From Rhodanobacter humi (GTDB lineage Bacteria > Pseudomonadota > Gammaproteobacteria > Xanthomonadales > Rhodanobacteraceae), in NCBI RefSeq assembly GCF_041107455.1, contig NZ_JBGBPY010000001.1, positions 2,480,001-2,544,000 of the forward strand: a DNA stretch of 64,000 nucleotides, read 5' to 3'. Shown one piece after another: positions 1 through 64,000 of the stretch. The notes under the pieces are model-generated. The model searched no databases, had not been told where the DNA came from, and was given only the letters and a program-made list of their open reading frames with translations. Position 1 is the first letter of the stretch, and every line of letters begins with the position of its first letter. Made by a program: the position numbers and the translations under genes.

Positions 1-456
1 GCCGAGGCGCTGGCGCTGGCCCTGCGACAACGTGCCCGCCAGCCGCCGCGCCAGCGGCTGCAGTTCCAGCCGCGCCAGCGTCGCGTCACGGGCCGCGCGC
101 AACGCCGTGGCGGCAAGGCCGCGCAGGCGACCGTGGGCGTCCAGATGCTCGGTCACGGTGAGCTCCGGCCACACCGGCGCCCGCTCGGGCAGCCAGCCGA
201 TCAGGCGACGCGCCAGCTCGGGGCGTTCCAGGAAATCCTCGCCGTTCAGGCGGATCGCGCCGCTGTCCGGCCGCAAGGCGCCGGCGATCATGGCCAGCGT
301 GGTGGACTTGCCTGCACCGTTGACGCCCAGCAGGCCCAGCACCTGGCCGGGCGGCAGCGCCAGGCTCAGATCCTGAACGGCCGTGCGCCCGGCGCGGCGG
401 CGGGCGAGGCGATCGAGCTGCAGTACGGGTGGCGCGGAGGCATGGACGGCGGTCAT
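1..456 (-). CDS. ABC transporter ATP-binding protein (3' end outside window)
   Basis: This is the N-terminal 152 residues of an ABC ATPase that runs off the left edge of the window. The start is the ATG at 454-456 (complement), reading MTAVHASAPPVLQLDRLARR. Walker A is GVNGAGKST near residues 43-51, and the signature LSQGQRQRLG lies at the very end of the visible part. Walker B, the D-loop and the switch His are off the edge. The order and spacing suit an ABC-2/gliding-type exporter ATPase, whose permease would be expected next to it outside the window. The substrate cannot be inferred. Confidence 0.85.
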   Translation of the reverse strand, partial: MTAVHASAPPVLQLDRLARRRAGRTAVQDLSLALPPGQVLGLLGVNGAGKSTTLAMIAGALRPDSGAIRLNGEDFLERPELARRLIGWLPERAPVWPELTVTEHLDAHGRLRGLAATALRAARDATLARLELQPLARRLAGTLSQGQRQRLG

Positions 457-631
457 TGCGCGATTGTCGATGCGGCCCCATCTTCACACAACCATCGGCG
501 TTCACGGTTGGCGCTTAACGAAAGCCCAAGTGCCCGCGTCATACCATCGTCGAATCGCCTGCCAACATGCTGGCGAGTACGGCAAGCCCTCACCTAGACT
601 GCAACACGAACCCGTTCCGAGTCCCGATCCG

Positions 632-1822
632 ATGCTCGATACCGTGCTGAATTTCCTGTCCAACGGCCTCACCCACGCCGGCTGGGTGGGCATGCTGGTC
701 TACCTGCTGGTGGCGACCCAGCTCACCATCTTCACGGTGACGCTGTACCTGCACCGCAGCCAGACCCATCGCGGCGTGGACTTCCATCCGGCGCTGGCGC
801 ACTTCTTCCGCTTCTGGGGCTGGATCAGCACCGGCATGGTCACCAAAGAGTGGGTGGCGGTGCACCGCAAGCACCACGCCAAGGTGGAGACCGAGGAAGA
901 TCCGCACAGCCCGGTGATCTACGGCATCAAGAAGGTGTTCTGGGACGGCGTGTCGCTGTACCGCGACGCCTGCCATTCCAAGGAAGACATGCAGCAGTAT
1001 GGTCGCGGCACGCCGGACGACTGGGTCGAGCACAAGCTCTACGGCGCGCACCCGTACTGGGGTCCGTCGCTGATGCTGCTGATCAACCTCGCGCTGTTCG
1101 GCGTGATCGGCGCGGCGATCTGGGCCGTGCAGATGATCTGGATCCCGTTCTGGGCCGCCGGCTTCGTCAACGGCGTCGGCCACTGGGCCGGCTACCGCAA
1201 TTTCGAGAGCGCCGACACCTCGCGCAACCTGCTGCCGTGGGGTTTCTGGATCGGCGGCGAAGAGCTGCACAACAACCACCACGCCTTCCCCAGCTCGGCG
1301 AAGTTCGCGCTGCGCAAGTGGGAGTTCGACATCGGCTGGGCGGCGATCTGCGCCTTCCGCGCCGTGGGCCTGGCCAAGGTGCTGCGCGTGGCGCCCACGC
1401 TGGACGTGCGCCCGAACGTGCCGCTGCCCGACGCCGAGACGCTGAAGGCCGTGCTCACCCATCGCTTCCAGGCGATGACCGACTACTACCGCAACGTGAT
1501 CGTGCCTACCCTGCGCGACGAGGCGGCCCATGCCGGCGAGAGCCTCAAGTCGGTGCCGCGTCGCGTGCGCCTCGCACTGGCCGACGGCGGCCGCTGGCTG
1601 GACAGCGACGGCAGCAGCAAGCTGCAGGCCGTGCTGGCCAAGCGCCCGACCCTGAAGACCGTGTGCGATTTCCGCACCCGCCTTGCCGCCTTGATGGAGC
1701 AGCGCGGCGCCGAGCAGGCGCTGAAGGGCCTGCAGCAGTGGATCGTCGAGGCCGAGCAGAGCGGCATCCGCGCGCTGCAGGATTTCGCAGCCCGGCTCAA
1801 GGGTTACGCGGTCGCGGCCTGA
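632..1822 (+). CDS. membrane fatty-acid (acyl) desaturase
   Basis: This is a 396-residue integral-membrane di-iron desaturase that introduces a double bond into fatty-acyl chains, probably at delta-9. The three histidine boxes are all present: HRSQTH at residues 41-46, HRKHH at 78-82 and HNNHH at 213-217. Hydrophobic segments lie around residues 17-40, 60-70 and 145-180. The C-terminal 150 residues form a soluble tail longer than in minimal desaturases, which is usual for the xanthomonad form. I chose the ATG at 632 because the desaturase homology starts there; the open frame upstream reads through the promoter of the divergent ABC gene. A terminator follows at 1849-1878. Confidence 0.9.
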   Translation: MLDTVLNFLSNGLTHAGWVGMLVYLLVATQLTIFTVTLYLHRSQTHRGVDFHPALAHFFRFWGWISTGMVTKEWVAVHRKHHAKVETEEDPHSPVIYGIKKVFWDGVSLYRDACHSKEDMQQYGRGTPDDWVEHKLYGAHPYWGPSLMLLINLALFGVIGAAIWAVQMIWIPFWAAGFVNGVGHWAGYRNFESADTSRNLLPWGFWIGGEELHNNHHAFPSSAKFALRKWEFDIGWAAICAFRAVGLAKVLRVAPTLDVRPNVPLPDAETLKAVLTHRFQAMTDYYRNVIVPTLRDEAAHAGESLKSVPRRVRLALADGGRWLDSDGSSKLQAVLAKRPTLKTVCDFRTRLAALMEQRGAEQALKGLQQWIVEAEQSGIRALQDFAARLKGYAVAA

Positions 1823-1848
1823 TCCGCGCGACCGTGCCGCAAATGATT

Positions 1849-1878
1849 AGGCCCGCCTCGATGGCGGGCCTTTCTGTT
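1849..1878 (+). terminator. intrinsic terminator after desaturase
   Basis: An 8-bp perfect stem GGCCCGCC/GGCGGGCC (1850-1857 with 1863-1870) closes a 5-nt loop and is followed by TTTCTGTTT. It lies 28 bp after the desaturase stop and faces the convergent DUF3016 gene. Confidence 0.8.
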
Positions 1879-1893
1879 TGAGCGTCGTTCGGG

Positions 1894-2427
1894 CTAGAGC
1901 TGATCCGGCCCCTTGCGCAGCCAGCGGTCGATCAGCGCCTTTTCGTAGCGCAGGTTGTCGCTGCCCGAGGTGTTGCTGCTGTCGGCCATGAAACCCGGGT
2001 CGCGCAGCTTGCGCGTGCCCTCGCGGATCGTCTTGCCATCCGCATGGAGCAGACGGAAGTGCAGGTCGATGCGCGGCGGGTAGATGTCCTTGATGATGCG
2101 CACCTCGCGCAGCGTGCCGCGGCGCCAGGGTTCGAAGTTGCCGGCGCGGTCGATGTCGGTCACCACGATGTCGAGATGGTCACCCGGCGGCAGCATCTTG
2201 CCGGCGCGATTCTCCATGTAAACCTTCAGCACCTTCAGGTAATCGCGGTCGGCAAGCTGGGGCGCCAGTGAGCGTACCTTGCGGGTCTCGGTGAATTGCT
2301 CCGGGTGGTCGTAGGTGACGGTGACGTTGGTGGGTGCGGTGGCCGCGGCAGTCGCTGGCGTTCCGGCCAGTGCCGGGACGGCGAACAGTGCGGCGAGCAG
2401 GACAAATGGGGCAATCCGGCGGTTCAT
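1894..2427 (-). CDS. DUF3016 domain protein, secreted
   Basis: This 177-residue protein has a clear Sec signal peptide (MNRRIAPFVLLAALFAVPALA, cleavage about residue 21-22). The mature part matches the pattern of the DUF3016 family: a VTYDHPEQFTE start, the LKVYMENRAGKMLPPGDHLDI stretch, and basic/aromatic residues around RIIKDIYPPRIDLHF. It is presumably periplasmic. No enzymatic motif is visible and the function of the family is unknown. It is transcribed on its own, convergent with the desaturase. Confidence 0.8.
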   Translation of the reverse strand: MNRRIAPFVLLAALFAVPALAGTPATAAATAPTNVTVTYDHPEQFTETRKVRSLAPQLADRDYLKVLKVYMENRAGKMLPPGDHLDIVVTDIDRAGNFEPWRRGTLREVRIIKDIYPPRIDLHFRLLHADGKTIREGTRKLRDPGFMADSSNTSGSDNLRYEKALIDRWLRKGPDQL

Positions 2428-2523
2428 GGTGGTTTCCTCCGGCGAGGGGCGGGTCGCCCGGATACCAACGATAACGCTGCTGAGTCGTTGGGGTGTACGG
2501 GGAGCCCGTCAGTCGCGGGCAAG

Positions 2524-2548
2524 AAAAAACCCGCCTTGCGGCGGGTTT
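2524..2548 (-). terminator. intrinsic terminator of rpmB-rpmG
   Basis: Read on the minus strand, a 9-bp stem AAACCCGCC/GGCGGGTTT with a 4-nt loop runs into a T-rich tract (TTTTTTCTT). It is about 75 bp beyond the rpmG stop codon. Confidence 0.8.
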
Positions 2549-2558
2549 CTTCAAAGGC

Positions 2559-2585
2559 ACTGGACCCCGGCCTGCGCCGGGGTGA
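2559..2585. repeat. solo half of a GGCCTGCGCC palindromic repeat
   Basis: The sequence ACTGGACCCCGGCCTGCGCC followed by GGGGTGA matches, apart from a CC/TT swap in the stem, the right arm of the 94-bp inverted repeat at 35565-35658. Here only one arm is present, between the rpmG stop and its terminator. Confidence 0.75.
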
Positions 2586-2627
2586 GCAACGATTCTCCAA
2601 GCGCAGGGCGCTTGGATCATTGCTCAC
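2582..2627. other. hairpin overlapping the rpmG stop codon
   Basis: Outer arms GTGAGCAA/TTGCTCAC (2582-2589 with 2620-2627) enclose inner arms TCCAAGCGC/GCGCTTGGA around a 3-nt loop. The outer arm includes the rpmG stop codon (2624-2626). In RNA this would be a stable 3' structure that could protect the mRNA or help end transcription together with the terminator at 2524-2548. Confidence 0.6.
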
Positions 2628-2791
2628 TTGATCTTGCCTTCCTTGTAGATCACGTGCTTGCGCACGACCGGATCGTACTTCTTGAACTCGAACTTTTCCG
2701 GCGTGTTCTTCTTGTTCTTCTGCGTGGTGTAGAAGTGGCCGGTACCGGCCGAGGAAATCAGGCGGATCTTGTCTTGCTTGCTGTTGGCCAT
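2624..2791 (-). CDS. rpmG: 50S ribosomal protein L33
   Basis: This 55-residue protein of the large ribosomal subunit starts [13 protein letters not shown] and ends VIYKEGKIK, the standard L33 length and sequence. It is the form without the four zinc-binding cysteines. I chose the ATG at 2791; the frame extends 11 codons further upstream into the rpmB-rpmG spacer without support. It lies 10 bp downstream of rpmB, the usual rpmB-rpmG operon. Confidence 0.97.
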
Positions 2792-2801
2792 GATTGTCTC
2801 C

Positions 2802-3038
2802 TCAGACCTTCTCGCCGCGGGCACGCAGCTCGGCGATCACGGCCTCGATGCCCTTCTTGTCGATGGTGCGCAGCGCGTGGTTGGAAACGCGCAGCTTGAC
2901 CCAGCGGTTCTCGCTGGCGACCCAGAAGCGGCGCTCGTGCAGGTTCGGCAACCAGCGGCGACGGGTCTTGTTGTTGGCGTGCGAGACGTTGTTGCCGGTC
3001 TGCACACCCTTTCCGGTGACTTGGCAAATGCGGGCCAT
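2802..3038 (-). CDS. rpmB: 50S ribosomal protein L28
   Basis: This 78-residue large-subunit protein begins [20 protein letters not shown] and carries the family stretch [15 protein letters not shown]. The ATG at 3038 is the standard start; longer readings upstream run through untranslated DNA. It is the first gene of the rpmB-rpmG operon, whose promoter must lie in the 291-bp gap before secB (3039-3329), which is shared with the divergent secB. I saw no other gene in that gap. Confidence 0.97.
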
Positions 3039-3329
3039 GATGAGCTCCGTAATGTTCTGTTGACCGCCCGTTGGCCAGGGCGATGGCGGCCCAGCGACGC
3101 TGCGCGCCACGCGATGCTGGAGGTGTTGCGCTGGTCTTGCCGCGAGGCCCGCATCGCATGGCGGGAGCCCCGAACGGGTCGGGTCGGCAGTGACGAGCCG
3201 TGCATTATCCTGCAGAAACAGGCTTGTGCGCAATCCCGCCGGCCGGCCGACGCCCGGTCGCGTATGCACGGGGCCGGCAGGTATGAAACAATCCACCTCT
3301 TTTGACGCCAGACCGATAGAGGGATTCCC

Positions 3330-3842
3330 ATGGCAGAAGTCATCGCCAACGGCCAGGCCAGCGCGCAGGGCAACCCGCCGCAGCTGGTGCTGCAGAAGAT
3401 CTACGTGAAAGACGTGTCCTTCGAGGTGCCGGGCGCGCCGCAGATCTTCCAGGAGTTCTCCGGCGAGAGCGACCAGACCGCGCCGCAGGTGCAGTTGAAC
3501 CTGGGCCACAAGGCCATGGACCTGGGCAATGACCTGTACGAGGTGGTGCTCAGCGTCACCCTCACCTGCACGCTGGGCGAGCGCACCGCCTACCTCGCCG
3601 AGGTGGAGCAGGCCGGCCTGTTCGGCATCTCCGGCTTCGCCGACGAGGACCGCGCCGGAGTGATCGGCAGCTACTGCCCGAACCTGCTGTTCCCGTACGC
3701 ACGCCAGGTGATCTCCTCGATGGTGCTCGAAGGCGGCTTCCCGCCGTTCCTGCTGCAGCCGATCAACTTCGACGCCCTGTACGCCGAACAGATGCGCCGC
3801 ACGACCGGCGGCGGGGACGCACCGGTCCAGCTCAACAGCTGA
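3330..3842 (+). CDS. secB: protein-export chaperone SecB
   Basis: SecB is a cytoplasmic tetrameric chaperone that keeps preproteins unfolded and hands them to SecA. The 170-residue protein has the family core [19 protein letters not shown] near the start, [21 protein letters not shown] in the middle and [23 protein letters not shown] towards the end. Length and sequence are typical. It precedes gpsA by 8 bp, and this secB-gpsA pairing is common in proteobacteria, so one transcript is likely. Confidence 0.97.
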
Positions 3843-3850
3843 GCGCGCGC

Positions 3851-4876
3851 ATGACGCAGCATCCGACCCTGGCGGTACTCGGTGCCGGTTCCTGGGGTAC
3901 CGCGCTGGCCGCCTTGACCGCGCGCAACGGCGTGCCGACCCGGTTGTGGGGCCGCGATCCGGCCGCGCTGGCGGCGATGGCCGCGGCGCGCTGCAACCAG
4001 CGCTACCTGCCGGGCATCGAGTTGCCGGCAGCGCTGGTCTACGAACCGGACCTGGCTGCCGCCGTGCGCGGCGCCGGCGTCGTGCTGCTGGTGGTGCCCA
4101 GCCATGCCTTCGCGGCGATGCTGGAGGACGTCGCGCCGTTGCTGGCCGATGGCGCCACGCTGGCCTGGGCCACCAAGGGCTTCGAGCCGGGCACCGGCCG
4201 CTTCCTGCATGAACTGGTGGCGCGGCGCCTGCCGGACAGCCCGGCGGCCGTGATCACCGGACCCTCGTTCGCCAAGGAGGTGGCGGCCGGCCTGCCCAGT
4301 GCGGTCACCGTGCATTCGGAAGACGCCGCCTGCGCGCAGCGCGTCGCCCACCTGCTGCACGCGCCCAACCTGCGTGCCTACACCGGCGGCGACATGCTGG
4401 GCGCCGAACTCGGCGGCGCGATGAAGAACGTGCTGGCGGTGGCCACCGGCATCGCCGATGGCATGGACCTGGGCCTCAACGCCCGTGCCGGCCTGATTAC
4501 CCGCGGCATGAACGAGATGCTGCGCCTCGGCGTGGCGCTGGGCGCGCGCCCGGAAACGCTGATCGGCCTGTCCGGCCTTGGCGACCTGGTGCTCACCTGC
4601 ACCGGCGACCTCTCGCGCAACCGTCGTCTCGGCCTCGCACTGGGCAAGGGCGTGGCGATCGACGAGGCGGTGCGCCAGATCGGCCAGGTGGTGGAAAGCG
4701 TGCTCGCCGCCGACGAGGTGGCCCGGCTGGCCGATCAGCACGCGCTGGATCTGCCGATCAGCGCTGGCGTGCGCGCCGTGCTGCACGGCGAAGTCACCCC
4801 GGCCGAAGGGCTCAAAGCGCTGATGGCGCGCGAGCAGAAGCCGGAATACCCGCACGGCTTGTTCGGCAACGCCTGA
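3851..4876 (+). CDS. gpsA: glycerol-3-phosphate dehydrogenase [NAD(P)+]
   Basis: GpsA reduces dihydroxyacetone phosphate to sn-glycerol-3-phosphate for phospholipid synthesis in the cytoplasm. In the 341-residue protein the Rossmann motif GAGSWGTAL is at residues 11-19. The substrate and catalytic stretch [13 protein letters not shown] is near residue 190, and [20 protein letters not shown] lies near 240. It follows secB by 8 bp, and a repeat (4889-4946) lies 12 bp after its stop. Confidence 0.97.
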
Positions 4877-4888
4877 GCAACAACCGCC

Positions 4889-4946
4889 GTAGGAGCGGCT
4901 TCAGCCGCGATCAGGTGTTGCAAGTCGCGGCTGAAGCCGCTCCTAC
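4889..4946. repeat. palindromic REP-like element, GGCTTCAGCC type
   Basis: A perfect 22-bp inverted repeat whose left arm begins GTAGGAGCGGCTTCAGCC (4889-4910) and whose right arm is 4925-4946, with a 14-bp spacer. A second copy lies at 61327-61394 and a half copy sits inside putA (38325-38346). It is placed just after gpsA, so it may also end or protect that transcript. Confidence 0.9.
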
Positions 4947-4997
4947 ACACACGATCCGCCTGCTAAGCTCGGCGTTTTGGTCGTCGCCACGGGGTGC

Positions 4998-8018
<3,021 letters not shown>

Positions 8019-8048
8019 TACGGCGTCGACAAGCCGAATCGTCGTATC

Positions 8049-8066
8049 GCACCAACCGATTGGTGC
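8049..8066. terminator. short hairpin between convergent genes
   Basis: GCACCAA/TTGGTGC forms a 7-bp stem with a 4-nt loop between the SNF2 gene and the convergent Sel1-like gene. There is no clear T-tract on either side, so its role as a terminator is only likely. Confidence 0.4.
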
Positions 8067-8072
8067 GCTGGT

Positions 8073-8807
8073 TCAGTGTGTCGCGGTGGATGAGGACGAA
8101 GCCGGAGCGTCACCGAGCAACTGTAGGGCGCCCACGGTCACATGGCCCTGCAGTCCGTCGAAATCCTTGCTGGCACGCTGGTACAACGCCTGCACCACGT
8201 GCGTCGCCGGCTCCGGGTAATCGGTGAAATCCGAGACGTACTGGATACCGCCCTCGTGGGCTGCCACCTCGAACGGCCACATCTCCCGGTTGAAACGGTG
8301 GACGGCGCGAGCGCCGGCTACCTGGTCGCCGTATACCGTGCGCAACTGCTTGTAGAGCCGGTTCGCTTCGGCGACATCCGCCGGCGAGCTGTGCAGGTAG
8401 GCGTGTTCATAGGCCTGCCGGTAGGTCGGCTGGTTCTTTCGTTCGATCGACAGAGCCAGCCAGGCCAGGCCCAACGGGCGGTTTTGCGGAATGCCGGGTA
8501 CGTCACCGTTGGAATAGAGCACGCCCAGCGTGTACTGCGCGTTCTTGTTGGCCCAGTGAGCGGACTCCTCGAGGTCCGCGAGCCCCAGGCGGTAGTGGCC
8601 GCGCTGGAAGTAGTACTTCGCCCGGCAGGCGTAGTAATCGCCCGGCATGAATTGTTCGAGGCCTTCGTGGCAGTAGTAGATCTTTTTTCCCATCGACGGG
8701 GCTGCCGTCGATGGCGAGGCAGCGATGGCCGGCGGCGTGGCGAGCAAACAGGCGGCTATCGCGATGGCGGACGGGATAGTGCGCAGACGAATCCAAGGCT
8801 GCTTCAT
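8073..8807 (-). CDS. Sel1/TPR-like secreted protein
   Basis: This 244-residue protein has a signal peptide (start MKQPWIRLRTIPSAIAIAA, cleavage about AIAA|S). The mature region carries a Sel1-like repeat pattern: LGLADLEESAHWANKNAQYTLGVLYSNGDV, then NRPLGLAWLALSIER. Sel1 repeats pair helices for protein-protein contacts. The ATG at 8807 is preceded by an excellent AGGAGGAG ribosome site, which rules out the 22 extra upstream codons. The partner and role are unknown. Confidence 0.75.
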   Translation of the reverse strand: MKQPWIRLRTIPSAIAIAACLLATPPAIAASPSTAAPSMGKKIYYCHEGLEQFMPGDYYACRAKYYFQRGHYRLGLADLEESAHWANKNAQYTLGVLYSNGDVPGIPQNRPLGLAWLALSIERKNQPTYRQAYEHAYLHSSPADVAEANRLYKQLRTVYGDQVAGARAVHRFNREMWPFEVAAHEGGIQYVSDFTDYPEPATHVVQALYQRASKDFDGLQGHVTVGALQLLGDAPASSSSTATH

Positions 8808-8924
8808 GGCAACTCCTCCTTGCATGCAGGTGCATATGCCGCGACTGGATCGGCGAACCAGTCGCTGTATCACGCATGTCGTTGACCGGCCTTGCCAAGC
8901 TTGCCCAAGGATCTTAGCGTCGAC

Positions 8925-9608
8925 TTAGGCGCGCGCCGCCACCTCGTCGATGCGCTTCAGCATGTCGGCCGGATCCTCATACACGCGCAGCGCGCCGGCA
9001 CGAGCGAGTTCGTCCTCGCCGTAGCCGCCCGAGAGCAGGCCGATGCCCAGCGCGCGGGCGCGCTGCGCGGCAAGCATGTCCCACACGCTGTCGCCCACCA
9101 CCATGGCGCGGGTGATGTCCACGCCCAGCCGTTCGGCGGCGGCGAGGAACAGGTCGGGGTCGGGCTTGGCGTGGCGCACCTGGTCGCGGGTCACCACCGG
9201 TACCTTCGAGGGATCGACACCCAGCGCTTCGAGGTTGTGGATCGCGGTGCGCAGCTGGCCGCTGGTGGCGATCGCCCAGGGGATTTCCTCGGCGCTGAGG
9301 TAGGCCAGCAGCTCGCGGGCGCCGGGCAGCGGCTTCACCGCGCCCTGGGCATGCTGGCGGTTGAATGCTTCCGCGTGGGCGTCGTACAGGCGGGCGCGGC
9401 GTTCCTCGCTGATCGCCTGCCCGGTCTCGCGCAGCAGCATGCGGGTGAACAGGCCGCCACTCATGCCGATGCGGCGGTGGATGCGCCACACCGAGAGGTC
9501 GATGCCTTCGCTGTCCAGCGCCTCCTTCCACGCCAGCACATGCTGGTAGACGCTGTCGACGAGGGTGCCGTCGAGGTCGAACAGGAAGGCGCTGTCGCGG
9601 CGTGGCAT
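8925..9608 (-). CDS. HAD-superfamily hydrolase
   Basis: This 227-residue phosphatase- or phosphoglucomutase-like enzyme has HAD motif I FLFDLDGTLVDS at residues 8-19, with Asp11 and Asp13 as nucleophile and acid. Motif II (ATSGQL) is near residue 113, and the catalytic Lys lies in HAKPDPDLFL near 148. Motif IV is VVGDSVWDMLAA near 170. The alpha-helical cap between motifs I and II makes it subfamily I, like beta-phosphoglucomutase and phosphoglycolate phosphatase. The substrate is not defined. It lies after glk on the same strand, separated by a repeat. Confidence 0.85.
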   Translation of the reverse strand: MPRRDSAFLFDLDGTLVDSVYQHVLAWKEALDSEGIDLSVWRIHRRIGMSGGLFTRMLLRETGQAISEERRARLYDAHAEAFNRQHAQGAVKPLPGARELLAYLSAEEIPWAIATSGQLRTAIHNLEALGVDPSKVPVVTRDQVRHAKPDPDLFLAAAERLGVDITRAMVVGDSVWDMLAAQRARALGIGLLSGGYGEDELARAGALRVYEDPADMLKRIDEVAARA

Positions 9609-9672
9609 GGCAGGTCCGTGCGTGGAGTGGAGCGGGGAAGTTTGCGATCGCAGGCGAGCGTTTCTGAAAAGT

Positions 9673-9730
9673 GCGGCCAGGGATGGCCGCCCGTTTGATC
9701 TTCGCGATCAGGGATGATCGCAAAGATCAA
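9673..9730. repeat. tandem hairpin element downstream of glk
   Basis: Two hairpins share the same core. GCGGC-CAGGGATG-GCCGC lies at 9673-9690 and GCGAT-CAGGGATG-ATCGC at 9704-9721, the latter extended to a 16-bp stem at 9695-9730 with one mismatch. The second hairpin includes the glk stop codon. The segment from about 9654 aligns with the insertion inside dnaG at 57440-57510 (shared GTGCGG, CAGGGATG and TTGATCTTCGCG blocks). Confidence 0.8.
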
Positions 9731-10731
9731 GCCAGGCGCTGGCCCGCGGCGCGCAGCGCGATCGCCGCCGCGCCGAGCAGGCCGGGTTCCGGATGCACGA
9801 TCGCCAGCGTGGGCACGCGCTCCATCGTCTCGCGGAAGCGACCCTTGGCCTCGAAGCGTTCGCGGAAGCCGCCGCGGTGCAGCCACGGCAGCAGGAACGG
9901 CAGCACGCCGCCGGTGAGGTAGACGCCGTCCCAGCCGCCCAGGCTCAGCACCAGGTCGCCGGCCACGCTGCCGAAGATGCCGGCCAGCGTCTCCACCGTG
10001 CGGACGCACAGCGGGTCGCTGCCGTCTTCGGCGTGCGCGGTGATGTCCTCGGGCGTGTACTCCTCGGCCGGCTGGCCGGCGATGTCGGCCAGCGCGAGGT
10101 AGAGGTTCACCAGGCCGTTGCCGCAGATCATGCGCTCGTTGGAGACGCGGCCGAAGCGCGCGTTGAGCCGGTGCAGGATCTCCACGTCCTCGGCGGTGTG
10201 CGCGGCGAAGCCGGCGTGGCCGCCCTCGCTTTCCAGCACGATCCACTGCTCGTCGCGCCACAGCAGGCCGGCCACGCCGAGGCCGGTGCCCGGCCCCATC
10301 ACCACGAAGGTCTGCGGCTGCGGCTGGCCCAGCGCCGGCGCACCCAGCGTGCCCACCGGCGCCAGCGCGTCGGCGGCCAGCAGCGGCACCGCCATGCTCT
10401 GCGCGGCGAAATCGTTGACCAGCCGCACCGACTGCATGCCCAGTTCGGCCTGCAGCGCATGCGCCACGATCGCCCAGGGATTGTTGGTGACCTTCACCGT
10501 CTCGCCGCCGGCGATGCGCCCCGCCGCGGCGATCACCGCCTGCGCGGGGTGGCAGCCGGTGTCGGCGAAGTAGCGCCGCGCGGCATCGGCCAGCGAGGGA
10601 AAATCCTTCACCCGGTAGCGCCGGATGCTGTCCATGACCAGCGGCGTGGTGGTGTCGGTGCCGGCGAGCGCGAAGCGCACGTTGGTGCCGCCCAGGTCGG
10701 CAAGCAGGGTGGAGGGGGTTGCGTGGGGCAT
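9727..10731 (-). CDS. glk: glucokinase
   Basis: Glk phosphorylates glucose to glucose-6-phosphate with ATP in the cytoplasm. The 334-residue protein is the E. coli-type (ROK-unrelated) glucokinase. It has the phosphate-binding motif LLADLGGTNVRFAL near the start, VNDFAAQSMAVP near residue 115, the adenosine motif GPGTGLGVAGL near 150 and ESEGGHAGFA near 170. The ATG at 10731 (MPHATPSTLLADLGG) fits the family better than one nine codons upstream. Its stop codon lies within the hairpin of the downstream repeat. Confidence 0.93.
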   Translation of the reverse strand: MPHATPSTLLADLGGTNVRFALAGTDTTTPLVMDSIRRYRVKDFPSLADAARRYFADTGCHPAQAVIAAAGRIAGGETVKVTNNPWAIVAHALQAELGMQSVRLVNDFAAQSMAVPLLAADALAPVGTLGAPALGQPQPQTFVVMGPGTGLGVAGLLWRDEQWIVLESEGGHAGFAAHTAEDVEILHRLNARFGRVSNERMICGNGLVNLYLALADIAGQPAEEYTPEDITAHAEDGSDPLCVRTVETLAGIFGSVAGDLVLSLGGWDGVYLTGGVLPFLLPWLHRGGFRERFEAKGRFRETMERVPTLAIVHPEPGLLGAAAIALRAAGQRLA

Positions 10732-10897
10732 CGGGGGACAGCCTGCGGCGGTGCACAAAGGACAAGCCTGCCTTGTCAGGCCGGTGCGCGTCTACTGTGT
10801 GCATACGTATGGTGCGCGAATGGGGCTTGGAATCCGTCCAGATCCCCCCGTGGCCCGCGCCAGGACAACGCGGGCTACGGGGCGGTTCGGAACGCGC

Positions 10898-12496
10898 TCA
10901 GGCATGCCCGTGCTTGTGGTGGTGCTTGCCCGGTCCGGCGGGCGGCGCCCCCGCGGCGGGCGGGTTCTGTGCCGCCAGTGCGGCCAGCAGCGCCTGGCCG
11001 TCCGGACTGCCCAGCCCGGTGCAGGCGTCCCAGCCCGGGCCGGCGGTGTAGCTGCCGTTGTTGCCCTGGGTGATGTCGTGGAAGGCCGTGCCGCCGCCCT
11101 GGTACAGCGCAGCATGTACGTCACCCACCGCGCGGCCCAGCGACTGGTTGCAGCGCGCCAGCAGCGCGGCCCACAGCGGCGCTACCGCACTGGTGCCCCC
11201 GATCACCTCGTCCTGGCCGTCCACGCGCACCTGGTAGCCGGTGAGTGGATCGGCGTCGCCCGCCACGTCGGGCACGCCGCGGCCCGCGTAGCCGTTCGGC
11301 GCCTGCGGCACGCCGGCGCCCTGCTGCCATGCGGGCAGCGCGTAGTCCACGCTGACGCCGCCGCCGGTGGCGCCCTCGTTGCCGGCGGTCTCGTTCCACA
11401 CCGTTTCGCCGGTGATCGCGCTGGCGCTGGCGGTCAGCGTGGTGCCGCCGCAGGCCAGCGTGTACGGACTGGAAGCGGGGAAATCCACGTGCGGCTGGCC
11501 GTCGCTCTCGCCGTCGCCGGAACCGCTGTCGCCCGCGGCGGCGGTCACCGTGACGCCGAGCGCGGCGGCGTCCTCCAGCGCGCTCTGCATCGCGGCGAGC
11601 GAGGACGCGCTCCAGCTGTCCTCCGGGCCACCCCAGCTGATCGAGATGATGGACGGCTTGTGCGTGGCGTCGTGCGCTGCCTGCGAGATCGCCTCGTAGA
11701 AACCCTGGTCGGTGTTCGGCGCGAAGTACACCGCGATCGTCGCGCCCGGCGCCAGCGCGCCCACCATTTCGATGTCCAGCATCACCTCGGCGTCGGCCGC
11801 GCCGCCGGGGCGGTTCTTGCCGCCGGCCACCGACACGGCGGTCACTGTGGGTGTGGCGATGCCCAGTGCGGCGAAGTAGCTGGCGAGGTCGGTCTTGCGG
11901 AAGCCGCCGCCCAGCTCGATCAGGGCCACGCACTGGCCGCTGCCGTCCGTGCTCGCGGGGAAGTTGTAGAGCTGCCCCATCTGGGGCGGCGTGTAGGTCT
12001 GGTTCGGCGTCGCCAGCGCCTTGCGGAAGTGCGGCTTCGCCACCGGGCGGCGGTCCAGGCCAAGCACGGCGATCACCGAGGGAGCCAGTCCGGGCGGCAG
12101 CACGGGCGCCTGCGTGTGGCCAACGACATAGCGGCGCGTACCGGGCATCCGGTAGCGCCCCAGTTGCACGCCGAACGCGTGTTGCAGCGCGTCCACCGAG
12201 CCCTTGAAGTGCAGCACGCGCCGGTGCGAATCGCAGCCGGTTTCCACGAGGCCGTGCGTGCGGGCGTGGCTGCGCACGCGCTCAATGTCGGCGGGGTCGG
12301 CGCCGCAATGCGCGCCGAACTCGCCGCGTGGCCAGCGCGGCGACCGCGGCCATGCGGCCGGCACCGGCGCCTGCCCCATGCGCCGCAACACCACGGTGAC
12401 CCCGAGCGGTGTGTGGCTGCTGTGCGGGCCGAGGTAACGCGTCCCGGCGGGAAAGGGGTGGCTGGCATGGGCAACGCGGTGCGCGGAAGTGTTCAT
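10898..12496 (-). CDS. S53 family (sedolisin/kumamolisin-like) serine peptidase
   Basis: This 532-residue acid peptidase precursor has an N-terminal pro-domain (about residues 20-160, with FGVQLGRYR). The catalytic dyad Glu237 and Asp241 lies in DAEVMLDIEM, the oxyanion Asp293 in SISWGGPED and the nucleophile Ser436 in GGTSAVAP. The calcium site stretches HDITQGNNG and GWDACTGLG are near the end. There is no obvious Sec signal peptide, as in kumamolisins. The C-terminus ends in a His-rich tail (GKHHHKHGHA). The ATG at 12496 follows a GGAGG ribosome site; longer readings have none. It stands alone, divergent from hemB. Confidence 0.92.
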   Translation of the reverse strand: MNTSAHRVAHASHPFPAGTRYLGPHSSHTPLGVTVVLRRMGQAPVPAAWPRSPRWPRGEFGAHCGADPADIERVRSHARTHGLVETGCDSHRRVLHFKGSVDALQHAFGVQLGRYRMPGTRRYVVGHTQAPVLPPGLAPSVIAVLGLDRRPVAKPHFRKALATPNQTYTPPQMGQLYNFPASTDGSGQCVALIELGGGFRKTDLASYFAALGIATPTVTAVSVAGGKNRPGGAADAEVMLDIEMVGALAPGATIAVYFAPNTDQGFYEAISQAAHDATHKPSIISISWGGPEDSWSASSLAAMQSALEDAAALGVTVTAAAGDSGSGDGESDGQPHVDFPASSPYTLACGGTTLTASASAITGETVWNETAGNEGATGGGVSVDYALPAWQQGAGVPQAPNGYAGRGVPDVAGDADPLTGYQVRVDGQDEVIGGTSAVAPLWAALLARCNQSLGRAVGDVHAALYQGGGTAFHDITQGNNGSYTAGPGWDACTGLGSPDGQALLAALAAQNPPAAGAPPAGPGKHHHKHGHA

Positions 12497-12633
12497 GAGG
12501 GTGCCTCCCGTGATGGTCGACGCGAGCCTGCGCCGAATCGTGTATGCAGGGCGTGGGCCAGATGTTGGCGCTTCGTGCGGCGCGGCTGCGGCAAAGCGTC
12601 CGCGGCGGTCGTGGCTGCGTGGCGCGGCGCTAA

Positions 12634-13656
<1,023 letters not shown>

Positions 13657-13663
13657 GCTGGAA

Positions 13664-14803
13664 TCATCCGGCTGCGCGCCTCAAAAGCTTCTCCGCCAAC
13701 CACTTCCGCGCCGGCAAGTCGTAAAGCTTCAGGCACGCATACGCGATGGCGATGCTCGCGACGAAGACCGCGGCGCCCGCCGCGCACCGGGTGGCGAAGG
13801 GCAGCGCCTGGTGTGCGCCCACCCATTCGGTGTAGACGTAGATCAGGCCGTAGTGCGTGATGTAGAGCGGGTAGGAGAGTTCGCCGAAGAATCCGGCGAT
13901 GCGGGTGGACAGGCCGTCGACCCGCGTTGCGCCGGCGCCGATGGCGACGATGAGCGGGAACACCGCGATGACACATAGCGACTCGTACAGGCCGTTCAGC
14001 CACGGGCGGTCGGCGCCGCCGAAGCGGGGTAGCGCCAGCGCCACGACCAGCAGCAGGCTGCACACGGCGAACGCATGCTTGATCCGGATGCGCTTGCCCA
14101 GGCGCATCAGCAGCATGCCGGCAAGGAAGGGGAACAGCAGGCGGGCGAAGCCGATGTGCAGTTGTTCCGGGTCGATGGCCCAGCCGCCGATCACGTCGCC
14201 GCGCTTGCCGAACACGGCGAGCTGCACGAGGAACGCGGCGGCCAGCGCCACCAGCACGCCCAGCCAGCGGTTCGACAGCTTGCGCAGGCCGATCGCGTAC
14301 AGGATGTTCGCGATGTATTCGAAGAATAGCGACCACGCCGGGCCGTCGAGCGGATGCATCTCGCTCCAGCCGCGGATGTCCATCGACGGCGGCAGCGGCA
14401 GCAGCGTCCAGCCCACCAGCATCACCAGCAGCATCTTCCACACCGGCGTGGCTTCGATCAGCGGGAAGGCCGAGCCTGCCTGGAAGTAGAACAGCACTGC
14501 GCCGATCGTCGTGCCCATGATGACCATCGGTTGCAGGCGGATCAGCCGGCGCTTGAAGAAGTCCCACGTGCCCAGCGCCTGCCAGCGGTCGTCGTAGGCA
14601 TAGGCGATCACGAAGCCCGACAGCAGGAAGAAGAAATCCACGGCCAGGTAGCCGTGGTTGATCGGTTGCGTCAGCGGATGATCCGGCTTGTACGCCTCGC
14701 AGAGGTGGAACAGCACCACCATCAGCGAGGCGACGCCGCGCAGTCCGTCGAGGATGAGGTAATGGTCCTTGCCAGCCCCGATGGCTGCGGAGTTCTTTGT
14801 CAT
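13664..14803 (-). CDS. acyltransferase-3 family membrane protein
   Basis: This 379-residue integral-membrane acyltransferase (OafA/NodX type) moves acyl groups onto surface polysaccharides or lipids. The N-terminal motif LDGLRGVASLMVVLFHL contains the family Arg, and FFFLLSGFVIAYAY follows near residue 65. About ten hydrophobic segments are spread along the chain, ending with ELSYPLYITHYGL. The ATG at 14803 (MTKNSAAIGAGKDHYLILDG) is preferred over the 50-codon upstream extension. The acceptor is unknown. Confidence 0.88.
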   Translation of the reverse strand: MTKNSAAIGAGKDHYLILDGLRGVASLMVVLFHLCEAYKPDHPLTQPINHGYLAVDFFFLLSGFVIAYAYDDRWQALGTWDFFKRRLIRLQPMVIMGTTIGAVLFYFQAGSAFPLIEATPVWKMLLVMLVGWTLLPLPPSMDIRGWSEMHPLDGPAWSLFFEYIANILYAIGLRKLSNRWLGVLVALAAAFLVQLAVFGKRGDVIGGWAIDPEQLHIGFARLLFPFLAGMLLMRLGKRIRIKHAFAVCSLLLVVALALPRFGGADRPWLNGLYESLCVIAVFPLIVAIGAGATRVDGLSTRIAGFFGELSYPLYITHYGLIYVYTEWVGAHQALPFATRCAAGAAVFVASIAIAYACLKLYDLPARKWLAEKLLRRAAG

Positions 14804-14949
14804 GTGCGATGCGCTGCATGAGCCGATGATGGGCAAGCTCCGGATGCTACAAGTTCCTGCGGGGCCATGTGCCCGCAAAATCGCCTGGAGCGATTTTTGG
14901 CGCGGCGCGCTGGTTGTGTCGCGGAATAGTGCGGCCGCTTCGGTAAGCC

Positions 14950-15447
14950 TCATGCAGGACCGTCATCCGGGGGCTGTTCCTTGCGCTTGCGCAACAGGTT
15001 GTCCAGCGCCCACGGTCCCACGCCGCCCAGCACCAGCGCGGCCAGGCCGGCAAGGTAGAGCAGGTCGCATTCGTAGCCCGGCTGCCCGAAGTGCGCGCCG
15101 GCCGGCGTGACGGCCATCAGCTTGATCGAGCTGAAGCCGTAGGGCAGGTGCACGGTGAAGATGGCCACCAGCAGCACGATCGCCATCGGCACGCTGGCCA
15201 GCGCCACGAAGGCGCCCAGCAGGATGGCCAATCCCCCGAACACTTCGACCAGGATGGTGGCCCAGGACATCAGGTGTGGAAAAGGCACGCCGATGGCCCG
15301 CAGGATCGCCGCGAACGCATCGGCGCCGCGGCCAAGCTTGGCGAAGCCGTGCTCCATGAATCCGTAGCCCACGATCAGGCGCAGGGGGATCGGCGCCCAG
15401 CTGGCAAGCCGTCGGGATATCGCGGGTACGGTCAGGGAATGGTCCAC
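14950..15447 (-). CDS. DoxX family membrane protein
   Basis: This 165-residue protein has four hydrophobic segments and the DoxX pattern LRLIVGYGFMEHGFAKLGRG near the start, ILVEVFGGLAILLGAF in the middle and LAALVLGGVGPWALD near the end. DoxX proteins are quinone- or redox-linked membrane proteins. It lies 73 bp downstream of an AhpD-like gene on the same strand, a pairing often seen in oxidative-stress modules, so the two may be co-transcribed. Confidence 0.85.
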   Translation of the reverse strand: MDHSLTVPAISRRLASWAPIPLRLIVGYGFMEHGFAKLGRGADAFAAILRAIGVPFPHLMSWATILVEVFGGLAILLGAFVALASVPMAIVLLVAIFTVHLPYGFSSIKLMAVTPAGAHFGQPGYECDLLYLAGLAALVLGGVGPWALDNLLRKRKEQPPDDGPA

Positions 15448-15520
15448 GTTCGTGCCTTGGCTGGTGTCGGTGCCGATCGATCGTTCCGGTGGCGTGGACG
15501 GACGCGCCGCCGGAGCGGTG

Positions 15521-15826
15521 TCAGTCGTGCAGCAGGTGGCTGGCGTGGGTGATCGCGCCGCCGGCGCGGATCGCCGCGGCGACCATGGCGGTCTCGGCCA
15601 GTTGCGTGTCGTCGGCGCCGGCGTCGCGTGCCGCCCTGGTGTGGATCTCGATGCAATATGGGCATTGCGTGGTCAGCGCCACGGCCACCGCGATCAGCTG
15701 CTTCTGTCGCGCGTCGAGGGCGCCCGCGGTGAAGGCCGCCTTGTCGAAGGCCCGGAACGCCTGCATGGCGTCCGGCGTCTTCTCGTCGAGCTTTTTCAGG
15801 CGGCTCAGGTTCTTCATGTCGTACAT
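15521..15826 (-). CDS. carboxymuconolactone decarboxylase/AhpD-like protein
   Basis: This 101-residue protein carries the AhpD core with a redox pair Cys55-Pro-Tyr-Cys58 followed by IEIHTRAARDAG, which suggests thiol-based peroxidase activity rather than true decarboxylation. The ATG at 15826 is preceded by a GAGGAA ribosome site. The same frame stays open to 16366, but that extension is antisense to the start of the esterase gene and was not used. It probably forms a unit with the DoxX gene downstream. Confidence 0.88.
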   Translation of the reverse strand: MYDMKNLSRLKKLDEKTPDAMQAFRAFDKAAFTAGALDARQKQLIAVAVALTTQCPYCIEIHTRAARDAGADDTQLAETAMVAAAIRAGGAITHASHLLHD

Positions 15827-16142
15827 GCGGGGTTCCTCGTGTTGATGCGGGGCAGTGAAGGCCAAATGGATGCCGGTCGGCCGGCAGGATGGCGTGGCCG
15901 ACATCGACAGTTCGCCGCGGCCTGGCGATCGGTTACATCGCCGTTCGTCGTGCCGCCGCCCTGGAGAACGCGAGCCGGCTCCCGGCCAACGACCCGGTGC
16001 GTCATGGCGCGAGAGCGGGTTTGCCTGAAAAAGTCCCCAAAAACGACGGCTGAAAGTCCGCAGCGGTGTGCACGATGGAAAGAGGGGGGCGGTGGTTTCC
16101 CACCACGCGGATCCTGATCGAGCACCAGCACGGAGGAGCGTC
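15827..16142. other. divergent intergenic region, no gene seen
   Basis: This 316-bp gap lies between the AhpD-like gene (leftward) and the esterase (rightward) and must hold both promoters. Open frames cross it but have no start signals or recognisable product. I saw no strong palindrome. Confidence 0.6.
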
Positions 16143-17081
16143 ATGAAACTGTGGATCATGGTCCTGTGCCTGCTGCTTGCATGCGCGGGCGCGCAGGCGG
16201 CGGAAACGGCCTGGCAACCTTCCGCCGGCCATGTGGAGCTGCCGCTGTGGCCGGGCACGCCGCCCGACATGAAGCCCATGCCGGGGCCGGAGTACGCGAA
16301 AACCGGCACCACGCTGCTCGCCGGCAAGACCGTGACCGCCGTGAGCAACGTGTCGCGACCCACCATGACGGTCTATGCCCCGCAAGGGAAGAACACCGGC
16401 GCCGCGGTGGTGGTGATCCCCGGCGGCGGCTTCGAGATCCTGGCCATCGACCTGGAAGGCACCGAGATCTGCGACTGGCTGACCGCGCGCGGCATCACCT
16501 GCGTGCTGCTGAAATACCGCGTTCCGGGTGCGCCCTACGACTGGCACTGCGATTGCCGGCCGCACAATTTTCAGGTGCCGACGATGGCGCTGGAGGACGT
16601 GCAGCGCACGATGGGACTGGTGCGCCTGCATGCGAAGGCATGGCACATCGATCCGAACAAGATCGGCGTGGTCGGTTTCTCCGCCGGCGGTTTCCTGGTG
16701 GCGGAGATCAGCACGCACTTCGACAAGCGCCTGTACAAGCCGGTGGATGCGGCCGACCAGGAAAGCGCGCGCCCGGATTTCGCGATGGCGATCTACCCGG
16801 GACACCTCGCGCACGACGATGGCACCTTGAACAAGAACGTGCCCGTCACCCGCGACACGCCGCCCACCTTCATCGTGCAGGCCGAGAACGACGACGTAGA
16901 TGGCGTGCAGCAGGCGTTGACTTATTTCGCCGCGCTGAAAGCCGCCGACGTGCCGACGGAAATGCATCTGTACGCGCAAGGCGGCCATGCCTTCGGCGTG
17001 CGGCGCACGAACCTGCCGATCACCCGTTGGACCGATCTGGCGGATGCGTGGATGCGAACGATAGGCGTGCTTTCGCCCTGA
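16143..17081 (+). CDS. secreted alpha/beta hydrolase (esterase)
   Basis: This 312-residue protein has a signal peptide (MKLWIMVLCLLLACAGAQA). It has the alpha/beta-hydrolase features of the acetyl-xylan-esterase-like (BD-FAE) group: an oxyanion loop VVIPGGGFEIL near residue 95, a nucleophile elbow GFSAGG near 180, an acid in AENDDVDG near 247 and a His in GGHAFG near 282. The ATG at 16143 follows a GGAGGAG site, so 25 upstream codons were dropped. It probably cleaves ester groups from polysaccharides in the periplasm or outside; the exact substrate is unknown. Confidence 0.85.
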   Translation: MKLWIMVLCLLLACAGAQAAETAWQPSAGHVELPLWPGTPPDMKPMPGPEYAKTGTTLLAGKTVTAVSNVSRPTMTVYAPQGKNTGAAVVVIPGGGFEILAIDLEGTEICDWLTARGITCVLLKYRVPGAPYDWHCDCRPHNFQVPTMALEDVQRTMGLVRLHAKAWHIDPNKIGVVGFSAGGFLVAEISTHFDKRLYKPVDAADQESARPDFAMAIYPGHLAHDDGTLNKNVPVTRDTPPTFIVQAENDDVDGVQQALTYFAALKAADVPTEMHLYAQGGHAFGVRRTNLPITRWTDLADAWMRTIGVLSP

Positions 17082-17087
17082 GGTTGT

Positions 17088-17468
17088 TCACGCGTACTGC
17101 GCGATGCCGTGGCCGAACGACCAGTTCTCCTTCGCCGTTTCCAGCAGGTTGATGAATACGTCTTCGGGGCGCAGGCCGGGATCGGCGGTGAGCTTCTCCG
17201 CAACGCGGCGATAGAACGCCTGCTTCTGTGCCACCGTGCGCGTGTTGCTGCAGGCGATTTGCACGATCACCAGATCGTCGCTGCGCGCGATGCCGAGGTA
17301 GTGCGGGTCGTAGTCGAATTCCTCGGCCTCATGCTGGTGGATCAGGATGAAACGATCATCCTCGGGCACGTTGAAGGTCTCGCGCATGGCTTCGTAGATG
17401 CCGTTGCGCAGGGCGGTGAGCTGGGCGGCGGACTTGCCGCGGCGCAGGGAGATGCGGACGAGAGGCAT
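17088..17468 (-). CDS. tautomerase family protein
   Basis: This 126-residue protein of the 4-oxalocrotonate tautomerase superfamily starts MPLVRISLRRG, so Pro1 is exposed after Met removal and serves as the catalytic base. The length and the stretch DDRFILIHQHEAEEF fit the Tautomerase_2 (malonate-semialdehyde-decarboxylase-like) branch. It is the last gene of the trio CMD-DUF4865-tautomerase, 23 bp after DUF4865, and is convergent with the esterase (6 bp gap). Confidence 0.88.
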   Translation of the reverse strand: MPLVRISLRRGKSAAQLTALRNGIYEAMRETFNVPEDDRFILIHQHEAEEFDYDPHYLGIARSDDLVIVQIACSNTRTVAQKQAFYRRVAEKLTADPGLRPEDVFINLLETAKENWSFGHGIAQYA

Positions 17469-17491
17469 GGGTAGCTCCGTGGGTGTGGGGT

Positions 17492-18055
17492 TCAGTGCGG
17501 TTGCGAGACATGGCCGACGCGGTAGAGCTGGCGATCCGCGTGGGCAAGATCGGGGCGCAGCGTCGGCCACAGGCGCAGGCGCAGCAGGGTCCAGCCGGCC
17601 GGGTCGCAGGCGCTGATCGCGGCCAGCGCTCCGGCGGCGCGGTCCTGCCGTGCCGCGGCGGCCTCGGCGGCGCGCAGTTCAGCCAAATCGGCATGCGCGG
17701 GAATCGGGACGAGCTCACGCGTGGCGCAAACGGTGTCGTGCAGATCCGCGGCCAGTTCCGCCTGCCACGGTATCCATGTGTGCACCGCGGGGCGGCCGAA
17801 GTCGCGCGCCAGCGCGGCGAAGCCGGCGCCGCCGAGGAAGGCGTTCATGCCCTCGCTGTCGTGCCACAGGTAGAACGGCGCGTAGAGGTTGTCACGGCTG
17901 GGTAGCGCATCGTCGTTGCGTGACGCGTGCAACCAGGCCTTGAACGCGAGACCGGGGAAGTCGTCGAGCAGATGACCCTTGTCCGCAATGCGGCGGCGGA
18001 TGATCGCCATGTCGTAGTCGGCAGGCAGGGTGATGGCGTACTGCATCGCGATCAT
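17492..18055 (-). CDS. DUF4865 family protein
   Basis: This 187-residue protein of unknown function begins MIAMQYAITLPADYDMAIIR, a start shared by the DUF4865 family, with KAWLHASRND and YAPFYLWHDSEGMNAFLGG following. I infer a ferredoxin-like monooxygenase or isomerase fold from the small size and aromatic content, not from motifs. Its ATG overlaps the stop of the upstream CMD gene by 4 bp, so translation is coupled. Confidence 0.82.
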   Translation of the reverse strand: MIAMQYAITLPADYDMAIIRRRIADKGHLLDDFPGLAFKAWLHASRNDDALPSRDNLYAPFYLWHDSEGMNAFLGGAGFAALARDFGRPAVHTWIPWQAELAADLHDTVCATRELVPIPAHADLAELRAAEAAAARQDRAAGALAAISACDPAGWTLLRLRLWPTLRPDLAHADRQLYRVGHVSQPH

Positions 18056-18369
18056 GGCGCCAGCTCCTTGCGCAGCACGCCGATCGCCGAGAACGCGCAA
18101 GGCCAGCCGGCGTAGAACGCGAGGTGGGTGATCAGCTCGACCAGTTCCGTTTCACCGAGGCCGTTGTCGCGGGCGCGGGCGACGTGGAACGGCAGCTGCT
18201 CGGTGCGGTTGAGCGCGACCAGCGCCGCCAGCGTGGCGATGCTGCGCTCGCGCGGGGCGAGTCCGGTGCGCGCCCAGATGTCGGCGAACAGCACCTCGTC
18301 GGTGAGTTCGGCCAGCTTCGGGGCAAAGTCGCCGATGCTCTTGCGGGCGTAGTGCGGATCGTGGGCCAT
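18052..18369 (-). CDS. carboxymuconolactone decarboxylase family protein
   Basis: This 105-residue CMD-fold protein has the signature ERSIATLAALVALNRTEQLPFHV and ELVELITHLAFYAGWPCA. It lacks the CxxC pair of AhpD-like members (only one Cys), so it is more likely a decarboxylase or isomerase than a peroxidase. It is the first gene of the trio and divergent from the LysR gene, with a palindromic operator between them. Confidence 0.88.
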   Translation of the reverse strand: MAHDPHYARKSIGDFAPKLAELTDEVLFADIWARTGLAPRERSIATLAALVALNRTEQLPFHVARARDNGLGETELVELITHLAFYAGWPCAFSAIGVLRKELAP

Positions 18370-18399
18370 GTCGGCAGTCTCCGGGGGATTTGACCAAGG

Positions 18400-18430
18400 C
18401 TCCGAGCTTGAGAGCGGCTCAAGTTCGGAG
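18400..18430. promoter_or_regulatory. candidate LysR-type operator
   Basis: A 13-bp inverted repeat CTCCGAGCTTGAG/CTCAAGTTCGGAG with one mismatch and a 5-bp spacer lies in the 157-bp gap between the divergent LysR gene and the CMD-DUF4865-tautomerase trio. Size and symmetry match the binding site of a LysR dimer of dimers. It is 31 bp from the CMD start and 97 bp from the LysR start. Confidence 0.7.
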
Positions 18431-18526
18431 CATTGGGGATTTGACGGTGGCCACGATAGCGCTCCATGATGATCCTGAAAATCGGGAAATTTGGAATCTT
18501 CAGTCCCGGAAAACAGGATCGTCACC

Positions 18527-19405
18527 ATGTCTCGCGTCAACTTTGACATCGACAATCTGCGCAGCTTCGCCACCGGCATCGAGCTGGGCAGCTTCGCGCA
18601 GGCGGCGGGGCGGCTGAACCGCTCCACCTCCGCGGTGAGCGCGCAGCTGAAGAAGCTGGAGCAGCAGGCCGGCGCGCCGCTGCTGCGCAAGGCCGGCCGC
18701 GGCATGGCGCTCACCGAGGCGGGCGAGGTGATGCTGGGCTACGCGCGGCGCCTGCTGGAATTGAACGACGAGGCCGCCGCGGCGATCCGCGGCGCGGAGC
18801 TGGAGGGCCGCGTGCGGCTGGGCCTGCAGGAGGACTTCGGCGAAAGCCTGCTGCCCGCGGTGCTGGGGCGCTTCGCGCGGGCGCATCCCCGGCTGCGCAT
18901 CGAGGCGCGCATCGCGCGCAACGCGGAGCTGCTGGATGGCGTGAATCGCGGCCGGCTGGATCTCGCGCTGGCCTGGGAGGCCGGTGCGGACAGTCCGCAC
19001 GCCGAGCGCGTGGGGCGCTGGCCGATGCGCTGGATAGCCGCGGCTGGCGCTGCGCCGTCGAAGCTGCGCCAGCGCGGCGAACCACTGCCGCTGGCGGTGC
19101 TGGAGGCACCCTGCCTGCTGCGCAACGCGGCGATCGAGGCGCTGGACCGCGCCGGCATCGCGTGGCGCATCGCCTTCAGCAGCGCCAGCCTCGCTGGTAC
19201 CTGGGCCGCGGTGAGTGCGGGGCTGGGCGTGAGCGTGCGCACGCCGCTGGGTCTGCCCAACAGCGTGCGGGCGCTGACCGCGAGGGAGGCCGGGTTGCCC
19301 GCACTGCCGATGCTTGGGTTGGCCTTGCATCGCGCCGAGGCGGAACCGGCGCCAGCGGTGGCGCAGCTGGCCGGCATCATCCAGCGCACGCTGGCGGCAG
19401 GGTAA
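18527..19405 (+). CDS. LysR-family transcriptional regulator
   Basis: This 292-residue regulator has an N-terminal winged helix-turn-helix (FDIDNLRSFATGIELGSFAQAAGRLNRSTSAVSAQLKKLE, residues 4-44). Its effector-binding domain follows from residue 90 (VRLGLQEDFGESLLPAVL). It is divergently transcribed from the CMD-DUF4865-tautomerase trio, so it very likely controls that trio through the palindrome at 18400-18430. The effector is unknown. The ATG at 18527 was preferred over one 12 codons upstream. Confidence 0.92.
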   Translation: MSRVNFDIDNLRSFATGIELGSFAQAAGRLNRSTSAVSAQLKKLEQQAGAPLLRKAGRGMALTEAGEVMLGYARRLLELNDEAAAAIRGAELEGRVRLGLQEDFGESLLPAVLGRFARAHPRLRIEARIARNAELLDGVNRGRLDLALAWEAGADSPHAERVGRWPMRWIAAAGAAPSKLRQRGEPLPLAVLEAPCLLRNAAIEALDRAGIAWRIAFSSASLAGTWAAVSAGLGVSVRTPLGLPNSVRALTAREAGLPALPMLGLALHRAEAEPAPAVAQLAGIIQRTLAAG

Positions 19406-19413
19406 TTGCGCAT

Positions 19414-19488
19414 GTAGGAACGCACCCTGTGCGCGAATCTTTGGTGTTTCGATCAACGCCAGAGCCATCGCGCACAGGGTGCGCCTAC
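19414..19488. repeat. palindromic REP-like element, CACCCTGTG type
   Basis: Left arm starts GTAGGAACGCACCCTGTGCG (19414-19436); the right arm is 19468-19488, with a two-base deletion near its end. A more perfect copy lies at 62142-62213. It sits between the convergent LysR and glutaminyl-cyclase genes and may serve both as 3' structure. Confidence 0.85.
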
Positions 19489-19495
19489 AGCGTTC

Positions 19496-20284
19496 TCAGC
19501 GTCTGCGCTTCGGCGCGGTCAGCCTGATCTCGTACAGCTTCGGCCAGCATTTGCCGGTGACGAACAGGCGGTCGTGCTGCGCGTCGTACGCGATGCCGTT
19601 CAACACGTCGTTGACGGGATCGGCCAGCGTGGCGGCTGGCGGCACCAGGCCGGCGAGCTCGATCCAGCCCACCACCTTGCCGCTCTTCGGGTCGATGCGC
19701 GCGATGCGCGTGGTGAGCCACACGTTGGCGTAGATCTGGCCCTTCACCCATTCCAGTTCGTTGATGTTCTGCAGCGGCTGGCCGTCGGCCGTCACGTCGA
19801 TCTGGCCGGTCTGCTTGAGCGTTTCGGGGTCGAGGATGCGGATGGTGGGCGTGCCGTCGCTCATGTAGAGCTGCTGGCCATCGCTGGTCAGCGCCCAGCC
19901 CTCGCCCGGATAGTCGAAACGCGCCTGCGGCTTCAGCGTGGCGAGGTCGTAGACGAAACCTTCGTGGTTGCGCCAGGTGAGCTGGATCAGCTTGTCCTTC
20001 CACACCGCGATGCCTTCGCCGTAGTCCGGCCACGGCGTGGGCGACTGCTGCAGCACCTTGCCGGTCGCCAGCTCCACCTTGCGCATGCTGGAGGCGCCCA
20101 CCTGGCCGGTGCTCTCGTAGAGATGGCCGTCCAGATACAGCAGGCCCTCGGTATAGGCCTGCGGATCGTGCGGGTAGCCGTGCACCACGCGGTAGCCGTA
20201 GACGGGGATGCTCTCGTGCGCGCGCGCCGGGGCGGTGCAAGCCAGGGCGAATGCGGCGGTGGCGATGGCGGCGAGGATTTTCAT
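19496..20284 (-). CDS. glutaminyl-peptide cyclotransferase (plant-type)
   Basis: This 262-residue secreted protein has a signal peptide (MKILAAIATAAFALACTAPARA). The rest fits the five-bladed beta-propeller glutaminyl cyclase of plants and bacteria: YPHDPQAYTEGLLYLDGHLYESTG, ELEWVKGQIYANVW and DVLNGIAYDAQHDRLFVTGK. It converts N-terminal Gln to pyroglutamate on exported peptides. The ATG at 20284 starts the signal peptide. It is divergent from the antiporter gene. Confidence 0.88.
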   Translation of the reverse strand: MKILAAIATAAFALACTAPARAHESIPVYGYRVVHGYPHDPQAYTEGLLYLDGHLYESTGQVGASSMRKVELATGKVLQQSPTPWPDYGEGIAVWKDKLIQLTWRNHEGFVYDLATLKPQARFDYPGEGWALTSDGQQLYMSDGTPTIRILDPETLKQTGQIDVTADGQPLQNINELEWVKGQIYANVWLTTRIARIDPKSGKVVGWIELAGLVPPAATLADPVNDVLNGIAYDAQHDRLFVTGKCWPKLYEIRLTAPKRRR

Positions 20285-20382
20285 GGTCGTGGATGATCCC
20301 ATGCTGCGGCCTTGCGTGGCAGCACAGCCGGTGAATGCGGGCGCGTGGAATAATCGGGACCCGCGAACGGAACGGAGTGCAC

Positions 20383-22221
20383 GTGGACAGCCATCATTTT
20401 CTGCAGCTGGCCGTGGTGTTCCTGCTGGCCACGGTGGTCGCGGTGCCGCTGACCAAGCGCTTCCGGCTGGGCTCGGTGCTGGGCTATCTGCTGGCCGGCA
20501 TGGCGATCGGGCCGCAGGCGCTGGGCCTGGTGGGCGACACCGGAGGGGTTGCCGCGATCTCCGAGTTCGGCGTGGTGCTGATGCTGTTCGTGATCGGCCT
20601 GGAGCTGTCGCCGCAGCGGCTGTGGGTGATGCGGCGCTCGGTGTTCGGCACCGGCTTGCTGCAGGTGCTGGCCACCAGCGCGGTGATCGGCGTGATCGCC
20701 TGGCGCCTGCTCGGCCTCACGCCGGGGGCGGCGTTCATCGTGGCCGGCAGCCTGGCGCTGTCGTCCACCGCGTTCGGCCTGCAGATCCTCGGCGAACGCA
20801 AGGAGGCCGGTTCGGCCTACGGACGGCAGGCGTTCGCGATCCTGCTGTTCCAGGATCTCGCGGCGATTCCGCTGATCGCGGCGGTGCCGCTCCTGGCCAG
20901 CAGCACGACCAGCCACGGCTTCGATCTCGCGGGTACGCTGCGCACGGTGGGCGTGATCGTGGCGGTGGTGGTGGGCGGCCGCTACCTGCTGCGGCCGGTG
21001 TTCCGCTTCGTGGCGAAGGCGGATGCGGTGGAGGTGTCCACCGCCACCGCGCTGCTGGTGGTGATGGGCGTGGCGCTGCTGATGGAGGTGGCCGGTGTGT
21101 CGGTGACGCTGGGCGCCTTCCTCGCCGGCGTGCTGCTCGCCGATTCGGAATACCGCCACGAGCTGGAATCCAACATCGAGCCGTTCAAGGGCCTGCTGCT
21201 GGGGTTGTTCTTCATCAGCGTGGGCATGTCGATGGACATCTCGCTGCTGCTGCGCGCACCGGTGCTGGTGCTGGGCCTGGTCGCCGCGCTGCTGCTGTTG
21301 AAGGGCGCGTTGCTGTGGCCGCTGGGGCGCATCGTGGGCGGGCTGGAGCGCGGCGATGCGCTGCGCCTCGCGGTGCTGCTGGCCTGCGGCGGCGAGTTCG
21401 CGTTCGTGGTGCTCAAGCTGGCCGGCGAGCAGGGCCTGGTCAGCGCGCGCCAGCACAACCTGCTGGTGCTGGCGATCACGCTGTCGATGGCGTTGACGCC
21501 GCTGCTGGTGACGGGCCTGGCGAAGCTGCTGGGTGCGCACAAGGTGCGCAAACCGGCACGCGCGTTCGACACCATCGTGGCGCACTCGCCGCGCGTGATC
21601 ATCGCCGGCTACGGCCGCATGGGGCAGATCGTGTCGCGCGTGTTGCGCGCGGAAGGCATCCCGTTCGTGGCGCTGGACCACTCGGTCGAGCAGATGGACC
21701 TGATCCGCCGCTTCGGCCGCGGCAGCGACATCTTCTATGGCGATCCCGCGCGCCCCGAGTTGCTGCGCGCCGCGCAGGCGGACAAGGCCGAGGTGTTCGT
21801 GCTGGCCAGCGACAATCCCGAATCCAGCCTGCACGTGGCGCGCGTGGTGCGGCGCATGTATCCGCACCTGAAGATCGTGGCGCGCGCGCGCAATCGCCAG
21901 CACGTGTGGCGGTTGATGGATCTCGGCATCGACGACCCGATCCGCGAGACGCTCTATTCCAGCCTCAAGATGACCAAGCAGGCGCTGATCGCGCTGGGCC
22001 TGACGCCCGAACGCGCGATGGATCGCGTGGAACGTTTCCGCCGCCAGGACGCCGAGCTGATCAAGACGCAGTACCTCGTCTACGACGACGAGGCCAAGCT
22101 GGTGCAGACCACGAAAGAGGCGCTGGCCGAACTCGACAAGCTGTTCGAGGCCGATGCCGAGCCGCAGGCGCGGCAGGCGCGCGAGCGCAATCCGGACACG
22201 CCGTTGACGAGTTCGGACTGA
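20383..22221 (+). CDS. CPA2-family monovalent cation:proton antiporter (KefB/KefC-like)
   Basis: This 612-residue inner-membrane antiporter has about 12 membrane segments in the first 390 residues, including the exchanger motif SLALSSTAFGLQIL and GAFLAGVLLADSEYRHELE. A cytoplasmic RCK/TrkA-N domain begins at residue 403 with the nucleotide-binding motif IAGYGRMGQIVSRVL. It probably exports K+ (or Na+) in exchange for H+ under control of the RCK domain. I chose GTG 20383 because the GGAACGGAG ribosome site is correctly spaced for it; GTG 20377 is too close. Confidence 0.88.
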   Translation: MDSHHFLQLAVVFLLATVVAVPLTKRFRLGSVLGYLLAGMAIGPQALGLVGDTGGVAAISEFGVVLMLFVIGLELSPQRLWVMRRSVFGTGLLQVLATSAVIGVIAWRLLGLTPGAAFIVAGSLALSSTAFGLQILGERKEAGSAYGRQAFAILLFQDLAAIPLIAAVPLLASSTTSHGFDLAGTLRTVGVIVAVVVGGRYLLRPVFRFVAKADAVEVSTATALLVVMGVALLMEVAGVSVTLGAFLAGVLLADSEYRHELESNIEPFKGLLLGLFFISVGMSMDISLLLRAPVLVLGLVAALLLLKGALLWPLGRIVGGLERGDALRLAVLLACGGEFAFVVLKLAGEQGLVSARQHNLLVLAITLSMALTPLLVTGLAKLLGAHKVRKPARAFDTIVAHSPRVIIAGYGRMGQIVSRVLRAEGIPFVALDHSVEQMDLIRRFGRGSDIFYGDPARPELLRAAQADKAEVFVLASDNPESSLHVARVVRRMYPHLKIVARARNRQHVWRLMDLGIDDPIRETLYSSLKMTKQALIALGLTPERAMDRVERFRRQDAELIKTQYLVYDDEAKLVQTTKEALAELDKLFEADAEPQARQARERNPDTPLTSSD

Positions 22222-22325
22222 ACCGTTCGCAAGATATCTTCGCCTTATTTTGCGGTGCTTTACGTGTTCCTGCGTGCGCAAAAACCTGCCGTCAACGCGG
22301 CTCGTCGAGCAGCGTTTCGACGGGC

Positions 22326-23399
22326 ATGCCCAAGCCCGTGCACCCGCTCGTCATCCGCTTCGGTCGCCTCGGCGACACCGTGCTGTTGCAGCCGCTGCTG
22401 CACAAGTTGCAGCAGCGCTACGGCCAGCCCTGCGACCTGCTCGCGATCGGCGCGTGGCCGGCGGAGTTGTACGCGGACCAGCCCGAGGTGGCCGAGGTAC
22501 TCGCCCTGCGCGCGCCACGCCGGCCGCTGCTGATCAGTCGCGAACGTTGGCGCGCGATCGGCTGGCTGCACGAGCGGCGCGAGGCGCCGGTCTACGTATG
22601 CGAGCCGCAGCCACGTGCGCTGCTGCGGATCCAACGCATGCTCCGGCTGGCGGGCGTGCCGACGGCGCACCGCGCCTACCTGGTCGACTTGCCGTTGCGC
22701 GAACGCGAACACTGGGTCGACCACCTGCTGCGTTTCGGCGACGGCACGCCGGCCGCGTTCCGTGGCCGTTGCGATGCGCTGGCGATCGATCCCGGCGCCG
22801 CACCGCAACTGCGGGTCGACGCGGCAGCCCGGTTCGACTGCGAGCGCTGGCTGCACGCACGCGGCCTGCACGGCCATCCACTGGTGCTGCTGCAGCCGGC
22901 CAACAAGCGCACCCTGCGCTGGAACGGCGTGCGTGCGATCGTGGACGACGACAAGGCGTGGCCGGTGCAGCACTGGGCGGCGCTGGCCTGGACGATCCTG
23001 GAGACGCTGCCCTCGGCCCGGGTGCTGCTGTGCGGCAGTCCGCAGGAGGCCGATTACCTGGAAGGCATCCGCGCGATCGCGGCCAGCGAGGCGGTGACGT
23101 CAGTCGCCGAGGAGCTGCCGCTGACGCGGCTGAAGGCCTTGCTGGGCTGCGCGCACAGCATGGTGTCGGTGGACACGGGACCGGCGCATCTCGCCGCCGC
23201 GCTGGGTTGCTCGCTGGTGGTGATGTTCGGCGCCGCCGCGCCCGCGCACTGGGCGCCGCGCGCGGCGCCGGGCAGTGCGGTGACGGTGCTGGGCGGGGCG
23301 TCATGCAACGCGCGGGTGGATACCCTCACGGTGGCGCAGGTCGCCGACGCCTGGCGCGGCCTGCCGCCGCGCCAGGCGCGTTGGCGTGCGGTGGCCTGA
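22326..23399 (+). CDS. glycosyltransferase family 9 protein
   Basis: This 357-residue GT9 (heptosyltransferase-like) protein begins MPKPVHPLVIRFGRLGDTVLLQPLL, the GT9 N-terminal acceptor loop. It has the donor-site stretch SVDTGPAHLAAALGCSLVVMFG near residue 280. Such enzymes add sugars, often heptose, to the lipopolysaccharide core on the cytoplasmic face. It lacks a neighbouring LPS cluster, so the exact role is open. It begins 104 bp after the antiporter gene. Confidence 0.85.
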   Translation: MPKPVHPLVIRFGRLGDTVLLQPLLHKLQQRYGQPCDLLAIGAWPAELYADQPEVAEVLALRAPRRPLLISRERWRAIGWLHERREAPVYVCEPQPRALLRIQRMLRLAGVPTAHRAYLVDLPLREREHWVDHLLRFGDGTPAAFRGRCDALAIDPGAAPQLRVDAAARFDCERWLHARGLHGHPLVLLQPANKRTLRWNGVRAIVDDDKAWPVQHWAALAWTILETLPSARVLLCGSPQEADYLEGIRAIAASEAVTSVAEELPLTRLKALLGCAHSMVSVDTGPAHLAAALGCSLVVMFGAAAPAHWAPRAAPGSAVTVLGGASCNARVDTLTVAQVADAWRGLPPRQARWRAVA

Positions 23400-23441
23400 G
23401 GATGCCCCGGCGCTGACCGGCGCATTCCCGTTCGATCCCGC

Positions 23442-26400
23442 TCACTCCGCCGGCTGGGCCGGTTGGCGCAGGGTCTGCCGCACGCTAGGGATCGCGCCGC
23501 TGCGCACCGCCAGTTCGTGGGCGATGTCCACGTAGCCGAGCTGGCGCGCCACATCGGCGGCGGTGCGGCCGAACGCGTCGGCGGCGGCGCGGTCGGCGCC
23601 GCGCGACAGCAGCACGCGGGCCGGCGGCAGCAGCGCGTGCATCGCGCAGGCGTGCAGCGCGGTGACGCCGCGCTGGTCGGCATGCGCCACGTCGGCGCCG
23701 GCTTCCAGCAGCACCGGCACCAGTGCGCCGAGATGGGTGGCGTCGCAGTCGCTGCCGGGACGCAGCTGGGCGCCAAGCAGCAGCAGCAGCGCGGTCTTGC
23801 CTTCGCCGTCGGCGTGGTTGACGTCGGCGCCATGCTTGAACAGCACGTCCAGCAGGCGGCGCGCGCGCAGGCTGTCGTTGTGCTCGAAACCGTATTGCGC
23901 GGCGGCGTGCAGCGCGCTGTGGCCGCGCGCGTCGACGGCGTTGACGTCGGCGCCCGCGGCGAGCAGGGCGTCGGCCAGTTCGGCGCGGCCCATCGCCGCG
24001 GCCACCATCAGCGCGGTGCTCTGGTTCGGCAGGCGCTGGTCGACCTCGGCCTTGCGTTCCAGCAGCAGCGCCACCGTGCTCTCGCGTCCACCGGCCACGG
24101 CGGCGGCCAGCGGGGTGATGCCGTTCGCCGTGGCCAGCGCGGGATCGGCGCCGGCATCGAGCAGGCAGGCGGCGAGTTCGCGGTGGCCGGCACCGCAGGC
24201 GTGCAGCAGCGCGCTGGCACCGTGCGCGTCGACGGTGTCGACCGCGAAGCCCAGTTCCAGCAGTCGCTGCACCGCGACCAGCGCGCCGGCCTGCGCCGCG
24301 GCGGGCAGGTCGTCGGCACGCAGCGGACGGCGTGGCCGCGTCCAGCCACCCCAGTCCAGCCAGCGTTCGATCGCCGGATGTTCCAGCGCCAGGCCCAGCG
24401 GCGTCTCGCCGTTGGTGTCGGCGGCTTCCGCGTCGGCGCCGTGGGCGATCAATGCGCGCACCAGCGGCAATGCGGCTTCGCCGTGTTCCAGCGCGGCGAA
24501 CAGCGGCGTGCGGCCGTCGCGGTCGCGGCTGTTCGGGTTGCAGCCGCGCACGAGCAGGGCCTGCAGCAGCTCGCCGTGGCCGTTCGCCGCGGCGAGTTGC
24601 AGCGGCGTGCGTTCGCGCGCGTCGGGGCCGAACGGATCGGCGCCGCGTTCGAGCAAGGCCAGCGGCAACGCCGCGCCCTGCGCGGAGCCGCCGAGCCGCT
24701 GCAGCGCCTGCGCGAGCAGGCCGGCACCGGCCGGCGTGGCGCCGGCCTGCAGCAGGTCGTCGATGGCTTCGGTGGAAGCGGGCAGTTGCAGCAGCAGGGC
24801 GTCGAACAGGCGGCGGCCCAGCGGCGGCAGCACGGTGCGCTCATCGTTGGCGACGACGGTTTCGTCGCCGTGCTCGTCGTCGGGCTGCTGCGCGGCGAGG
24901 CGTGCCTCGGCAGCCAGGCCGTGGTCCAGCAACCAGCGCCGGGCCTGGCTCTGGCCGGGTTGGGCGAGGTCGAGGTAGAGCCGGGCCAGCTGCGCCTGCG
25001 GCCAGTCGCGCACACGCGCGGCGAAGCCGGAGACGATCGCCCAGTGGCCGAAACGCAGCGCGTCGAGCAGGTGCGCCGGGGTGTCGGCGCCGGAGGAGAG
25101 CGCCGCGTCGCCGAGATTGGCCGGCAGCGGGGTTTCCGGGTCGAGCAGGGCGACCAGATCCCAGCGCCCGGCGGCGGCGGCGTGGTCGAGCGCGCTGCGG
25201 CCGTCGCTGCCCGGAGTCTTCGGTTCGGCGCCCAGCGCGAGCAGGGCACGCACGGTGTCGGCGTGGGCGCGCGGCGACTGGCAGGCGAGCGTGAGCGCGT
25301 CGCGGCCGTGGCTGTCGCGCGTGCGGGCATCGGGTTGTGCCTCGGCGAGCCGCTGCACGATGCCCACCGCGCCGGCGCGCGCGGCTTCCATCAGCGCGGT
25401 GCTGCCGTGGCGGTCGGCCAGCGTGGCGTCGGCGCCGGCGGCGCACAGCGCACGGGCGATCTGCTCGTGGCCCTCGGCGGCGGCGGCGACCAGCGCGCTG
25501 CGGCGGCGCGCGTCCACCGCGTTCACCGCGGCGCGATGCTTGAGCAGCAGCTTCACGCCGGCGGGATCGTCGTCGGCGATGCCGGCGGCGGCGACCAGCG
25601 CGGGCTCGCCGTTCGCCGGCGCGGGCTTCGCGCCGCGTTCGAGCAGGAACTTCGCCAGCGGCCAGTTCGCGGCGCGGCAGGCCACCGCAAGCGGGCTGGC
25701 GCCGGCCTGGTCCAGCGCGTTGATAGTCGCGCCGGCGTCGAGCAGCATCGCCGCCACCATCGGTTCCTCGCTGAGCACCGCGCCGTGCAGGGCGGTGCGG
25801 CCCTCGCTGTCGGCGGCGAGCGGATCGGCACCGTTCGCGAGCAGGGTCATCACCGCCTCGGAACGGCCGTGCCAGCTGTCGCGGGTGGCGGCGAGCAGCG
25901 GGGTGAGCCCGCCGCTGGCGCGGTTGACGTCGGCGCCCTTGGCAATCAGGGCACGCAACAGCCGGGTGTCGGGCAGCAGCGCGGCGAGCATCAGCACGGG
26001 GCGCTGGTCGCGGTCCGTGGCGAGCGGTGCGGTGGCCGGATCGGCGCCGGCTTCGACCAGGGCCAGCGCGCGTTCGATGTCGCCGTCGCGGGTGGCGGCG
26101 AGCAGGGCGGCGGCCTGTTCCGGCGTGCCGGCGATGCGCTCCTGTTCGCTCAGGGGCGCGGCGACCGGCGCAGCGGATTTGGCGGTGGCCGGCGCATCGG
26201 CCAGTTCGGCACGACGGCGATGGCGATCGTGCTGGACGCACAGCAGGGTGCGCAGCGTGCGATTGGCCACGATCAGGCAACCCAGCGGCAGCAGCAGCAC
26301 GCCGTACAGCGCCAGCGCGGCGGTGCGGATTTCCGAGGGCAGCATGCCGTACAGGCCGCTCAGCGCGATCGCGCCCCAGGTCAGCGCCAGCAGGGCCAGC

Positions 26401-26921
26401 GCGGCGGGCAGGAAGTGGCTGAAGAAGCGCTCCTCGCGCGCGAGGTGGCGACCGAACATCAGGCTGCGCAAGGTGGCGGTGAAGATCCACGAGCCGTCGT
26501 GCCGCGCGGGGTAGGCGTCGTCCCACACGAACACCAGGCCGAACGCGGGCCATGGCCGCCACAGCACGGCCAGCGCCAGCACCAGGGTGGCGACCAGCGC
26601 CAGCGTGGCGGCGAGGCTGTGCGACTGCGAGAGCGACAGCATCGGCCACGCCACCAGCGCGAACACGATCACCGCGTAGCCGGTGAACATCACCAAGTGC
26701 GCGGCGCCCCGGCGCAGCACGGTGCGCGCGAAGCTGGGCTCGGGATCGAAGCCGATCGCATGGCAGACAGCAGCCATCGTCAGCGCGTTCGCCAGCAATA
26801 GCGGGATCAGGGTCAGCGGGTGGGCGACCAGGCCGGCCAGCGCCACGGCGAGCAGTCCGGGAACGAACCAGGCGAGGGCCTGCAGGAACGGAGGGCGGCG
26901 GCGCGATTTGGTCTGGGTCAT
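23442..26921 (-). CDS. large membrane-anchored ankyrin-repeat protein
   Basis: This is a 1,159-residue protein. The first 230 residues hold about six hydrophobic segments (for example LAWFVPGLLAVALAGLVAH and LVMFTGYAVIVFALVAWPML). After a charged linker (DRHRRRAELADAP), ankyrin repeats run from about residue 265 to the end, roughly twenty of them with the consensus G.TPL..A...G......LL..GADVN. The middle, around residues 590-680, is degenerate. It is likely an inner-membrane scaffold with a cytoplasmic ankyrin solenoid. The partner is unknown. Start is ATG 26921; an in-frame GTG lies at 26927. The gene is convergent with the GT9 gene (42 bp). Confidence 0.85.
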   Translation of the reverse strand: MTQTKSRRRPPFLQALAWFVPGLLAVALAGLVAHPLTLIPLLLANALTMAAVCHAIGFDPEPSFARTVLRRGAAHLVMFTGYAVIVFALVAWPMLSLSQSHSLAATLALVATLVLALAVLWRPWPAFGLVFVWDDAYPARHDGSWIFTATLRSLMFGRHLAREERFFSHFLPAALALLALTWGAIALSGLYGMLPSEIRTAALALYGVLLLPLGCLIVANRTLRTLLCVQHDRHRRRAELADAPATAKSAAPVAAPLSEQERIAGTPEQAAALLAATRDGDIERALALVEAGADPATAPLATDRDQRPVLMLAALLPDTRLLRALIAKGADVNRASGGLTPLLAATRDSWHGRSEAVMTLLANGADPLAADSEGRTALHGAVLSEEPMVAAMLLDAGATINALDQAGASPLAVACRAANWPLAKFLLERGAKPAPANGEPALVAAAGIADDDPAGVKLLLKHRAAVNAVDARRRSALVAAAAEGHEQIARALCAAGADATLADRHGSTALMEAARAGAVGIVQRLAEAQPDARTRDSHGRDALTLACQSPRAHADTVRALLALGAEPKTPGSDGRSALDHAAAAGRWDLVALLDPETPLPANLGDAALSSGADTPAHLLDALRFGHWAIVSGFAARVRDWPQAQLARLYLDLAQPGQSQARRWLLDHGLAAEARLAAQQPDDEHGDETVVANDERTVLPPLGRRLFDALLLQLPASTEAIDDLLQAGATPAGAGLLAQALQRLGGSAQGAALPLALLERGADPFGPDARERTPLQLAAANGHGELLQALLVRGCNPNSRDRDGRTPLFAALEHGEAALPLVRALIAHGADAEAADTNGETPLGLALEHPAIERWLDWGGWTRPRRPLRADDLPAAAQAGALVAVQRLLELGFAVDTVDAHGASALLHACGAGHRELAACLLDAGADPALATANGITPLAAAVAGGRESTVALLLERKAEVDQRLPNQSTALMVAAAMGRAELADALLAAGADVNAVDARGHSALHAAAQYGFEHNDSLRARRLLDVLFKHGADVNHADGEGKTALLLLLGAQLRPGSDCDATHLGALVPVLLEAGADVAHADQRGVTALHACAMHALLPPARVLLSRGADRAAADAFGRTAADVARQLGYVDIAHELAVRSGAIPSVRQTLRQPAQPAE

Positions 26922-26995
26922 CGTCACAGTATAGGAACCGTGATGGACACAGACGGTAACCTCGCGTTAACGCGGCGACCGATGTGCGAGCCGGC

Positions 26996-27289
26996 TCAGT
27001 CCCGCTTCGCGTCGTGCAGCGTGGCGCCGTATGCGGGATGGTTGACGCCGGCCAACGCGCTCTCCGGCGGCAATTGCAGATGCCAGCCCCGTTCGCGCAG
27101 ATGTGCCAGCACCTGCCGGGCATCCTCGCGCGGCAGGCGACGGGTTTCGTCCAGCTGCAGCTCCAGCGCGAAGCGCAGTACGCCCAGCATGTCGCGCAGC
27201 GGTTCGGGCAGACCACCGAAGCCGTCGCGCTCGGCCAGCCACAGGTAGGTATCGGGTTTGCGGCGGCTGGCGTAGACGAAACACTGCAT
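26996..27289 (-). CDS. YcgL domain-containing protein
   Basis: This 97-residue protein begins MQCFVYASRRKPDTYLWLAE and contains LPEPLRDMLG and RGWHLQLPPES, the YcgL family pattern. The family has a small alpha/beta fold and no assigned function. The ATG at 27289 is the family start; the open frame extends 110 codons further upstream without support. It lies 74 bp upstream of the ankyrin gene on the same strand. Confidence 0.88.
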   Translation of the reverse strand: MQCFVYASRRKPDTYLWLAERDGFGGLPEPLRDMLGVLRFALELQLDETRRLPREDARQVLAHLRERGWHLQLPPESALAGVNHPAYGATLHDAKRD

Positions 27290-27479
27290 GGGCTTGCCCT
27301 CGGTGCACGGGTGCAGGAACCGGACATTATCGCGGTGATGCGGCGATTGCTGCGCCAGCACTTGCAACACCCGGTGTGAGCGGGCACAGTGCCGCGAACG
27401 AATGTTAAACGCCCGTATGAATTCCGTGTGAATCTCGTCGGGCGGGCAAGCCATCCATCCCGATCCGCAGGAGCCCGCG

Positions 27480-29024
27480 ATGCACAAGTCTTTCCGTCCC
27501 CTCTCGAACGCCACCCGTCCGCTGGCGCTCGCCGCGCTGAGCGTGGCCGTCGCGGGCGCCCTGATCGCGCCGGGCATGGCGCATGCCAGTGCCTTCCAGC
27601 TGAAGGAGAACAGCGCCAAGGGTCTGGGACGCGCCTATGCCGGTTCGGCCACGGCCGGCGGCGATGTGTCGGTGGTGGCGAACAACCCGGCCGCGATGAG
27701 CGACCTCGACGGCACCTACGTGCAGGCCGACATCACCGCGATCAACTTCAGCGCCAAGTTCAGCGGCAGCTCGCGCGACGCGCTGGGCCGCCCGATCAGC
27801 GGCGGCAACGGCGGCGACGCCGGTACCACCCTGCCGGTGCCGGCGCTGGCGATCTCCACCAAGGTCAGCGACCGCGTCAACCTCGGCCTCGCGCTTGACG
27901 TGCCGTTCGGCTTCCAGACCGAGTACGACCGCAACTGGATCGGCCGCTACGACGCGATCAAGACCAAGCTGCAGTCGTTCGACAGCACGCTGTCCGCCTC
28001 GTTCAAGATCAACGACCAGTGGAGCGTGGGCGCCAGCGCGATCGCCGAGCGCACCAACGCCGACCTGACCAACGCGATCAACTTCAACGGCGTGGGCAAC
28101 GGCATCATCAACGGCATCAATGGTCAGCTCGCTGCCGGCGCCGCCCAGGCGGCGGCTGGGATCGCGCAGATCCAGGCCGGCATGGCGGCAGGGCAGATTC
28201 CCGCCGCCACCGGCGCGGCGATGATCCAGCAGATCATGCAACAGGCCCAGCAGGGTGCGGCCACTGCCGCCGCTGCAAAGGCCGGCGTGGCCGCTGCGAC
28301 CCCGCCGGGCTCGGATGGCTTCGCCCAGGTCAAGGGCAACAGCTGGGCCTGGGGCTGGCAGGTCGGCGCGTACTGGAAGCCGACCGCGAACGATCGCGTG
28401 GCGCTGGACTACCGCTCGCGCATCAGCCACAACATCGACGGCACCGCGAACTTCACCACCACGCCGGGCTACGACCTGCTGCTGGCCAACCCGGCGCTGG
28501 CCTCCAGCATCCCGCCGTTCCAGCACACCACCGGCAAGGCCCGCCTCACCAACCCGGCCGTCGCCACCCTGAGCTACTGGCACCAGGAAGAGAAGTTCGG
28601 CCTGGGCTTCGATCTGGCCTGGACGCAGTGGAGCGTGATGCGCCAGCTCACGCTGAACTACGCCAACCCGCTGCAGCCCAACACCACGCTGCCGTTCAAC
28701 TGGCGCAACACCTGGTACGCCTCGGTGGGCGGCGACTACTACGTCACCGACAAGCTGACCCTGCGCGCCGGCGTGGCGATCGACCAGGCGCCGATGAGCG
28801 CTTCCAACCGCGACCCGCGCGTGCCTGACGCGGCGCGCCGGATGGCCACCTTCGGCATCGGATACAAGGCCAGCGAGCACTTCGAGATCAACGCCTCGTA
28901 CGCGCACATCTTCGTCAGCCATGCGGGCGTGAACGGCGCCACCAGCGCCACCGGCGACGTGCTCACCGGCAGCTTCGACGACTACGGCAACCTGCTGAGC
29001 GTGTCGGCGCAGTACAAGTTCTGA
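27480..29024 (+). CDS. FadL/TodX-type outer-membrane transport protein
   Basis: This 514-residue outer-membrane beta-barrel has a signal peptide ending AHA (residue 36) followed by the FadL N-terminus ASAFQLKENSAKGLGRAYAG and VSVVANNPAAMS. FadL-type channels bring long-chain fatty acids or aromatic hydrocarbons across the outer membrane. An unusual Ala/Gln-rich insertion (residues about 206-282, for example AAMIQQIMQQAQQGAATA) interrupts the barrel and is probably a surface or periplasmic loop. The chain ends LLSVSAQYKF, a classic barrel C-terminus. It is convergent with the aldehyde dehydrogenase of the TonB-receptor cluster. Confidence 0.92.
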   Translation: MHKSFRPLSNATRPLALAALSVAVAGALIAPGMAHASAFQLKENSAKGLGRAYAGSATAGGDVSVVANNPAAMSDLDGTYVQADITAINFSAKFSGSSRDALGRPISGGNGGDAGTTLPVPALAISTKVSDRVNLGLALDVPFGFQTEYDRNWIGRYDAIKTKLQSFDSTLSASFKINDQWSVGASAIAERTNADLTNAINFNGVGNGIINGINGQLAAGAAQAAAGIAQIQAGMAAGQIPAATGAAMIQQIMQQAQQGAATAAAAKAGVAAATPPGSDGFAQVKGNSWAWGWQVGAYWKPTANDRVALDYRSRISHNIDGTANFTTTPGYDLLLANPALASSIPPFQHTTGKARLTNPAVATLSYWHQEEKFGLGFDLAWTQWSVMRQLTLNYANPLQPNTTLPFNWRNTWYASVGGDYYVTDKLTLRAGVAIDQAPMSASNRDPRVPDAARRMATFGIGYKASEHFEINASYAHIFVSHAGVNGATSATGDVLTGSFDDYGNLLSVSAQYKF

Positions 29025-29037
29025 TTGCTGCACTCCA

Positions 29038-29067
29038 AGCCTCCCCGCGCGAGCGGGGAGGCTTTTT
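29038..29067 (+). terminator. strong intrinsic terminator after fadL-like gene
   Basis: An 11-bp perfect stem AGCCTCCCCGC/GCGGGGAGGCT with a GCGA loop is followed by TTTTT. It lies 13 bp past the porin stop and ends at the stop codon of the convergent aldehyde dehydrogenase gene. Confidence 0.9.
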
Positions 29068-30485
29068 CATCCCCGCTTGAGCAGCAAGTCCAGCATCTGC
29101 CGAAAGCGTTTGCCGTAGGGCGGGTTGAGCAGGCCGGCACCGTTCCAGCGTGCCTGGCGGAACACCGGCTTCAGGTGCGAGAACGTGCGGAAGCCGGCCT
29201 CGCCGTGATAGCCGCCCATGCCGGAGGCGCCCACGCCGCCGAACGGCAGCCCGTGCTGGGCGATGTGGTAGAGCGTGTCGTTGACGCTGACGCCGCCAGC
29301 GTGGGTGCGTGCGAGCACGGCATCGATGCGCGCGGAGTCGGTCTCGAACAGGTACAGCGCCAGCGGATGCGCACGGGCGGCGATGTAGGCGATCGCCTCG
29401 TCCAGCGTGTCGTAGGGCACCAGCGGCAGCAGCGGGCCGAAGATTTCCTCGCGCATCACCGGCATGGCGTCGTGGACGTTCGTGAGCAGCACGGGCGGCA
29501 GCAGGCGGCGCGCGGCATCGGGTGTGGCGTCGCTCAGCCGTTCGATGGTGGCGCCGGCCGCTTGCGCTTCGTCGCGCAGCGCCGACAGCCGCGCGTAGTG
29601 GCGGTCGTCGATGATGCTGGCGTACTGCGGGTTGTGCGTGAGGTCGGGATACTGCCGCGCGGTGGCCGTGCGCGCCGCGGCGACGAATTCACCCATGCGT
29701 GTGCGCGGCAGCAGCACATAGTCGGGCGCGATGCAGGTCTGCCCGGCGTTGACGAGCTTGCCGAACACGATGCGTTCGACCGCCTGCTCCAGCCGCGCGC
29801 CGGGGCCGACGATCGCGGGCGACTTGCCGCCCAGCTCCAGTGTCACCGGGGTGAGGTTGGCCGCGGCCGCGCGCATCACGTGATGGCCCACCGCAGTGGA
29901 ACCGGTGAACAGCAGATGGTCGAACGGCAGCGCGGCAAAGGCCTGGCCCACCGCGGCATCGCCGTTCACCACCCACACTTCGTCGGGCGCGAAATGCCGG
30001 CCGATCAGCTCGGCGAACAACGCGGAGAAGCGTGGCGTGTACTCGCTCATCTTCAGCATCACGCGGTTGCCGGCGGCCAGTGCGTCGACCAGCGGTCCCA
30101 CCGCGAGGTAGAGCGGGTAGTTCCACGGCACGATGATGCCGACCACACCCAGCGGTTGCGGACGCAGCTCGGTGCGCGCGGGCAGGAACAGCAGGTCGGC
30201 GAGCCGTCGCCGTGGCCGCATCCAACGCCGGCCGTGGCGCAGTGCGTGGCGCACGGCGGACAGGCTGGGGAAGACCTCCAGCAGATCGGTTTCCTCGACC
30301 GGGCGGTTGCCGAAATCGGCGTGGATCGCGGCGGCGATGGCGGCCCGTTGGTCTTGCAGCAGGCTTTCCAGCTTGCGCAGCCGGGCTGCCCGCACCGGCC
30401 AGTCCGGCAGCGGGTCGCGCGCCTGCGTATCGCGCATGCGCTGCAGGATGGCGTGGATTTCGGGCAGTCCGTCGACAGGAGGCAT
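29067..30485 (-). CDS. aldehyde dehydrogenase (coniferyl-aldehyde-dehydrogenase-like)
   Basis: This 472-residue NAD(P)-dependent enzyme oxidises an aldehyde to the acid. The general base is Glu217 (TLELGGKSPAIV) and the nucleophile Cys251 (NAGQTCIAPDYVLL). PWNYP near residue 120, FTGSTAVG near 193 and the C-terminal PFGGVGASGMGGYHG are also present. It resembles the coniferyl/long-chain aldehyde group more than betaine-type enzymes. The ATG at 30485 comes 2 bp after the TonB receptor stop, so they are almost certainly co-transcribed. It is the last gene of the cluster. Confidence 0.92.
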   Translation of the reverse strand: MPPVDGLPEIHAILQRMRDTQARDPLPDWPVRAARLRKLESLLQDQRAAIAAAIHADFGNRPVEETDLLEVFPSLSAVRHALRHGRRWMRPRRRLADLLFLPARTELRPQPLGVVGIIVPWNYPLYLAVGPLVDALAAGNRVMLKMSEYTPRFSALFAELIGRHFAPDEVWVVNGDAAVGQAFAALPFDHLLFTGSTAVGHHVMRAAAANLTPVTLELGGKSPAIVGPGARLEQAVERIVFGKLVNAGQTCIAPDYVLLPRTRMGEFVAAARTATARQYPDLTHNPQYASIIDDRHYARLSALRDEAQAAGATIERLSDATPDAARRLLPPVLLTNVHDAMPVMREEIFGPLLPLVPYDTLDEAIAYIAARAHPLALYLFETDSARIDAVLARTHAGGVSVNDTLYHIAQHGLPFGGVGASGMGGYHGEAGFRTFSHLKPVFRQARWNGAGLLNPPYGKRFRQMLDLLLKRG

Positions 30486-30487
30486 GG

Positions 30488-32956
30488 TCAGAACTTCGCG
30501 TGCAATTCCACGCCCCAGGTGCGTGGCGGCATGATGTTGGCGTAGGGCGTGCCGAACACCTGCCCGGCGGTATTGTCCACGCCGTACACGTAGCGGTGGT
30601 TGAACAGGTTGCTGGCGAACACGGCCACGCCCCAGCGGTCGTGCGCCGCGTCCCAGCCCAGCCGCACGTCGGTGCGGTTCTGCGCGGTGCCGACGGAGAA
30701 GTTGGGACTCATCTGACAAGTGCCCTGCAGTTGCGAACCGCTGTTGCAGCGCGTCTTAGAGCGGTAGCCGTAGGTCCAGTTGAAGCTCACGTCACCGTTG
30801 GCCACGTCGTGCCACGTATAGCTGGCGTGGGCGGCGAAGGAATACTTCGGCACGCCGGTGGGCTGGCCGCTGACGTCGATGCCGTTCTGCACGGTGTTGA
30901 GATAGGTCTGGTCGATGTAGGCGGCGTTGAAACCAATCTGCAGCGCATCGATCGGTTGCCACTGCAGTTCCAGCTCCGCGCCGGTGGCCTGCTCGTTGCT
31001 GCTGCTGATGCCGTAGTGCGGGATGGTGGTGTCGGTGAACAGGATCAGGCTCTGCTGATTGAGGTACCGGTAGTGGTAGATCGAGCCGTTGAGCAGCAGG
31101 TTCAGCTCCGGGAACAGCGTCTTTACCCCCGCCTCGTAGTTCCACACCGTCTCCGGCGCATAGGTCGAATTGAACTGCTGGAAGCCGAAGCCGCCGGCCT
31201 GGTAGCCCTTGGCCACCGAGACATAGCCCATGATGTTGGGCGTGAACTTGTAGTCGAGCACCGCGCGCGGGCTGACGTCGGTCCAGCTGCGGTCGGCGTT
31301 CACCAGCACGCCCACCGGCGAGCCGGTGCCCTGGGTGAAGATGACGTTCTGGCCGAACATGGCCAGGGCGTACTGCGCCTCGGGCGGCAGCATCGCGGTG
31401 ATGCCGGCGTTGTTCAGCGCCAGCACGGTGTCGTCGAACTGCGGTGCCTCGCGCGGCGGGTTGTACCAGCTGAAACTCTTCTGGTCGTGGGTGAAGCGCA
31501 CGCCGGTGGTGAGGTTGAGGCGGTCGGTGAGGTGCCAGATCACGTCGCCGTACACCGCCCACGACTTGTAGTTCTCGACGTTCAGGATGTGCTCGCGCCA
31601 CATGTCGCCGAGCAAGGTGTAGGGCACGCCCATCGCGGCCAGCCCGTTGCTGATGTCGGTGAGCGGGGTGCCGGCGCCCAGCACGTTCTGCGCCAGGGTG
31701 TCGAGGCTGTCGGTGGTGACGCCGGCCTCGCTGGTCTGGCGCCCCTGCTCGCTGTACCAGCTGGTGCCGGCCACCCAGTCGATCAGGCTGGTGTTGCCGC
31801 TCAGCTTGAACTCCTGGTACCAGCTGTTGTTGTGCTCGTAGTTGCCGGTTTCGAGGTAGTCGACGATGTGGTTGGTGCCGTCGTAGTCGCCCAGGTTCGC
31901 CGTGTCGAAGTTGCGCCACGCGGTGGTGGAGGTGAGGCTGCCCCAGCCGAAGTTGTGGTCGATGGTGAGCGTGCTGCCGTCGAAACGCCGCTTCTCGATC
32001 GGGTTCACCGTGTCGTTGTACAGCGGCGCATGCAGCGGATTCAGGAACGTGGCCGGGTCGGCCGGAAAGGGTGCGCGCTGGTTGGTGTCGCTGGTCAGCG
32101 GGATCAGGCCGAACGCCGGGTGAGGCGGCTGCTTGAGCTGCTCGTGGTCCCAGGACAGCAGCACGCGGGTATCCGGCGTGAGGTTCCAGCGGTACACCAC
32201 GCGCGTGCCCCAGTCGTCGTTGACGCCGTAGTGCTTGCCGGTGGCGGCATCCTTCACCCAGCCGTCGCTCTGGTTGTCCATCACGCTGACGCGCACCGCC
32301 ATGTCCTGGCTGAGCGGGATGTTGACCAGCGCGTCGCCGTAGCGCTCGCCGTAGTTGCCGAAGCGCAGCCGGCCCTTGGCCTCGAAATGGTCGCTGGGCT
32401 CGTTGGTGACGACGGAAATGGCGCCACCCGCCGCATTGCGGCCGAACAAGGTGCCCTGCGGGCCTTTCAGCACTTCGATGCGCTTCATGTCGTTGAAGGC
32501 CAAGAGCGCGCCGCCGGTGCTGCCGGCGTAGACGCCGTCGACGTACACGCCCACCGGCTGGTCGACGCCCATGCCGAAGTTGCCGGAGGACTGCACGCCG
32601 CGCAGTTCGAACGAAGGCTGGGTGGGTTGGGTGGAGCCCACCACCAGGCCGGGCACGAAGATGTCGATCTTGCTGATGTCGGTGGCGGCCAGCGTGTCGA
32701 CCTGCTTCGCGGTGACGATCTGCAGCGCGATCGGCACGTCCTGCACTTCTTGGGTGCGGCTCTGCGCAGTGACGGTGACGGCGCCGAGCTGCTTGGCCTT
32801 GGCCTCGTCGGTTTTCGCGGCCGGCTTGGCCGGCGCGTTCGACGGCGTGGCGTCCTGCGCGGCCAGCGCGGGCAGCGGCGCGCACAGCAGCAGCAGGGCG
32901 CCGCCGTGCAGTACTTGGCGCAGGCAGGCGGACAGTGGTCGTTGGCGCATCGTCAT
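30488..32956 (-). CDS. TonB-dependent outer-membrane receptor
   Basis: This 822-residue protein has a signal peptide (MTMRQRPLSACLRQVLHGGA to about ALAAQ). A likely TonB box LGAVTVTAQ lies near residue 57. The plug domain follows, with VDQPVGVYVDGVYAG, IEVLKGPQGTLFGRNAAGGAISV and the start of the 22-strand barrel near residue 200. The C-terminus ends in VELHAKF. The plug and barrel resemble receptors found in catabolic gene clusters of sphingomonads and caulobacters rather than a classical siderophore receptor, but the ligand is not known. It follows the diheme cytochrome gene by 80 bp. Confidence 0.92.
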   Translation of the reverse strand: MTMRQRPLSACLRQVLHGGALLLLCAPLPALAAQDATPSNAPAKPAAKTDEAKAKQLGAVTVTAQSRTQEVQDVPIALQIVTAKQVDTLAATDISKIDIFVPGLVVGSTQPTQPSFELRGVQSSGNFGMGVDQPVGVYVDGVYAGSTGGALLAFNDMKRIEVLKGPQGTLFGRNAAGGAISVVTNEPSDHFEAKGRLRFGNYGERYGDALVNIPLSQDMAVRVSVMDNQSDGWVKDAATGKHYGVNDDWGTRVVYRWNLTPDTRVLLSWDHEQLKQPPHPAFGLIPLTSDTNQRAPFPADPATFLNPLHAPLYNDTVNPIEKRRFDGSTLTIDHNFGWGSLTSTTAWRNFDTANLGDYDGTNHIVDYLETGNYEHNNSWYQEFKLSGNTSLIDWVAGTSWYSEQGRQTSEAGVTTDSLDTLAQNVLGAGTPLTDISNGLAAMGVPYTLLGDMWREHILNVENYKSWAVYGDVIWHLTDRLNLTTGVRFTHDQKSFSWYNPPREAPQFDDTVLALNNAGITAMLPPEAQYALAMFGQNVIFTQGTGSPVGVLVNADRSWTDVSPRAVLDYKFTPNIMGYVSVAKGYQAGGFGFQQFNSTYAPETVWNYEAGVKTLFPELNLLLNGSIYHYRYLNQQSLILFTDTTIPHYGISSSNEQATGAELELQWQPIDALQIGFNAAYIDQTYLNTVQNGIDVSGQPTGVPKYSFAAHASYTWHDVANGDVSFNWTYGYRSKTRCNSGSQLQGTCQMSPNFSVGTAQNRTDVRLGWDAAHDRWGVAVFASNLFNHRYVYGVDNTAGQVFGTPYANIMPPRTWGVELHAKF

Positions 32957-33036
32957 CCCGGTTCTCCCCTTGCATCGTCACGCGTGGCGCGGTCACCGCG
33001 CCGAAAGGATCGTTTCCTGACTCGGTGTGGCGGTGT

Positions 33037-34182
33037 TCAATGCACGATGTCGCAGTTGCCCTTCAGCGAGAGGATCCAGGCGCGGATCAGCACCTCACCT
33101 TCGCGGTCCACCGTGCTGCGGCCGATCTCCGGCATCATCACGCCGGGTCGGGTGGAGGCCATGCGGTACATCAGGATCGACTCGTCGGGCTTGCCGGGCA
33201 CGATGTCGAACAGGCGGCCGCCGGTGGCGGGGCCGGCCGCCTCGGGCGACTTGCACAGGCCGAGGCGGTGGTCTTCCGGCGTGTCGGGGCCGAGCGAGAA
33301 GCCGGTGACGCTGGCCACGCCGTTCGGGTTGTGGCACATCGCGCAGTTGATATCGAGGTACGCCCGCGCCCGCGCGTCGAGCGAGGCGGAAGGGTCGCGC
33401 CAATTGGCGTCGCGTGGCACGTCCTTCAGCGCGGGCAGGCCCATCAGGTAGCCCATCGCGACCAGGTGCTCCAGCTGGTTCTGCCGGCCGCTGCCATAGC
33501 CGTATTCCCGGTTCATGTGGCGCGCCTTGGGGCCGATCGGCTGGATGTGCCGGCTCAGCATGTCGGCCTCGTGGCAGGTGACGCACTGGCCCTCGTCCGG
33601 CACCACGTAGTTGAAGTCCTCGCGTCCGCCCTGGGCGTCGACCAGGGTCAGCGCCTGCACGTCGCCGGTGCGCGCCAGGCCGGCTTCGGTCTGCGCCTCG
33701 TTCCACACGTAGGTGAACGGCGCCCAGCCATCCTTGCGGCGCACCAGCAGGCGCGTCTCGACCATGTGCACGCTGGCGAGGTCCAGGCCCTGGCCGGCGA
33801 AGTCGCCGCTGTAGTCCAGCGTGCGCGCCACGTCGCTGAACTTGCCGTCGGCGGCACGCGGGTAATAGAAGGTCTTGCTGATGATGGTGCCGACCGGGAA
33901 ATCGAGCGGCCCGTTCGCCGTGTATTTCGCCGATGCGCCCTTCGGCATCCAGATCGTGCGCAGCTTGTGCACGTAGTCGGTGAACAGATGGCTGTTGAGG
34001 CTGTACGGCACCACGCCGGCGTTGAGCTCGAGCTTGCCGTCGCGCGCCTCGACCACGTGCCAGTCGCTGAGCATAGTCGGGCGGCCGTCGGCGTGGAACG
34101 CCACCGCCGGCATCGCGCGGTGGCAGCCGGCCAGCAGCAACAACGCGGCAGGCAACAGGTAACGGAAAAACTTCACCGGCAT
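33037..34182 (-). CDS. diheme c-type cytochrome lipoprotein, HNE_0200/SO2930 family
   Basis: This 381-residue protein is exported as a lipoprotein (LLLLAGC, Cys20). It has two haem c sites, CVTCH at residues 200-204 and CAMCH at 280-284. The long N-terminal domain (VVPYSLNSHLFTDYVHKLRTIWMP, then FPVGTIISKTFYYP) and PIGPKARHMNREYGYGSGRQNQLEHL are characteristic of the family described as the regular partner of a parallel beta-helix protein. A redox role in the periplasm is likely but the reaction is unknown. It starts 4 bp after the beta-helix gene stop. Confidence 0.88.
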   Translation of the reverse strand: MPVKFFRYLLPAALLLLAGCHRAMPAVAFHADGRPTMLSDWHVVEARDGKLELNAGVVPYSLNSHLFTDYVHKLRTIWMPKGASAKYTANGPLDFPVGTIISKTFYYPRAADGKFSDVARTLDYSGDFAGQGLDLASVHMVETRLLVRRKDGWAPFTYVWNEAQTEAGLARTGDVQALTLVDAQGGREDFNYVVPDEGQCVTCHEADMLSRHIQPIGPKARHMNREYGYGSGRQNQLEHLVAMGYLMGLPALKDVPRDANWRDPSASLDARARAYLDINCAMCHNPNGVASVTGFSLGPDTPEDHRLGLCKSPEAAGPATGGRLFDIVPGKPDESILMYRMASTRPGVMMPEIGRSTVDREGEVLIRAWILSLKGNCDIVH

Positions 34183-34186
34183 GCGC

Positions 34187-35422
34187 TCAGACCTTCGGCT
34201 CGGGGTTCAGCACCACCGCCGGCAGCTTCGGCAGCGTGCACTGGAACGGCTTCATGTCGGTGTCGGGATGCTTGTAGCCGTTCGGGCCGTCGGCATTCAC
34301 CACGCCGCTGACGTCCTGGATGCAGATGCGGTCCTCCGGCGGCAGTTCCTTGCCCTTGAATTTGGGATCGCTGTAGCCGTCCCACAACACGTCGGGGAAG
34401 TGGCCGGAGAGGCCGAACAGCGCGGTCTTCAGCGCCTTGAATTCCAGCCCGCTGGGCGAGTCGCCGCCGCCCTTGAGGCGGTTGCCGTAGACGAAGATGC
34501 CCTTCGGATACGGATCGTAGTTGGGCGCCACGCCGGTCTTGCTGGCGTAGTTGGTGGAATAGAAGCTGGAGATGATGATGTTCGCCGTCTTGTTGTCGGC
34601 GATGTCGTTGTCGAAGATCTCCACCTTCGGGTTGGAGTTCACCACGATGCCCGAGCCGGCCGGCACGCTGGCCACCGCCGAGCCGTTCGCGGCGAAGTTG
34701 TCGTGGTTGTTCGTGGTCACCGTGTTCTTGAACACGCGGGTGGAATGGCCGTCCATCAGCAGGTCGGGCATGTTGAAGATCAGGATGCCGCCGGAGTTGT
34801 CGGTCGCGGTGTTGCCGTAGACGTCGGCGTCCACCGTGTTCTCGATCTCGATGCCGGCGACGTTGCCGTGCACCTTGTTGTTGCGCACGATCACGTTGGT
34901 GGACTGGCCCACATAGATGCCGGAGTCGGAGGCGCCGATCGCCTCGGAATCCTCGATCAGCGTGTTCTGCGTCTTCACCGGGTAGATGCCGTAGGGGCCG
35001 TTGCTGGTCTTCGAGCCGTCGGTCCACTGCGTGCGCACGCCGTGGATGGTGATGTTCCTGCCGTGGTTGATCTTCAGCGCATCGCCCTTGGTGTCCTCGA
35101 TCGTGAGGTTCTCGATGGTGAAGTCGTTCGCGTTCACCAGCAGGCCCTCGGGGCCGACCACCTGGCCCTTGAACGAGAGCACGGTCTGGTCCATGCCGGC
35201 GCCCTTGATGGTGACGCCATCAGTGCGCAGGCTTAGGCCGCGCTTCAAGTGGTAATGGCCGGCGGGAATCTCGATCACGCTGCCGGGCTTGGCGTCCAGC
35301 AACTGTTCCTGCAGCTTCGCCTCGAAGCTGGCGTCGGTCTGGTTCTGCGGCGCGGGGGCCTGCTGGCCACTGCAGCCGGTGAGCGCGGTGGCGAATGCCA
35401 CGGCAATGAGCGTCTTGCGCAT
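34187..35422 (-). CDS. parallel beta-helix repeat lipoprotein
   Basis: This 411-residue lipoprotein has lipobox LTGC (Cys17). Short Asn/Asp-rich turns repeat from residue 55 to about 290 (for example [33 protein letters not shown]-like turns, [24 protein letters not shown]). This gives a right-handed beta-helix like pectate lyases and sugar epimerases. The C-terminal part ([19 protein letters not shown] onward) contains two cysteines. The family and its diheme partner recur together in many proteobacteria, but no activity has been assigned. Start is the ATG at 35422. Confidence 0.88.
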
Positions 35423-35564
35423 GATCGTTGAACTCCCCATTCGAACGGCGGTGCGGATGGCACCACTGTCGCCCAAGGCGACGCCGCGGGGGAGGGCAAA
35501 ACGGTCAGTCGGTGGGGGGCAAAGCGGCCAGTATGCGGGGCGCAGGTGCGCCCTCTGCATGAAA

Positions 35565-35658
35565 GCTCGTCATCCCGGCGCAGGCCGGGATCCAGTGGCG
35601 ATTACGCTTGGCCAAGCCATGCGGTTACTGGATTCCGGCCTGCGCCGGAATGACGAGC
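35565..35658. repeat. inverted repeat, GGCCTGCGCC family
   Basis: Left arm 35565-35596 (GCTCGTCATCCCGGCGCAGG...) and right arm 35627-35658 pair over about 32 bp with a few CC/TT differences and a 30-bp spacer. It lies 7 bp after the AraC-type gene stop and 142 bp before the beta-helix gene. A solo arm occurs at 2559-2585. Confidence 0.88.
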
Positions 35659-35665
35659 AGAAGCT

Positions 35666-36760
35666 TCAAGCCGCGGCGCGCCGCGCTTCCTGCGGCGCCA
35701 TGCCGGTCCAGCGCTTGAACGCGCGGCGGAACTCGCGCGGGTCGCTGTAGCCGACCTCGCCGCCGATCTCGGCCACGCTCAGCGCGCCGGCCTGCAGCAG
35801 CTGCAGCGCGCGTTCGGCGCGCACGCGGTCGTGGATTTCGCGGAACACGCGGCCGCTCTCGGTGAGCCGGCGCCGCAGCGAGCGCTCGCTGAGGTTGAGC
35901 GTGCGCGCCACGTCGGTGAGCGTGGGCTGCTGGCGCAATCGGCTGCGCAGCAGGCGTTCCACCGCCGCGACGATTTCCTGGTGCGGCTCGCCGCCGTCCG
36001 CAGTGCGCTGCTGCGCGCACAGCGCCAGCGCCTGCTGCGCGGTGAGCGGGTTGTAGCCGGGCAGCGGCTGGGCCAGCCACTGCGTGCCGATCAGCAGCCG
36101 GCAGCGCGGCGCGTCGAAACGCAGTTCGCAACCGAACAGCTGCGCATACTCGTCGGCGTGGTGCGGGCGCGGATAGGCCAGTTCCACCCGCAGCGGGCAT
36201 AGTCCGGGGCCGACCAGCTCGCGCGCGATCATCGTCGAGCTGGCGAACAGCTCCTCGCAGAAGAACGGCAGCAGGCTGGCGTCGTCGAACAGCGGCAGCG
36301 CGACCATCGCCACCGCGTGTTCGTCGACCGCCTCGAAGGAGAGATCGAGCAGGCAGCCGCAGATCTTGTGGTGGGCGATGCCGGCTAGCATCGCCTCGCC
36401 GAACGTGCGCGAGGTCATCATCGCCAGCCCGAGCAGGCCGAAGCCGCCGACACTGCCCTCGCGGCCGATGCGCAGGCCCGCGTCGGTCACGTCTGCCGCC
36501 GCCAGCGCGGCCAGCGCGCGCTGCACGAACAGGCTGGCCTGGCGGTAGGAGACGCGCAACGCCGGGTCGGCGATCTGCGCGCGGTTGAGGGCCAGCCCGG
36601 CGAACCACGACCGGCTGTCCACGCCGCAGCCATCCGCCAGCTGCACCAGGTAGAGCAGCTTGTTGGTGGGAAATTCCGCCGCGGTATAACGCGGGTCGTC
36701 CGTGGCCACGGTGAGCGCGCTGGCGGAATGAAAGCCGATCATGCCGGCGGGTCGTGCCAT
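35666..36760 (-). CDS. AraC-family transcriptional regulator
   Basis: This 364-residue regulator has an N-terminal sensing domain of the OruR/arabinose-binding type (residues about 20-220). It carries a C-terminal double helix-turn-helix in the last 95 residues (TLTDVARTLNLSERSLRRRL and LSVAEIGGEVGYSDPREFRRAFKRWTG). The ATG at 36760 is the likely start. It is the nearest regulator to the beta-helix/cytochrome/TonB/aldehyde dehydrogenase genes, on the same strand and upstream, so it is the best candidate for controlling them. It is also next to putA. The effector is unknown. Confidence 0.9.
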   Translation of the reverse strand: MARPAGMIGFHSASALTVATDDPRYTAAEFPTNKLLYLVQLADGCGVDSRSWFAGLALNRAQIADPALRVSYRQASLFVQRALAALAAADVTDAGLRIGREGSVGGFGLLGLAMMTSRTFGEAMLAGIAHHKICGCLLDLSFEAVDEHAVAMVALPLFDDASLLPFFCEELFASSTMIARELVGPGLCPLRVELAYPRPHHADEYAQLFGCELRFDAPRCRLLIGTQWLAQPLPGYNPLTAQQALALCAQQRTADGGEPHQEIVAAVERLLRSRLRQQPTLTDVARTLNLSERSLRRRLTESGRVFREIHDRVRAERALQLLQAGALSVAEIGGEVGYSDPREFRRAFKRWTGMAPQEARRAAA

Positions 36761-36882
36761 GGTGCCGATGCTCCGACGCAGGCAGGCCGGAAGCAGCCTG
36801 CAGTCCGGACTTTCTAGCACGCCCGCGCCGCCGACCGCTTGCGCAATGCACAAGCGGTCGGGCGAATGCGGCGTTTATTTCG

Positions 36883-39800
36883 CTATTCGCCGATCGTCAA
36901 CAGCGACGCGTTGCCACCCGCCGCCGTGGTGTTGATGGTGAGCGTGCGCTCGCCGGCGAAGCGCAGCAGGTAGTGCGGGCCGCCGGCCTTGGGGCCGGTG
37001 CCGGAGAGGGATTCGCCGCCGAACGGCTGCACGCCGACGACCGCGCCGATCTGGTTGCGGTTGACGTAGCAGTTGCCGACGCGGGCGTGGCTGCGGATGT
37101 ATTCCACGGTGTCGTCGATGCGGCTGTGCACGCCGAGCGTCAAGCCGTAGCCGGTGGCGTTGATCTGTTCGACCACCTGCGGCAGTTCACTGCCCTTCCA
37201 GCGCAGCACGTGCAGCACCGGGCCGAACACTTCGCGGGTGAGCGTGGACAGCGTGGGGATCTCGTAGGCACGCGGGGCGAAGAAGGTGCCGTGGGCGGCG
37301 ACGTCGGCATCGAGCTTCGCCTCGGCGATCTTCTTCGCCTCCTTGTCCATGCGCGCGGCGTGGTCGACGAGGATCTTCTTCGCGTCCTCGTCGATCACCG
37401 GGCCCACGTCGGTGGAGAGCTGGCCGGGGTCGCCCACCTTCAGCTCGGCCATCGCGCCGGCGAGCATGCCCACCACCTTGTCGGCGATGTCTTCCTGCAC
37501 GAACAGCACGCGCGCGGCGGAGCAGCGCTGGCCGGCGGATTGGAACGCGGAGGCGATCACGTCCTTGACGATCTGCTCGGGCAAGGCGGAGGAGTCGGCG
37601 ATCATCGCGTTCTGGCCGCCGGTCTCGGCGATCAGCGCGGCGATCGGCGCATTGCGCGCGGCCAGCGCGCGGTTGATCGCCCACGCGGTTTCGGTGGAAC
37701 CGGTGAACGCCACGCCGGCCACGCGCGGGTCGCGGGTCAGTGCGGCGCCCACGGTGGCGCCGTCGCCGGGCAGGTATTGCAGCACGGCCCCGGGTACGCC
37801 GGCTTCGTGCAGCAGCTTCACGGCGGCATGGCCGATCAGGCTGGTCTGTTCGGCGGGCTTGGCGATCACGCTGTTGCCGGCGGCGAGCGCGGCGCTGACC
37901 TGCCCCAGGAAGATCGCCAGCGGGAAGTTCCACGGGCTGATGCAGACGAACACGCCGCGGCCGTTCAAGTACAACTGGTTGGTTTCGCCGGTGGGACCGG
38001 GCAGCTGCTCGGGCTGGCCGAACAGGCGGCGCGCCATGGTGGCGTAGTAGCGCAGGAAGTCGGCAGCCTCGCGCACTTCCGCGATGGCGTCGGGCAGGCT
38101 CTTGCCGGCCTCGCGCACGCACAGGGCGAGGAACTCGGCGCGGCGCGCTTCAAGCTGGTCGGCCGCGTGTTCGAGGATCGCGGCGCGGCTGGCGGCGGGC
38201 AGGCGGTCCCAGTCGGGCTGGGCGGCCACGGCGTTGGCCAGGGCCTGGTCCACCAGGGCGGCGTCGGCGCTGACGTAGCTGCCCACGACCTGGCGGCGGT
38301 CGGCCGGGTTGGTGACGGTGACGGTCGCGGCTGAAGCCGCTCCTGCCGCGCCGGGCACCAGCGGTGCGGCAGTCCATGGACCAGCTTTGGCGTTCACCGC
38401 CTCGGCGACGGCCTTCAGTTCGTTGTCGTTGGAGAAGTTGATGCCCATGGAATTCTTCCGGAGTTCGCCGAACAGGTTGACCGGCAGGGGAATGCGGGGG
38501 TGGGGGATGGAGGCGAAGCGGCGCACCGTCTCGCAGGGATCGGCCACCAGCTCGCGCACCGGCAGGGTCTCGTCCACCACGCGGTTGACGAAGCTGGTGT
38601 TGGCGCCGTTTTCCAGCAGGCGGCGCACCAGGTAGGGCAGCAGGTCTTCGTGCGTGCCCACCGGCGCGTAGACGCGGCAGGGCACGTTGAGGTTCTGCGG
38701 GCCGATCACTTCGGCGTAGAGGTCGGTGCCCATGCCGTGCAGGCGCTGGAACTCGAATGGGCGGCCGCGCGCGATGTGATGCACGGCGGCGATCGAGTGC
38801 GCATTGTGGGTGGCGAATTGCGGGTAGATCAGCTCGCTGCCGGCGTCGAACAGCTTGCGCGCGCAGGCGAGGTAGGAGACGTCGGTGTTCGGCTTGCGCG
38901 TGTACAGCGGGTAGCCGGCCAGGCCCTGTTCCTGGGCGCGCTTGATCTCGGCGTCCCAGTAGGCGCCCTTCACCAGGCGCACGTACCAGCGACGATTTGC
39001 CGCACGTGCGGTCTCGATCAGCCAGTCGATCACGAACGGGGTGCGCTTGGAGTAGGCCTGCACCACGATGCCGAGGCCGTTCCAGCCGGCCAGCGAGGGG
39101 TGCGCGAACACGTCGCCGATGATGTCCAGCGAGAGTTCGAGACGGTCGGCTTCCTCGGCGTCGACGGACAGCGCGATGCCCTGCTTCATCGCCAGCTGGG
39201 ACAGTTCCAGCAGCTTGGCGGTGAGGTCGCGGCGGGCGATTTCGCGCTTGGCCACCTCGTAGCGCGGGTGCAGCGCCGACAGTTTCACCGAGATCGAGGG
39301 CGCGTCGGTGTGGTTCGCGAACGGGCCGCGCGCGCCGATGCGGGCGATCGCGCGGCGGTAGTCTTCCTGGTAGCGCTCGGCGGTCTCGCTGGTGAGCGCG
39401 GATTCGCCCAGCATGTCGTAGGAATAGCGGAACACCGCGTATTCCTTCTTCGCGCAGCGGTCCAGCGCCTCGTCGATGGTCTGCCCCATCACGAACTGGT
39501 GGCCCATGATGCGCATGGCCTGGCGCACGGCGAGGCGGATCGCCGGCTCGCCGGCGCGGCCGGCAAGGCGCTTCAGCGCGCCGGTGAAGTCGCGGCGGGT
39601 CTCTTCAGCGAGATTGACAAGATGCCCGGTGAGCATCAGGCCCCAGGTGCTGGCGTTGACGAACAGCGACTCGCTCTGACCCAGATGTTTCTTCCAATCC
39701 GCGTCGCCCAGCTTGTCGCGGATCAGCTTGTCGGCGGTGGCCTTGTCGGGGATGCGCAGCAGTGCTTCGGCCACGCACATCAGCAGCACGCCTTCCTCGG

Positions 39801-40044
39801 AGGAAAGGTCGTACTGGCGCATGAAGGATTCCACCGCGCTCTGGTCCTTGGCGCGCGCGCGTACGCGCGTGACCAGGCCGGCGGCGACGTCGATCACCTG
39901 CTCGCGCTCGGCGGGCGGCAAGGTGGCCTGGGCGAGCAGGTCGTTGACCGCTTCGGTCTCGTCGCGCAGCCAGGCGGCGGTGATGCGCGCGCGGGCGGAC
40001 TCGGCGCCGGCGGGGAGTTCGGGGCTGAGGATGGCTTGGGTCAC
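36883..40044 (-). CDS. putA: bifunctional proline dehydrogenase/pyrroline-5-carboxylate dehydrogenase
   Basis: PutA oxidises proline to glutamate in two steps, FAD-linked proline dehydrogenase and NAD-linked P5C dehydrogenase. In the 1,053-residue protein the first domain includes SVDAEEADRLELSLDI and WYVRLVKGAYWDAEIKRAQ. The second (from about residue 560) has the Glu of ALIAETGGQNAMI and Cys of SAGQRCSAARV. There is no N-terminal ribbon-helix-helix, so it does not repress its own gene. The start is GTG 40044 (VTQAILSPELP). The linker near residues 566-573 is encoded by a repeat half-element (38325-38346). Confidence 0.95.
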   Translation of the reverse strand: MTQAILSPELPAGAESARARITAAWLRDETEAVNDLLAQATLPPAEREQVIDVAAGLVTRVRARAKDQSAVESFMRQYDLSSEEGVLLMCVAEALLRIPDKATADKLIRDKLGDADWKKHLGQSESLFVNASTWGLMLTGHLVNLAEETRRDFTGALKRLAGRAGEPAIRLAVRQAMRIMGHQFVMGQTIDEALDRCAKKEYAVFRYSYDMLGESALTSETAERYQEDYRRAIARIGARGPFANHTDAPSISVKLSALHPRYEVAKREIARRDLTAKLLELSQLAMKQGIALSVDAEEADRLELSLDIIGDVFAHPSLAGWNGLGIVVQAYSKRTPFVIDWLIETARAANRRWYVRLVKGAYWDAEIKRAQEQGLAGYPLYTRKPNTDVSYLACARKLFDAGSELIYPQFATHNAHSIAAVHHIARGRPFEFQRLHGMGTDLYAEVIGPQNLNVPCRVYAPVGTHEDLLPYLVRRLLENGANTSFVNRVVDETLPVRELVADPCETVRRFASIPHPRIPLPVNLFGELRKNSMGINFSNDNELKAVAEAVNAKAGPWTAAPLVPGAAGAASAATVTVTNPADRRQVVGSYVSADAALVDQALANAVAAQPDWDRLPAASRAAILEHAADQLEARRAEFLALCVREAGKSLPDAIAEVREAADFLRYYATMARRLFGQPEQLPGPTGETNQLYLNGRGVFVCISPWNFPLAIFLGQVSAALAAGNSVIAKPAEQTSLIGHAAVKLLHEAGVPGAVLQYLPGDGATVGAALTRDPRVAGVAFTGSTETAWAINRALAARNAPIAALIAETGGQNAMIADSSALPEQIVKDVIASAFQSAGQRCSAARVLFVQEDIADKVVGMLAGAMAELKVGDPGQLSTDVGPVIDEDAKKILVDHAARMDKEAKKIAEAKLDADVAAHGTFFAPRAYEIPTLSTLTREVFGPVLHVLRWKGSELPQVVEQINATGYGLTLGVHSRIDDTVEYIRSHARVGNCYVNRNQIGAVVGVQPFGGESLSGTGPKAGGPHYLLRFAGERTLTINTTAAGGNASLLTIGE
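38325..38346. repeat. REP-like half element inside putA
   Basis: This 22-bp stretch matches one arm of the palindromes at 4889-4946 and 61327-61394 at 21 of 22 positions. It is read in frame on the minus strand as part of an Ala-rich linker (AAGAASAATV) between the two catalytic domains of PutA. Confidence 0.85.
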
Positions 40045-40255
40045 GGCGGGTCGATGTGATGGGGAAGGCAAACGGAAACGCGCAATTGTACGCCCAGCGC
40101 CGCCGCGCCGCCGCAATTTGCCGCCCTGGCGCAAGGTACGCGGAGGTATGTCGCGCATGCCCGGCAAAGCTGACTTGGCTCAAGTCCCTGCGGCATTCTT
40201 GCCCCTTGCGCACTTGCGACCTATCATCGAAGCGCTCTTGGCACGCCGGATCTCC

Positions 40256-40744
40256 ATGATCGTGCTACGACCAGCCGCCGCCGGCTTGCCTCGCGTGACG
40301 ATATGGCTCAGGCCGAATCGCACGCTCAGTCGGCGCGGCCTGCGTCGGCTCATCATGCTTCTGGTGGCGCTGGCGCTGACGACCGCCGTCCTGGGTGCGT
40401 GGCAGGGGAATGTGTTCGCTCCGCTGTTCGCCCTGGTCGAGTCGTCTGCCGTGGCTGTCGCCTTGTGCGTGGCCTGGCGGGCCGGCGACCGCAGCGAGCG
40501 CATCACCCTCGACGACACGTCGCTGGAGGTGCAATCGTTGCCGGGCCGGCACCGCGTGCGTTTCCAGCCTTACTGGGTGCGCGTGCGGATGGACGAGGGG
40601 GAAAGCGGATGTCGCCGCCTGCTGCTGTCATCGCACGGGCGCGAGCTGGAAATCGGCGGGTTCCTGGCCGAACAGGAACGTGTCGAGCTGTTGCGGAAAC
40701 TCAAGGTGCTGCTGGAAGAGGTCAACGACCAGTCGCGCGGATAG
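40256..40744 (+). CDS. DUF2244 family membrane protein
   Basis: This 162-residue protein has two adjacent membrane segments (RRLIMLLVALALTTAVLG and FALVESSAVAVALCVAW) followed by a charged C-terminal domain (VRFQPYWVRVRMDEGE, LLLSSHGRELEIGGFLAEQER). That is the DUF2244 layout. This family frequently sits next to cytochrome oxidase genes, as here, 20 bp before ctaC, so a role in oxidase assembly or membrane respiration is likely. The ATG at 40256 is the start. Confidence 0.85.
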   Translation: MIVLRPAAAGLPRVTIWLRPNRTLSRRGLRRLIMLLVALALTTAVLGAWQGNVFAPLFALVESSAVAVALCVAWRAGDRSERITLDDTSLEVQSLPGRHRVRFQPYWVRVRMDEGESGCRRLLLSSHGRELEIGGFLAEQERVELLRKLKVLLEEVNDQSRG

Positions 40745-40764
40745 GTTCAACAAAGGGCGAGAGC

Positions 40765-41772
40765 ATGACAGCTGGCAGCATCAGGACTGACGGGACCGGG
40801 CCGGACGGACATCGAATCCGCGACGGCCGATCCAGCCGCGGCAGGATGGCCGGCATCAGGCGCGCCATCGCGGCGTCGACGGCCATCGTGCTGGCGCTGT
40901 GCGCCGGGCTTGCGCAGGCCGACCCGCATCCGTGGCAGCTCAACATGCAGCGTGGTGTGACCACCTGGTCGGGCGAGCCGTACTTCCTCAACAACCTCGC
41001 GCTCGGCGTGTGCGTGGTGATCGGCGTGCTGGTGTTCGGCGCGATGTTCATCGCCATGTTCCGCTTCCGCAAGTCGCGCGGCGCGGTGGCGGAGAAGTGG
41101 TCGCACAACACCACGGTCGAGATCATCTGGACCACGATCCCGGTGATCATCCTGGTGGTGCTGGCGTGGATGTCCACCGGCGGCCTGGTCTCGTTCGCGA
41201 ACACCACCGGCTCGCAGATGACGGTGAAGGTCACCGGCTACCAGTGGAAGTGGCGCTACGACTACGTCGACTACCTCGGCAAGCCGGTCAGCAAGGTCGG
41301 CTACATGTCGAAGCTCGATGCGCTTTCCGACAAGACCCGCCAACTGGATTCGGGCATGGACCCGTACGCGGTGAAGACCGGCGACGAGAACACCTACCTG
41401 CTGAACGTGGACAAGCCGCTGGTGCTGCCGATCCACACCAAGATCCGCTTCGTGATCACCAGCGACGACGTGATCCACTCGTGGTGGGTGCCGTCGTTCG
41501 GCTGGAAGATCGACGCGATCCCCGGCATCGTCAACACCGCCTGGACCAACATCAACGTGGCCGGCACCTACCGTGGCCAGTGCGCCGAACTGTGCGGTCA
41601 GGACCACGGCTTCATGCCGATCGTGGTGAAGGCGGTCTCGCAGGAGGACTTCGCGAAGTGGCTGGCCGCGCAGGAGCAGGCGAATGCGCCCGCCGCGCCG
41701 GCGGCTGCCGCAAGCGCCGCTGCACCCGCCACCGCGCAGGCCGCCGCCCCCGCCGCCGGCGGGCACGGCTGA
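40765..41772 (+). CDS. ctaC: cytochrome c oxidase subunit II
   Basis: This 335-residue subunit II accepts electrons from cytochrome c at the CuA centre. It has a signal peptide or first segment (IRRAIAASTAIVLALCAGLAQA), two membrane segments near residues 75-130, and the CuA ligands in CAELCGQDHGFMPIVV plus the His of HSWWVPSFGWKID. The C-terminus is an Ala/Pro-rich tail. ATG 40765 has a GGGCGAGAG site. ATG 40846 (MAGIRR) is an alternative that drops a hydrophilic 27-residue lead. Confidence 0.95.
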   Translation: MTAGSIRTDGTGPDGHRIRDGRSSRGRMAGIRRAIAASTAIVLALCAGLAQADPHPWQLNMQRGVTTWSGEPYFLNNLALGVCVVIGVLVFGAMFIAMFRFRKSRGAVAEKWSHNTTVEIIWTTIPVIILVVLAWMSTGGLVSFANTTGSQMTVKVTGYQWKWRYDYVDYLGKPVSKVGYMSKLDALSDKTRQLDSGMDPYAVKTGDENTYLLNVDKPLVLPIHTKIRFVITSDDVIHSWWVPSFGWKIDAIPGIVNTAWTNINVAGTYRGQCAELCGQDHGFMPIVVKAVSQEDFAKWLAAQEQANAPAAPAAAASAAAPATAQAAAPAAGGHG

Positions 41773-41870
41773 CGCCACGCAGCGAGCGGCCCGTCGCGGC
41801 CGCCAGGAATCCGGATCGCAGCCGTTCGCGGCTGCGCCCACGACAGAACATCAGGTAGAGGTGCAAGGCC

Positions 41871-43487
<1,617 letters not shown>

Positions 43488-43508
43488 CCGGCGCGGAGAA
43501 CACGGCAC

Positions 43509-43643
43509 ATGGCCAACCACATCGCGGATGGACAGTTTGAGCGGAAGCGCCGCCATGGTGTGCGTCGCACCGTGACGGTGCTGGCCATCGTGGTCGGCGC
43601 GTTCTATCTGTTGTCGTTCGCGCAAATTCTGTTGATGAAATAG
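43509..43643 (+). CDS. small single-pass membrane protein in oxidase cluster
   Basis: This 44-residue protein (start MANHIADGQFERKRRHGVRR) has a basic cytoplasmic lead and one membrane helix (TVLAIVVGAFYLLSFAQILL). It lies 21 bp after ctaD, in the position where other genomes have a small oxidase protein followed by ctaG. It resembles in size and shape the cytochrome oxidase small assembly protein. I cannot assign a function from the sequence alone. It is followed by a GAGGCGG/CCGCCTC hairpin (43645-43662) before ctaE. Confidence 0.75.
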   Translation: MANHIADGQFERKRRHGVRRTVTVLAIVVGAFYLLSFAQILLMK

Positions 43644-43690
43644 TCGAGGCGGTTCGCCGCCTCACCGGGGAAACTCCACGGAGTGTCAGC

Positions 43691-44578
43691 ATGGCCCAGC
43701 AGCACGATATCTACTACGTACCGAGCAAGAGCCAGTGGCCGATCGTCGCCGCGGTGGTCATGTTCCTCACCGTGTTCGGCGCCGCGCACTGGCTGAATGC
43801 TGAGCCCGGCGAGGCCGGCTTCGGCAAGACGGTGATCACGATCGGTGCGATCGGCGTCCTCGGCATGTTCTTCGGCTGGTTCCATTCGGTGATCAAGGAA
43901 TCGCTGGCCGGCTTGTACAACCCCCAGGTGGACACCTCGTTCCGCATGGGCATGATGTGGTTCATCTTCTCCGAGGTGATGTTCTTCGGCGCGTTCTTCG
44001 GCGCGCTGTTCTACATCCGCACGTTCTCGGTGCCGTGGCTGGGCGGCGAAGGCCACGGCGTGCTCACCCACCAGTTCCTCTACGACGCCTACAGCGGCGC
44101 GTGGGGTGCGGCCGGCGGCAACGGCCCGATGCACGTCGGCGGTGCCTTCGGTGTCGTGGCGCCGTGGGGGTTGCCGCTGCTGAACACCCTGATCCTGCTC
44201 ACCTCCAGCGTCACCGTGACGATCGCGCACCATGCGTTGCGCGGTGGCCATCGCGGCCGCATCCTGCTGTTCCTCGGCCTTACCGTGCTGCTGGGCGCGA
44301 GCTTCCTGTTCTTCCAGGCGCACGAGTACATGGAGGCGTACAAGGAGCTGAACCTCACGCTGCACAGCGGCGTCTACGGTTCCACCTTCTTCATGCTGAC
44401 CGGCTTCCACGGCCTGCACGTGACCCTGGGCACGATCATGCTGGCGGTGATCTGGCTGCGCGTGCTGAAGGGGCACTTCAGCAAGGATCACCACTTCGGC
44501 TTCGAGGCGGTGGCGTGGTACTGGCACTTCGTCGACGTGGTCTGGCTGTGCCTGTTCCTGTTCGTTTATATCCTCTGA
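43691..44578 (+). CDS. ctaE: cytochrome c oxidase subunit III
   Basis: This 295-residue subunit III has seven membrane segments. It contains the family stretch MWFIFSEVMFFGAFFGALFY near residue 95, LFFQAHEYMEAYKELN near 205, and GFHGLHVTLGTIMLAVIWLR and WYWHFVDVVWLCLFLFVYIL at the end. It stabilises subunit I and helps proton uptake. No ctaG lies before it. Confidence 0.95.
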   Translation: MAQQHDIYYVPSKSQWPIVAAVVMFLTVFGAAHWLNAEPGEAGFGKTVITIGAIGVLGMFFGWFHSVIKESLAGLYNPQVDTSFRMGMMWFIFSEVMFFGAFFGALFYIRTFSVPWLGGEGHGVLTHQFLYDAYSGAWGAAGGNGPMHVGGAFGVVAPWGLPLLNTLILLTSSVTVTIAHHALRGGHRGRILLFLGLTVLLGASFLFFQAHEYMEAYKELNLTLHSGVYGSTFFMLTGFHGLHVTLGTIMLAVIWLRVLKGHFSKDHHFGFEAVAWYWHFVDVVWLCLFLFVYIL

Positions 44579-44583
44579 CTTAA

Positions 44584-44600
44584 CGCGACATCCTGTCGCG
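44584..44600. other. short hairpin after ctaE
   Basis: CGCGACA/TGTCGCG form a 7-bp stem with a 3-nt loop 5 bp after the ctaE stop. Confidence 0.5.
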
Positions 44601-44618
44601 GAGAGCGAAAGTCAAAAA

Positions 44619-44636
44619 CCGGCCATCCATGGCCGG
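44619..44636. repeat. CATCCATG-core hairpin between ctaE and DUF2909
   Basis: CCGGC-CATCCATG-GCCGG, which read on the other strand has the CATGGATG core shared by hairpins at 52531-52554 and 52794-52811. It is one member of the core-conserved hairpin family. Confidence 0.65.
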
Positions 44637-44680
44637 ACTTTTCAGAGAAGCGCTGCTTCGCATCGAGTTCTCGAATACAA

Positions 44681-44704
44681 GAAGCCCGCCAATTGGCGGG
44701 CTTC
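44681..44704. terminator. bidirectional terminator between ctaE and DUF2909
   Basis: A 10-bp perfect stem GAAGCCCGCC/GGCGGGCTTC with loop AATT is flanked by A- and T-rich ends (ACAA on the left, TTCG on the right). It separates the convergent ctaE and DUF2909 genes. Confidence 0.7.
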
Positions 44705-44745
44705 TTCGTATTGCTGGGAAACAACCAGTGCCGCGGCGGTTACAA

Positions 44746-44961
44746 TCACTGGCCGACGTCGTGCGGCTGGAGCCAGCCCATCCAGATGCCGAACACGACC
44801 ATGCCGATCAGCAGCAGGGACAGTGCGATGCGGCGGGTCAGCGCCCAGGCCATGCGCTTGTCGTTGTCCTTGTCGGTCATCATGTAGTACAGCGCCTGGG
44901 CGAGGCTGAAAATCACCACCAGCAGCAACACCACCACCGCGTATTTGTAGATGGGGCCCAC
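44746..44961 (-). CDS. twin-transmembrane DUF2909 family protein
   Basis: This 71-residue protein has two membrane segments (IYKYAVVVLLLVVIFSLAQALYY and IALSLLLIGMVVFGIWMGWL) joined by a short cytoplasmic loop DKDNDKRMAWALTRR. This is the DUF2909 layout usually found next to cytochrome oxidase genes on the opposite strand, as here. Start is GTG 44961 (VGPIYKYAVV); the upstream frame has no ATG start with a site. The function is unknown, but context points to oxidase assembly. Confidence 0.8.
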   Translation of the reverse strand: MGPIYKYAVVVLLLVVIFSLAQALYYMMTDKDNDKRMAWALTRRIALSLLLIGMVVFGIWMGWLQPHDVGQ

Positions 44962-45017
44962 GTGATTGATCCGGTCGAATGGGGTGCAGGCAGTATAGCC
45001 ACGGCAGGTGGCGCATC

Positions 45018-45770
45018 GTGCTAGGCGGTTTCCGCCGCCCGCCATGGTGGGCGATCCTGCTGACCGCTGCCGCAGCCGTGCTTTTCGTGCGTCTGGGCTT
45101 CTGGCAACTGCACCGTGCCGACTACAAGGACGAGCTGCTGCGACGCTATGCCGCGGCGGCTGTGGCGTCGCCGCAGGACTTCGCCGCGGTGGCCGCGCGA
45201 CCGCCAGCGGACGCCTATCCGCGAGTGCGGGTGCAGGGCCGCTACCTGGCCGACCGCGTCTACCTGCTGGACAACCCGAAGCACGACGATCGCGGCGGCG
45301 TGGAGGTCTACGTGCCGCTGCGCGTGCCGGGTGCCGACCGCCTGCTGCTGGCGGACCTGGGTTTCCTGCCCGGCAACGGCACCGACCAGACGCCGCAGCT
45401 GCCGGCCCTGCCGGAAGGCGTGCAGGACTTGCACGGCCTCTACGTGCCGCCGCCGGGCCACGGCTTCGAGATGGGCGGCAACGCGCTCACGCGGCAGACA
45501 CGCTGGCCGAAGAAGACGATCTACTTCGACCCGCAGCAGATCGCCGCCGACCTTGGCGCGAAACTGTATCCGCGCGTGCTGAGCCTGGACGCCGACCCGG
45601 CCTCGATCTACGTGCGCGTGCACACGCTGGACTTCGGCGACATGCCGCCGGCGCGGCATCGCGCCTACGCGTTCCAGTGGTTCTCCTTCGCGATCGCCGT
45701 GGTGGTGATCCTGCTGGTGCTGAATCGCAAGCGCGGTTCGCGCAAATCACTACCGACGGACTCCCGATGA
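45018..45770 (+). CDS. SURF1 family cytochrome oxidase assembly protein
   Basis: This 250-residue protein helps insert haem a into subunit I. It has the SURF1 signature: an N-terminal helix (WWAILLTAAAAVLFVRLGFWQLHRA), RVRVQGRYLADRVYLLDN, and a C-terminal helix (HRAYAFQWFSFAIAVVVILLVLNRKR). Start is GTG 45018 after an AGGTGG site. It overlaps the following gene by 4 bp. Confidence 0.9.
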   Translation: MLGGFRRPPWWAILLTAAAAVLFVRLGFWQLHRADYKDELLRRYAAAAVASPQDFAAVAARPPADAYPRVRVQGRYLADRVYLLDNPKHDDRGGVEVYVPLRVPGADRLLLADLGFLPGNGTDQTPQLPALPEGVQDLHGLYVPPPGHGFEMGGNALTRQTRWPKKTIYFDPQQIAADLGAKLYPRVLSLDADPASIYVRVHTLDFGDMPPARHRAYAFQWFSFAIAVVVILLVLNRKRGSRKSLPTDSR

Positions 45771-46336
45771 ATGCCCTTGATCCCGCCGCGCTCCGCAAGA
45801 GCCGCCTGAAGCTGCTGCTGGTCGCCTCGATCTTCGCCGCGCCGTTCGTGCTGGCGCTGGTGCTCACGCTGAGCGGCTGGCAGCCCGGTGCGCAGGGCAA
45901 CGGCCTGCCGATCCTGCCGCAGCGCAACTTCGCGCAGGAACAGCTGCCGGTGCGCCTCGCCGACGGCAAGGACTGGGCGTGGCGCGACAGCGAGCCGCGG
46001 CTGACCCTGGTGGCGCTGCCCGGGCCGGACTGCGCGGCGCGCTGCTACGCCACGCTGACCGCGATGGCCAAGAGCCGCGTGATGCTCAACCGCAACCAGT
46101 CGCGGCTGCGCCTGCTCTATGTGGGCACGCCGCCCGCGGACGCGCCACGCGACGGCATGGCGAACTTCTGGCAGCTTGGCCAGGACGTGGACGGCAAGCT
46201 GGCGCAGTGGCGACCGCAGCAACCGGACACGGTGAGCGCCGTGCTGGTGGAATCCGATGGCACGGCGCTGGCGCGCTATCCTGCCGGTTTCGATCCCTCC
46301 GGCCTGTTCCGGGATCTGCGCAAGGTCATCAAGTAA
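45767..46336 (+). CDS. Sco-like thioredoxin-fold membrane protein
   Basis: This 189-residue protein has one N-terminal membrane helix (LKLLLVASIFAAPFVLALVLTLSGW). The periplasmic domain carries CAARC, a CxxxC motif like the copper-binding pair of Sco proteins, placed after LVALPGPD. It may deliver copper or reduce thiols during CuA assembly, but the rest of the Sco sequence is poorly conserved. It overlaps SURF1 by 4 bp (ATGA) and ctaA by 1 bp (TAATG), so all three are translationally coupled. Confidence 0.7.
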   Translation: MNALDPAALRKSRLKLLLVASIFAAPFVLALVLTLSGWQPGAQGNGLPILPQRNFAQEQLPVRLADGKDWAWRDSEPRLTLVALPGPDCAARCYATLTAMAKSRVMLNRNQSRLRLLYVGTPPADAPRDGMANFWQLGQDVDGKLAQWRPQQPDTVSAVLVESDGTALARYPAGFDPSGLFRDLRKVIK

Positions 46337-47490
46337 TGTCGTCGCGTGTCGTGCAAATCCTGCGCTGGCTGTCGTTGCTGGCGGCGGTGTTCGCGTTCGG
46401 GCTGGTGATGTTCGGCGCCTTCGTGCGGCTGTCCAACGCGGGCCTGTCGTGCCCGGACTGGCCCACCTGCTACGGCGAGGCGACTTGGCCCAGTCACGCG
46501 CAGGCGGTGGCCAAGGCCGATGCCGCGTTCCCGGATCGCCCGTATGAGGCGCACAAGGCCTGGCGCGAGCAGGTGCACCGCATGCTGGCCGGCACGCTGG
46601 GCGTGCTGGTGCTGGCGCTGGCGCTGCTGGCCGCATGGCGACGGCGCTGGACCGTGCTGACGCTGGCGGGGAGTGCCGTGCTCGCTGCGGTCGGCGTGGT
46701 GATGTACATGCGCGGCGAACACCATTGGTCGTCGCTGCTGGCGGTGTGCGCGATCGCACTGCCGCTGGCCGCCGCGCTGGCGCTGCAACGGCCGGCGGCG
46801 TGGCGGATCTGCCTGGTGGCGCTGGGCGTGATCATCTTCCAGGCGATGCTCGGCATGTGGACGGTGACCCTGCTGCTGAAACCCGTCGTGGTGACCGGGC
46901 ACCTGCTGGGCGGCATGACCACGTTCGCGTTGCTGGGCTATGCGGCAGTGCGTTTCGCCGGCGTGGGTGCGGCGGACGATGCGCTGGCGGGGCTGCGCAG
47001 GCTGGTGATCCTCGGCATCGTGCTGCTGGCCTGCCAGATCGCGCTGGGCGGCTGGACCTCGTCGAACTACGCGGCGCTGGCCTGCGGCTTCGGCGACGCG
47101 GCGTTCCCGAAGTGCCTCGGCCAGTGGTGGCCGCCGGGCGACTATCACCAGGGCTTCATCGTGTGGCGCGGCATCGGCGTGGATTACGAAGGCGGCATCC
47201 TCGACCAGGGCGCGCGCACTGCGATCCAGATGGTGCATCGGATCGGCGCGCTGGTGGTGTTCTGCTACCTCGGCTGGCTGTCGCATCGGCTGACCCGGCG
47301 CGGGCTGCGCTGGTGCGGCATCGCCATCGGCGCCGCGCTGGTCTGCCAGGTGCTGCTGGGCATCAGCAACGTGCACTTCGGCCTGCCGCTGCCGGTGGCG
47401 ACCGCGCACAATGGCATGGCGGCGCTGCTGCTGTTCGCCCTCGTGGCGACGCTGGCGCGCACCCAGCGCAGACAAGGCTGTGAGCCGTGA
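46336..47490 (+). CDS. ctaA: haem A synthase (CtaA/Cox15)
   Basis: This 384-residue integral-membrane enzyme oxidises a methyl group of haem O to make haem A. It has about eight membrane segments. It carries GAFVRLSNAGLSCPDWPTCYGE near residue 27, the His of the first half (REQVHRMLAG), VVTGHLLGG, and in the second half IQMVHRIGAL and LPVATAHNGMAAL. It shares its start with the stop codon of the upstream gene and overlaps the following EF-hand gene by 4 bp. Confidence 0.95.
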   Translation: MSSRVVQILRWLSLLAAVFAFGLVMFGAFVRLSNAGLSCPDWPTCYGEATWPSHAQAVAKADAAFPDRPYEAHKAWREQVHRMLAGTLGVLVLALALLAAWRRRWTVLTLAGSAVLAAVGVVMYMRGEHHWSSLLAVCAIALPLAAALALQRPAAWRICLVALGVIIFQAMLGMWTVTLLLKPVVVTGHLLGGMTTFALLGYAAVRFAGVGAADDALAGLRRLVILGIVLLACQIALGGWTSSNYAALACGFGDAAFPKCLGQWWPPGDYHQGFIVWRGIGVDYEGGILDQGARTAIQMVHRIGALVVFCYLGWLSHRLTRRGLRWCGIAIGAALVCQVLLGISNVHFGLPLPVATAHNGMAALLLFALVATLARTQRRQGCEP

Positions 47491-47987
47491 GGTCCGTCGG
47501 ACGATTGCAGCAGGCCCGGCATGCGAACATGGCGGCAGCGAATACGGGGGTGGCTGTGGGCAAGGATACGAGGGTCCTCGCGATGCTGGCCGGCTTGTCG
47601 TCGCTTTCCGCCACATGGAGCGGAACGGCGAACGCCCAGGAACGGCCGCAGGCGGGGCGGGACGCCGGCAGGCTGGAAATGCGGCAGCAAGTACAGAATG
47701 AAAACCGCACTTCGCTCGAAACGAAGGCCGCCGAGTCGTTGCGGCACGCGCGGAAGCAACCCTTGATGACCCCGCAGGAGTCGACGGACGCTTTCCTGGC
47801 GCTGGATCGCAACCGCGATGGCTTTTTGAGCCGTTCCGAACTGCCGCCGGAGATGGTCATACTGCGCTCGCAGTTCGACAAGTACGACACGGACCGCGAT
47901 CATCGCCTGTCGTATTCGGAGTTCGCCAACTACACCGATGTCGTGCCGGACGAGCGTGGTTCCGCTGCCCGCGCCGGGCACGAATGA
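47487..47987 (+). CDS. secreted EF-hand protein
   Basis: This 166-residue protein has two EF-hands: D107-R-N-R-D-G-F-L-S with Glu118, and D134-T-D-R-D-H-R-L-S with Glu145. The second lacks the central Gly. A signal peptide is likely, ending TANA|Q at residue 50. The start is uncertain: GTG 47487 overlaps the ctaA stop (GTGA), and ATG 47529 gives a more usual signal length. It sits between ctaA and ctaB in the haem A part of the oxidase cluster, an unexpected place. Calcium binding is likely; the role is unknown. Confidence 0.75.
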   Translation: MRSVGRLQQARHANMAAANTGVAVGKDTRVLAMLAGLSSLSATWSGTANAQERPQAGRDAGRLEMRQQVQNENRTSLETKAAESLRHARKQPLMTPQESTDAFLALDRNRDGFLSRSELPPEMVILRSQFDKYDTDRDHRLSYSEFANYTDVVPDERGSAARAGHE

Positions 47988-47999
47988 AGACCGCATCCA

Positions 48000-48920
48000 T
48001 TGCCGAGTGTCGCCGTGCCTTCTGTTTTCTCTGAATATCTGCAGTTGACCAAACCGCGCGTGGTGGCGCTGCTGGTGTTCTGCGCGGTGATCGGCATGTT
48101 CCTCGCCGTGCCTGGCATCCCGCCGTGGCGGGCGCTGGTGTTCGGCACGCTGGGCATCTGGCTGGCCTCCGGTTCGGCGGCGGCGTTCAACCACCTGATC
48201 GACCAGCGCATCGACAAGCTGATGGCGCGCACCGCACGGCGGCCGCTGGCCACCGGCCACCTCAAGCCGTGGCAGGTGCTGGTGTTCGCGATCGCGATCG
48301 GCATCGTCTCGATGCTGGTGCTGGCGCTGCTGGTGAACGGCCTCACCGCGTGGCTCACCTTCGCGGGCCTGATCGGCTACGCGCTGGTCTACACCGCCTA
48401 CCTCAAGCGCGCCACGCCGCAGAACATCGTGATCGGCGGCCTCGCCGGCGCGATCCCGCCGGTGCTGGGCTGGACCGCGGTGACCGGATCGCTGCATCCG
48501 TTCGCGCTGCAGCTGTGCCTGATCATCTTCGTGTGGACGCCGCCGCACTTCTGGGCGCTGGCGATCTTCCGCCGCGAGGACTACGCGCGCGCCGGCGTGC
48601 CGATGCTGCCGGTGACCCACGGCGTGGCCTACACGCGCTGGCAGGTGCTGTTCTACACCGTGCTGCTGGTGCTGGTGACCTTGCTGCCCGCGATCACCGG
48701 CTACAGCGGCTGGCTCTACCTCGGCGGCGCGCTGGTGCTGGGTGCGGGCTTCCTGTACTACGCGATCCGCCTGTTGAACCCGCCGGACGAGTTTTTCGCG
48801 ATGCGCGTGTTCAAGTACTCGATCGTGTACCTGATGGCGCTGTTCGCGTTCCTGCTGGCCGATCACTGGCTGGCCGAGCCGCTGCTGCACCAGGGCCTGG
48901 CGTTCCAGAAGCTGGGCTAG
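48000..48920 (+). CDS. ctaB: protohaem IX farnesyltransferase (haem O synthase)
   Basis: This roughly 306-residue membrane prenyltransferase adds a farnesyl group to haem B to make haem O, the substrate of CtaA. It has nine hydrophobic segments. The polyprenyl-diphosphate site is [26 protein letters not shown] near residues 62-85, with [25 protein letters not shown] near 180. The frame opens at TTG 48000 with GTG 48015 ([16 protein letters not shown]) as an alternative start; neither has a strong ribosome site. It is the last gene of the cluster. Confidence 0.93.
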
Positions 48921-48954
48921 CCCGATATTTCTCCGCCGATTCACGTTTCATGCG

Positions 48955-48983
48955 TTGACTCGATCGCTGCCGCACCGCAAAAT
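48955..48983 (+). promoter_or_regulatory. candidate sigma-70-type promoter for mgtA leader
   Basis: TTGACT (48955-48960) is followed after 17 bp by CAAAAT (48978-48983), a 4-of-6 match to the -10 box. It lies after ctaB and about 615 bp before mgtA. If used, it would make the long leader described below. There is no other support. Confidence 0.3.
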
Positions 48984-49136
48984 ACGCGGGTCGCGCGATG
49001 TGTCATTTTCGCCGGCATCCTGTCCTGACTAACCAAGGCATATGGACGTTTACCCTAGTCGCAACGTCGACATCCGCTCGCATCGGGTGCCGGCAATGCA
49101 TAACAAGCTGAACGCCTGCGGCAGCCGCCAGCGGTC

Positions 49137-49170
49137 GGCCGGTCCTTTCCTCGACTAGGAAACGCCGGCC
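49137..49170 (+). promoter_or_regulatory. hairpin in mgtA leader
   Basis: GGCCGG/CCGGCC outer stem with an inner TTTCCT/AGGAAA stem around CGACT. It is one of several foldable segments between 49000 and 49215 upstream of the small ORF and mgtA. Confidence 0.4.
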
Positions 49171-49214
49171 CATCCCCCGACGGCGCCGTGCGCCGTAACC
49201 GAGGAGATGGGCCC

Positions 49215-49421
49215 ATGAAGCTCCTTCGCGATTTTCTCCGCCTGCGGACTCCCCGCCGCAGCCTGTTCGCCGTACGCCGCGATGCGCGGCGGCGTGTCTT
49301 CGTCGTGACCGTGCCGGCACCGCTGGCCGCCCCGTCCGTCGAGCCGCCGCGCCACGTCGAGGCGCGCGCCGTCGCGCCGTTGTCGTCGCCGCGTCATCTG
49401 CAACTGGCATCCAGTCACTGA
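49215..49421 (+). CDS. small Arg/Pro-rich leader ORF before mgtA
   Basis: This 68-codon ORF (start MKLLRDFLRLRTPRRS) has a good GAGGAG ribosome site. Its first half is Arg-rich and its second half Pro-rich (VPAPLAAPSVEPPRH). It lies 177 bp before mgtA. In enteric bacteria mgtA is controlled by a leader containing a Pro-rich peptide (MgtL), whose translation senses Mg2+; this ORF differs in sequence and size but could play the same part. It may instead be a small protein of its own. The bare coding evidence is modest. Confidence 0.5.
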   Translation: MKLLRDFLRLRTPRRSLFAVRRDARRRVFVVTVPAPLAAPSVEPPRHVEARAVAPLSSPRHLQLASSH

Positions 49422-49449
49422 TGCATGCCTGTGCGCCCCGCAAGTACTG

Positions 49450-49472
49450 GCCTCCGCCAGTGCGGCGGAGGC
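49450..49472 (+). terminator. possible attenuator hairpin between leader ORF and mgtA
   Basis: GCCTCCGC/GCGGAGGC (8 bp, extended by C-G) with a short loop, 28 bp after the leader ORF stop, is followed by GCGGTTTGTG. It is positioned as an attenuator but the T-tract is weak. Confidence 0.4.
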
Positions 49473-49598
49473 GCGGTTTGTGTCCGGCGGTCCGCGTGAC
49501 CGCCGCCAGCAGCACTGCGGACGTTCCGCCCAGTTAGAGCCGGCTGCGCGCCGGTACGCTGCCGCGGCGCGGATCCAGACAAGGAACGGTAGCGACCC

Positions 49599-52238
49599 AT
49601 GAGCAAGTCCTTCTCCCGCCCGACCGTCAAGGCCGCGGCCCCCGTCCCGACGCAGGTGCTCGCGGCGCAGGAGGCGTTTCGCGACAACGAGGCCTTGCTG
49701 GCCGCGCTCGAGACTTCCGTCCATGGCCTGGACGAGGAGCGCATCACCGAGCGCCTGCATCGCGATGGTCCGAACGAGGTTTCGCACGAGAAGCCGCCGC
49801 ACTGGTCGCTGCAACTGCTGCGCGCGTTCAAGAACCCGTTCATCATCGTGTTGCTGGTGCTGGCCGGCGTGCAGCTGTTCACCGACGACAGCGACCTCAC
49901 CGGGCCCATCATCATCGCGGTGATGGTGGGCATCAGCGTGCTCTTGAGCTTCACCCAGGAATACCGTTCCTCGCGCGCCGCCGAGAAGCTCAAGGCGATG
50001 GTGCGCAACACCGCCACGGTGACGCGACAGGCCTCCGACGGCCACAGCGAGCAGATCGAAGTGCCGGTGGGCGAACTGGTCGTCGGCGACATCGTGCACC
50101 TGGGCGCGGGCGACATGGTGCCCGCGGACCTGCGCCTGCTCTCGGCGAAGGACCTGTTCATCAGCCAGGCGATCCTCACCGGCGAGTCGCTACCGGTGGA
50201 GAAGGTCGCGCCCGCGCACGCGCACGGCGAGGGTGCGACCGGCAATCCGCTGGATCTGCCCACGATCGGCTACATGGGCACCAACGTGATCTCCGGCACC
50301 GCCAGCGCGGTGGTGGTGGCCACCGGTGCGCGCAGCTACCTCGGCTCGCTGGCGCACAGCATGACCGGCCAGCGCGTGCAGACCAGCTTCGACCGCGGCG
50401 TGAACTCGGTGAGCTGGCTGCTGATCCGCTTCATGGCGGTGATGGTGCCGATCGTGTTCCTCATCAACGGCCTCGACAAGCACAACTGGACCGAGGCCTT
50501 CCTGTTCGCGCTGTCGGTGGCGGTGGGCCTCACCCCGGAGATGCTGCCGCTGATCGTCACCGCGAACCTCGCCAAGGGCGCGCTGGCGATGTCCAAGCGC
50601 AAGGTGGTGGTGAAGCGGCTCAACGCGATCCAGAACTTCGGCGCGATGGACGTGCTGTGCACCGACAAGACCGGCACGCTCACGCTGGACAAGATCGTGC
50701 TGGAGCGCCACCTCGACCTCGACGGCGAGGAGAGCGACGAGGCGCTGGAATACGGCTACCTCAACAGCCGCTTCCAGACCGGGCTGAAGAACCTGATGGA
50801 CAAGGCGGTGCTGGCGCATCGCGACCTGGAGCCGACCGCGGCGCGCTACCGCGTAGTGGACGAGATCCCGTTCGACTTCCAGCGCCGGCGCATGTCGGTG
50901 GTGGTGGCGAACGGCGGCAACGAGCACCTCTTGATCTGCAAGGGCGCGGTGGAGGAGATGCTGGCGATCTGTGCGTACGCGCAGGTCGGCGGCACGGTCG
51001 AGGCCATGACCGACGAGCGCCGCCGCGAGATCAAGGCGATGACGCACCGGCTCAACGAGGACGGTCTGCGCGTGCTGGTGGTGGCGGTGCGCCGCGAGCC
51101 GGCCGCCGAACGTGCTTGGAGCGTGGCCGACGAGAGCGGGCTCACCGCGGTGGGCTGCCTCGCCTTCCTCGATCCGCCGAAGGATTCGGCCGCCACCGCG
51201 ATCGCCGCGCTGCACGCGCACGGCGTCGAGGTGAAGGTGATCACCGGCGACAATGAGGCGGTGACGCGCAAGATCTGCCGCGAGGTGGGGCTGGACGTCA
51301 CTCATTCGGTGCAGGGCCGCGACATCGAGTCGCTGGACGAGGCCGCATTGGACGAGCTGGTGAAGCGCACCACGGTATTCGCGAAGATGTCGCCGCTGCA
51401 GAAGGCCAGCGTGGTGCGCTCGCTGCAGCGCCAGGGCCACACCGTCGGCTTCCTCGGCGACGGCATCAACGATGCGCCGGCGCTGCACGACGCCGACGTG
51501 GGCATCTCGGTGGACACCGCCACCGACATCGCCAAGGAGTCGGCCGACATCATCCTCTTGGAGAAGAACCTGATGGTGCTGGAGGAGGGCGTGCTGGAAG
51601 GGCGCGTCACCTTCGGCAACATCATCAAGTACATCAAGATGACCGCCAGCTCGAACTTCGGCAACATGTTCAGCGTGCTGGTGGCGAGCGCGTTCCTGCC
51701 GTTCCTGCCGATGCTGCCGCTGCAGATCCTGGTGCTGAACCTGCTGTACGACATCTCGCAGCTGTCGATCCCGTTCGACCGCATGGACGAGGAATACCTC
51801 AGCCGGCCGCGCAAGTGGGACGCCAGCGATATCGGCCGCTTCATGGTGTGGATCGGCCCGGTCAGCTCGATCTTCGACATGACCACGTTCTGGCTGATGT
51901 GGCACGTGTTCGGCGCGAACGGGCCGGAGCACCAGGCGCTGTTCCAGTCCGGCTGGTTCATCGAGAGCCTGCTCACGCAGACCCTGATTGTGCACATGAT
52001 CCGCACCCGGCGCATCCCGTTCCTGCAGAGTGCGGCGGCGGCGCCGGTGCTGGGACTCACCACCGCGATCATCATCATCGGCATGGTGATTCCGTACACC
52101 GGCCTCGGCGCGAAGATCGGCATGCTGCCGCTGCCGGGCGTGTACTTCGCCTGGGTGGCGGCCACGGTACTTACCTACTGCGCGCTGACGCAGCTGGTGA
52201 AGCTGATCTACATCCGCCGCTACGGGCGCTGGCTATAA
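49599..52238 (+). CDS. mgtA: magnesium-translocating P-type ATPase
   Basis: This 879-residue P-type ATPase imports Mg2+ at low external magnesium. It has about ten membrane segments. It carries the actuator motif LTGESLPVEK, phosphorylation site DKTGTLT (Asp near residue 355), nucleotide-binding region ICKGAVEEML, and hinge GDGINDAPALHDADVG. The C-terminal membrane part is of the MgtA/MgtB type, including DMTTFWLMWHVFG. The 5' leader suggests regulation at the RNA level. A block of repeats follows. Confidence 0.94.
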   Translation: MSKSFSRPTVKAAAPVPTQVLAAQEAFRDNEALLAALETSVHGLDEERITERLHRDGPNEVSHEKPPHWSLQLLRAFKNPFIIVLLVLAGVQLFTDDSDLTGPIIIAVMVGISVLLSFTQEYRSSRAAEKLKAMVRNTATVTRQASDGHSEQIEVPVGELVVGDIVHLGAGDMVPADLRLLSAKDLFISQAILTGESLPVEKVAPAHAHGEGATGNPLDLPTIGYMGTNVISGTASAVVVATGARSYLGSLAHSMTGQRVQTSFDRGVNSVSWLLIRFMAVMVPIVFLINGLDKHNWTEAFLFALSVAVGLTPEMLPLIVTANLAKGALAMSKRKVVVKRLNAIQNFGAMDVLCTDKTGTLTLDKIVLERHLDLDGEESDEALEYGYLNSRFQTGLKNLMDKAVLAHRDLEPTAARYRVVDEIPFDFQRRRMSVVVANGGNEHLLICKGAVEEMLAICAYAQVGGTVEAMTDERRREIKAMTHRLNEDGLRVLVVAVRREPAAERAWSVADESGLTAVGCLAFLDPPKDSAATAIAALHAHGVEVKVITGDNEAVTRKICREVGLDVTHSVQGRDIESLDEAALDELVKRTTVFAKMSPLQKASVVRSLQRQGHTVGFLGDGINDAPALHDADVGISVDTATDIAKESADIILLEKNLMVLEEGVLEGRVTFGNIIKYIKMTASSNFGNMFSVLVASAFLPFLPMLPLQILVLNLLYDISQLSIPFDRMDEEYLSRPRKWDASDIGRFMVWIGPVSSIFDMTTFWLMWHVFGANGPEHQALFQSGWFIESLLTQTLIVHMIRTRRIPFLQSAAAAPVLGLTTAIIIIGMVIPYTGLGAKIGMLPLPGVYFAWVAATVLTYCALTQLVKLIYIRRYGRWL

Positions 52239-52280
52239 CGCTGGTTTGCGCCCCGCCCGCTTGCGGGACTCGACGTTCTT

Positions 52281-52315
52281 CCTCTCCCCCAACGGCTCCA
52301 TCGTTGGGGGAGAGG
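52281..52315. repeat. inverted repeat, CCTCTCCCC family
   Basis: CCTCTCCCCCAACG/CGTTGGGGGAGAGG (14 bp each) with a 7-bp loop, followed by GTTGGAGTGAGGGGG. The same family is at 63018-63150. It lies 42 bp after the mgtA stop and could act as its terminator. Confidence 0.85.
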
Positions 52316-52390
52316 GTTGGAGTGAGGGGGACTCTTGCTTCTGCGCTTGCACGCGCGTCAAAGCGGTTTCGTGCGCCTGTTGGCGCCCGA

Positions 52391-52426
52391 GCTACTTTCT
52401 CTTTGCTTGCCCAAAGAGAAAGTAGC
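52391..52426. repeat. left boundary palindrome of composite element
   Basis: GCTACTTTCTCTTT/AAAGAGAAAGTAGC, a perfect 14-bp inverted repeat with an 8-bp spacer. Similar to the palindrome at 52892-52925. Confidence 0.85.
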
Positions 52427-52891
52427 CAAAGAGAAACGGCACCCCGCGGCGGCGCTTTCCGTCCATCCCTGGACGGCAAGTCCGTGAGCCGTGGCCGGGC
52501 TTTTCGAGCGGGCTCCTGCCCGCGCGAAAAGGCGAGTCCATCCATGGACTCGCCCGCTGCGCGGCCTGGTCGTCCACGTCTCACCGCCGCCGAGGGGACC
52601 CCGGAAAAGCGGGCGCGCATCGTGCGCGCCAGAAGCAACAGCAAAAGCAGAGCGCCGCCCGTTGCGGGGGCTCTTGCTCTTCCAAAAAGTGCGCGCTGGG
52701 AGCGCGCTGCTCTACCCGGGGCCCCTATGGCGCGGCGGGCGGGTGGAGGAAAGTCCGCAGGATGGCTCGCAGGGATGCGAGCCAGTTTTCCGCCGGTACA
52801 TGGATGTGCCGTCGGAAAACCCCGTAACCCGCCCGCGTACCCGCAGGGCAGGATGCCCGGAGGGCGCGCCATCGGGGTGGCCTCTCTTGGG

Positions 52892-52925
52892 GTTACTTTT
52901 CTCTGGCCACGCAGAGAAAAGTAAC
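52892..52925. repeat. right boundary palindrome of composite element
   Basis: GTTACTTTTCTCT/AGAGAAAAGTAAC, a perfect 13-bp inverted repeat with an 8-bp spacer, closely like 52391-52426. It ends 69 bp before the Na/Pi transporter gene. Confidence 0.85.
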
Positions 52926-52993
52926 TCGGGCCGCGACAGCGGCTCGAAACTAACTTGAACCATGCGTAAGCATCAAAGAACCCGGAGCACGTC

Positions 52994-54661
52994 ATGAAAG
53001 GAACCCTGGTCCTGCTGGACATCGCGGGCTATGTGGCCCTGCTGTTGTGGGGAACCCACATGGTCACCAGTGGCGTATTGCGTGGCTTCGGCAGCGCGCT
53101 GCGCCGCTGGCTGGGCCGTTACCTCGGCCATCGTGCCGCTGCATTCTGTTTCGGTCTGGGCATGACCGCGCTGCTGCAGAGCAGTACCGCCACCGGCATG
53201 ATGGCCACCTCGTTCGCGGCGAACGGTTTCCTCGGCCTGGTGCCGGGGCTGGTGGTGATGCTGGGCGCGAACGTGGGCAGCACCCTGGTGGTGCAGCTGC
53301 TGTCGTTCGACATCGCACTGGTGGCGCCGGTGCTGGTGCTGCTCGGCTTCGTGGTGTACCGGCGCAGCGACGACGCGCGCTTCGAGAATCTGGGCCGCTG
53401 CGCGATCGGCCTGGGGCTGATGCTGCTGGCGCTGCACATGCTGGTGGTGTCGATGGCGCCGGTGGAGGACACGGCGCTGCTGCGCACCGCGCTGCACAGC
53501 CTCGCCGGTGAGCCGGTGCTGGCCCTGCTGGTGGCGGCGCTGCTCACCTGGGCCTGCCATTCCAGCGTGGCGGTGGTGCTGCTGATCGCCTCGCTGGCCA
53601 CCGCGCACGTGATCGATGCGCAGGGCGCGCTGGCGCTGGTGCTGGGCGCGAACCTGGGCGGCACCTTGCCGGCGCTGTTCGACGCGAATACACCGGTGGC
53701 GCGTCGCCTGCCGCTGGGCAACCTGCTGGTGCGCGGCTTCGGCTGCGTGGTCTGCCTGCCGCTGCTGCATCCGCTGAGCGGATGGCTGGCGCATCTGGGC
53801 GACTCGCCGGCGCGCATCGCGGTGAATTTCCACACCGGCTTCAACCTCGCGCTGGCGTTGCTGTTCGTGCTGCCGGTGCAGCGGCTGGCGCGGTTGCTGG
53901 TGCGCCTGTTGCCCGAGCCGCCGCAGCCGGCCGATGCCGGCGTGCCGCAGTACCTGGACGAGGGCGCGCTGGATGCCGCCAACGTGGCGCTGGCGAACGC
54001 CGCACGCGAGGCCATGCGCATGGCCGACATGGTGGAGAAGATGCTGAAGGGCCTGGTCGAGGTGTTCGGCAAGGACGATCGCGCCCGCGCCGCCGCGATC
54101 AGCGGCAGGGACGCGATCCTCGACCGGCTCGGCGTGGCGATCCGCGAATACCTCGCCGAGCTGGGCAACGAGGCGCTGAACGCCGAGGATGGCGAGCGCA
54201 GCCAGGAGATCCTGGGCTTCGTGATCAACGTCGAGCACATCGGCGACATCGCCGCGAACAACCTGATGGACTTCGCCGCGAAGAAGGCCGAGCGCGGCCA
54301 GGACTTCAGCGCCGACGACATCCAGGATCTCGCGCGCATGCACGCGCAGGTGATGGAGAGCCTGCAGCTGGCGTGGGCGGTGTTCCTGCGCAGCGACCGG
54401 CGCGCGGCGCAGCAGCTGGTGGCGCGCAAGGAAGTGCTGTGGCGGCTGGAGAACGAGATCTCCGAGCGGCATATCCGCGCGCTGCGCGAGCGTCGCGACG
54501 ACGGCGGCGCGGGCGACGTCTACCTGCGCATCCTGCGCGACTTGAAGCGCATCCACTCGCACCTGGCTGCGCTGGCCTATCCGGTACTGGAACGTGCCGG
54601 CCTGCTGCAGGACCGGCTGCGTGCGCCCGCGCAGGCCGGTGCAGGCGATGGGACGGGCTGA
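52994..54661 (+). CDS. Na/Pi-cotransporter family protein with PhoU-like domain
   Basis: This 555-residue protein has two Na/Pi-cotransporter repeats in the membrane part (LLQSSTATGMMATSF near residue 60 and WACHSSVAVVLL near 190; the second has His instead of the usual Gln). A PhoU-like helical domain follows from about 330 to the end (MRMADMVEKMLKGLVEVF, GFVINVEHIGDIAANNLMD). It likely moves phosphate or regulates its uptake across the inner membrane. Start ATG 52994. It stands alone, convergent with the aspartyl protease gene. Confidence 0.88.
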   Translation: MKGTLVLLDIAGYVALLLWGTHMVTSGVLRGFGSALRRWLGRYLGHRAAAFCFGLGMTALLQSSTATGMMATSFAANGFLGLVPGLVVMLGANVGSTLVVQLLSFDIALVAPVLVLLGFVVYRRSDDARFENLGRCAIGLGLMLLALHMLVVSMAPVEDTALLRTALHSLAGEPVLALLVAALLTWACHSSVAVVLLIASLATAHVIDAQGALALVLGANLGGTLPALFDANTPVARRLPLGNLLVRGFGCVVCLPLLHPLSGWLAHLGDSPARIAVNFHTGFNLALALLFVLPVQRLARLLVRLLPEPPQPADAGVPQYLDEGALDAANVALANAAREAMRMADMVEKMLKGLVEVFGKDDRARAAAISGRDAILDRLGVAIREYLAELGNEALNAEDGERSQEILGFVINVEHIGDIAANNLMDFAAKKAERGQDFSADDIQDLARMHAQVMESLQLAWAVFLRSDRRAAQQLVARKEVLWRLENEISERHIRALRERRDDGGAGDVYLRILRDLKRIHSHLAALAYPVLERAGLLQDRLRAPAQAGAGDGTG

Positions 54662-54664
54662 GGC

Positions 54665-55585
54665 TCAGCCCGCGGGGCGCACGTCCAGCGTCATCGCGTG
54701 GAAGTCCAGCGTCACCACGCTGTGCGCGAAGATCGGGTTGCCCACGGTGGCCTCGAACAGGCCGTCGGGCTGGTGCACCGGGTTCTTGCCGTGCCCAGCG
54801 AAGTAGACCGTGGGGTCGTCGCCCAGCAGGCGGTGGCCGTCGAAGCCCAGGCTTCGGGCCGTCGAGGCCAGCATCTCGACGCCGCCATCGGTGAAGTCGA
54901 ACAGCTTGGGCGTGCCCTGCTTGTGCAGACCCAGCTTGGCCAGCGCGGCGTCGTAGATCACCATCGTGCCGGTGTACATGGTGTCGATCTGCGCGTGCAC
55001 TGGGTGACCGTCCACGTCGAACGGCCCGCCCACCACGATGGGCGGCCCATAGTGCCCGAAGTGGATCAGCTGCAGCGTGCCGGGAGCGTGCCCCGCCGGA
55101 GCATCGGATGCTATCGGCGCGGAGATCCGCAGCAGATGGTGCGGGTAGTCGATCTGCAGGATGCGGTCTTTCAGTGCGGTATAAGCCAGCGTGCCGTCGG
55201 CCGGCAGGCGGACGGGGCCGAAACTCGCGGGGCCGACCACGGCGAAATGGACCGGGAGCTGCGTCGCGCCCAGTGTGAGCACGTGATGGCCACCGTCCTT
55301 GAAGCCGGGGACGGGTTTGCCGTTGCTCAGCACGGGCTTGGGCTGCCACTGCATCGTCTTCGCGGCGTCGGCCAGCATCATCGAGTCGATGTCGCCGGTA
55401 TCCAACGCCAGCGTATGCGGCGCGCCGCCGTCGATGCTGGCCTGGAAACAGATCATGCCGTGGCAATCGTGGAACGGCACCGTGGCGGCAAAGCGTGGCG
55501 ATTCGTCGGCGGCCGCGGCCTGGGCCGGCATGGCCGGCAGCAGGGCGACGAGGCAGGCAAGGGCGAGCAGAGCCTTTCCGGACAT
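54665..55585 (-). CDS. secreted retropepsin-like aspartyl protease
   Basis: This 306-residue protein has a signal peptide (MSGKALLALACLVALLPAMP). It contains two aspartyl-protease half motifs, LALDTGDIDSMM near residue 58 and IDTMYTGTMVI near 204, in the manner of bacterial retropepsin-like proteins. The second site has DTM instead of DTG, so activity is not certain. The ATG at 55585 begins the signal peptide; 24 upstream codons were dropped. The gene ends 3 bp from the convergent transporter. Confidence 0.8.
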   Translation of the reverse strand: MSGKALLALACLVALLPAMPAQAAAADESPRFAATVPFHDCHGMICFQASIDGGAPHTLALDTGDIDSMMLADAAKTMQWQPKPVLSNGKPVPGFKDGGHHVLTLGATQLPVHFAVVGPASFGPVRLPADGTLAYTALKDRILQIDYPHHLLRISAPIASDAPAGHAPGTLQLIHFGHYGPPIVVGGPFDVDGHPVHAQIDTMYTGTMVIYDAALAKLGLHKQGTPKLFDFTDGGVEMLASTARSLGFDGHRLLGDDPTVYFAGHGKNPVHQPDGLFEATVGNPIFAHSVVTLDFHAMTLDVRPAG

Positions 55586-55688
55586 GGGCGGAACTCCTGC
55601 GTGGGGACGCATGCAGTTCAACCTGCAGGCCATGCAGTCACCAGTGCGGGAAGTCATCGGCCGGGATGTGTCCGCGATGCCGCGGCGT

Positions 55689-56309
55689 TCAGTTGTCCCG
55701 GCTGATGCGTTGACGGCGGTAGCGCCACCACAGCCACCCCAGGCACAGCAGCGCGAGGCTGAACAGCGCCCACATGCTGTTCTGGCCGCGCTGCATCCAC
55801 TTCATCAGCCACACGTGGTTGTCGGCGCCGAAATAGCCCAGGTACACCCACACCGGCACGCTGATCAGCGCGGCGATGGCGTCGATCAGCAGGAAGCGCA
55901 GCAGCGACACCCGCCGCGTGGCGCCGGCGGAGAGGTAGATGGTGGTGCGCATGCCGGGCAGGAAGCGGGCGACGAACAGCACGCGGTTGCCGTAGCGCGC
56001 GAACTTGTGCTGTACCACCTCGAAGCGTTCCGGGGGGAGCGCGCGGGCGATCCAGCGCCATTTCAGCATGGCCTCGCCGTAGCGGCGGCCGAGCAGGAAC
56101 ACGGTGGCGTCGCCCAGCAGCACGCCGACCATGCACAGCGCAAACATCAGGTGCACGTTCGCGTAGCCCAGCCCGGCGATCACGCCGCCGGCGACCAGGG
56201 TGACGTCTTCCGGCAGCGGCAGGCCGAGGCCGCAGATCGTCAGCGCGATCCACACCGCGGCGTAGCCGTTCTCGGCGAAGATCGTGATCAGTCGTTCAAG
56301 CAGATCCAT
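55689..56309 (-). CDS. DedA family membrane protein
   Basis: This 206-residue inner-membrane protein has about five hydrophobic segments. It carries the DedA pattern GLGLPLPEDVTLVAGGVIAGLG near residue 28 and the basic motif FARYGNRVLFVARFLPGMRTTIYLSAG near 110. DedA proteins are undecaprenyl-phosphate or phospholipid translocases linked to membrane homeostasis. The ATG at 56309 (MDLLERLITIFAENG) is chosen over one 13 codons upstream. It lies downstream of dnaG on the same strand, 61 bp apart. Confidence 0.88.
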   Translation of the reverse strand: MDLLERLITIFAENGYAAVWIALTICGLGLPLPEDVTLVAGGVIAGLGYANVHLMFALCMVGVLLGDATVFLLGRRYGEAMLKWRWIARALPPERFEVVQHKFARYGNRVLFVARFLPGMRTTIYLSAGATRRVSLLRFLLIDAIAALISVPVWVYLGYFGADNHVWLMKWMQRGQNSMWALFSLALLCLGWLWWRYRRQRISRDN

Positions 56310-56370
56310 CGGCGTCCCTGCGGCGCGTGTGCGGGGATGATCCCACATTAGATATGACGGACGGCATCAC

Positions 56371-58170
56371 TCAGTCCGGTGTGGCCGCGGGCCGCACGCG
56401 CGCGGCCAGCAGTTCGCGCAGTTCGGCCTTCTCGGCGTCGGCCAACGGGCCGCTGCGCATCTTCGCGTGCAGTGTCTCGCGGCGCAGCGCCACGGCCTGC
56501 TCGTCCATGCGCCGCAGGGCGTCCATGAATTCGGTGCGTTGTGCCTCCGGCTCGCCCACCACCGCGGCGGCCATCAGCTTCTGCAGCGCGGGGTATTCCG
56601 GGCGTTCGGCGAAGTGCTCCACCAGCGTCGCCGGATTGATGCCGGGGCGGCTGCGCGCCAGGTCCAGCAACTCGGCGAGCAGGCCCACGCCGGGCTTGTC
56701 CAGGTTGAGGAAGCGGTAGGGCTTCTCCACTTGGTCGGCCATGCCGGGCTGGGCCAGCAGCAGCGCGATGGCACTGCGCACCAGCGAGCGCTGCGCGGCC
56801 GTCGGCCGCTGCACGGCGCGATGTGCGGCGGGATCCGCCGCGAGGCGCGCGCTGGCGCCGCTGCGCTTTTCCAGCTCCTGCGCCATCAGGTCGCGGAACG
56901 CGCCGTCCGGCAGCCGGGCGATCAGCGGACGGGCGCGTTCGGCGAGCCGCGCACGGCCGTCGAGACTGACCATGTCCACGTCGCGCGCCAGTTCGTCGAA
57001 GAAATAGTCGGACAGCGGCGTGGCGTTTTTCAGGCGCTGCTCGAACCCGGCCTTGCCTTCCTTGCGCACCAGCGTATCCGGATCCTCGCCCTCGGGCAGG
57101 AACAGGAAGTAGGCCTGGCGTCCGTCGCGCAGCCGCGGCAGCGCGGCGTCCAGCGCCTTCCACGCCGCCGCGCGGCCGGCGCGGTCACCGTCGAAGCAGA
57201 ACACCACGTCCGGCGAGGCACGGAACAGCAGCTCGGTGTGCTCGGGCGTGGTGGCGGTGCCAAGTGTGGCCACCGCGATCGGCAGGCCGGCCTGGTGCAG
57301 CGCGATCACGTCCATGTAGCCCTCCACCACCACGATGCGCTGCAGGTTCGCGTTGGCCTGCTTCACCTGCCACAGGGCGAACAGCTCGCGGCCCTTGTGG
57401 AACAGCGGCGTTTCGGGCGAGTTGAGGTATTTCGGGGAGCTTTTTTCAGGAGTGCGGGCAGGGATGCCCGCTTCTTGATCTTCGCGCGAAGGACTCGCGC
57501 TCGAAGAACCGCTGAGCACCCTTCCACCGAACGCGATCACCCGCCCGCGCCGGTCGAGGATCGGAAACATCAGCCGTTCGCGGAAGCGGTCGTACTTGCT
57601 GCCGCGCTCGCCGGTGGAAACCATGCCCGCTTCGGTGAGCAGTTCCATCCGCCGCGGCGTGTTGCCCAGCGCCTTGATCACGCCGTCATAGCCGGCGGGT
57701 GCCCAGCCGAGGCGGAAGCGCGCGATGGTGTCGGCGTCCAGCCCCCGTTTCTTGCAATACGCCTGCGCCTCGGCGTTCTTCGGCAACTGTTCCTGGTACC
57801 AGCCGGTGCTGGCGTCGAGCAGGGCGTAGAGGTCGGTCTTGTCCTCGCGCGGGCGCTCGTCGCGGCCGCCTTCGCGCGGCACGGTGAGGCCCACCGACTG
57901 CGCCAGCTCCTCCACCGCGTCGGGAAACTCCAGCCGCTCGTAGTCCATCAGGAACTTGATCGCGCTGCCGTGCGCGCCGCAGCCGAAGCAGTGGAAGAAC
58001 TGCTTGGCGGGGCTGACGTAGAACGAGGGCGTGCGTTCGTCGTGGAACGGGCAGCAGGCGGTGTGTTCGCGGCCGGCCTTCTTCAACGGCACGCGCCGCT
58101 CGATCACGTCGACGATGTCGACGCGGGCAAGCAGTTCGTCGATGAAGCTGTCGGGAATCAGGCCGCGCAT
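56371..58170 (-). CDS. dnaG: DNA primase
   Basis: DnaG makes RNA primers for replication. The 599-residue protein has an N-terminal zinc site (Cys40, His43, Cys61, Cys64), the RNA polymerase core and a TOPRIM motif VVEGYMDVIALHQAG near residue 281. Between GGRVL (215-219) and PKYLNSPET (246) there is an extra stretch of about 26 residues (220-245: SGSSSASPSREDQEAG and IPARTPEKSS) where E. coli has four. This stretch is encoded by a hairpin element (57440-57510) also found near glk. The reading frame is intact. Confidence 0.95.
   Translation of the reverse strand: MRGLIPDSFIDELLARVDIVDVIERRVPLKKAGREHTACCPFHDERTPSFYVSPAKQFFHCFGCGAHGSAIKFLMDYERLEFPDAVEELAQSVGLTVPREGGRDERPREDKTDLYALLDASTGWYQEQLPKNAEAQAYCKKRGLDADTIARFRLGWAPAGYDGVIKALGNTPRRMELLTEAGMVSTGERGSKYDRFRERLMFPILDRRGRVIAFGGRVLSGSSSASPSREDQEAGIPARTPEKSSPKYLNSPETPLFHKGRELFALWQVKQANANLQRIVVVEGYMDVIALHQAGLPIAVATLGTATTPEHTELLFRASPDVVFCFDGDRAGRAAAWKALDAALPRLRDGRQAYFLFLPEGEDPDTLVRKEGKAGFEQRLKNATPLSDYFFDELARDVDMVSLDGRARLAERARPLIARLPDGAFRDLMAQELEKRSGASARLAADPAAHRAVQRPTAAQRSLVRSAIALLLAQPGMADQVEKPYRFLNLDKPGVGLLAELLDLARSRPGINPATLVEHFAERPEYPALQKLMAAAVVGEPEAQRTEFMDALRRMDEQAVALRRETLHAKMRSGPLADAEKAELRELLAARVRPAATPD
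57440..57510. repeat. hairpin element inserted in frame within dnaG
   Basis: It holds GCGGG-CAGGGATG-CCCGC (57454-57471) followed by a second bulged palindrome CTTCGCGCG/CGCGCTCGAAG. It aligns with 9654-9730, sharing GTGCGG, CAGGGATG, CCGC and TTGATCTTCGCG in the same order. Confidence 0.85.
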
Positions 58171-58312
58171 GGTCCCCGTAGTTTAGAGGGTCGATCCTTC
58201 ACGGGGGCGAATCGGCCAGCAGGGGTGGCAGGCCGGCCAATCCGCCGGCCGACGGCCGGTGGTGGCCGAGCCGCTGGTTAGCATGCATGGGGCTACGGCA
58301 GGGGTGGCAACG

Positions 58313-58957
58313 ATGACGGATGGTTCGGGAGTGCGCTTTCGCATGGCCACGGCGCAGGACGCGGCGGCCGCGGTGCCGCTGATCCACAGCTCCGGCCCCG
58401 CCGCATTCGACTACGTGTTCGCGCTGCCGGGGCGCGGCGACGCCCAGGCCTTCCTGCGACGCGCCTTCGTCGATGGCGCCGGCGAATTCGGCTGGCGCAA
58501 CCACGTGGTGGGCGAGCTGGAGGGCGTGGTGGTGGCGGTGGGCGCTGGATTCGGCGGCGAGGCGGCGCTCAAGTTCGCGCTGGCGGCGGCGCGGCAGATC
58601 CTCGCGCATTACGGGCTGCGCCACGCGGCGGGGGTGATCGCGCGCGGGCTGCGCGTGGAGCGGGTGATCCCGCCGCCTGCGCGCGGCATGCACTACCTCG
58701 CCCACCTCGGCGTATCACCGGCCCTGCGCGGGCAGGGCATCGGGCGGGCGCTGATCGAGGAACTGGTCCGGCGCGGCAGGCAGGCGGGTCACCGGCGCAT
58801 GGTGCTGGACGTGGCCGCGAGCAATCCGCGGGCGCAGGCGCTGTACGAGCGGCTGGGTTTTGCGGTGACGAGCGAGCGACGCTCCGCGCTGGCCAATGTG
58901 CAGGGCGCGGTGCCGGATCACCGGCGGATGGAGCGGATGGCGACCGAGGAGGCATGA
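58313..58957 (+). CDS. GNAT family N-acetyltransferase
   Basis: This 214-residue enzyme has the acetyl-CoA-binding motif A HLGVSPALRGQGIGRALIEELV near residue 135 and motif B ASNPRAQALYERLGFAVTSE near 175. A dozen residues of the N-terminal motif (RMATAQDAAAAVPLIHSS) are also of the family type. The acceptor is unknown. ATG 58313 has an AGGGG site; in-frame starts at 58283 (ATG) and 58259 (GTG) are less likely. It is divergent from dnaG. Confidence 0.85.
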   Translation: MTDGSGVRFRMATAQDAAAAVPLIHSSGPAAFDYVFALPGRGDAQAFLRRAFVDGAGEFGWRNHVVGELEGVVVAVGAGFGGEAALKFALAAARQILAHYGLRHAAGVIARGLRVERVIPPPARGMHYLAHLGVSPALRGQGIGRALIEELVRRGRQAGHRRMVLDVAASNPRAQALYERLGFAVTSERRSALANVQGAVPDHRRMERMATEEA

Positions 58958-59322
58958 GGCTGCCGCTTGCGGCACGTCGGCATCCCCGGCAAGCTGCCGC
59001 GGCGGCAGACTCGGGGGAGCAGGCGATGCTGTTGACGGTGATGCGGATGCAGCGGCAGCGTGTGATCGTGCGCGCGTTCGAGCAGGCCGGCGCGGTCACG
59101 GCGGAGGACGCACGCAGCGCGGAGCAGCTAGGCCTGTCGGTGAGTTTCGCGTGGCAGCAACTGGCCAGCCTCGCCGTGCTGCGCAGCCCAGCGTCAGGGC
59201 GCTGGTTTCTGGATCGTGCGAACTGGCGGAGGCTGTGCCGACGCAGGTGTGCGCTGGCCGCGGCCGTGGTGGCCGGCCTGCTGCTGGTGCTGGTGTTCGC
59301 GTACTCGATGAGCTGGCGCTAG
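58954..59322 (+). CDS. hypothetical protein with C-terminal membrane helix
   Basis: This 122-residue ORF is not recognised. A helical N-terminal half (RQRVIVRAFEQAGAVTAEDA, possible winged-helix character) is followed by a membrane helix (ALAAAVVAGLLLVLVFAYSM) at the very end. ATG 58954 overlaps the GNAT stop by 4 bp, which supports co-translation; ATG 59026 is another possible start. It overlaps the stop of the convergent yqeY gene by 4 bp. Confidence 0.55.
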   Translation: MRLPLAARRHPRQAAAAADSGEQAMLLTVMRMQRQRVIVRAFEQAGAVTAEDARSAEQLGLSVSFAWQQLASLAVLRSPASGRWFLDRANWRRLCRRRCALAAAVVAGLLLVLVFAYSMSWR

Positions 59323-59765
59323 CCCGCCAGCTTCGCCTTGATGCGTGCCGAGACCTGGGCCATGTCGGCACGGCCGGCGGCCTGTTCCTTCACGGCGGCC
59401 ATCACCTTGCCCATGTCGCGCGGCGAGCTGGCGCCGGTGGCGGCGATGGCCTGGGCGATCAGTGCGTCCAGTTCGGCCGGATCGAGCTGGGCGGGCAGGT
59501 AGGCCTCGATCACGACCATCTCGGCGCGCTCCACGTCGGCCAGGTCCTCGCGGCCGGCGGCGGCGTACTGGCTCACCGAATCGCGGCGCTGCTTGAGCAT
59601 CTTCTCCAGCACGGCCAGGGTCTGGGCGTCGTCCAGCTCGATCCGCTCGTCCACCTCGCGCTGCTTGATCGCCGCCAGCACCAGCCGGATCACGCCGAGG
59701 CGTTGCTTGTCGCCGCCGCGCATGGCGGCCTTCATGTCGTCGGTGAGCTGCTGCTTGAGCGTCAT
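59319..59765 (-). CDS. GatB/YqeY domain-containing protein
   Basis: This 148-residue protein begins MTLKQQLTDDMKAAMRGGDK and has the family core VIRLVLAAIKQREVDERIEL and IEAYLPAQLDPAELDALIAQ. YqeY is similar to the tail domain of the GatB amidotransferase subunit and may act with tRNA. It is downstream of rpsU on the same strand, the usual rpsU-yqeY-dnaG order. Confidence 0.93.
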   Translation of the reverse strand: MTLKQQLTDDMKAAMRGGDKQRLGVIRLVLAAIKQREVDERIELDDAQTLAVLEKMLKQRRDSVSQYAAAGREDLADVERAEMVVIEAYLPAQLDPAELDALIAQAIAATGASSPRDMGKVMAAVKEQAAGRADMAQVSARIKAKLAG

Positions 59766-59809
59766 GGCGGGCGTTCCGGGTGGCGGTAAAGGGATTTTAC
59801 GGAAACGAC

Positions 59810-59843
59810 AAAGCCGGCGTTGCCTTGCGGCAACACCGGCTTT
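59810..59843 (-). terminator. hairpin between rpsU and yqeY
   Basis: A 15-bp stem (AAAGCCGGCGTTGCC with one mismatch to its partner) and TTGC loop lie between rpsU and yqeY. A TTT-rich tail on the minus strand makes it a terminator or a partial one that sets the rpsU:yqeY ratio. Confidence 0.7.
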
Positions 59844-59948
59844 CGAATCCGGATGCGGGCGGTGGCTGCGAGAGATCGCGCCAGCCGCGTTTCCTGCATG
59901 CGCGGCGTGAAGACGCCGCTATCCGCCGCCGGGCGACGGAGCGGAAAC

Positions 59949-60164
59949 TCAGTACAGCCGGGTCTTGCGCGAGACGTCGCGCGACAGGCGGCGCAGGTGG
60001 CGCTTCACCGCGGCGGCACGCTTGCGCTTGCGCTCCTGGGTGGGCTTTTCGTAGAACTCGCGCTTGCGAGTCTCGGCCAGGACACCGGCCTTCTCGCAGG
60101 TACGCTTGAAACGACGCAGCGCGATTTCGAACGGCTCGTTCTCGCGGACTTTGACGTTGGGCAT
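59949..60164 (-). CDS. rpsU: 30S ribosomal protein S21
   Basis: This 71-residue small-subunit protein begins [20 protein letters not shown] and has the basic tail [18 protein letters not shown]. Length and sequence are standard. The ATG is at 60164. It is divergent from tsaD (67 bp), a conserved arrangement, and heads the rpsU-yqeY part of the macromolecular synthesis operon. Confidence 0.97.
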
Positions 60165-60231
60165 GGATACTCCGGGTGGTAATCTGTCCCGCTTCCGGGA
60201 CTGTTGAATACGGCGAGCCGCGAAGTATACC

Positions 60232-61317
60232 GTGCCTGACGAGCAATTTTCAAAGCCGACCCCCACCCCCCGCCTGCCCGTGATCGGCAAGCCGGTGCTG
60301 GGCATCGAGTCCTCCTGCGACGAGACCGGCGTGGCGATCCTGCGCTGGCAGCCGGAGGCGCCGGGCCAAGGCCTGCTGGCCCACGCCCTGTACAGCCAGG
60401 TCAAGCTGCATGCCGACTACGGCGGCGTGGTGCCGGAACTGGCCAGCCGCGACCATGTGCGCAAGCTCCTGCCGCTGGCGCGCGAGGCGCTGAAGCAGGC
60501 CGGGCTGACCCCGGCCGACCTGGGCGGGGTGGCGTATACCGCGGGCCCCGGCCTGGTCGGGGCGCTGCTGGTGGGGGCGGCGGCCGGGCGGGCGCTGGCT
60601 TGGGCGCTGGGCGTGCCGGCCATCGGGGTACACCACATGGAAGGCCACCTGCTGGCGCCGCTGCTGGAGGACGACCCGCCGAAGCCGCCGTTCGTGGCCT
60701 TGCTGGTCTCCGGCGGGCATTCCATGCTGGTCGAGGTGAAGGCGATCGGGCAGTACCGCATCCTGGGCGACACCCTGGACGACGCCGCCGGCGAGGCCTT
60801 CGACAAGACCGCCAAGCTGATGGGCCTGCCGTACCCCGGCGGCCCGGCGCTGGCCAAGCTGGCCGAGCAGGGTCGGGCGGGCGGGTTCCGCTTCTCGCGG
60901 CCGATGACCGACCGGCCCGGGCTGGATTTCAGCTTCTCCGGGCTCAAGACGCAGGTGCTGCTGGCCTGGCAGCACTCCGACCAGAGCGGGCAGACCCGCG
61001 CCGACATCGCCCGCGGCTTCGAGGAGGCGATCGTCGACACCTTGCTGATCAAGTGCCGCCGCGCGCTGCAAGCCACCGGCACCCATAGCCTGGTGATCGC
61101 CGGCGGCGTGGGCGCGAACCGCCGCCTGCGCGCGGAACTGGCCGCGGCGGGCGAAAAGGACGGCTTCCGCACCTATTTCCCACGGCTGGCGTTCTGCACC
61201 GACAACGGCGCGATGATCGCGCTGGCTGGCGCGATCCGGCTGGCCGCGGGCCAGCATCAGGATGAGTCGGTGCAGGTCCATCCGCGCTGGGACCTGCAGA
61301 GCCTGCCAGCGGCATAG
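60232..61317 (+). CDS. tsaD: tRNA N6-adenosine threonylcarbamoyltransferase
   Basis: TsaD transfers the threonylcarbamoyl group to A37 of ANN-decoding tRNAs, with TsaB and TsaE. The 361-residue protein has [14 protein letters not shown] near residue 22, the metal-binding HHMEGHL (near 136) and [11 protein letters not shown]. The C-terminal part has [11 protein letters not shown] and [12 protein letters not shown]. It starts with GTG 60232 and is divergent from rpsU. Confidence 0.97.
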
Positions 61318-61326
61318 CAGGATTCT

Positions 61327-61394
61327 GTAGGAGCGGCTTCAGCCGCGATGTTTTCCGCCGACCTCAAAAGCATCGCGGCTGAAGCCGCTCCTGC
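61327..61394. repeat. palindromic REP-like element, GGCTTCAGCC type
   Basis: Left arm 61327-61348 and right arm 61373-61394 form a 22-bp inverted repeat with one mismatch and a 24-bp spacer, matching the element at 4889-4946. It lies between the convergent tsaD and rluF genes. Confidence 0.9.
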
Positions 61395-61407
61395 AAAGGC
61401 AGCAACC

Positions 61408-62127
61408 TCACCACTGCGTGCGGCCGGGCAGCAGGCCCTTCAGCTCCGCGTCGGTGAGGTTGCGCCACTGGCCCGGCTTCAGATGCCCGAGTTTCACGTT
61501 GTCGATGCGCACGCGGCGCAGCTGGGTGACGCGGTAGCCGAACGCGGCCGCCATCAGGCGGATCTGCCGGTTCAGACCCTGGGTGAGCACGATGCCAAAG
61601 CCGAACTTCGCGATCTTGCGCGTGCGGCAGGGCTTGGTCATCTGGCCGTGGATGCGCACGCCCTTGGCCATGCCGGCGAGGAATTCGTCGGTGACGGTCT
61701 TGTTCACGCCGACCAGGTATTCCTTCTCGTGGTGGTTCTCTGCGCGCAGGATCTCGTTGACGATGTCGCCGTTGCTGGTGAGCAGGATCAATCCCTCGGA
61801 GTCCTTGTCGAGTCTCCCGATCGGGAAGATGCGCTGCGCGTGGTCGACGAAGTCCACGATGTTGCCGGCCACGGTCTGGTCGGTGGTGCAGGTGATGCCC
61901 ACCGGCTTGTTCAGCGCGATGTAGACCGCCTTCTTCGCGGCCGGCGTGGCGGCGAGGATGCGCGCCTTGACCAGCTCGCCGTCCACGCGCACCTCGTCGC
62001 CTTCCAGCGCCTTGGCGCCGGTGCCCACGACTTCGCCGTTGATGGTGACGCGGCCGGCGATCAGCCATTCGTCCGCTTCGCGGCGCGAGCACAGGCCGGC
62101 TTCGCTGATGTACTTGTTGACGCGCAT
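61408..62127 (-). CDS. rluF: 23S rRNA pseudouridine synthase (RluF-like)
   Basis: This 239-residue enzyme converts uridine to pseudouridine in 23S rRNA (position 2604 in E. coli). It has an N-terminal S4 RNA-binding domain (RVNKYISEAGLCSRREADEW). The catalytic Asp lies in FPIGRLDKDSEGLI (Asp near residue 106), and GLNRQIRLM is near 190. It lacks the long basic C-terminal extension of E. coli RluF. It begins at ATG 62127, 14 bp before the repeat at 62142. Confidence 0.85.
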   Translation of the reverse strand: MRVNKYISEAGLCSRREADEWLIAGRVTINGEVVGTGAKALEGDEVRVDGELVKARILAATPAAKKAVYIALNKPVGITCTTDQTVAGNIVDFVDHAQRIFPIGRLDKDSEGLILLTSNGDIVNEILRAENHHEKEYLVGVNKTVTDEFLAGMAKGVRIHGQMTKPCRTRKIAKFGFGIVLTQGLNRQIRLMAAAFGYRVTQLRRVRIDNVKLGHLKPGQWRNLTDAELKGLLPGRTQW

Positions 62128-62141
62128 TTTCGAATCTCGAT

Positions 62142-62213
62142 GTAGGAGCGCACCCTGTGCGCGAGCTTTTCCAGGTGTCAGCCAGGAGCATCGCGCACAG
62201 GGTGCGCTCCTAC
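62142..62213. repeat. palindromic REP-like element, CACCCTGTG type
   Basis: A perfect 23-bp inverted repeat (62142-62164 with 62191-62213) starting GTAGGAGCGCACCCTGTGCG with a 26-bp spacer. Another copy lies at 19414-19488. It sits between the ABC permease stop and the rluF start on the minus strand. Confidence 0.9.
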
Positions 62214-62221
62214 AGGTATGG

Positions 62222-63001
62222 TCATGACCGCAGCCCCACGCCGCGCTTCAGCAACTGCAGCGCGAACGCGGCGAGCGCCACCACGAAGCCCAGCATCACC
62301 ACGAACGCCACGCCCACGTGTACGTCGCTGATGCCGAGCACGCCGTAGCGGAACGCATTGACCATGTACAGGATGGGGTTGATCCGCGAGATCGCCTGCC
62401 ACGGCTCGCCCAGCATCTGGATCGAATAGAACACGCCGCCGAGGTAGGTGAGCGGGGTGAGGATGAAGGTGGGCACCAGCGCGATGTCGTCGAACTTCTT
62501 CGCGTACACCGCGTTGACGAAGCCGGCCAGCGAGAAGATCACCGCGCCCAGCAGCACCGAGGCGAAGGTGATGATCGGGTGCGCGATGTGCAGCGAGGTG
62601 AAGAACAGCGCGATGCCGAGCACCAGCACGCCCACCGCGAGGCCGCGCGCCACCGCGCCGGTCACGTAGCCGGTGAGGATCACCCAGTTCGGCATCGGCG
62701 ACACCAGCATCTCCTCCACCGCACGGCTGAACTTGGCGCCGAAGAACGAGCTGGAGATGTTGCCGTAGCTGTTCGTGATGATGCTCATCATCACCAGCCC
62801 CGGCACGATGTACTGCATGTAGGTGTAGCCGCCCTGGATCGTGCCGATGCGGCTGCCGATCAGCTTGCCGAAGATCACGAAGTACAGCGTCATGGTAATC
62901 GCGGGCGGGATCAGCGTCTGCGTCCAGATGCGCAGGATGCGCACGATCTCGCGGCGCACGATGGTGTTGAGGGCGACCAGGTTGGCGGCGGTGTTGCTCA
63001 T
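62222..63001 (-). CDS. ABC-2 type transporter permease (YadH-like)
   Basis: This 259-residue permease has six hydrophobic segments. It contains TQTLIPPAITMTLYFVIFGK near the start, QYIVPGLVMMSIITNSYGN near 70, FDDIALVPTFILTPLTYLGGVFY near 170, and ends LLKRGVGLRS. These match E. coli YadH, the partner of YadG. The exported substrate is unknown. The ATG at 63001 is the start. A repeat block of about 135 bp separates it from its ATPase gene upstream. Confidence 0.92.
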   Translation of the reverse strand: MSNTAANLVALNTIVRREIVRILRIWTQTLIPPAITMTLYFVIFGKLIGSRIGTIQGGYTYMQYIVPGLVMMSIITNSYGNISSSFFGAKFSRAVEEMLVSPMPNWVILTGYVTGAVARGLAVGVLVLGIALFFTSLHIAHPIITFASVLLGAVIFSLAGFVNAVYAKKFDDIALVPTFILTPLTYLGGVFYSIQMLGEPWQAISRINPILYMVNAFRYGVLGISDVHVGVAFVVMLGFVVALAAFALQLLKRGVGLRS

Positions 63002-63017
63002 GCTTGTGCTCTTGGCT

Positions 63018-63150
63018 CCCTCTCCCCCGGCTGCGCCGGGGGAGAGGGTTGGGGTGAGGGGGGTCTTTGCTTGTGCTTTTCGCGGGGTGAAAGAGCGAAA
63101 AGCTGCCCCCTCACCCCAACCCTCTCCCCAACGGCGTTGGGGGAGAGGGG
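63018..63150. repeat. compound CCCTCTCCCC inverted repeats between ABC genes
   Basis: A short hairpin CCCTCTCCCCCGG/CCGGGGGAGAGGG (63018-63048) is followed by a larger palindrome in which GGGGAGAGGGTTGGGGTGAG and its reverse complement (63039-63063 with 63105-63129) flank GCTTTTCGC/GCGAAAAGC. A second short hairpin follows. The same family occurs after mgtA (52281-52330). It splits the two ABC genes. Confidence 0.85.
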
Positions 63151-63159
63151 GTATTCGCG

Positions 63160-64000
63160 TCACGCGGCTCGCACCTGCCCGTCGCGGCCTTGTTCCACCA
63201 GCCGCACGAACAGTTCCTCCAGCCGGTTGGTCTTGTTGCGCATCGAGGTCACCATGACGCCGTGCGCGGTGAGCGCCGCGAACAGCGAGTTGAGGTCGTG
63301 GGTGCGCGCCATCTCCGCCTCCAGCGTGTGCTCGTCCACGCGGCGCAGCGCCACGCCGGGCAGCGTGGGCAGGCCGTCCGGCATATGGGCCACGTCGAGC
63401 ACGAAGGCCTCCACGTCCAGCGTGGCGAGCAGGCGCTTCATGCTGGTGTTCTCGATGATCGTGCCGTGGTCGATGATCGCGATGTTGCGGCACAGCTGCT
63501 CGGCTTCCTCCAGGTAATGCGTGGTGAGGATCACCGTGGTGCCGGCCGCGTTGATGCCGCTGATGAAATGCCACATCGAGCGGCGGATCTCGATGTCCAC
63601 GCCGGCGGTGGGTTCGTCGAGGATCAGCAGCTTCGGCTCGTTCATCATCGCGCGGGCGATCATCAGGCGTCGCTTCATGCCGCCGGAGAGCATGCGCGCC
63701 TGGTGCTGCGCCTTGTCCCACAGGCGCAGTTCCTTCAGGTATTTCTCCGCGCGCTCGGCGGCGATCTTCCGCGGAATGCCGTAGAAGCCCGCCTCGTTGA
63801 CGCAAATGTCGAACGGCTTCTCGAACTGGTTGAAGTTGATCTCCTGCGGCACCAGGCCGATCAGCTTCATCGCCTCGTTGCGCTGCCGGTTCACCGACAC
63901 GCCGAACACCTGCGCGTCGCCGCCGCTGGAGTTCACCAGCGAGGAGAGGATGCCGATCAGGGTGGACTTGCCGGCGCCGTTGGGGCCGAGCAGGGCGAAG
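63160..64000 (-). CDS. ABC transporter ATP-binding protein, YadG-like (5' end outside window)
   Basis: Some 280 codons of the ATPase are visible; the N-terminus lies beyond the right edge. Walker A GPNGAGKST is at the edge (near 63975). The signature MLSGGMKRRLMIARAMMNEP, Walker B LLILDEPTAGVD and the His of TTHYLEEAEQL follow. The sequence closely fits E. coli YadG, in keeping with the YadH-like permease downstream. The two form an exporter of unknown substrate. Confidence 0.92.
   Translation of the reverse strand, partial: FALLGPNGAGKSTLIGILSSLVNSSGGDAQVFGVSVNRQRNEAMKLIGLVPQEINFNQFEKPFDICVNEAGFYGIPRKIAAERAEKYLKELRLWDKAQHQARMLSGGMKRRLMIARAMMNEPKLLILDEPTAGVDIEIRRSMWHFISGINAAGTTVILTTHYLEEAEQLCRNIAIIDHGTIIENTSMKRLLATLDVEAFVLDVAHMPDGLPTLPGVALRRVDEHTLEAEMARTHDLNSLFAALTAHGVMVTSMRNKTNRLEELFVRLVEQGRDGQVRAA

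Follow-up and report, generated by a model that had tools for sequence, protein, structure and literature searches.

A beta-helix/diheme cytochrome lipoprotein pair within a conserved AraC regulator/TonB receptor gene module of Xanthomonadales

The protein families TIGR03805 (NCBIfam 'parallel beta-helix domain-containing protein') and TIGR03806 ('SO2930 family diheme c-type cytochrome') are described in their family notes as a pair that recurs, is fused in some cases and has no assigned function, and a literature search by family name or gene combination found no described function for this pair. One such pair lies in the window, that is, the whole 64,000-nucleotide stretch of Rhodanobacter humi DNA that was analyzed. 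Like the TIGR03805/TIGR03806 pair in general, which consists of adjacent, sometimes fused lipoproteins, the window pair is encoded by neighboring genes; unlike the pair in general, it sits in a conserved module with an AraC-family regulator, a proposed operator and a TonB-dependent receptor (TBDR). The literature search found no paper describing the pair inside such a module.

All five same-strand genes that a sequence-only reading of this DNA had reported are present on the minus strand, and the gaps of 243, 4, 80 and 2 bp that it gave are correct. In the direction of transcription, these genes encode the AraC-family regulator (35666..36760; PF12625 ligand domain, 123.7 bits, and HTH_18), the beta-helix lipoprotein (BH; 34187..35422; assigned to TIGR03805 by profile score), the diheme c-type cytochrome lipoprotein (DH; 33037..34182; assigned to TIGR03806 by profile score and haem motifs), the TBDR (30488..32956; Plug and beta-barrel domains) and a class-3-like aldehyde dehydrogenase (ALDH; 29067..30485; PF00171), the ATG of which sits 2 bp past the TBDR stop. 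The facing FadL-type porin was also found, convergent on the plus strand (27480..29024; PF03349). The repeat reported for the 243-bp gap between AraC and BH corresponds to an inverted pair without strand assignment (35571..35652; 25-bp arms at 35571-35595 and 35628-35652), which no other row of the upstream alignment shows. The same gap holds a tandem direct repeat that was absent from the earlier reading (35490..35530, minus strand; arms TGGCCGCTTTGCCCCCC and TGACCGTTTTGCCCTCCC at 35490-35507 and 35513-35530, with a 23-bp period). A pattern scan of the locus yielded no promoter-like sites and four terminator-like sites, compared with a shuffle mean of 4.3, that is, no excess. The order AraC/BH/DH/TBDR was found in two bacterial families in a gene-order survey, and because of this recurrence the arrangement is not due to chance. 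As judged from the sequences, the core functional unit in Xanthomonadales is AraC-BH-DH-TBDR, and ALDH and FadL look like resident neighbors of this four-gene module.

In 79 of the 80 named loci, DH lies 3' of BH on the same strand, with the family matches −3 to 302 bp apart; the one locus without DH behind BH is a contig end. DH also adjoins BH in all 59 Xanthomonadales orthologues examined and is next door or fused to BH in 39 of 40 further Pseudomonadota loci, the single DH-less locus (G904) being low-scoring. The Xanthomonadales set omits the window's genome, one match of 418.8 bits (G478) and four low-scoring TIGR03805 matches at which no DH was found (G374, G399, G468, G473), and the phylum set omits seven low-scoring matches (G913, G906, G814, G770, G839, G997, G934). 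Since the loci come partly from the same genomes, the samples of 80, 59 and 40 overlap and their counts are not independent. Single BH-DH polypeptides occur in eight genomes of five families, always with BH as the N-terminal part. Furthermore, BH and DH distances are correlated with an r of 0.68, a value that includes shared ancestry, compared with at most 0.15 in 200 permutations. Besides the window, alignment A3 comprised 74 of 79 usable loci and A4 71 of 78. Outside Xanthomonadales, clustering of the neighbors identified DH as the only shared partner of BH. Short-chain dehydrogenases were observed near BH in a number of loci outside this order, and some genomes contain a DH without BH inside 1.5 kb (L028). 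The pair is widespread: at least 570 BH-DH encoding stretches are present in GTDB contigs, and TIGR03805 is carried by 53 of 397 sampled Pseudomonadota genomes; matches to BH on plasmids comprise eight records, one of which covers at least 80% (Novosphingobium, 52% identity). The linkage and fusion of BH and DH show that they act together, and on the sequence comparison they form one unit. The two are neighbors or fused wherever they were examined, except in a low-scoring subfamily, which supports the cooperation proposed in the sequence-only reading.

Both window proteins score above the curated cut-offs of their families (BH, 403.3 bits versus 141.5; DH, 388.8 bits versus 313.3). By the lipoprotein sorting rule, outer-membrane lipoproteins lack Asp at position +2; neither the BH lipobox (LTGC-S) nor that of DH (LAGC-H) has Asp at this position. 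A simple rule detected a lipobox in 151 (BH) and 152 (DH) of 179 loci, and both proteins are probably outer-membrane lipoproteins. The two CxxCH motifs of DH (C200-H204 and C280-H284) are present in all 72 aligned rows, window included; haem 2 may have Met350 as an axial ligand, a residue conserved in 71 of the 72. For haem 1, no candidate for the distal ligand is strictly conserved, His222 being found in 61 of 72 rows and Asn, Gln or other residues in the rest. With Foldseek, the DH model (pLDDT 90.5) matched no PDB entry at E ≤ 0.001, and no solved structure is related to DH over its full length. For BH, the AlphaFold2 model has a mean pLDDT of 91.8, and no redox cofactor was predicted; no beta-helix is known to carry one. 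The invariant residues of the BH alignment include K117, Y144, Y147, D166, Y170, Q173, E192 and E194, and the only conserved His or Cys residues are C367 and C395, a probable disulphide.

The fold and residues of BH bear on two other roles. With the mannuronan C5-epimerases AlgE6 and AlgE4 as the top Foldseek matches (E 6e-9 to 6e-8), followed by polysaccharide lyases, and with the invariant residues listed above, BH might be epimerase- or lyase-like, the TBDR would import an oligosaccharide and DH would oxidize an end group. However, the AlgE match is at the fold level only (TM-scores of about 0.5, rmsd of about 7 A), the top sequence match of BH to a solved epimerase has an E of 0.33, and no glycan-degrading gene was found among the scanned neighbors, which are a minority of all neighbors; we consider such a glycan role quite unlikely. 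A role of BH in assembling or loading the haem protein, instead of binding a substrate, could be read from its weak similarity to NosD (PF05048, 48.7 bits) and from the ABC-transporter ATPase genes at 8 of the 89 clustered loci. Membership of BH in the NosD family was rejected at a TIGR04247 score of 43.1 bits versus a cut-off of 300. The ATPases lie 1.2–8.9 kb from BH, and the two that were scanned resemble export and amino-acid types, NosF being absent among the best 25 families listed for them; they were therefore rejected as NosF. A covalent BH-DH fusion would be odd for a maturation factor, and the dearth of conserved His and Cys residues in BH also speaks against a role of this kind, which we consider very improbable.

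The TBDR is the next gene behind DH in 57 of the 59 Xanthomonadales loci. Among the 80 named loci, 24 have an orthologous TBDR beside the pair or at most 2.2 kb away, 18 of these in Xanthomonadales, and 56 have none nearby; AraC is present in few loci outside Xanthomonadales. The earlier assignment of the TBDR to the pair is thus borne out in Xanthomonadales, whereas this survey of neighborhoods found the pair elsewhere mostly without it. Because most of the loci outside Xanthomonadales lack them, neither the TBDR nor AraC is needed for the basic function of the pair.

In 56 of the 59 Xanthomonadales loci, the stretch fetched includes AraC. The closest named families of the window regulator are QhpR, the regulator of quinohaemoprotein amine dehydrogenase (145.9 bits, cut-off 250), GliR (119.3 bits, cut-off 570) and CypR (88.5 bits, cut-off 500); all three identifications were rejected because the scores are far under the cut-offs. 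Regulators of the PF12625 type are best known for organic ligands. Upstream of BH, the tandem repeat with the 23-bp period beats all control segments in 58 of the 59 Xanthomonadales loci, some of which (for example, L136, L138, L166 and L167) have only one clear half-site; in other groups, it was found at 4 of 61 loci. AraC and TBDR occur together in two loci outside Xanthomonadales, one with one good half-site (L073) and one with none (L063). On the strength of its conservation, we propose the tandem repeat at 35490..35530 as the operator, at which AraC would bind. A genome-wide search for the operator pattern, allowing up to two mismatches, gave six sites, compared with 11 for the reversed control; only the two half-sites at BH match with one mismatch, and the four others have two. 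With fewer sites than in the control, no wider regulon is visible, and a genome-wide regulon was rejected. Control of FadL by the BH operator was likewise rejected, as there is no operator-like site near FadL.

In the route that follows from the sequence-only reading, all six genes would serve one pathway, in which FadL and the TBDR import a hydrophobic or aromatic alcohol, BH and DH oxidize it outside the inner membrane and ALDH completes the oxidation inside. The cooperation of BH and DH, a probable electron role of DH and, in Xanthomonadales, the place of the TBDR in the unit are supported; ALDH and FadL as pathway members are not supported in the form proposed. The 2-bp spacing between TBDR and ALDH favors the wider pathway, as does the presence of ALDH in 31 of 39 Rhodanobacteraceae cassettes and of a related ALDH within the cassettes of further lineages (L055, L065 and its sister L131, and L063, where it is placed between TBDR and BH). 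In L224, a distant BH-DH fusion is directly preceded by a FadL-family gene, and among solved structures ALDH is closest to steroid, fatty and class-3 aldehyde dehydrogenases; compared with the benzaldehyde dehydrogenase MdlD, the frame from 30665, which is longer than the gene, scores 296.7 bits, below the cut-off of 550. However, of the 20 Xanthomonadaceae cassettes only one has ALDH, the fetched stretches of the other 19 being without it, and FadL was found within the stretches fetched for 23 of 39 Rhodanobacteraceae loci and for none of the 20 Xanthomonadaceae loci. Moreover, among eight BH-less Rhodanobacteraceae loci that were opened, five keep PutA-ALDH-FadL, with AraC, BH, DH and TBDR jointly absent while their neighbors persist. 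One of these five retains an AraC scar, and the ALDHs of these loci fall within the clade of the cassette-bearing Rhodanobacteraceae. FadL is the sole PF03349 gene of the window's genome. Of the Rhodanobacteraceae genomes tested, 39 of 40 with BH and all 20 without it have a member of this family (59 of 60 altogether). Given this persistence without the four genes and the independence of FadL from the presence of BH, and with no operator-like site at FadL, both genes were rejected as core members, and we consider a six-gene pathway unlikely.

The explanation that we prefer for the four genes, although we put it at somewhat less than an even chance, is an operator-controlled, two-part outer-membrane oxidoreductase that serves a dedicated TonB receptor. 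AraC would sense a compound and switch on the operon from the tandem operator ahead of BH. BH and DH would then work as one two-part oxidoreductase: BH, whose right-handed beta-helix has many polar and aromatic residues that are invariant, would hold the substrate, and DH would accept the electrons on its two c-haems and deliver them to the cytochrome pool of the periplasm and an oxidase. We infer this division of labor from the fusion of DH behind PQQ-dehydrogenase-like propellers elsewhere: the DH domain follows a GSDH propeller in 9 of 10 TIGR03806 ORFs scanned, although the DH domains of these fusions score under the TIGR03806 cut-off, and one of the propellers is related to, among other solved proteins, quinoprotein glucose dehydrogenase. 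By this analogy, DH is likely to be the electron acceptor, and its previously suggested role is probably that of an electron-transfer partner. The TBDR would import the ligand or its oxidized product, and in some lineages the ALDH behind it, outside the core, may oxidize an aldehyde product. A hydrophobic alcohol or aldehyde as substrate is weakly suggested by the type of regulator, by the class-3-like ALDH and by the FadL gene beside the distant fusion; the hydrophobic or aromatic class named earlier is a guess. Since no redox cofactor is predicted in BH, catalysis would fall to DH itself, unless a cofactor went unseen. It is conceivable, though doubtful, that BH-DH represents a new class of outer-membrane oxidoreductases, in which a cofactor-free beta-helix replaces the quinoprotein propeller as substrate domain and DH, its fold unmatched in the PDB, is itself catalytic, and which the Xanthomonadales module combines with sensor, operator and importer in a block that is gained or missing as a whole. 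The AraC/operator/TBDR module gives the unexplained BH-DH pair a testable setting, namely, the search for the inducer of one promoter.

Electrons might also flow in the opposite direction, in line with a proposal made for surface cytochromes of Shewanella: as an outer-membrane cytochrome, BH-DH would reduce an acceptor outside the cell or a metal chelate, and this would then be imported by the TBDR. At the superfamily level, the TBDR resembles siderophore receptors (TIGR01783, 146.2 bits, below the cut-off of 223.5), and the window's genome contains one weak MtrB/PioB-like gene (176.8 bits, cut-off 240.05). However, in a search of 12 genomes, MtrB/PioB was fully matched in the two genomes searched that have f204 BH-DH fusions but unmatched in 8 of the 10 other pair-bearing genomes, with only a trace in one more (G1004). 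Iron regulation was rejected, as the best Fur-like match in the 26–41 kb region reaches 12 of 19 positions and lies inside a gene. The dehydrogenase-like propellers fused to DH homologues and an AraC of a type best known for organic ligands argue in the same direction, and a reductive role is improbable in our view.

By inference, the f204 fusions (880–881 aa, three genomes) can be likened to SO_2931/SO_2930 of Shewanella oneidensis, an equation based on gene order, haem count and MtrC/OmcA/MtrB; the f204 genomes carry MtrC/OmcA, and a second DH lies behind the fusion in two of the three. SO_2931 appears in print as a diheme outer-membrane lipoprotein and has been discussed as a surface reductase, which, because of the opposite electron direction, counts against the oxidoreductase proposed here. 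The f204 loci differ from the window in that BH and DH are fused, AraC is on the other strand, a DUF3083 gene precedes the fusion (L188) and there is no orthologous TBDR, another TBDR being located about 1.6 kb away in L195. The GSDH-TIGR03806 proteins, which consist of a PQQ sugar-dehydrogenase-like propeller and a C-terminal DH domain, have the DH module in common with the window pair, but contain a propeller in place of the beta-helix.

The window (G000:C1:2480001-2544000, from a genome of 4.15 Mb) contains, as had been read from the sequence, five genes on the minus strand and a convergent porin gene. These encode an AraC regulator of the PF12625 type (35666-36760), a beta-helix lipoprotein (BH, TIGR03805; 34187-35422), a diheme c-type cytochrome lipoprotein (DH, TIGR03806; 33037-34182), a TonB-dependent receptor (TBDR; 30488-32956) and a class-3-like aldehyde dehydrogenase (ALDH; 29067-30485), separated by gaps of 243, 4, 80 and 2 bp, and, on the plus strand, a FadL porin (27480-29024). 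BH (403.3 bits) and DH (388.8 bits) exceed the cut-offs of their TIGR families, both have a lipobox at the N-terminal start, and BH was 85% identical to a Rhodanobacter glycinis protein among GTDB contigs, which places the host in or near Rhodanobacter. The gene order is kept well outside the genome of the window. The sequence-only reading had combined all five genes, and perhaps FadL, into one pathway for the uptake and oxidation of a hydrophobic or aromatic compound. What stands is a conserved four-gene module, AraC-BH-DH-TBDR, comprising a regulator, a putative two-part oxidoreductase and a putative importer; ALDH and FadL, which stay together in five of eight opened loci without this cassette, appear to be neighbours outside the core. 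No description of the module was found in the open-access literature.

The core of the system is the BH-DH pair. A BH alignment, used to scan GTDB contigs, yielded at least 570 relatives in at least 586 pattern matches, and the best 80 were kept as named loci. In 79 of the best 80 of at least 570 relatives, DH follows BH in the same orientation, the distance between the two matches ranging from −3 to 302 bp; in the sole exception (L105), the contig stops 94 bases behind BH. TIGR03805 is present in 65 of 299 Xanthomonadales genomes, with one copy per genome; 61 of the 65 matches score above 400 bits, and, leaving out the genome of the window and G478, DH adjoins BH in all 59 loci examined. Among 397 Pseudomonadota genomes, 53 have TIGR03805, and DH is adjacent or fused to BH in 39 of 40 further Pseudomonadota loci, the exception being a low-scoring relative (G904); the three samples of loci (80, 59 and 40) partly overlap. 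In eight genomes of five families, the pair forms a single open frame, BH first, of 881 aa (G916, G827) and 880 aa (G877) in the bacterial family f204, and of 1019 aa (G729), 909 aa (G845), 1023 aa (G038) and 1044 aa (G112) elsewhere, the frame of G229 being interrupted by a contig end. The BH and DH distances correlate (0.68 over 71 loci; permutations ≤0.15), which is supporting evidence only because shared ancestry is included. The TIGR03805 matches of G374, G399, G468, G473 and G904 are low (about 180-190 bits), with no adjoining DH found, and possibly represent a separate family under one name.

The AlphaFold2 model of BH (pLDDT 91.8, pTM 0.89) is a beta-helix, with AlgE6/AlgE4 epimerases as top PDB matches (TM about 0.5). 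Across 75 BH rows, D110, D114, K117, W133, N141, Y144, Y147, D166, Y170, Q173, N187, E192, E194, N195 and D200 are invariant, and many of these residues seem to lie on successive coils of one face, according to our own mapping from the strand list alone. The DH model (pLDDT 90.5, pTM 0.89) had no fold match in the PDB at E 0.001 or better, and a short cytochrome c stretch was the only match of the DH sequence to solved structures. Both haem motifs are invariant across 72 DH rows, and Met350 is retained in 71. His222, which could be a distal ligand of haem 1, is retained in only 61 and replaced by Asn or Gln in 8. DH also occurs without BH within 1.5 kb, as in locus L028; in a class survey, 39 of 369 genomes had TIGR03806 matches, 7 of which exceed the cut-off. 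A Pfam scan of ten BH-less TIGR03806 ORFs found a GSDH propeller ahead of the DH domain in nine and a cytochrome match alone in the tenth. When the propeller of one ORF was compared with solved structures, quinoprotein glucose dehydrogenase and relatives were matched, ranked below Hedgehog-interacting protein. The simplest reading is that DH would serve as the electron acceptor behind a dehydrogenase-like domain.

In Xanthomonadales, TBDR lies behind DH in 57 of the 59 loci, the other two showing a contig end and a displacement by 9 kb. AraC was within the fetched stretch in 56 (adjoining BH in 46, a few kb away in 10). In Rhodanobacteraceae it shares the strand of BH except in genus g2; in Xanthomonadaceae it lies on the opposite one. 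When the regions ahead of BH in the window and in 21 relatives were aligned, a tandem repeat emerged, TGGCCGnTTTGCCCCCC / TGGCCGTTTTGCCCTCCC (35490-35507 and 35513-35530), a putative AraC-bound site. With a matrix trained solely on the window and three congeners, a pair upstream of BH, mostly spaced at 22-23 bp, beats every control segment in 58 of the 59 Xanthomonadales loci, a count that takes in three training loci and some loci with one clear half-site only. The pair exceeds all controls in 4 of 61 loci of other groups. AraC and TBDR occur together in two loci outside Xanthomonadales, one of which (L073) has one good half-site and the other (L063) none. Across the genome, the half-site with up to two mismatches occurs 6 times, versus 11 times for a reversed-pattern control, and one-mismatch half-sites are confined to the two copies at BH. 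A weaker operator-like tandem pair (58201-58239, minus strand; period 21, 3 mismatches per half-site) lies just upstream of dnaG (56371-58170); none like it was seen in five shuffled windows, but it may be a chance occurrence.

ALDH and FadL are distributed differently: among cassette loci, ALDH is found in 31 of 39 in Rhodanobacteraceae versus 1 of 20 in Xanthomonadaceae, and convergent FadL in 23 of 39 versus 0 of 20. FadL is the sole PF03349 gene in the genome of the window, and 59 of the 60 Rhodanobacteraceae genomes tested have a member of this family (39/40 with BH, 20/20 without). Eight BH-less FadL loci (L226-L233) were opened. Five (L226-L230) keep the order PutA - gap - ALDH - FadL - YcgL - ankyrin-like protein, with AraC, BH, DH and TBDR all absent between the retained neighbours; L233 has PutA-FadL without ALDH, L231 FadL and the ankyrin-like gene, and L232 FadL alone among the genes sought. 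In many of these loci, a counterpart of a 1161-aa frame of the window (23442-26927, minus strand), by eye an ankyrin-repeat membrane protein, lies near FadL. In the congener L226, the gap retains an apparent deletion scar (6803-6941), which aligns over 152 bp, at 75% identity, with window positions 36715-36864, the start of AraC; it carries the initial codons of that gene and the sequence upstream of them. An Mrr-type restriction gene takes the place of the cassette between PutA and ALDH in L227, L228 and L229, and the PutA-ALDH gap of L230 measures 247 bp. In an ALDH tree (FastTree, midpoint-rooted, support values not shown), L226, L228 and L229 group with their own genera, and L227 and L230 fall elsewhere in the same cassette-bearing clade. 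This placement, together with the BH-less loci, suggests that the cassette was lost and ALDH retained, probably more than once. Related ALDHs inside the cassette of Stenotrophomonas nitritireducens (L065), its sister L131 and two metagenomic lineages (L055 and L063, the latter with ALDH between TBDR and BH) argue against discarding ALDH entirely. In L224, a FadL-family gene lies directly ahead of a BH-DH fusion.

Of the partners that the sequence-only reading expected to recur, TBDR is conserved in Xanthomonadales, but most other named loci have no orthologous TBDR nearby: it adjoins the pair or lies within 2.2 kb in 24 of the best 80 of at least 570 relatives, 18 of them Xanthomonadales. Other TBDRs, 30-34% identical, are neighbours of the pair in L208, L214, L215 and L218, which represent three families, and in L195 a TBDR lies about 1.6 kb from a BH-DH fusion. 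A PF12625 AraC gene adjoins the fusion in L037, and another follows a second DH in L188. Next to the fusion and AraC of L037 is a gene that by eye resembles wax ester synthase (8028-9143). Pseudomonas copies of the pair are near a radical-SAM gene, an alanine racemase gene and a DnaB helicase gene; the other non-Xanthomonadales copies have varied neighbours, among which clustering found no common partner. Genes of one cluster, of the HupE/UreJ type according to a scan of L119, lie 59-170 bp upstream of BH in L089, L105, L106, L108 and L119.

An MtrB/PioB-like outer-membrane protein gene is present in the genome of the window (G000:C1:3935171-3937369; 176.8 bits, below the cut-off). In family f204, all three genomes have the BH-DH fusion and MtrC/OmcA-family genes, and both genomes tested have MtrB; a second DH follows the fusion in two loci (L188, L191), not in the stretch of L195 examined. 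The TIGR family bears the name of SO_2930, and SO_2931 is described as a diheme outer-membrane lipoprotein (PMC5357785). Based on these likenesses, we infer that SO_2931 would correspond to the BH-DH fusion and SO_2930 to the second DH.
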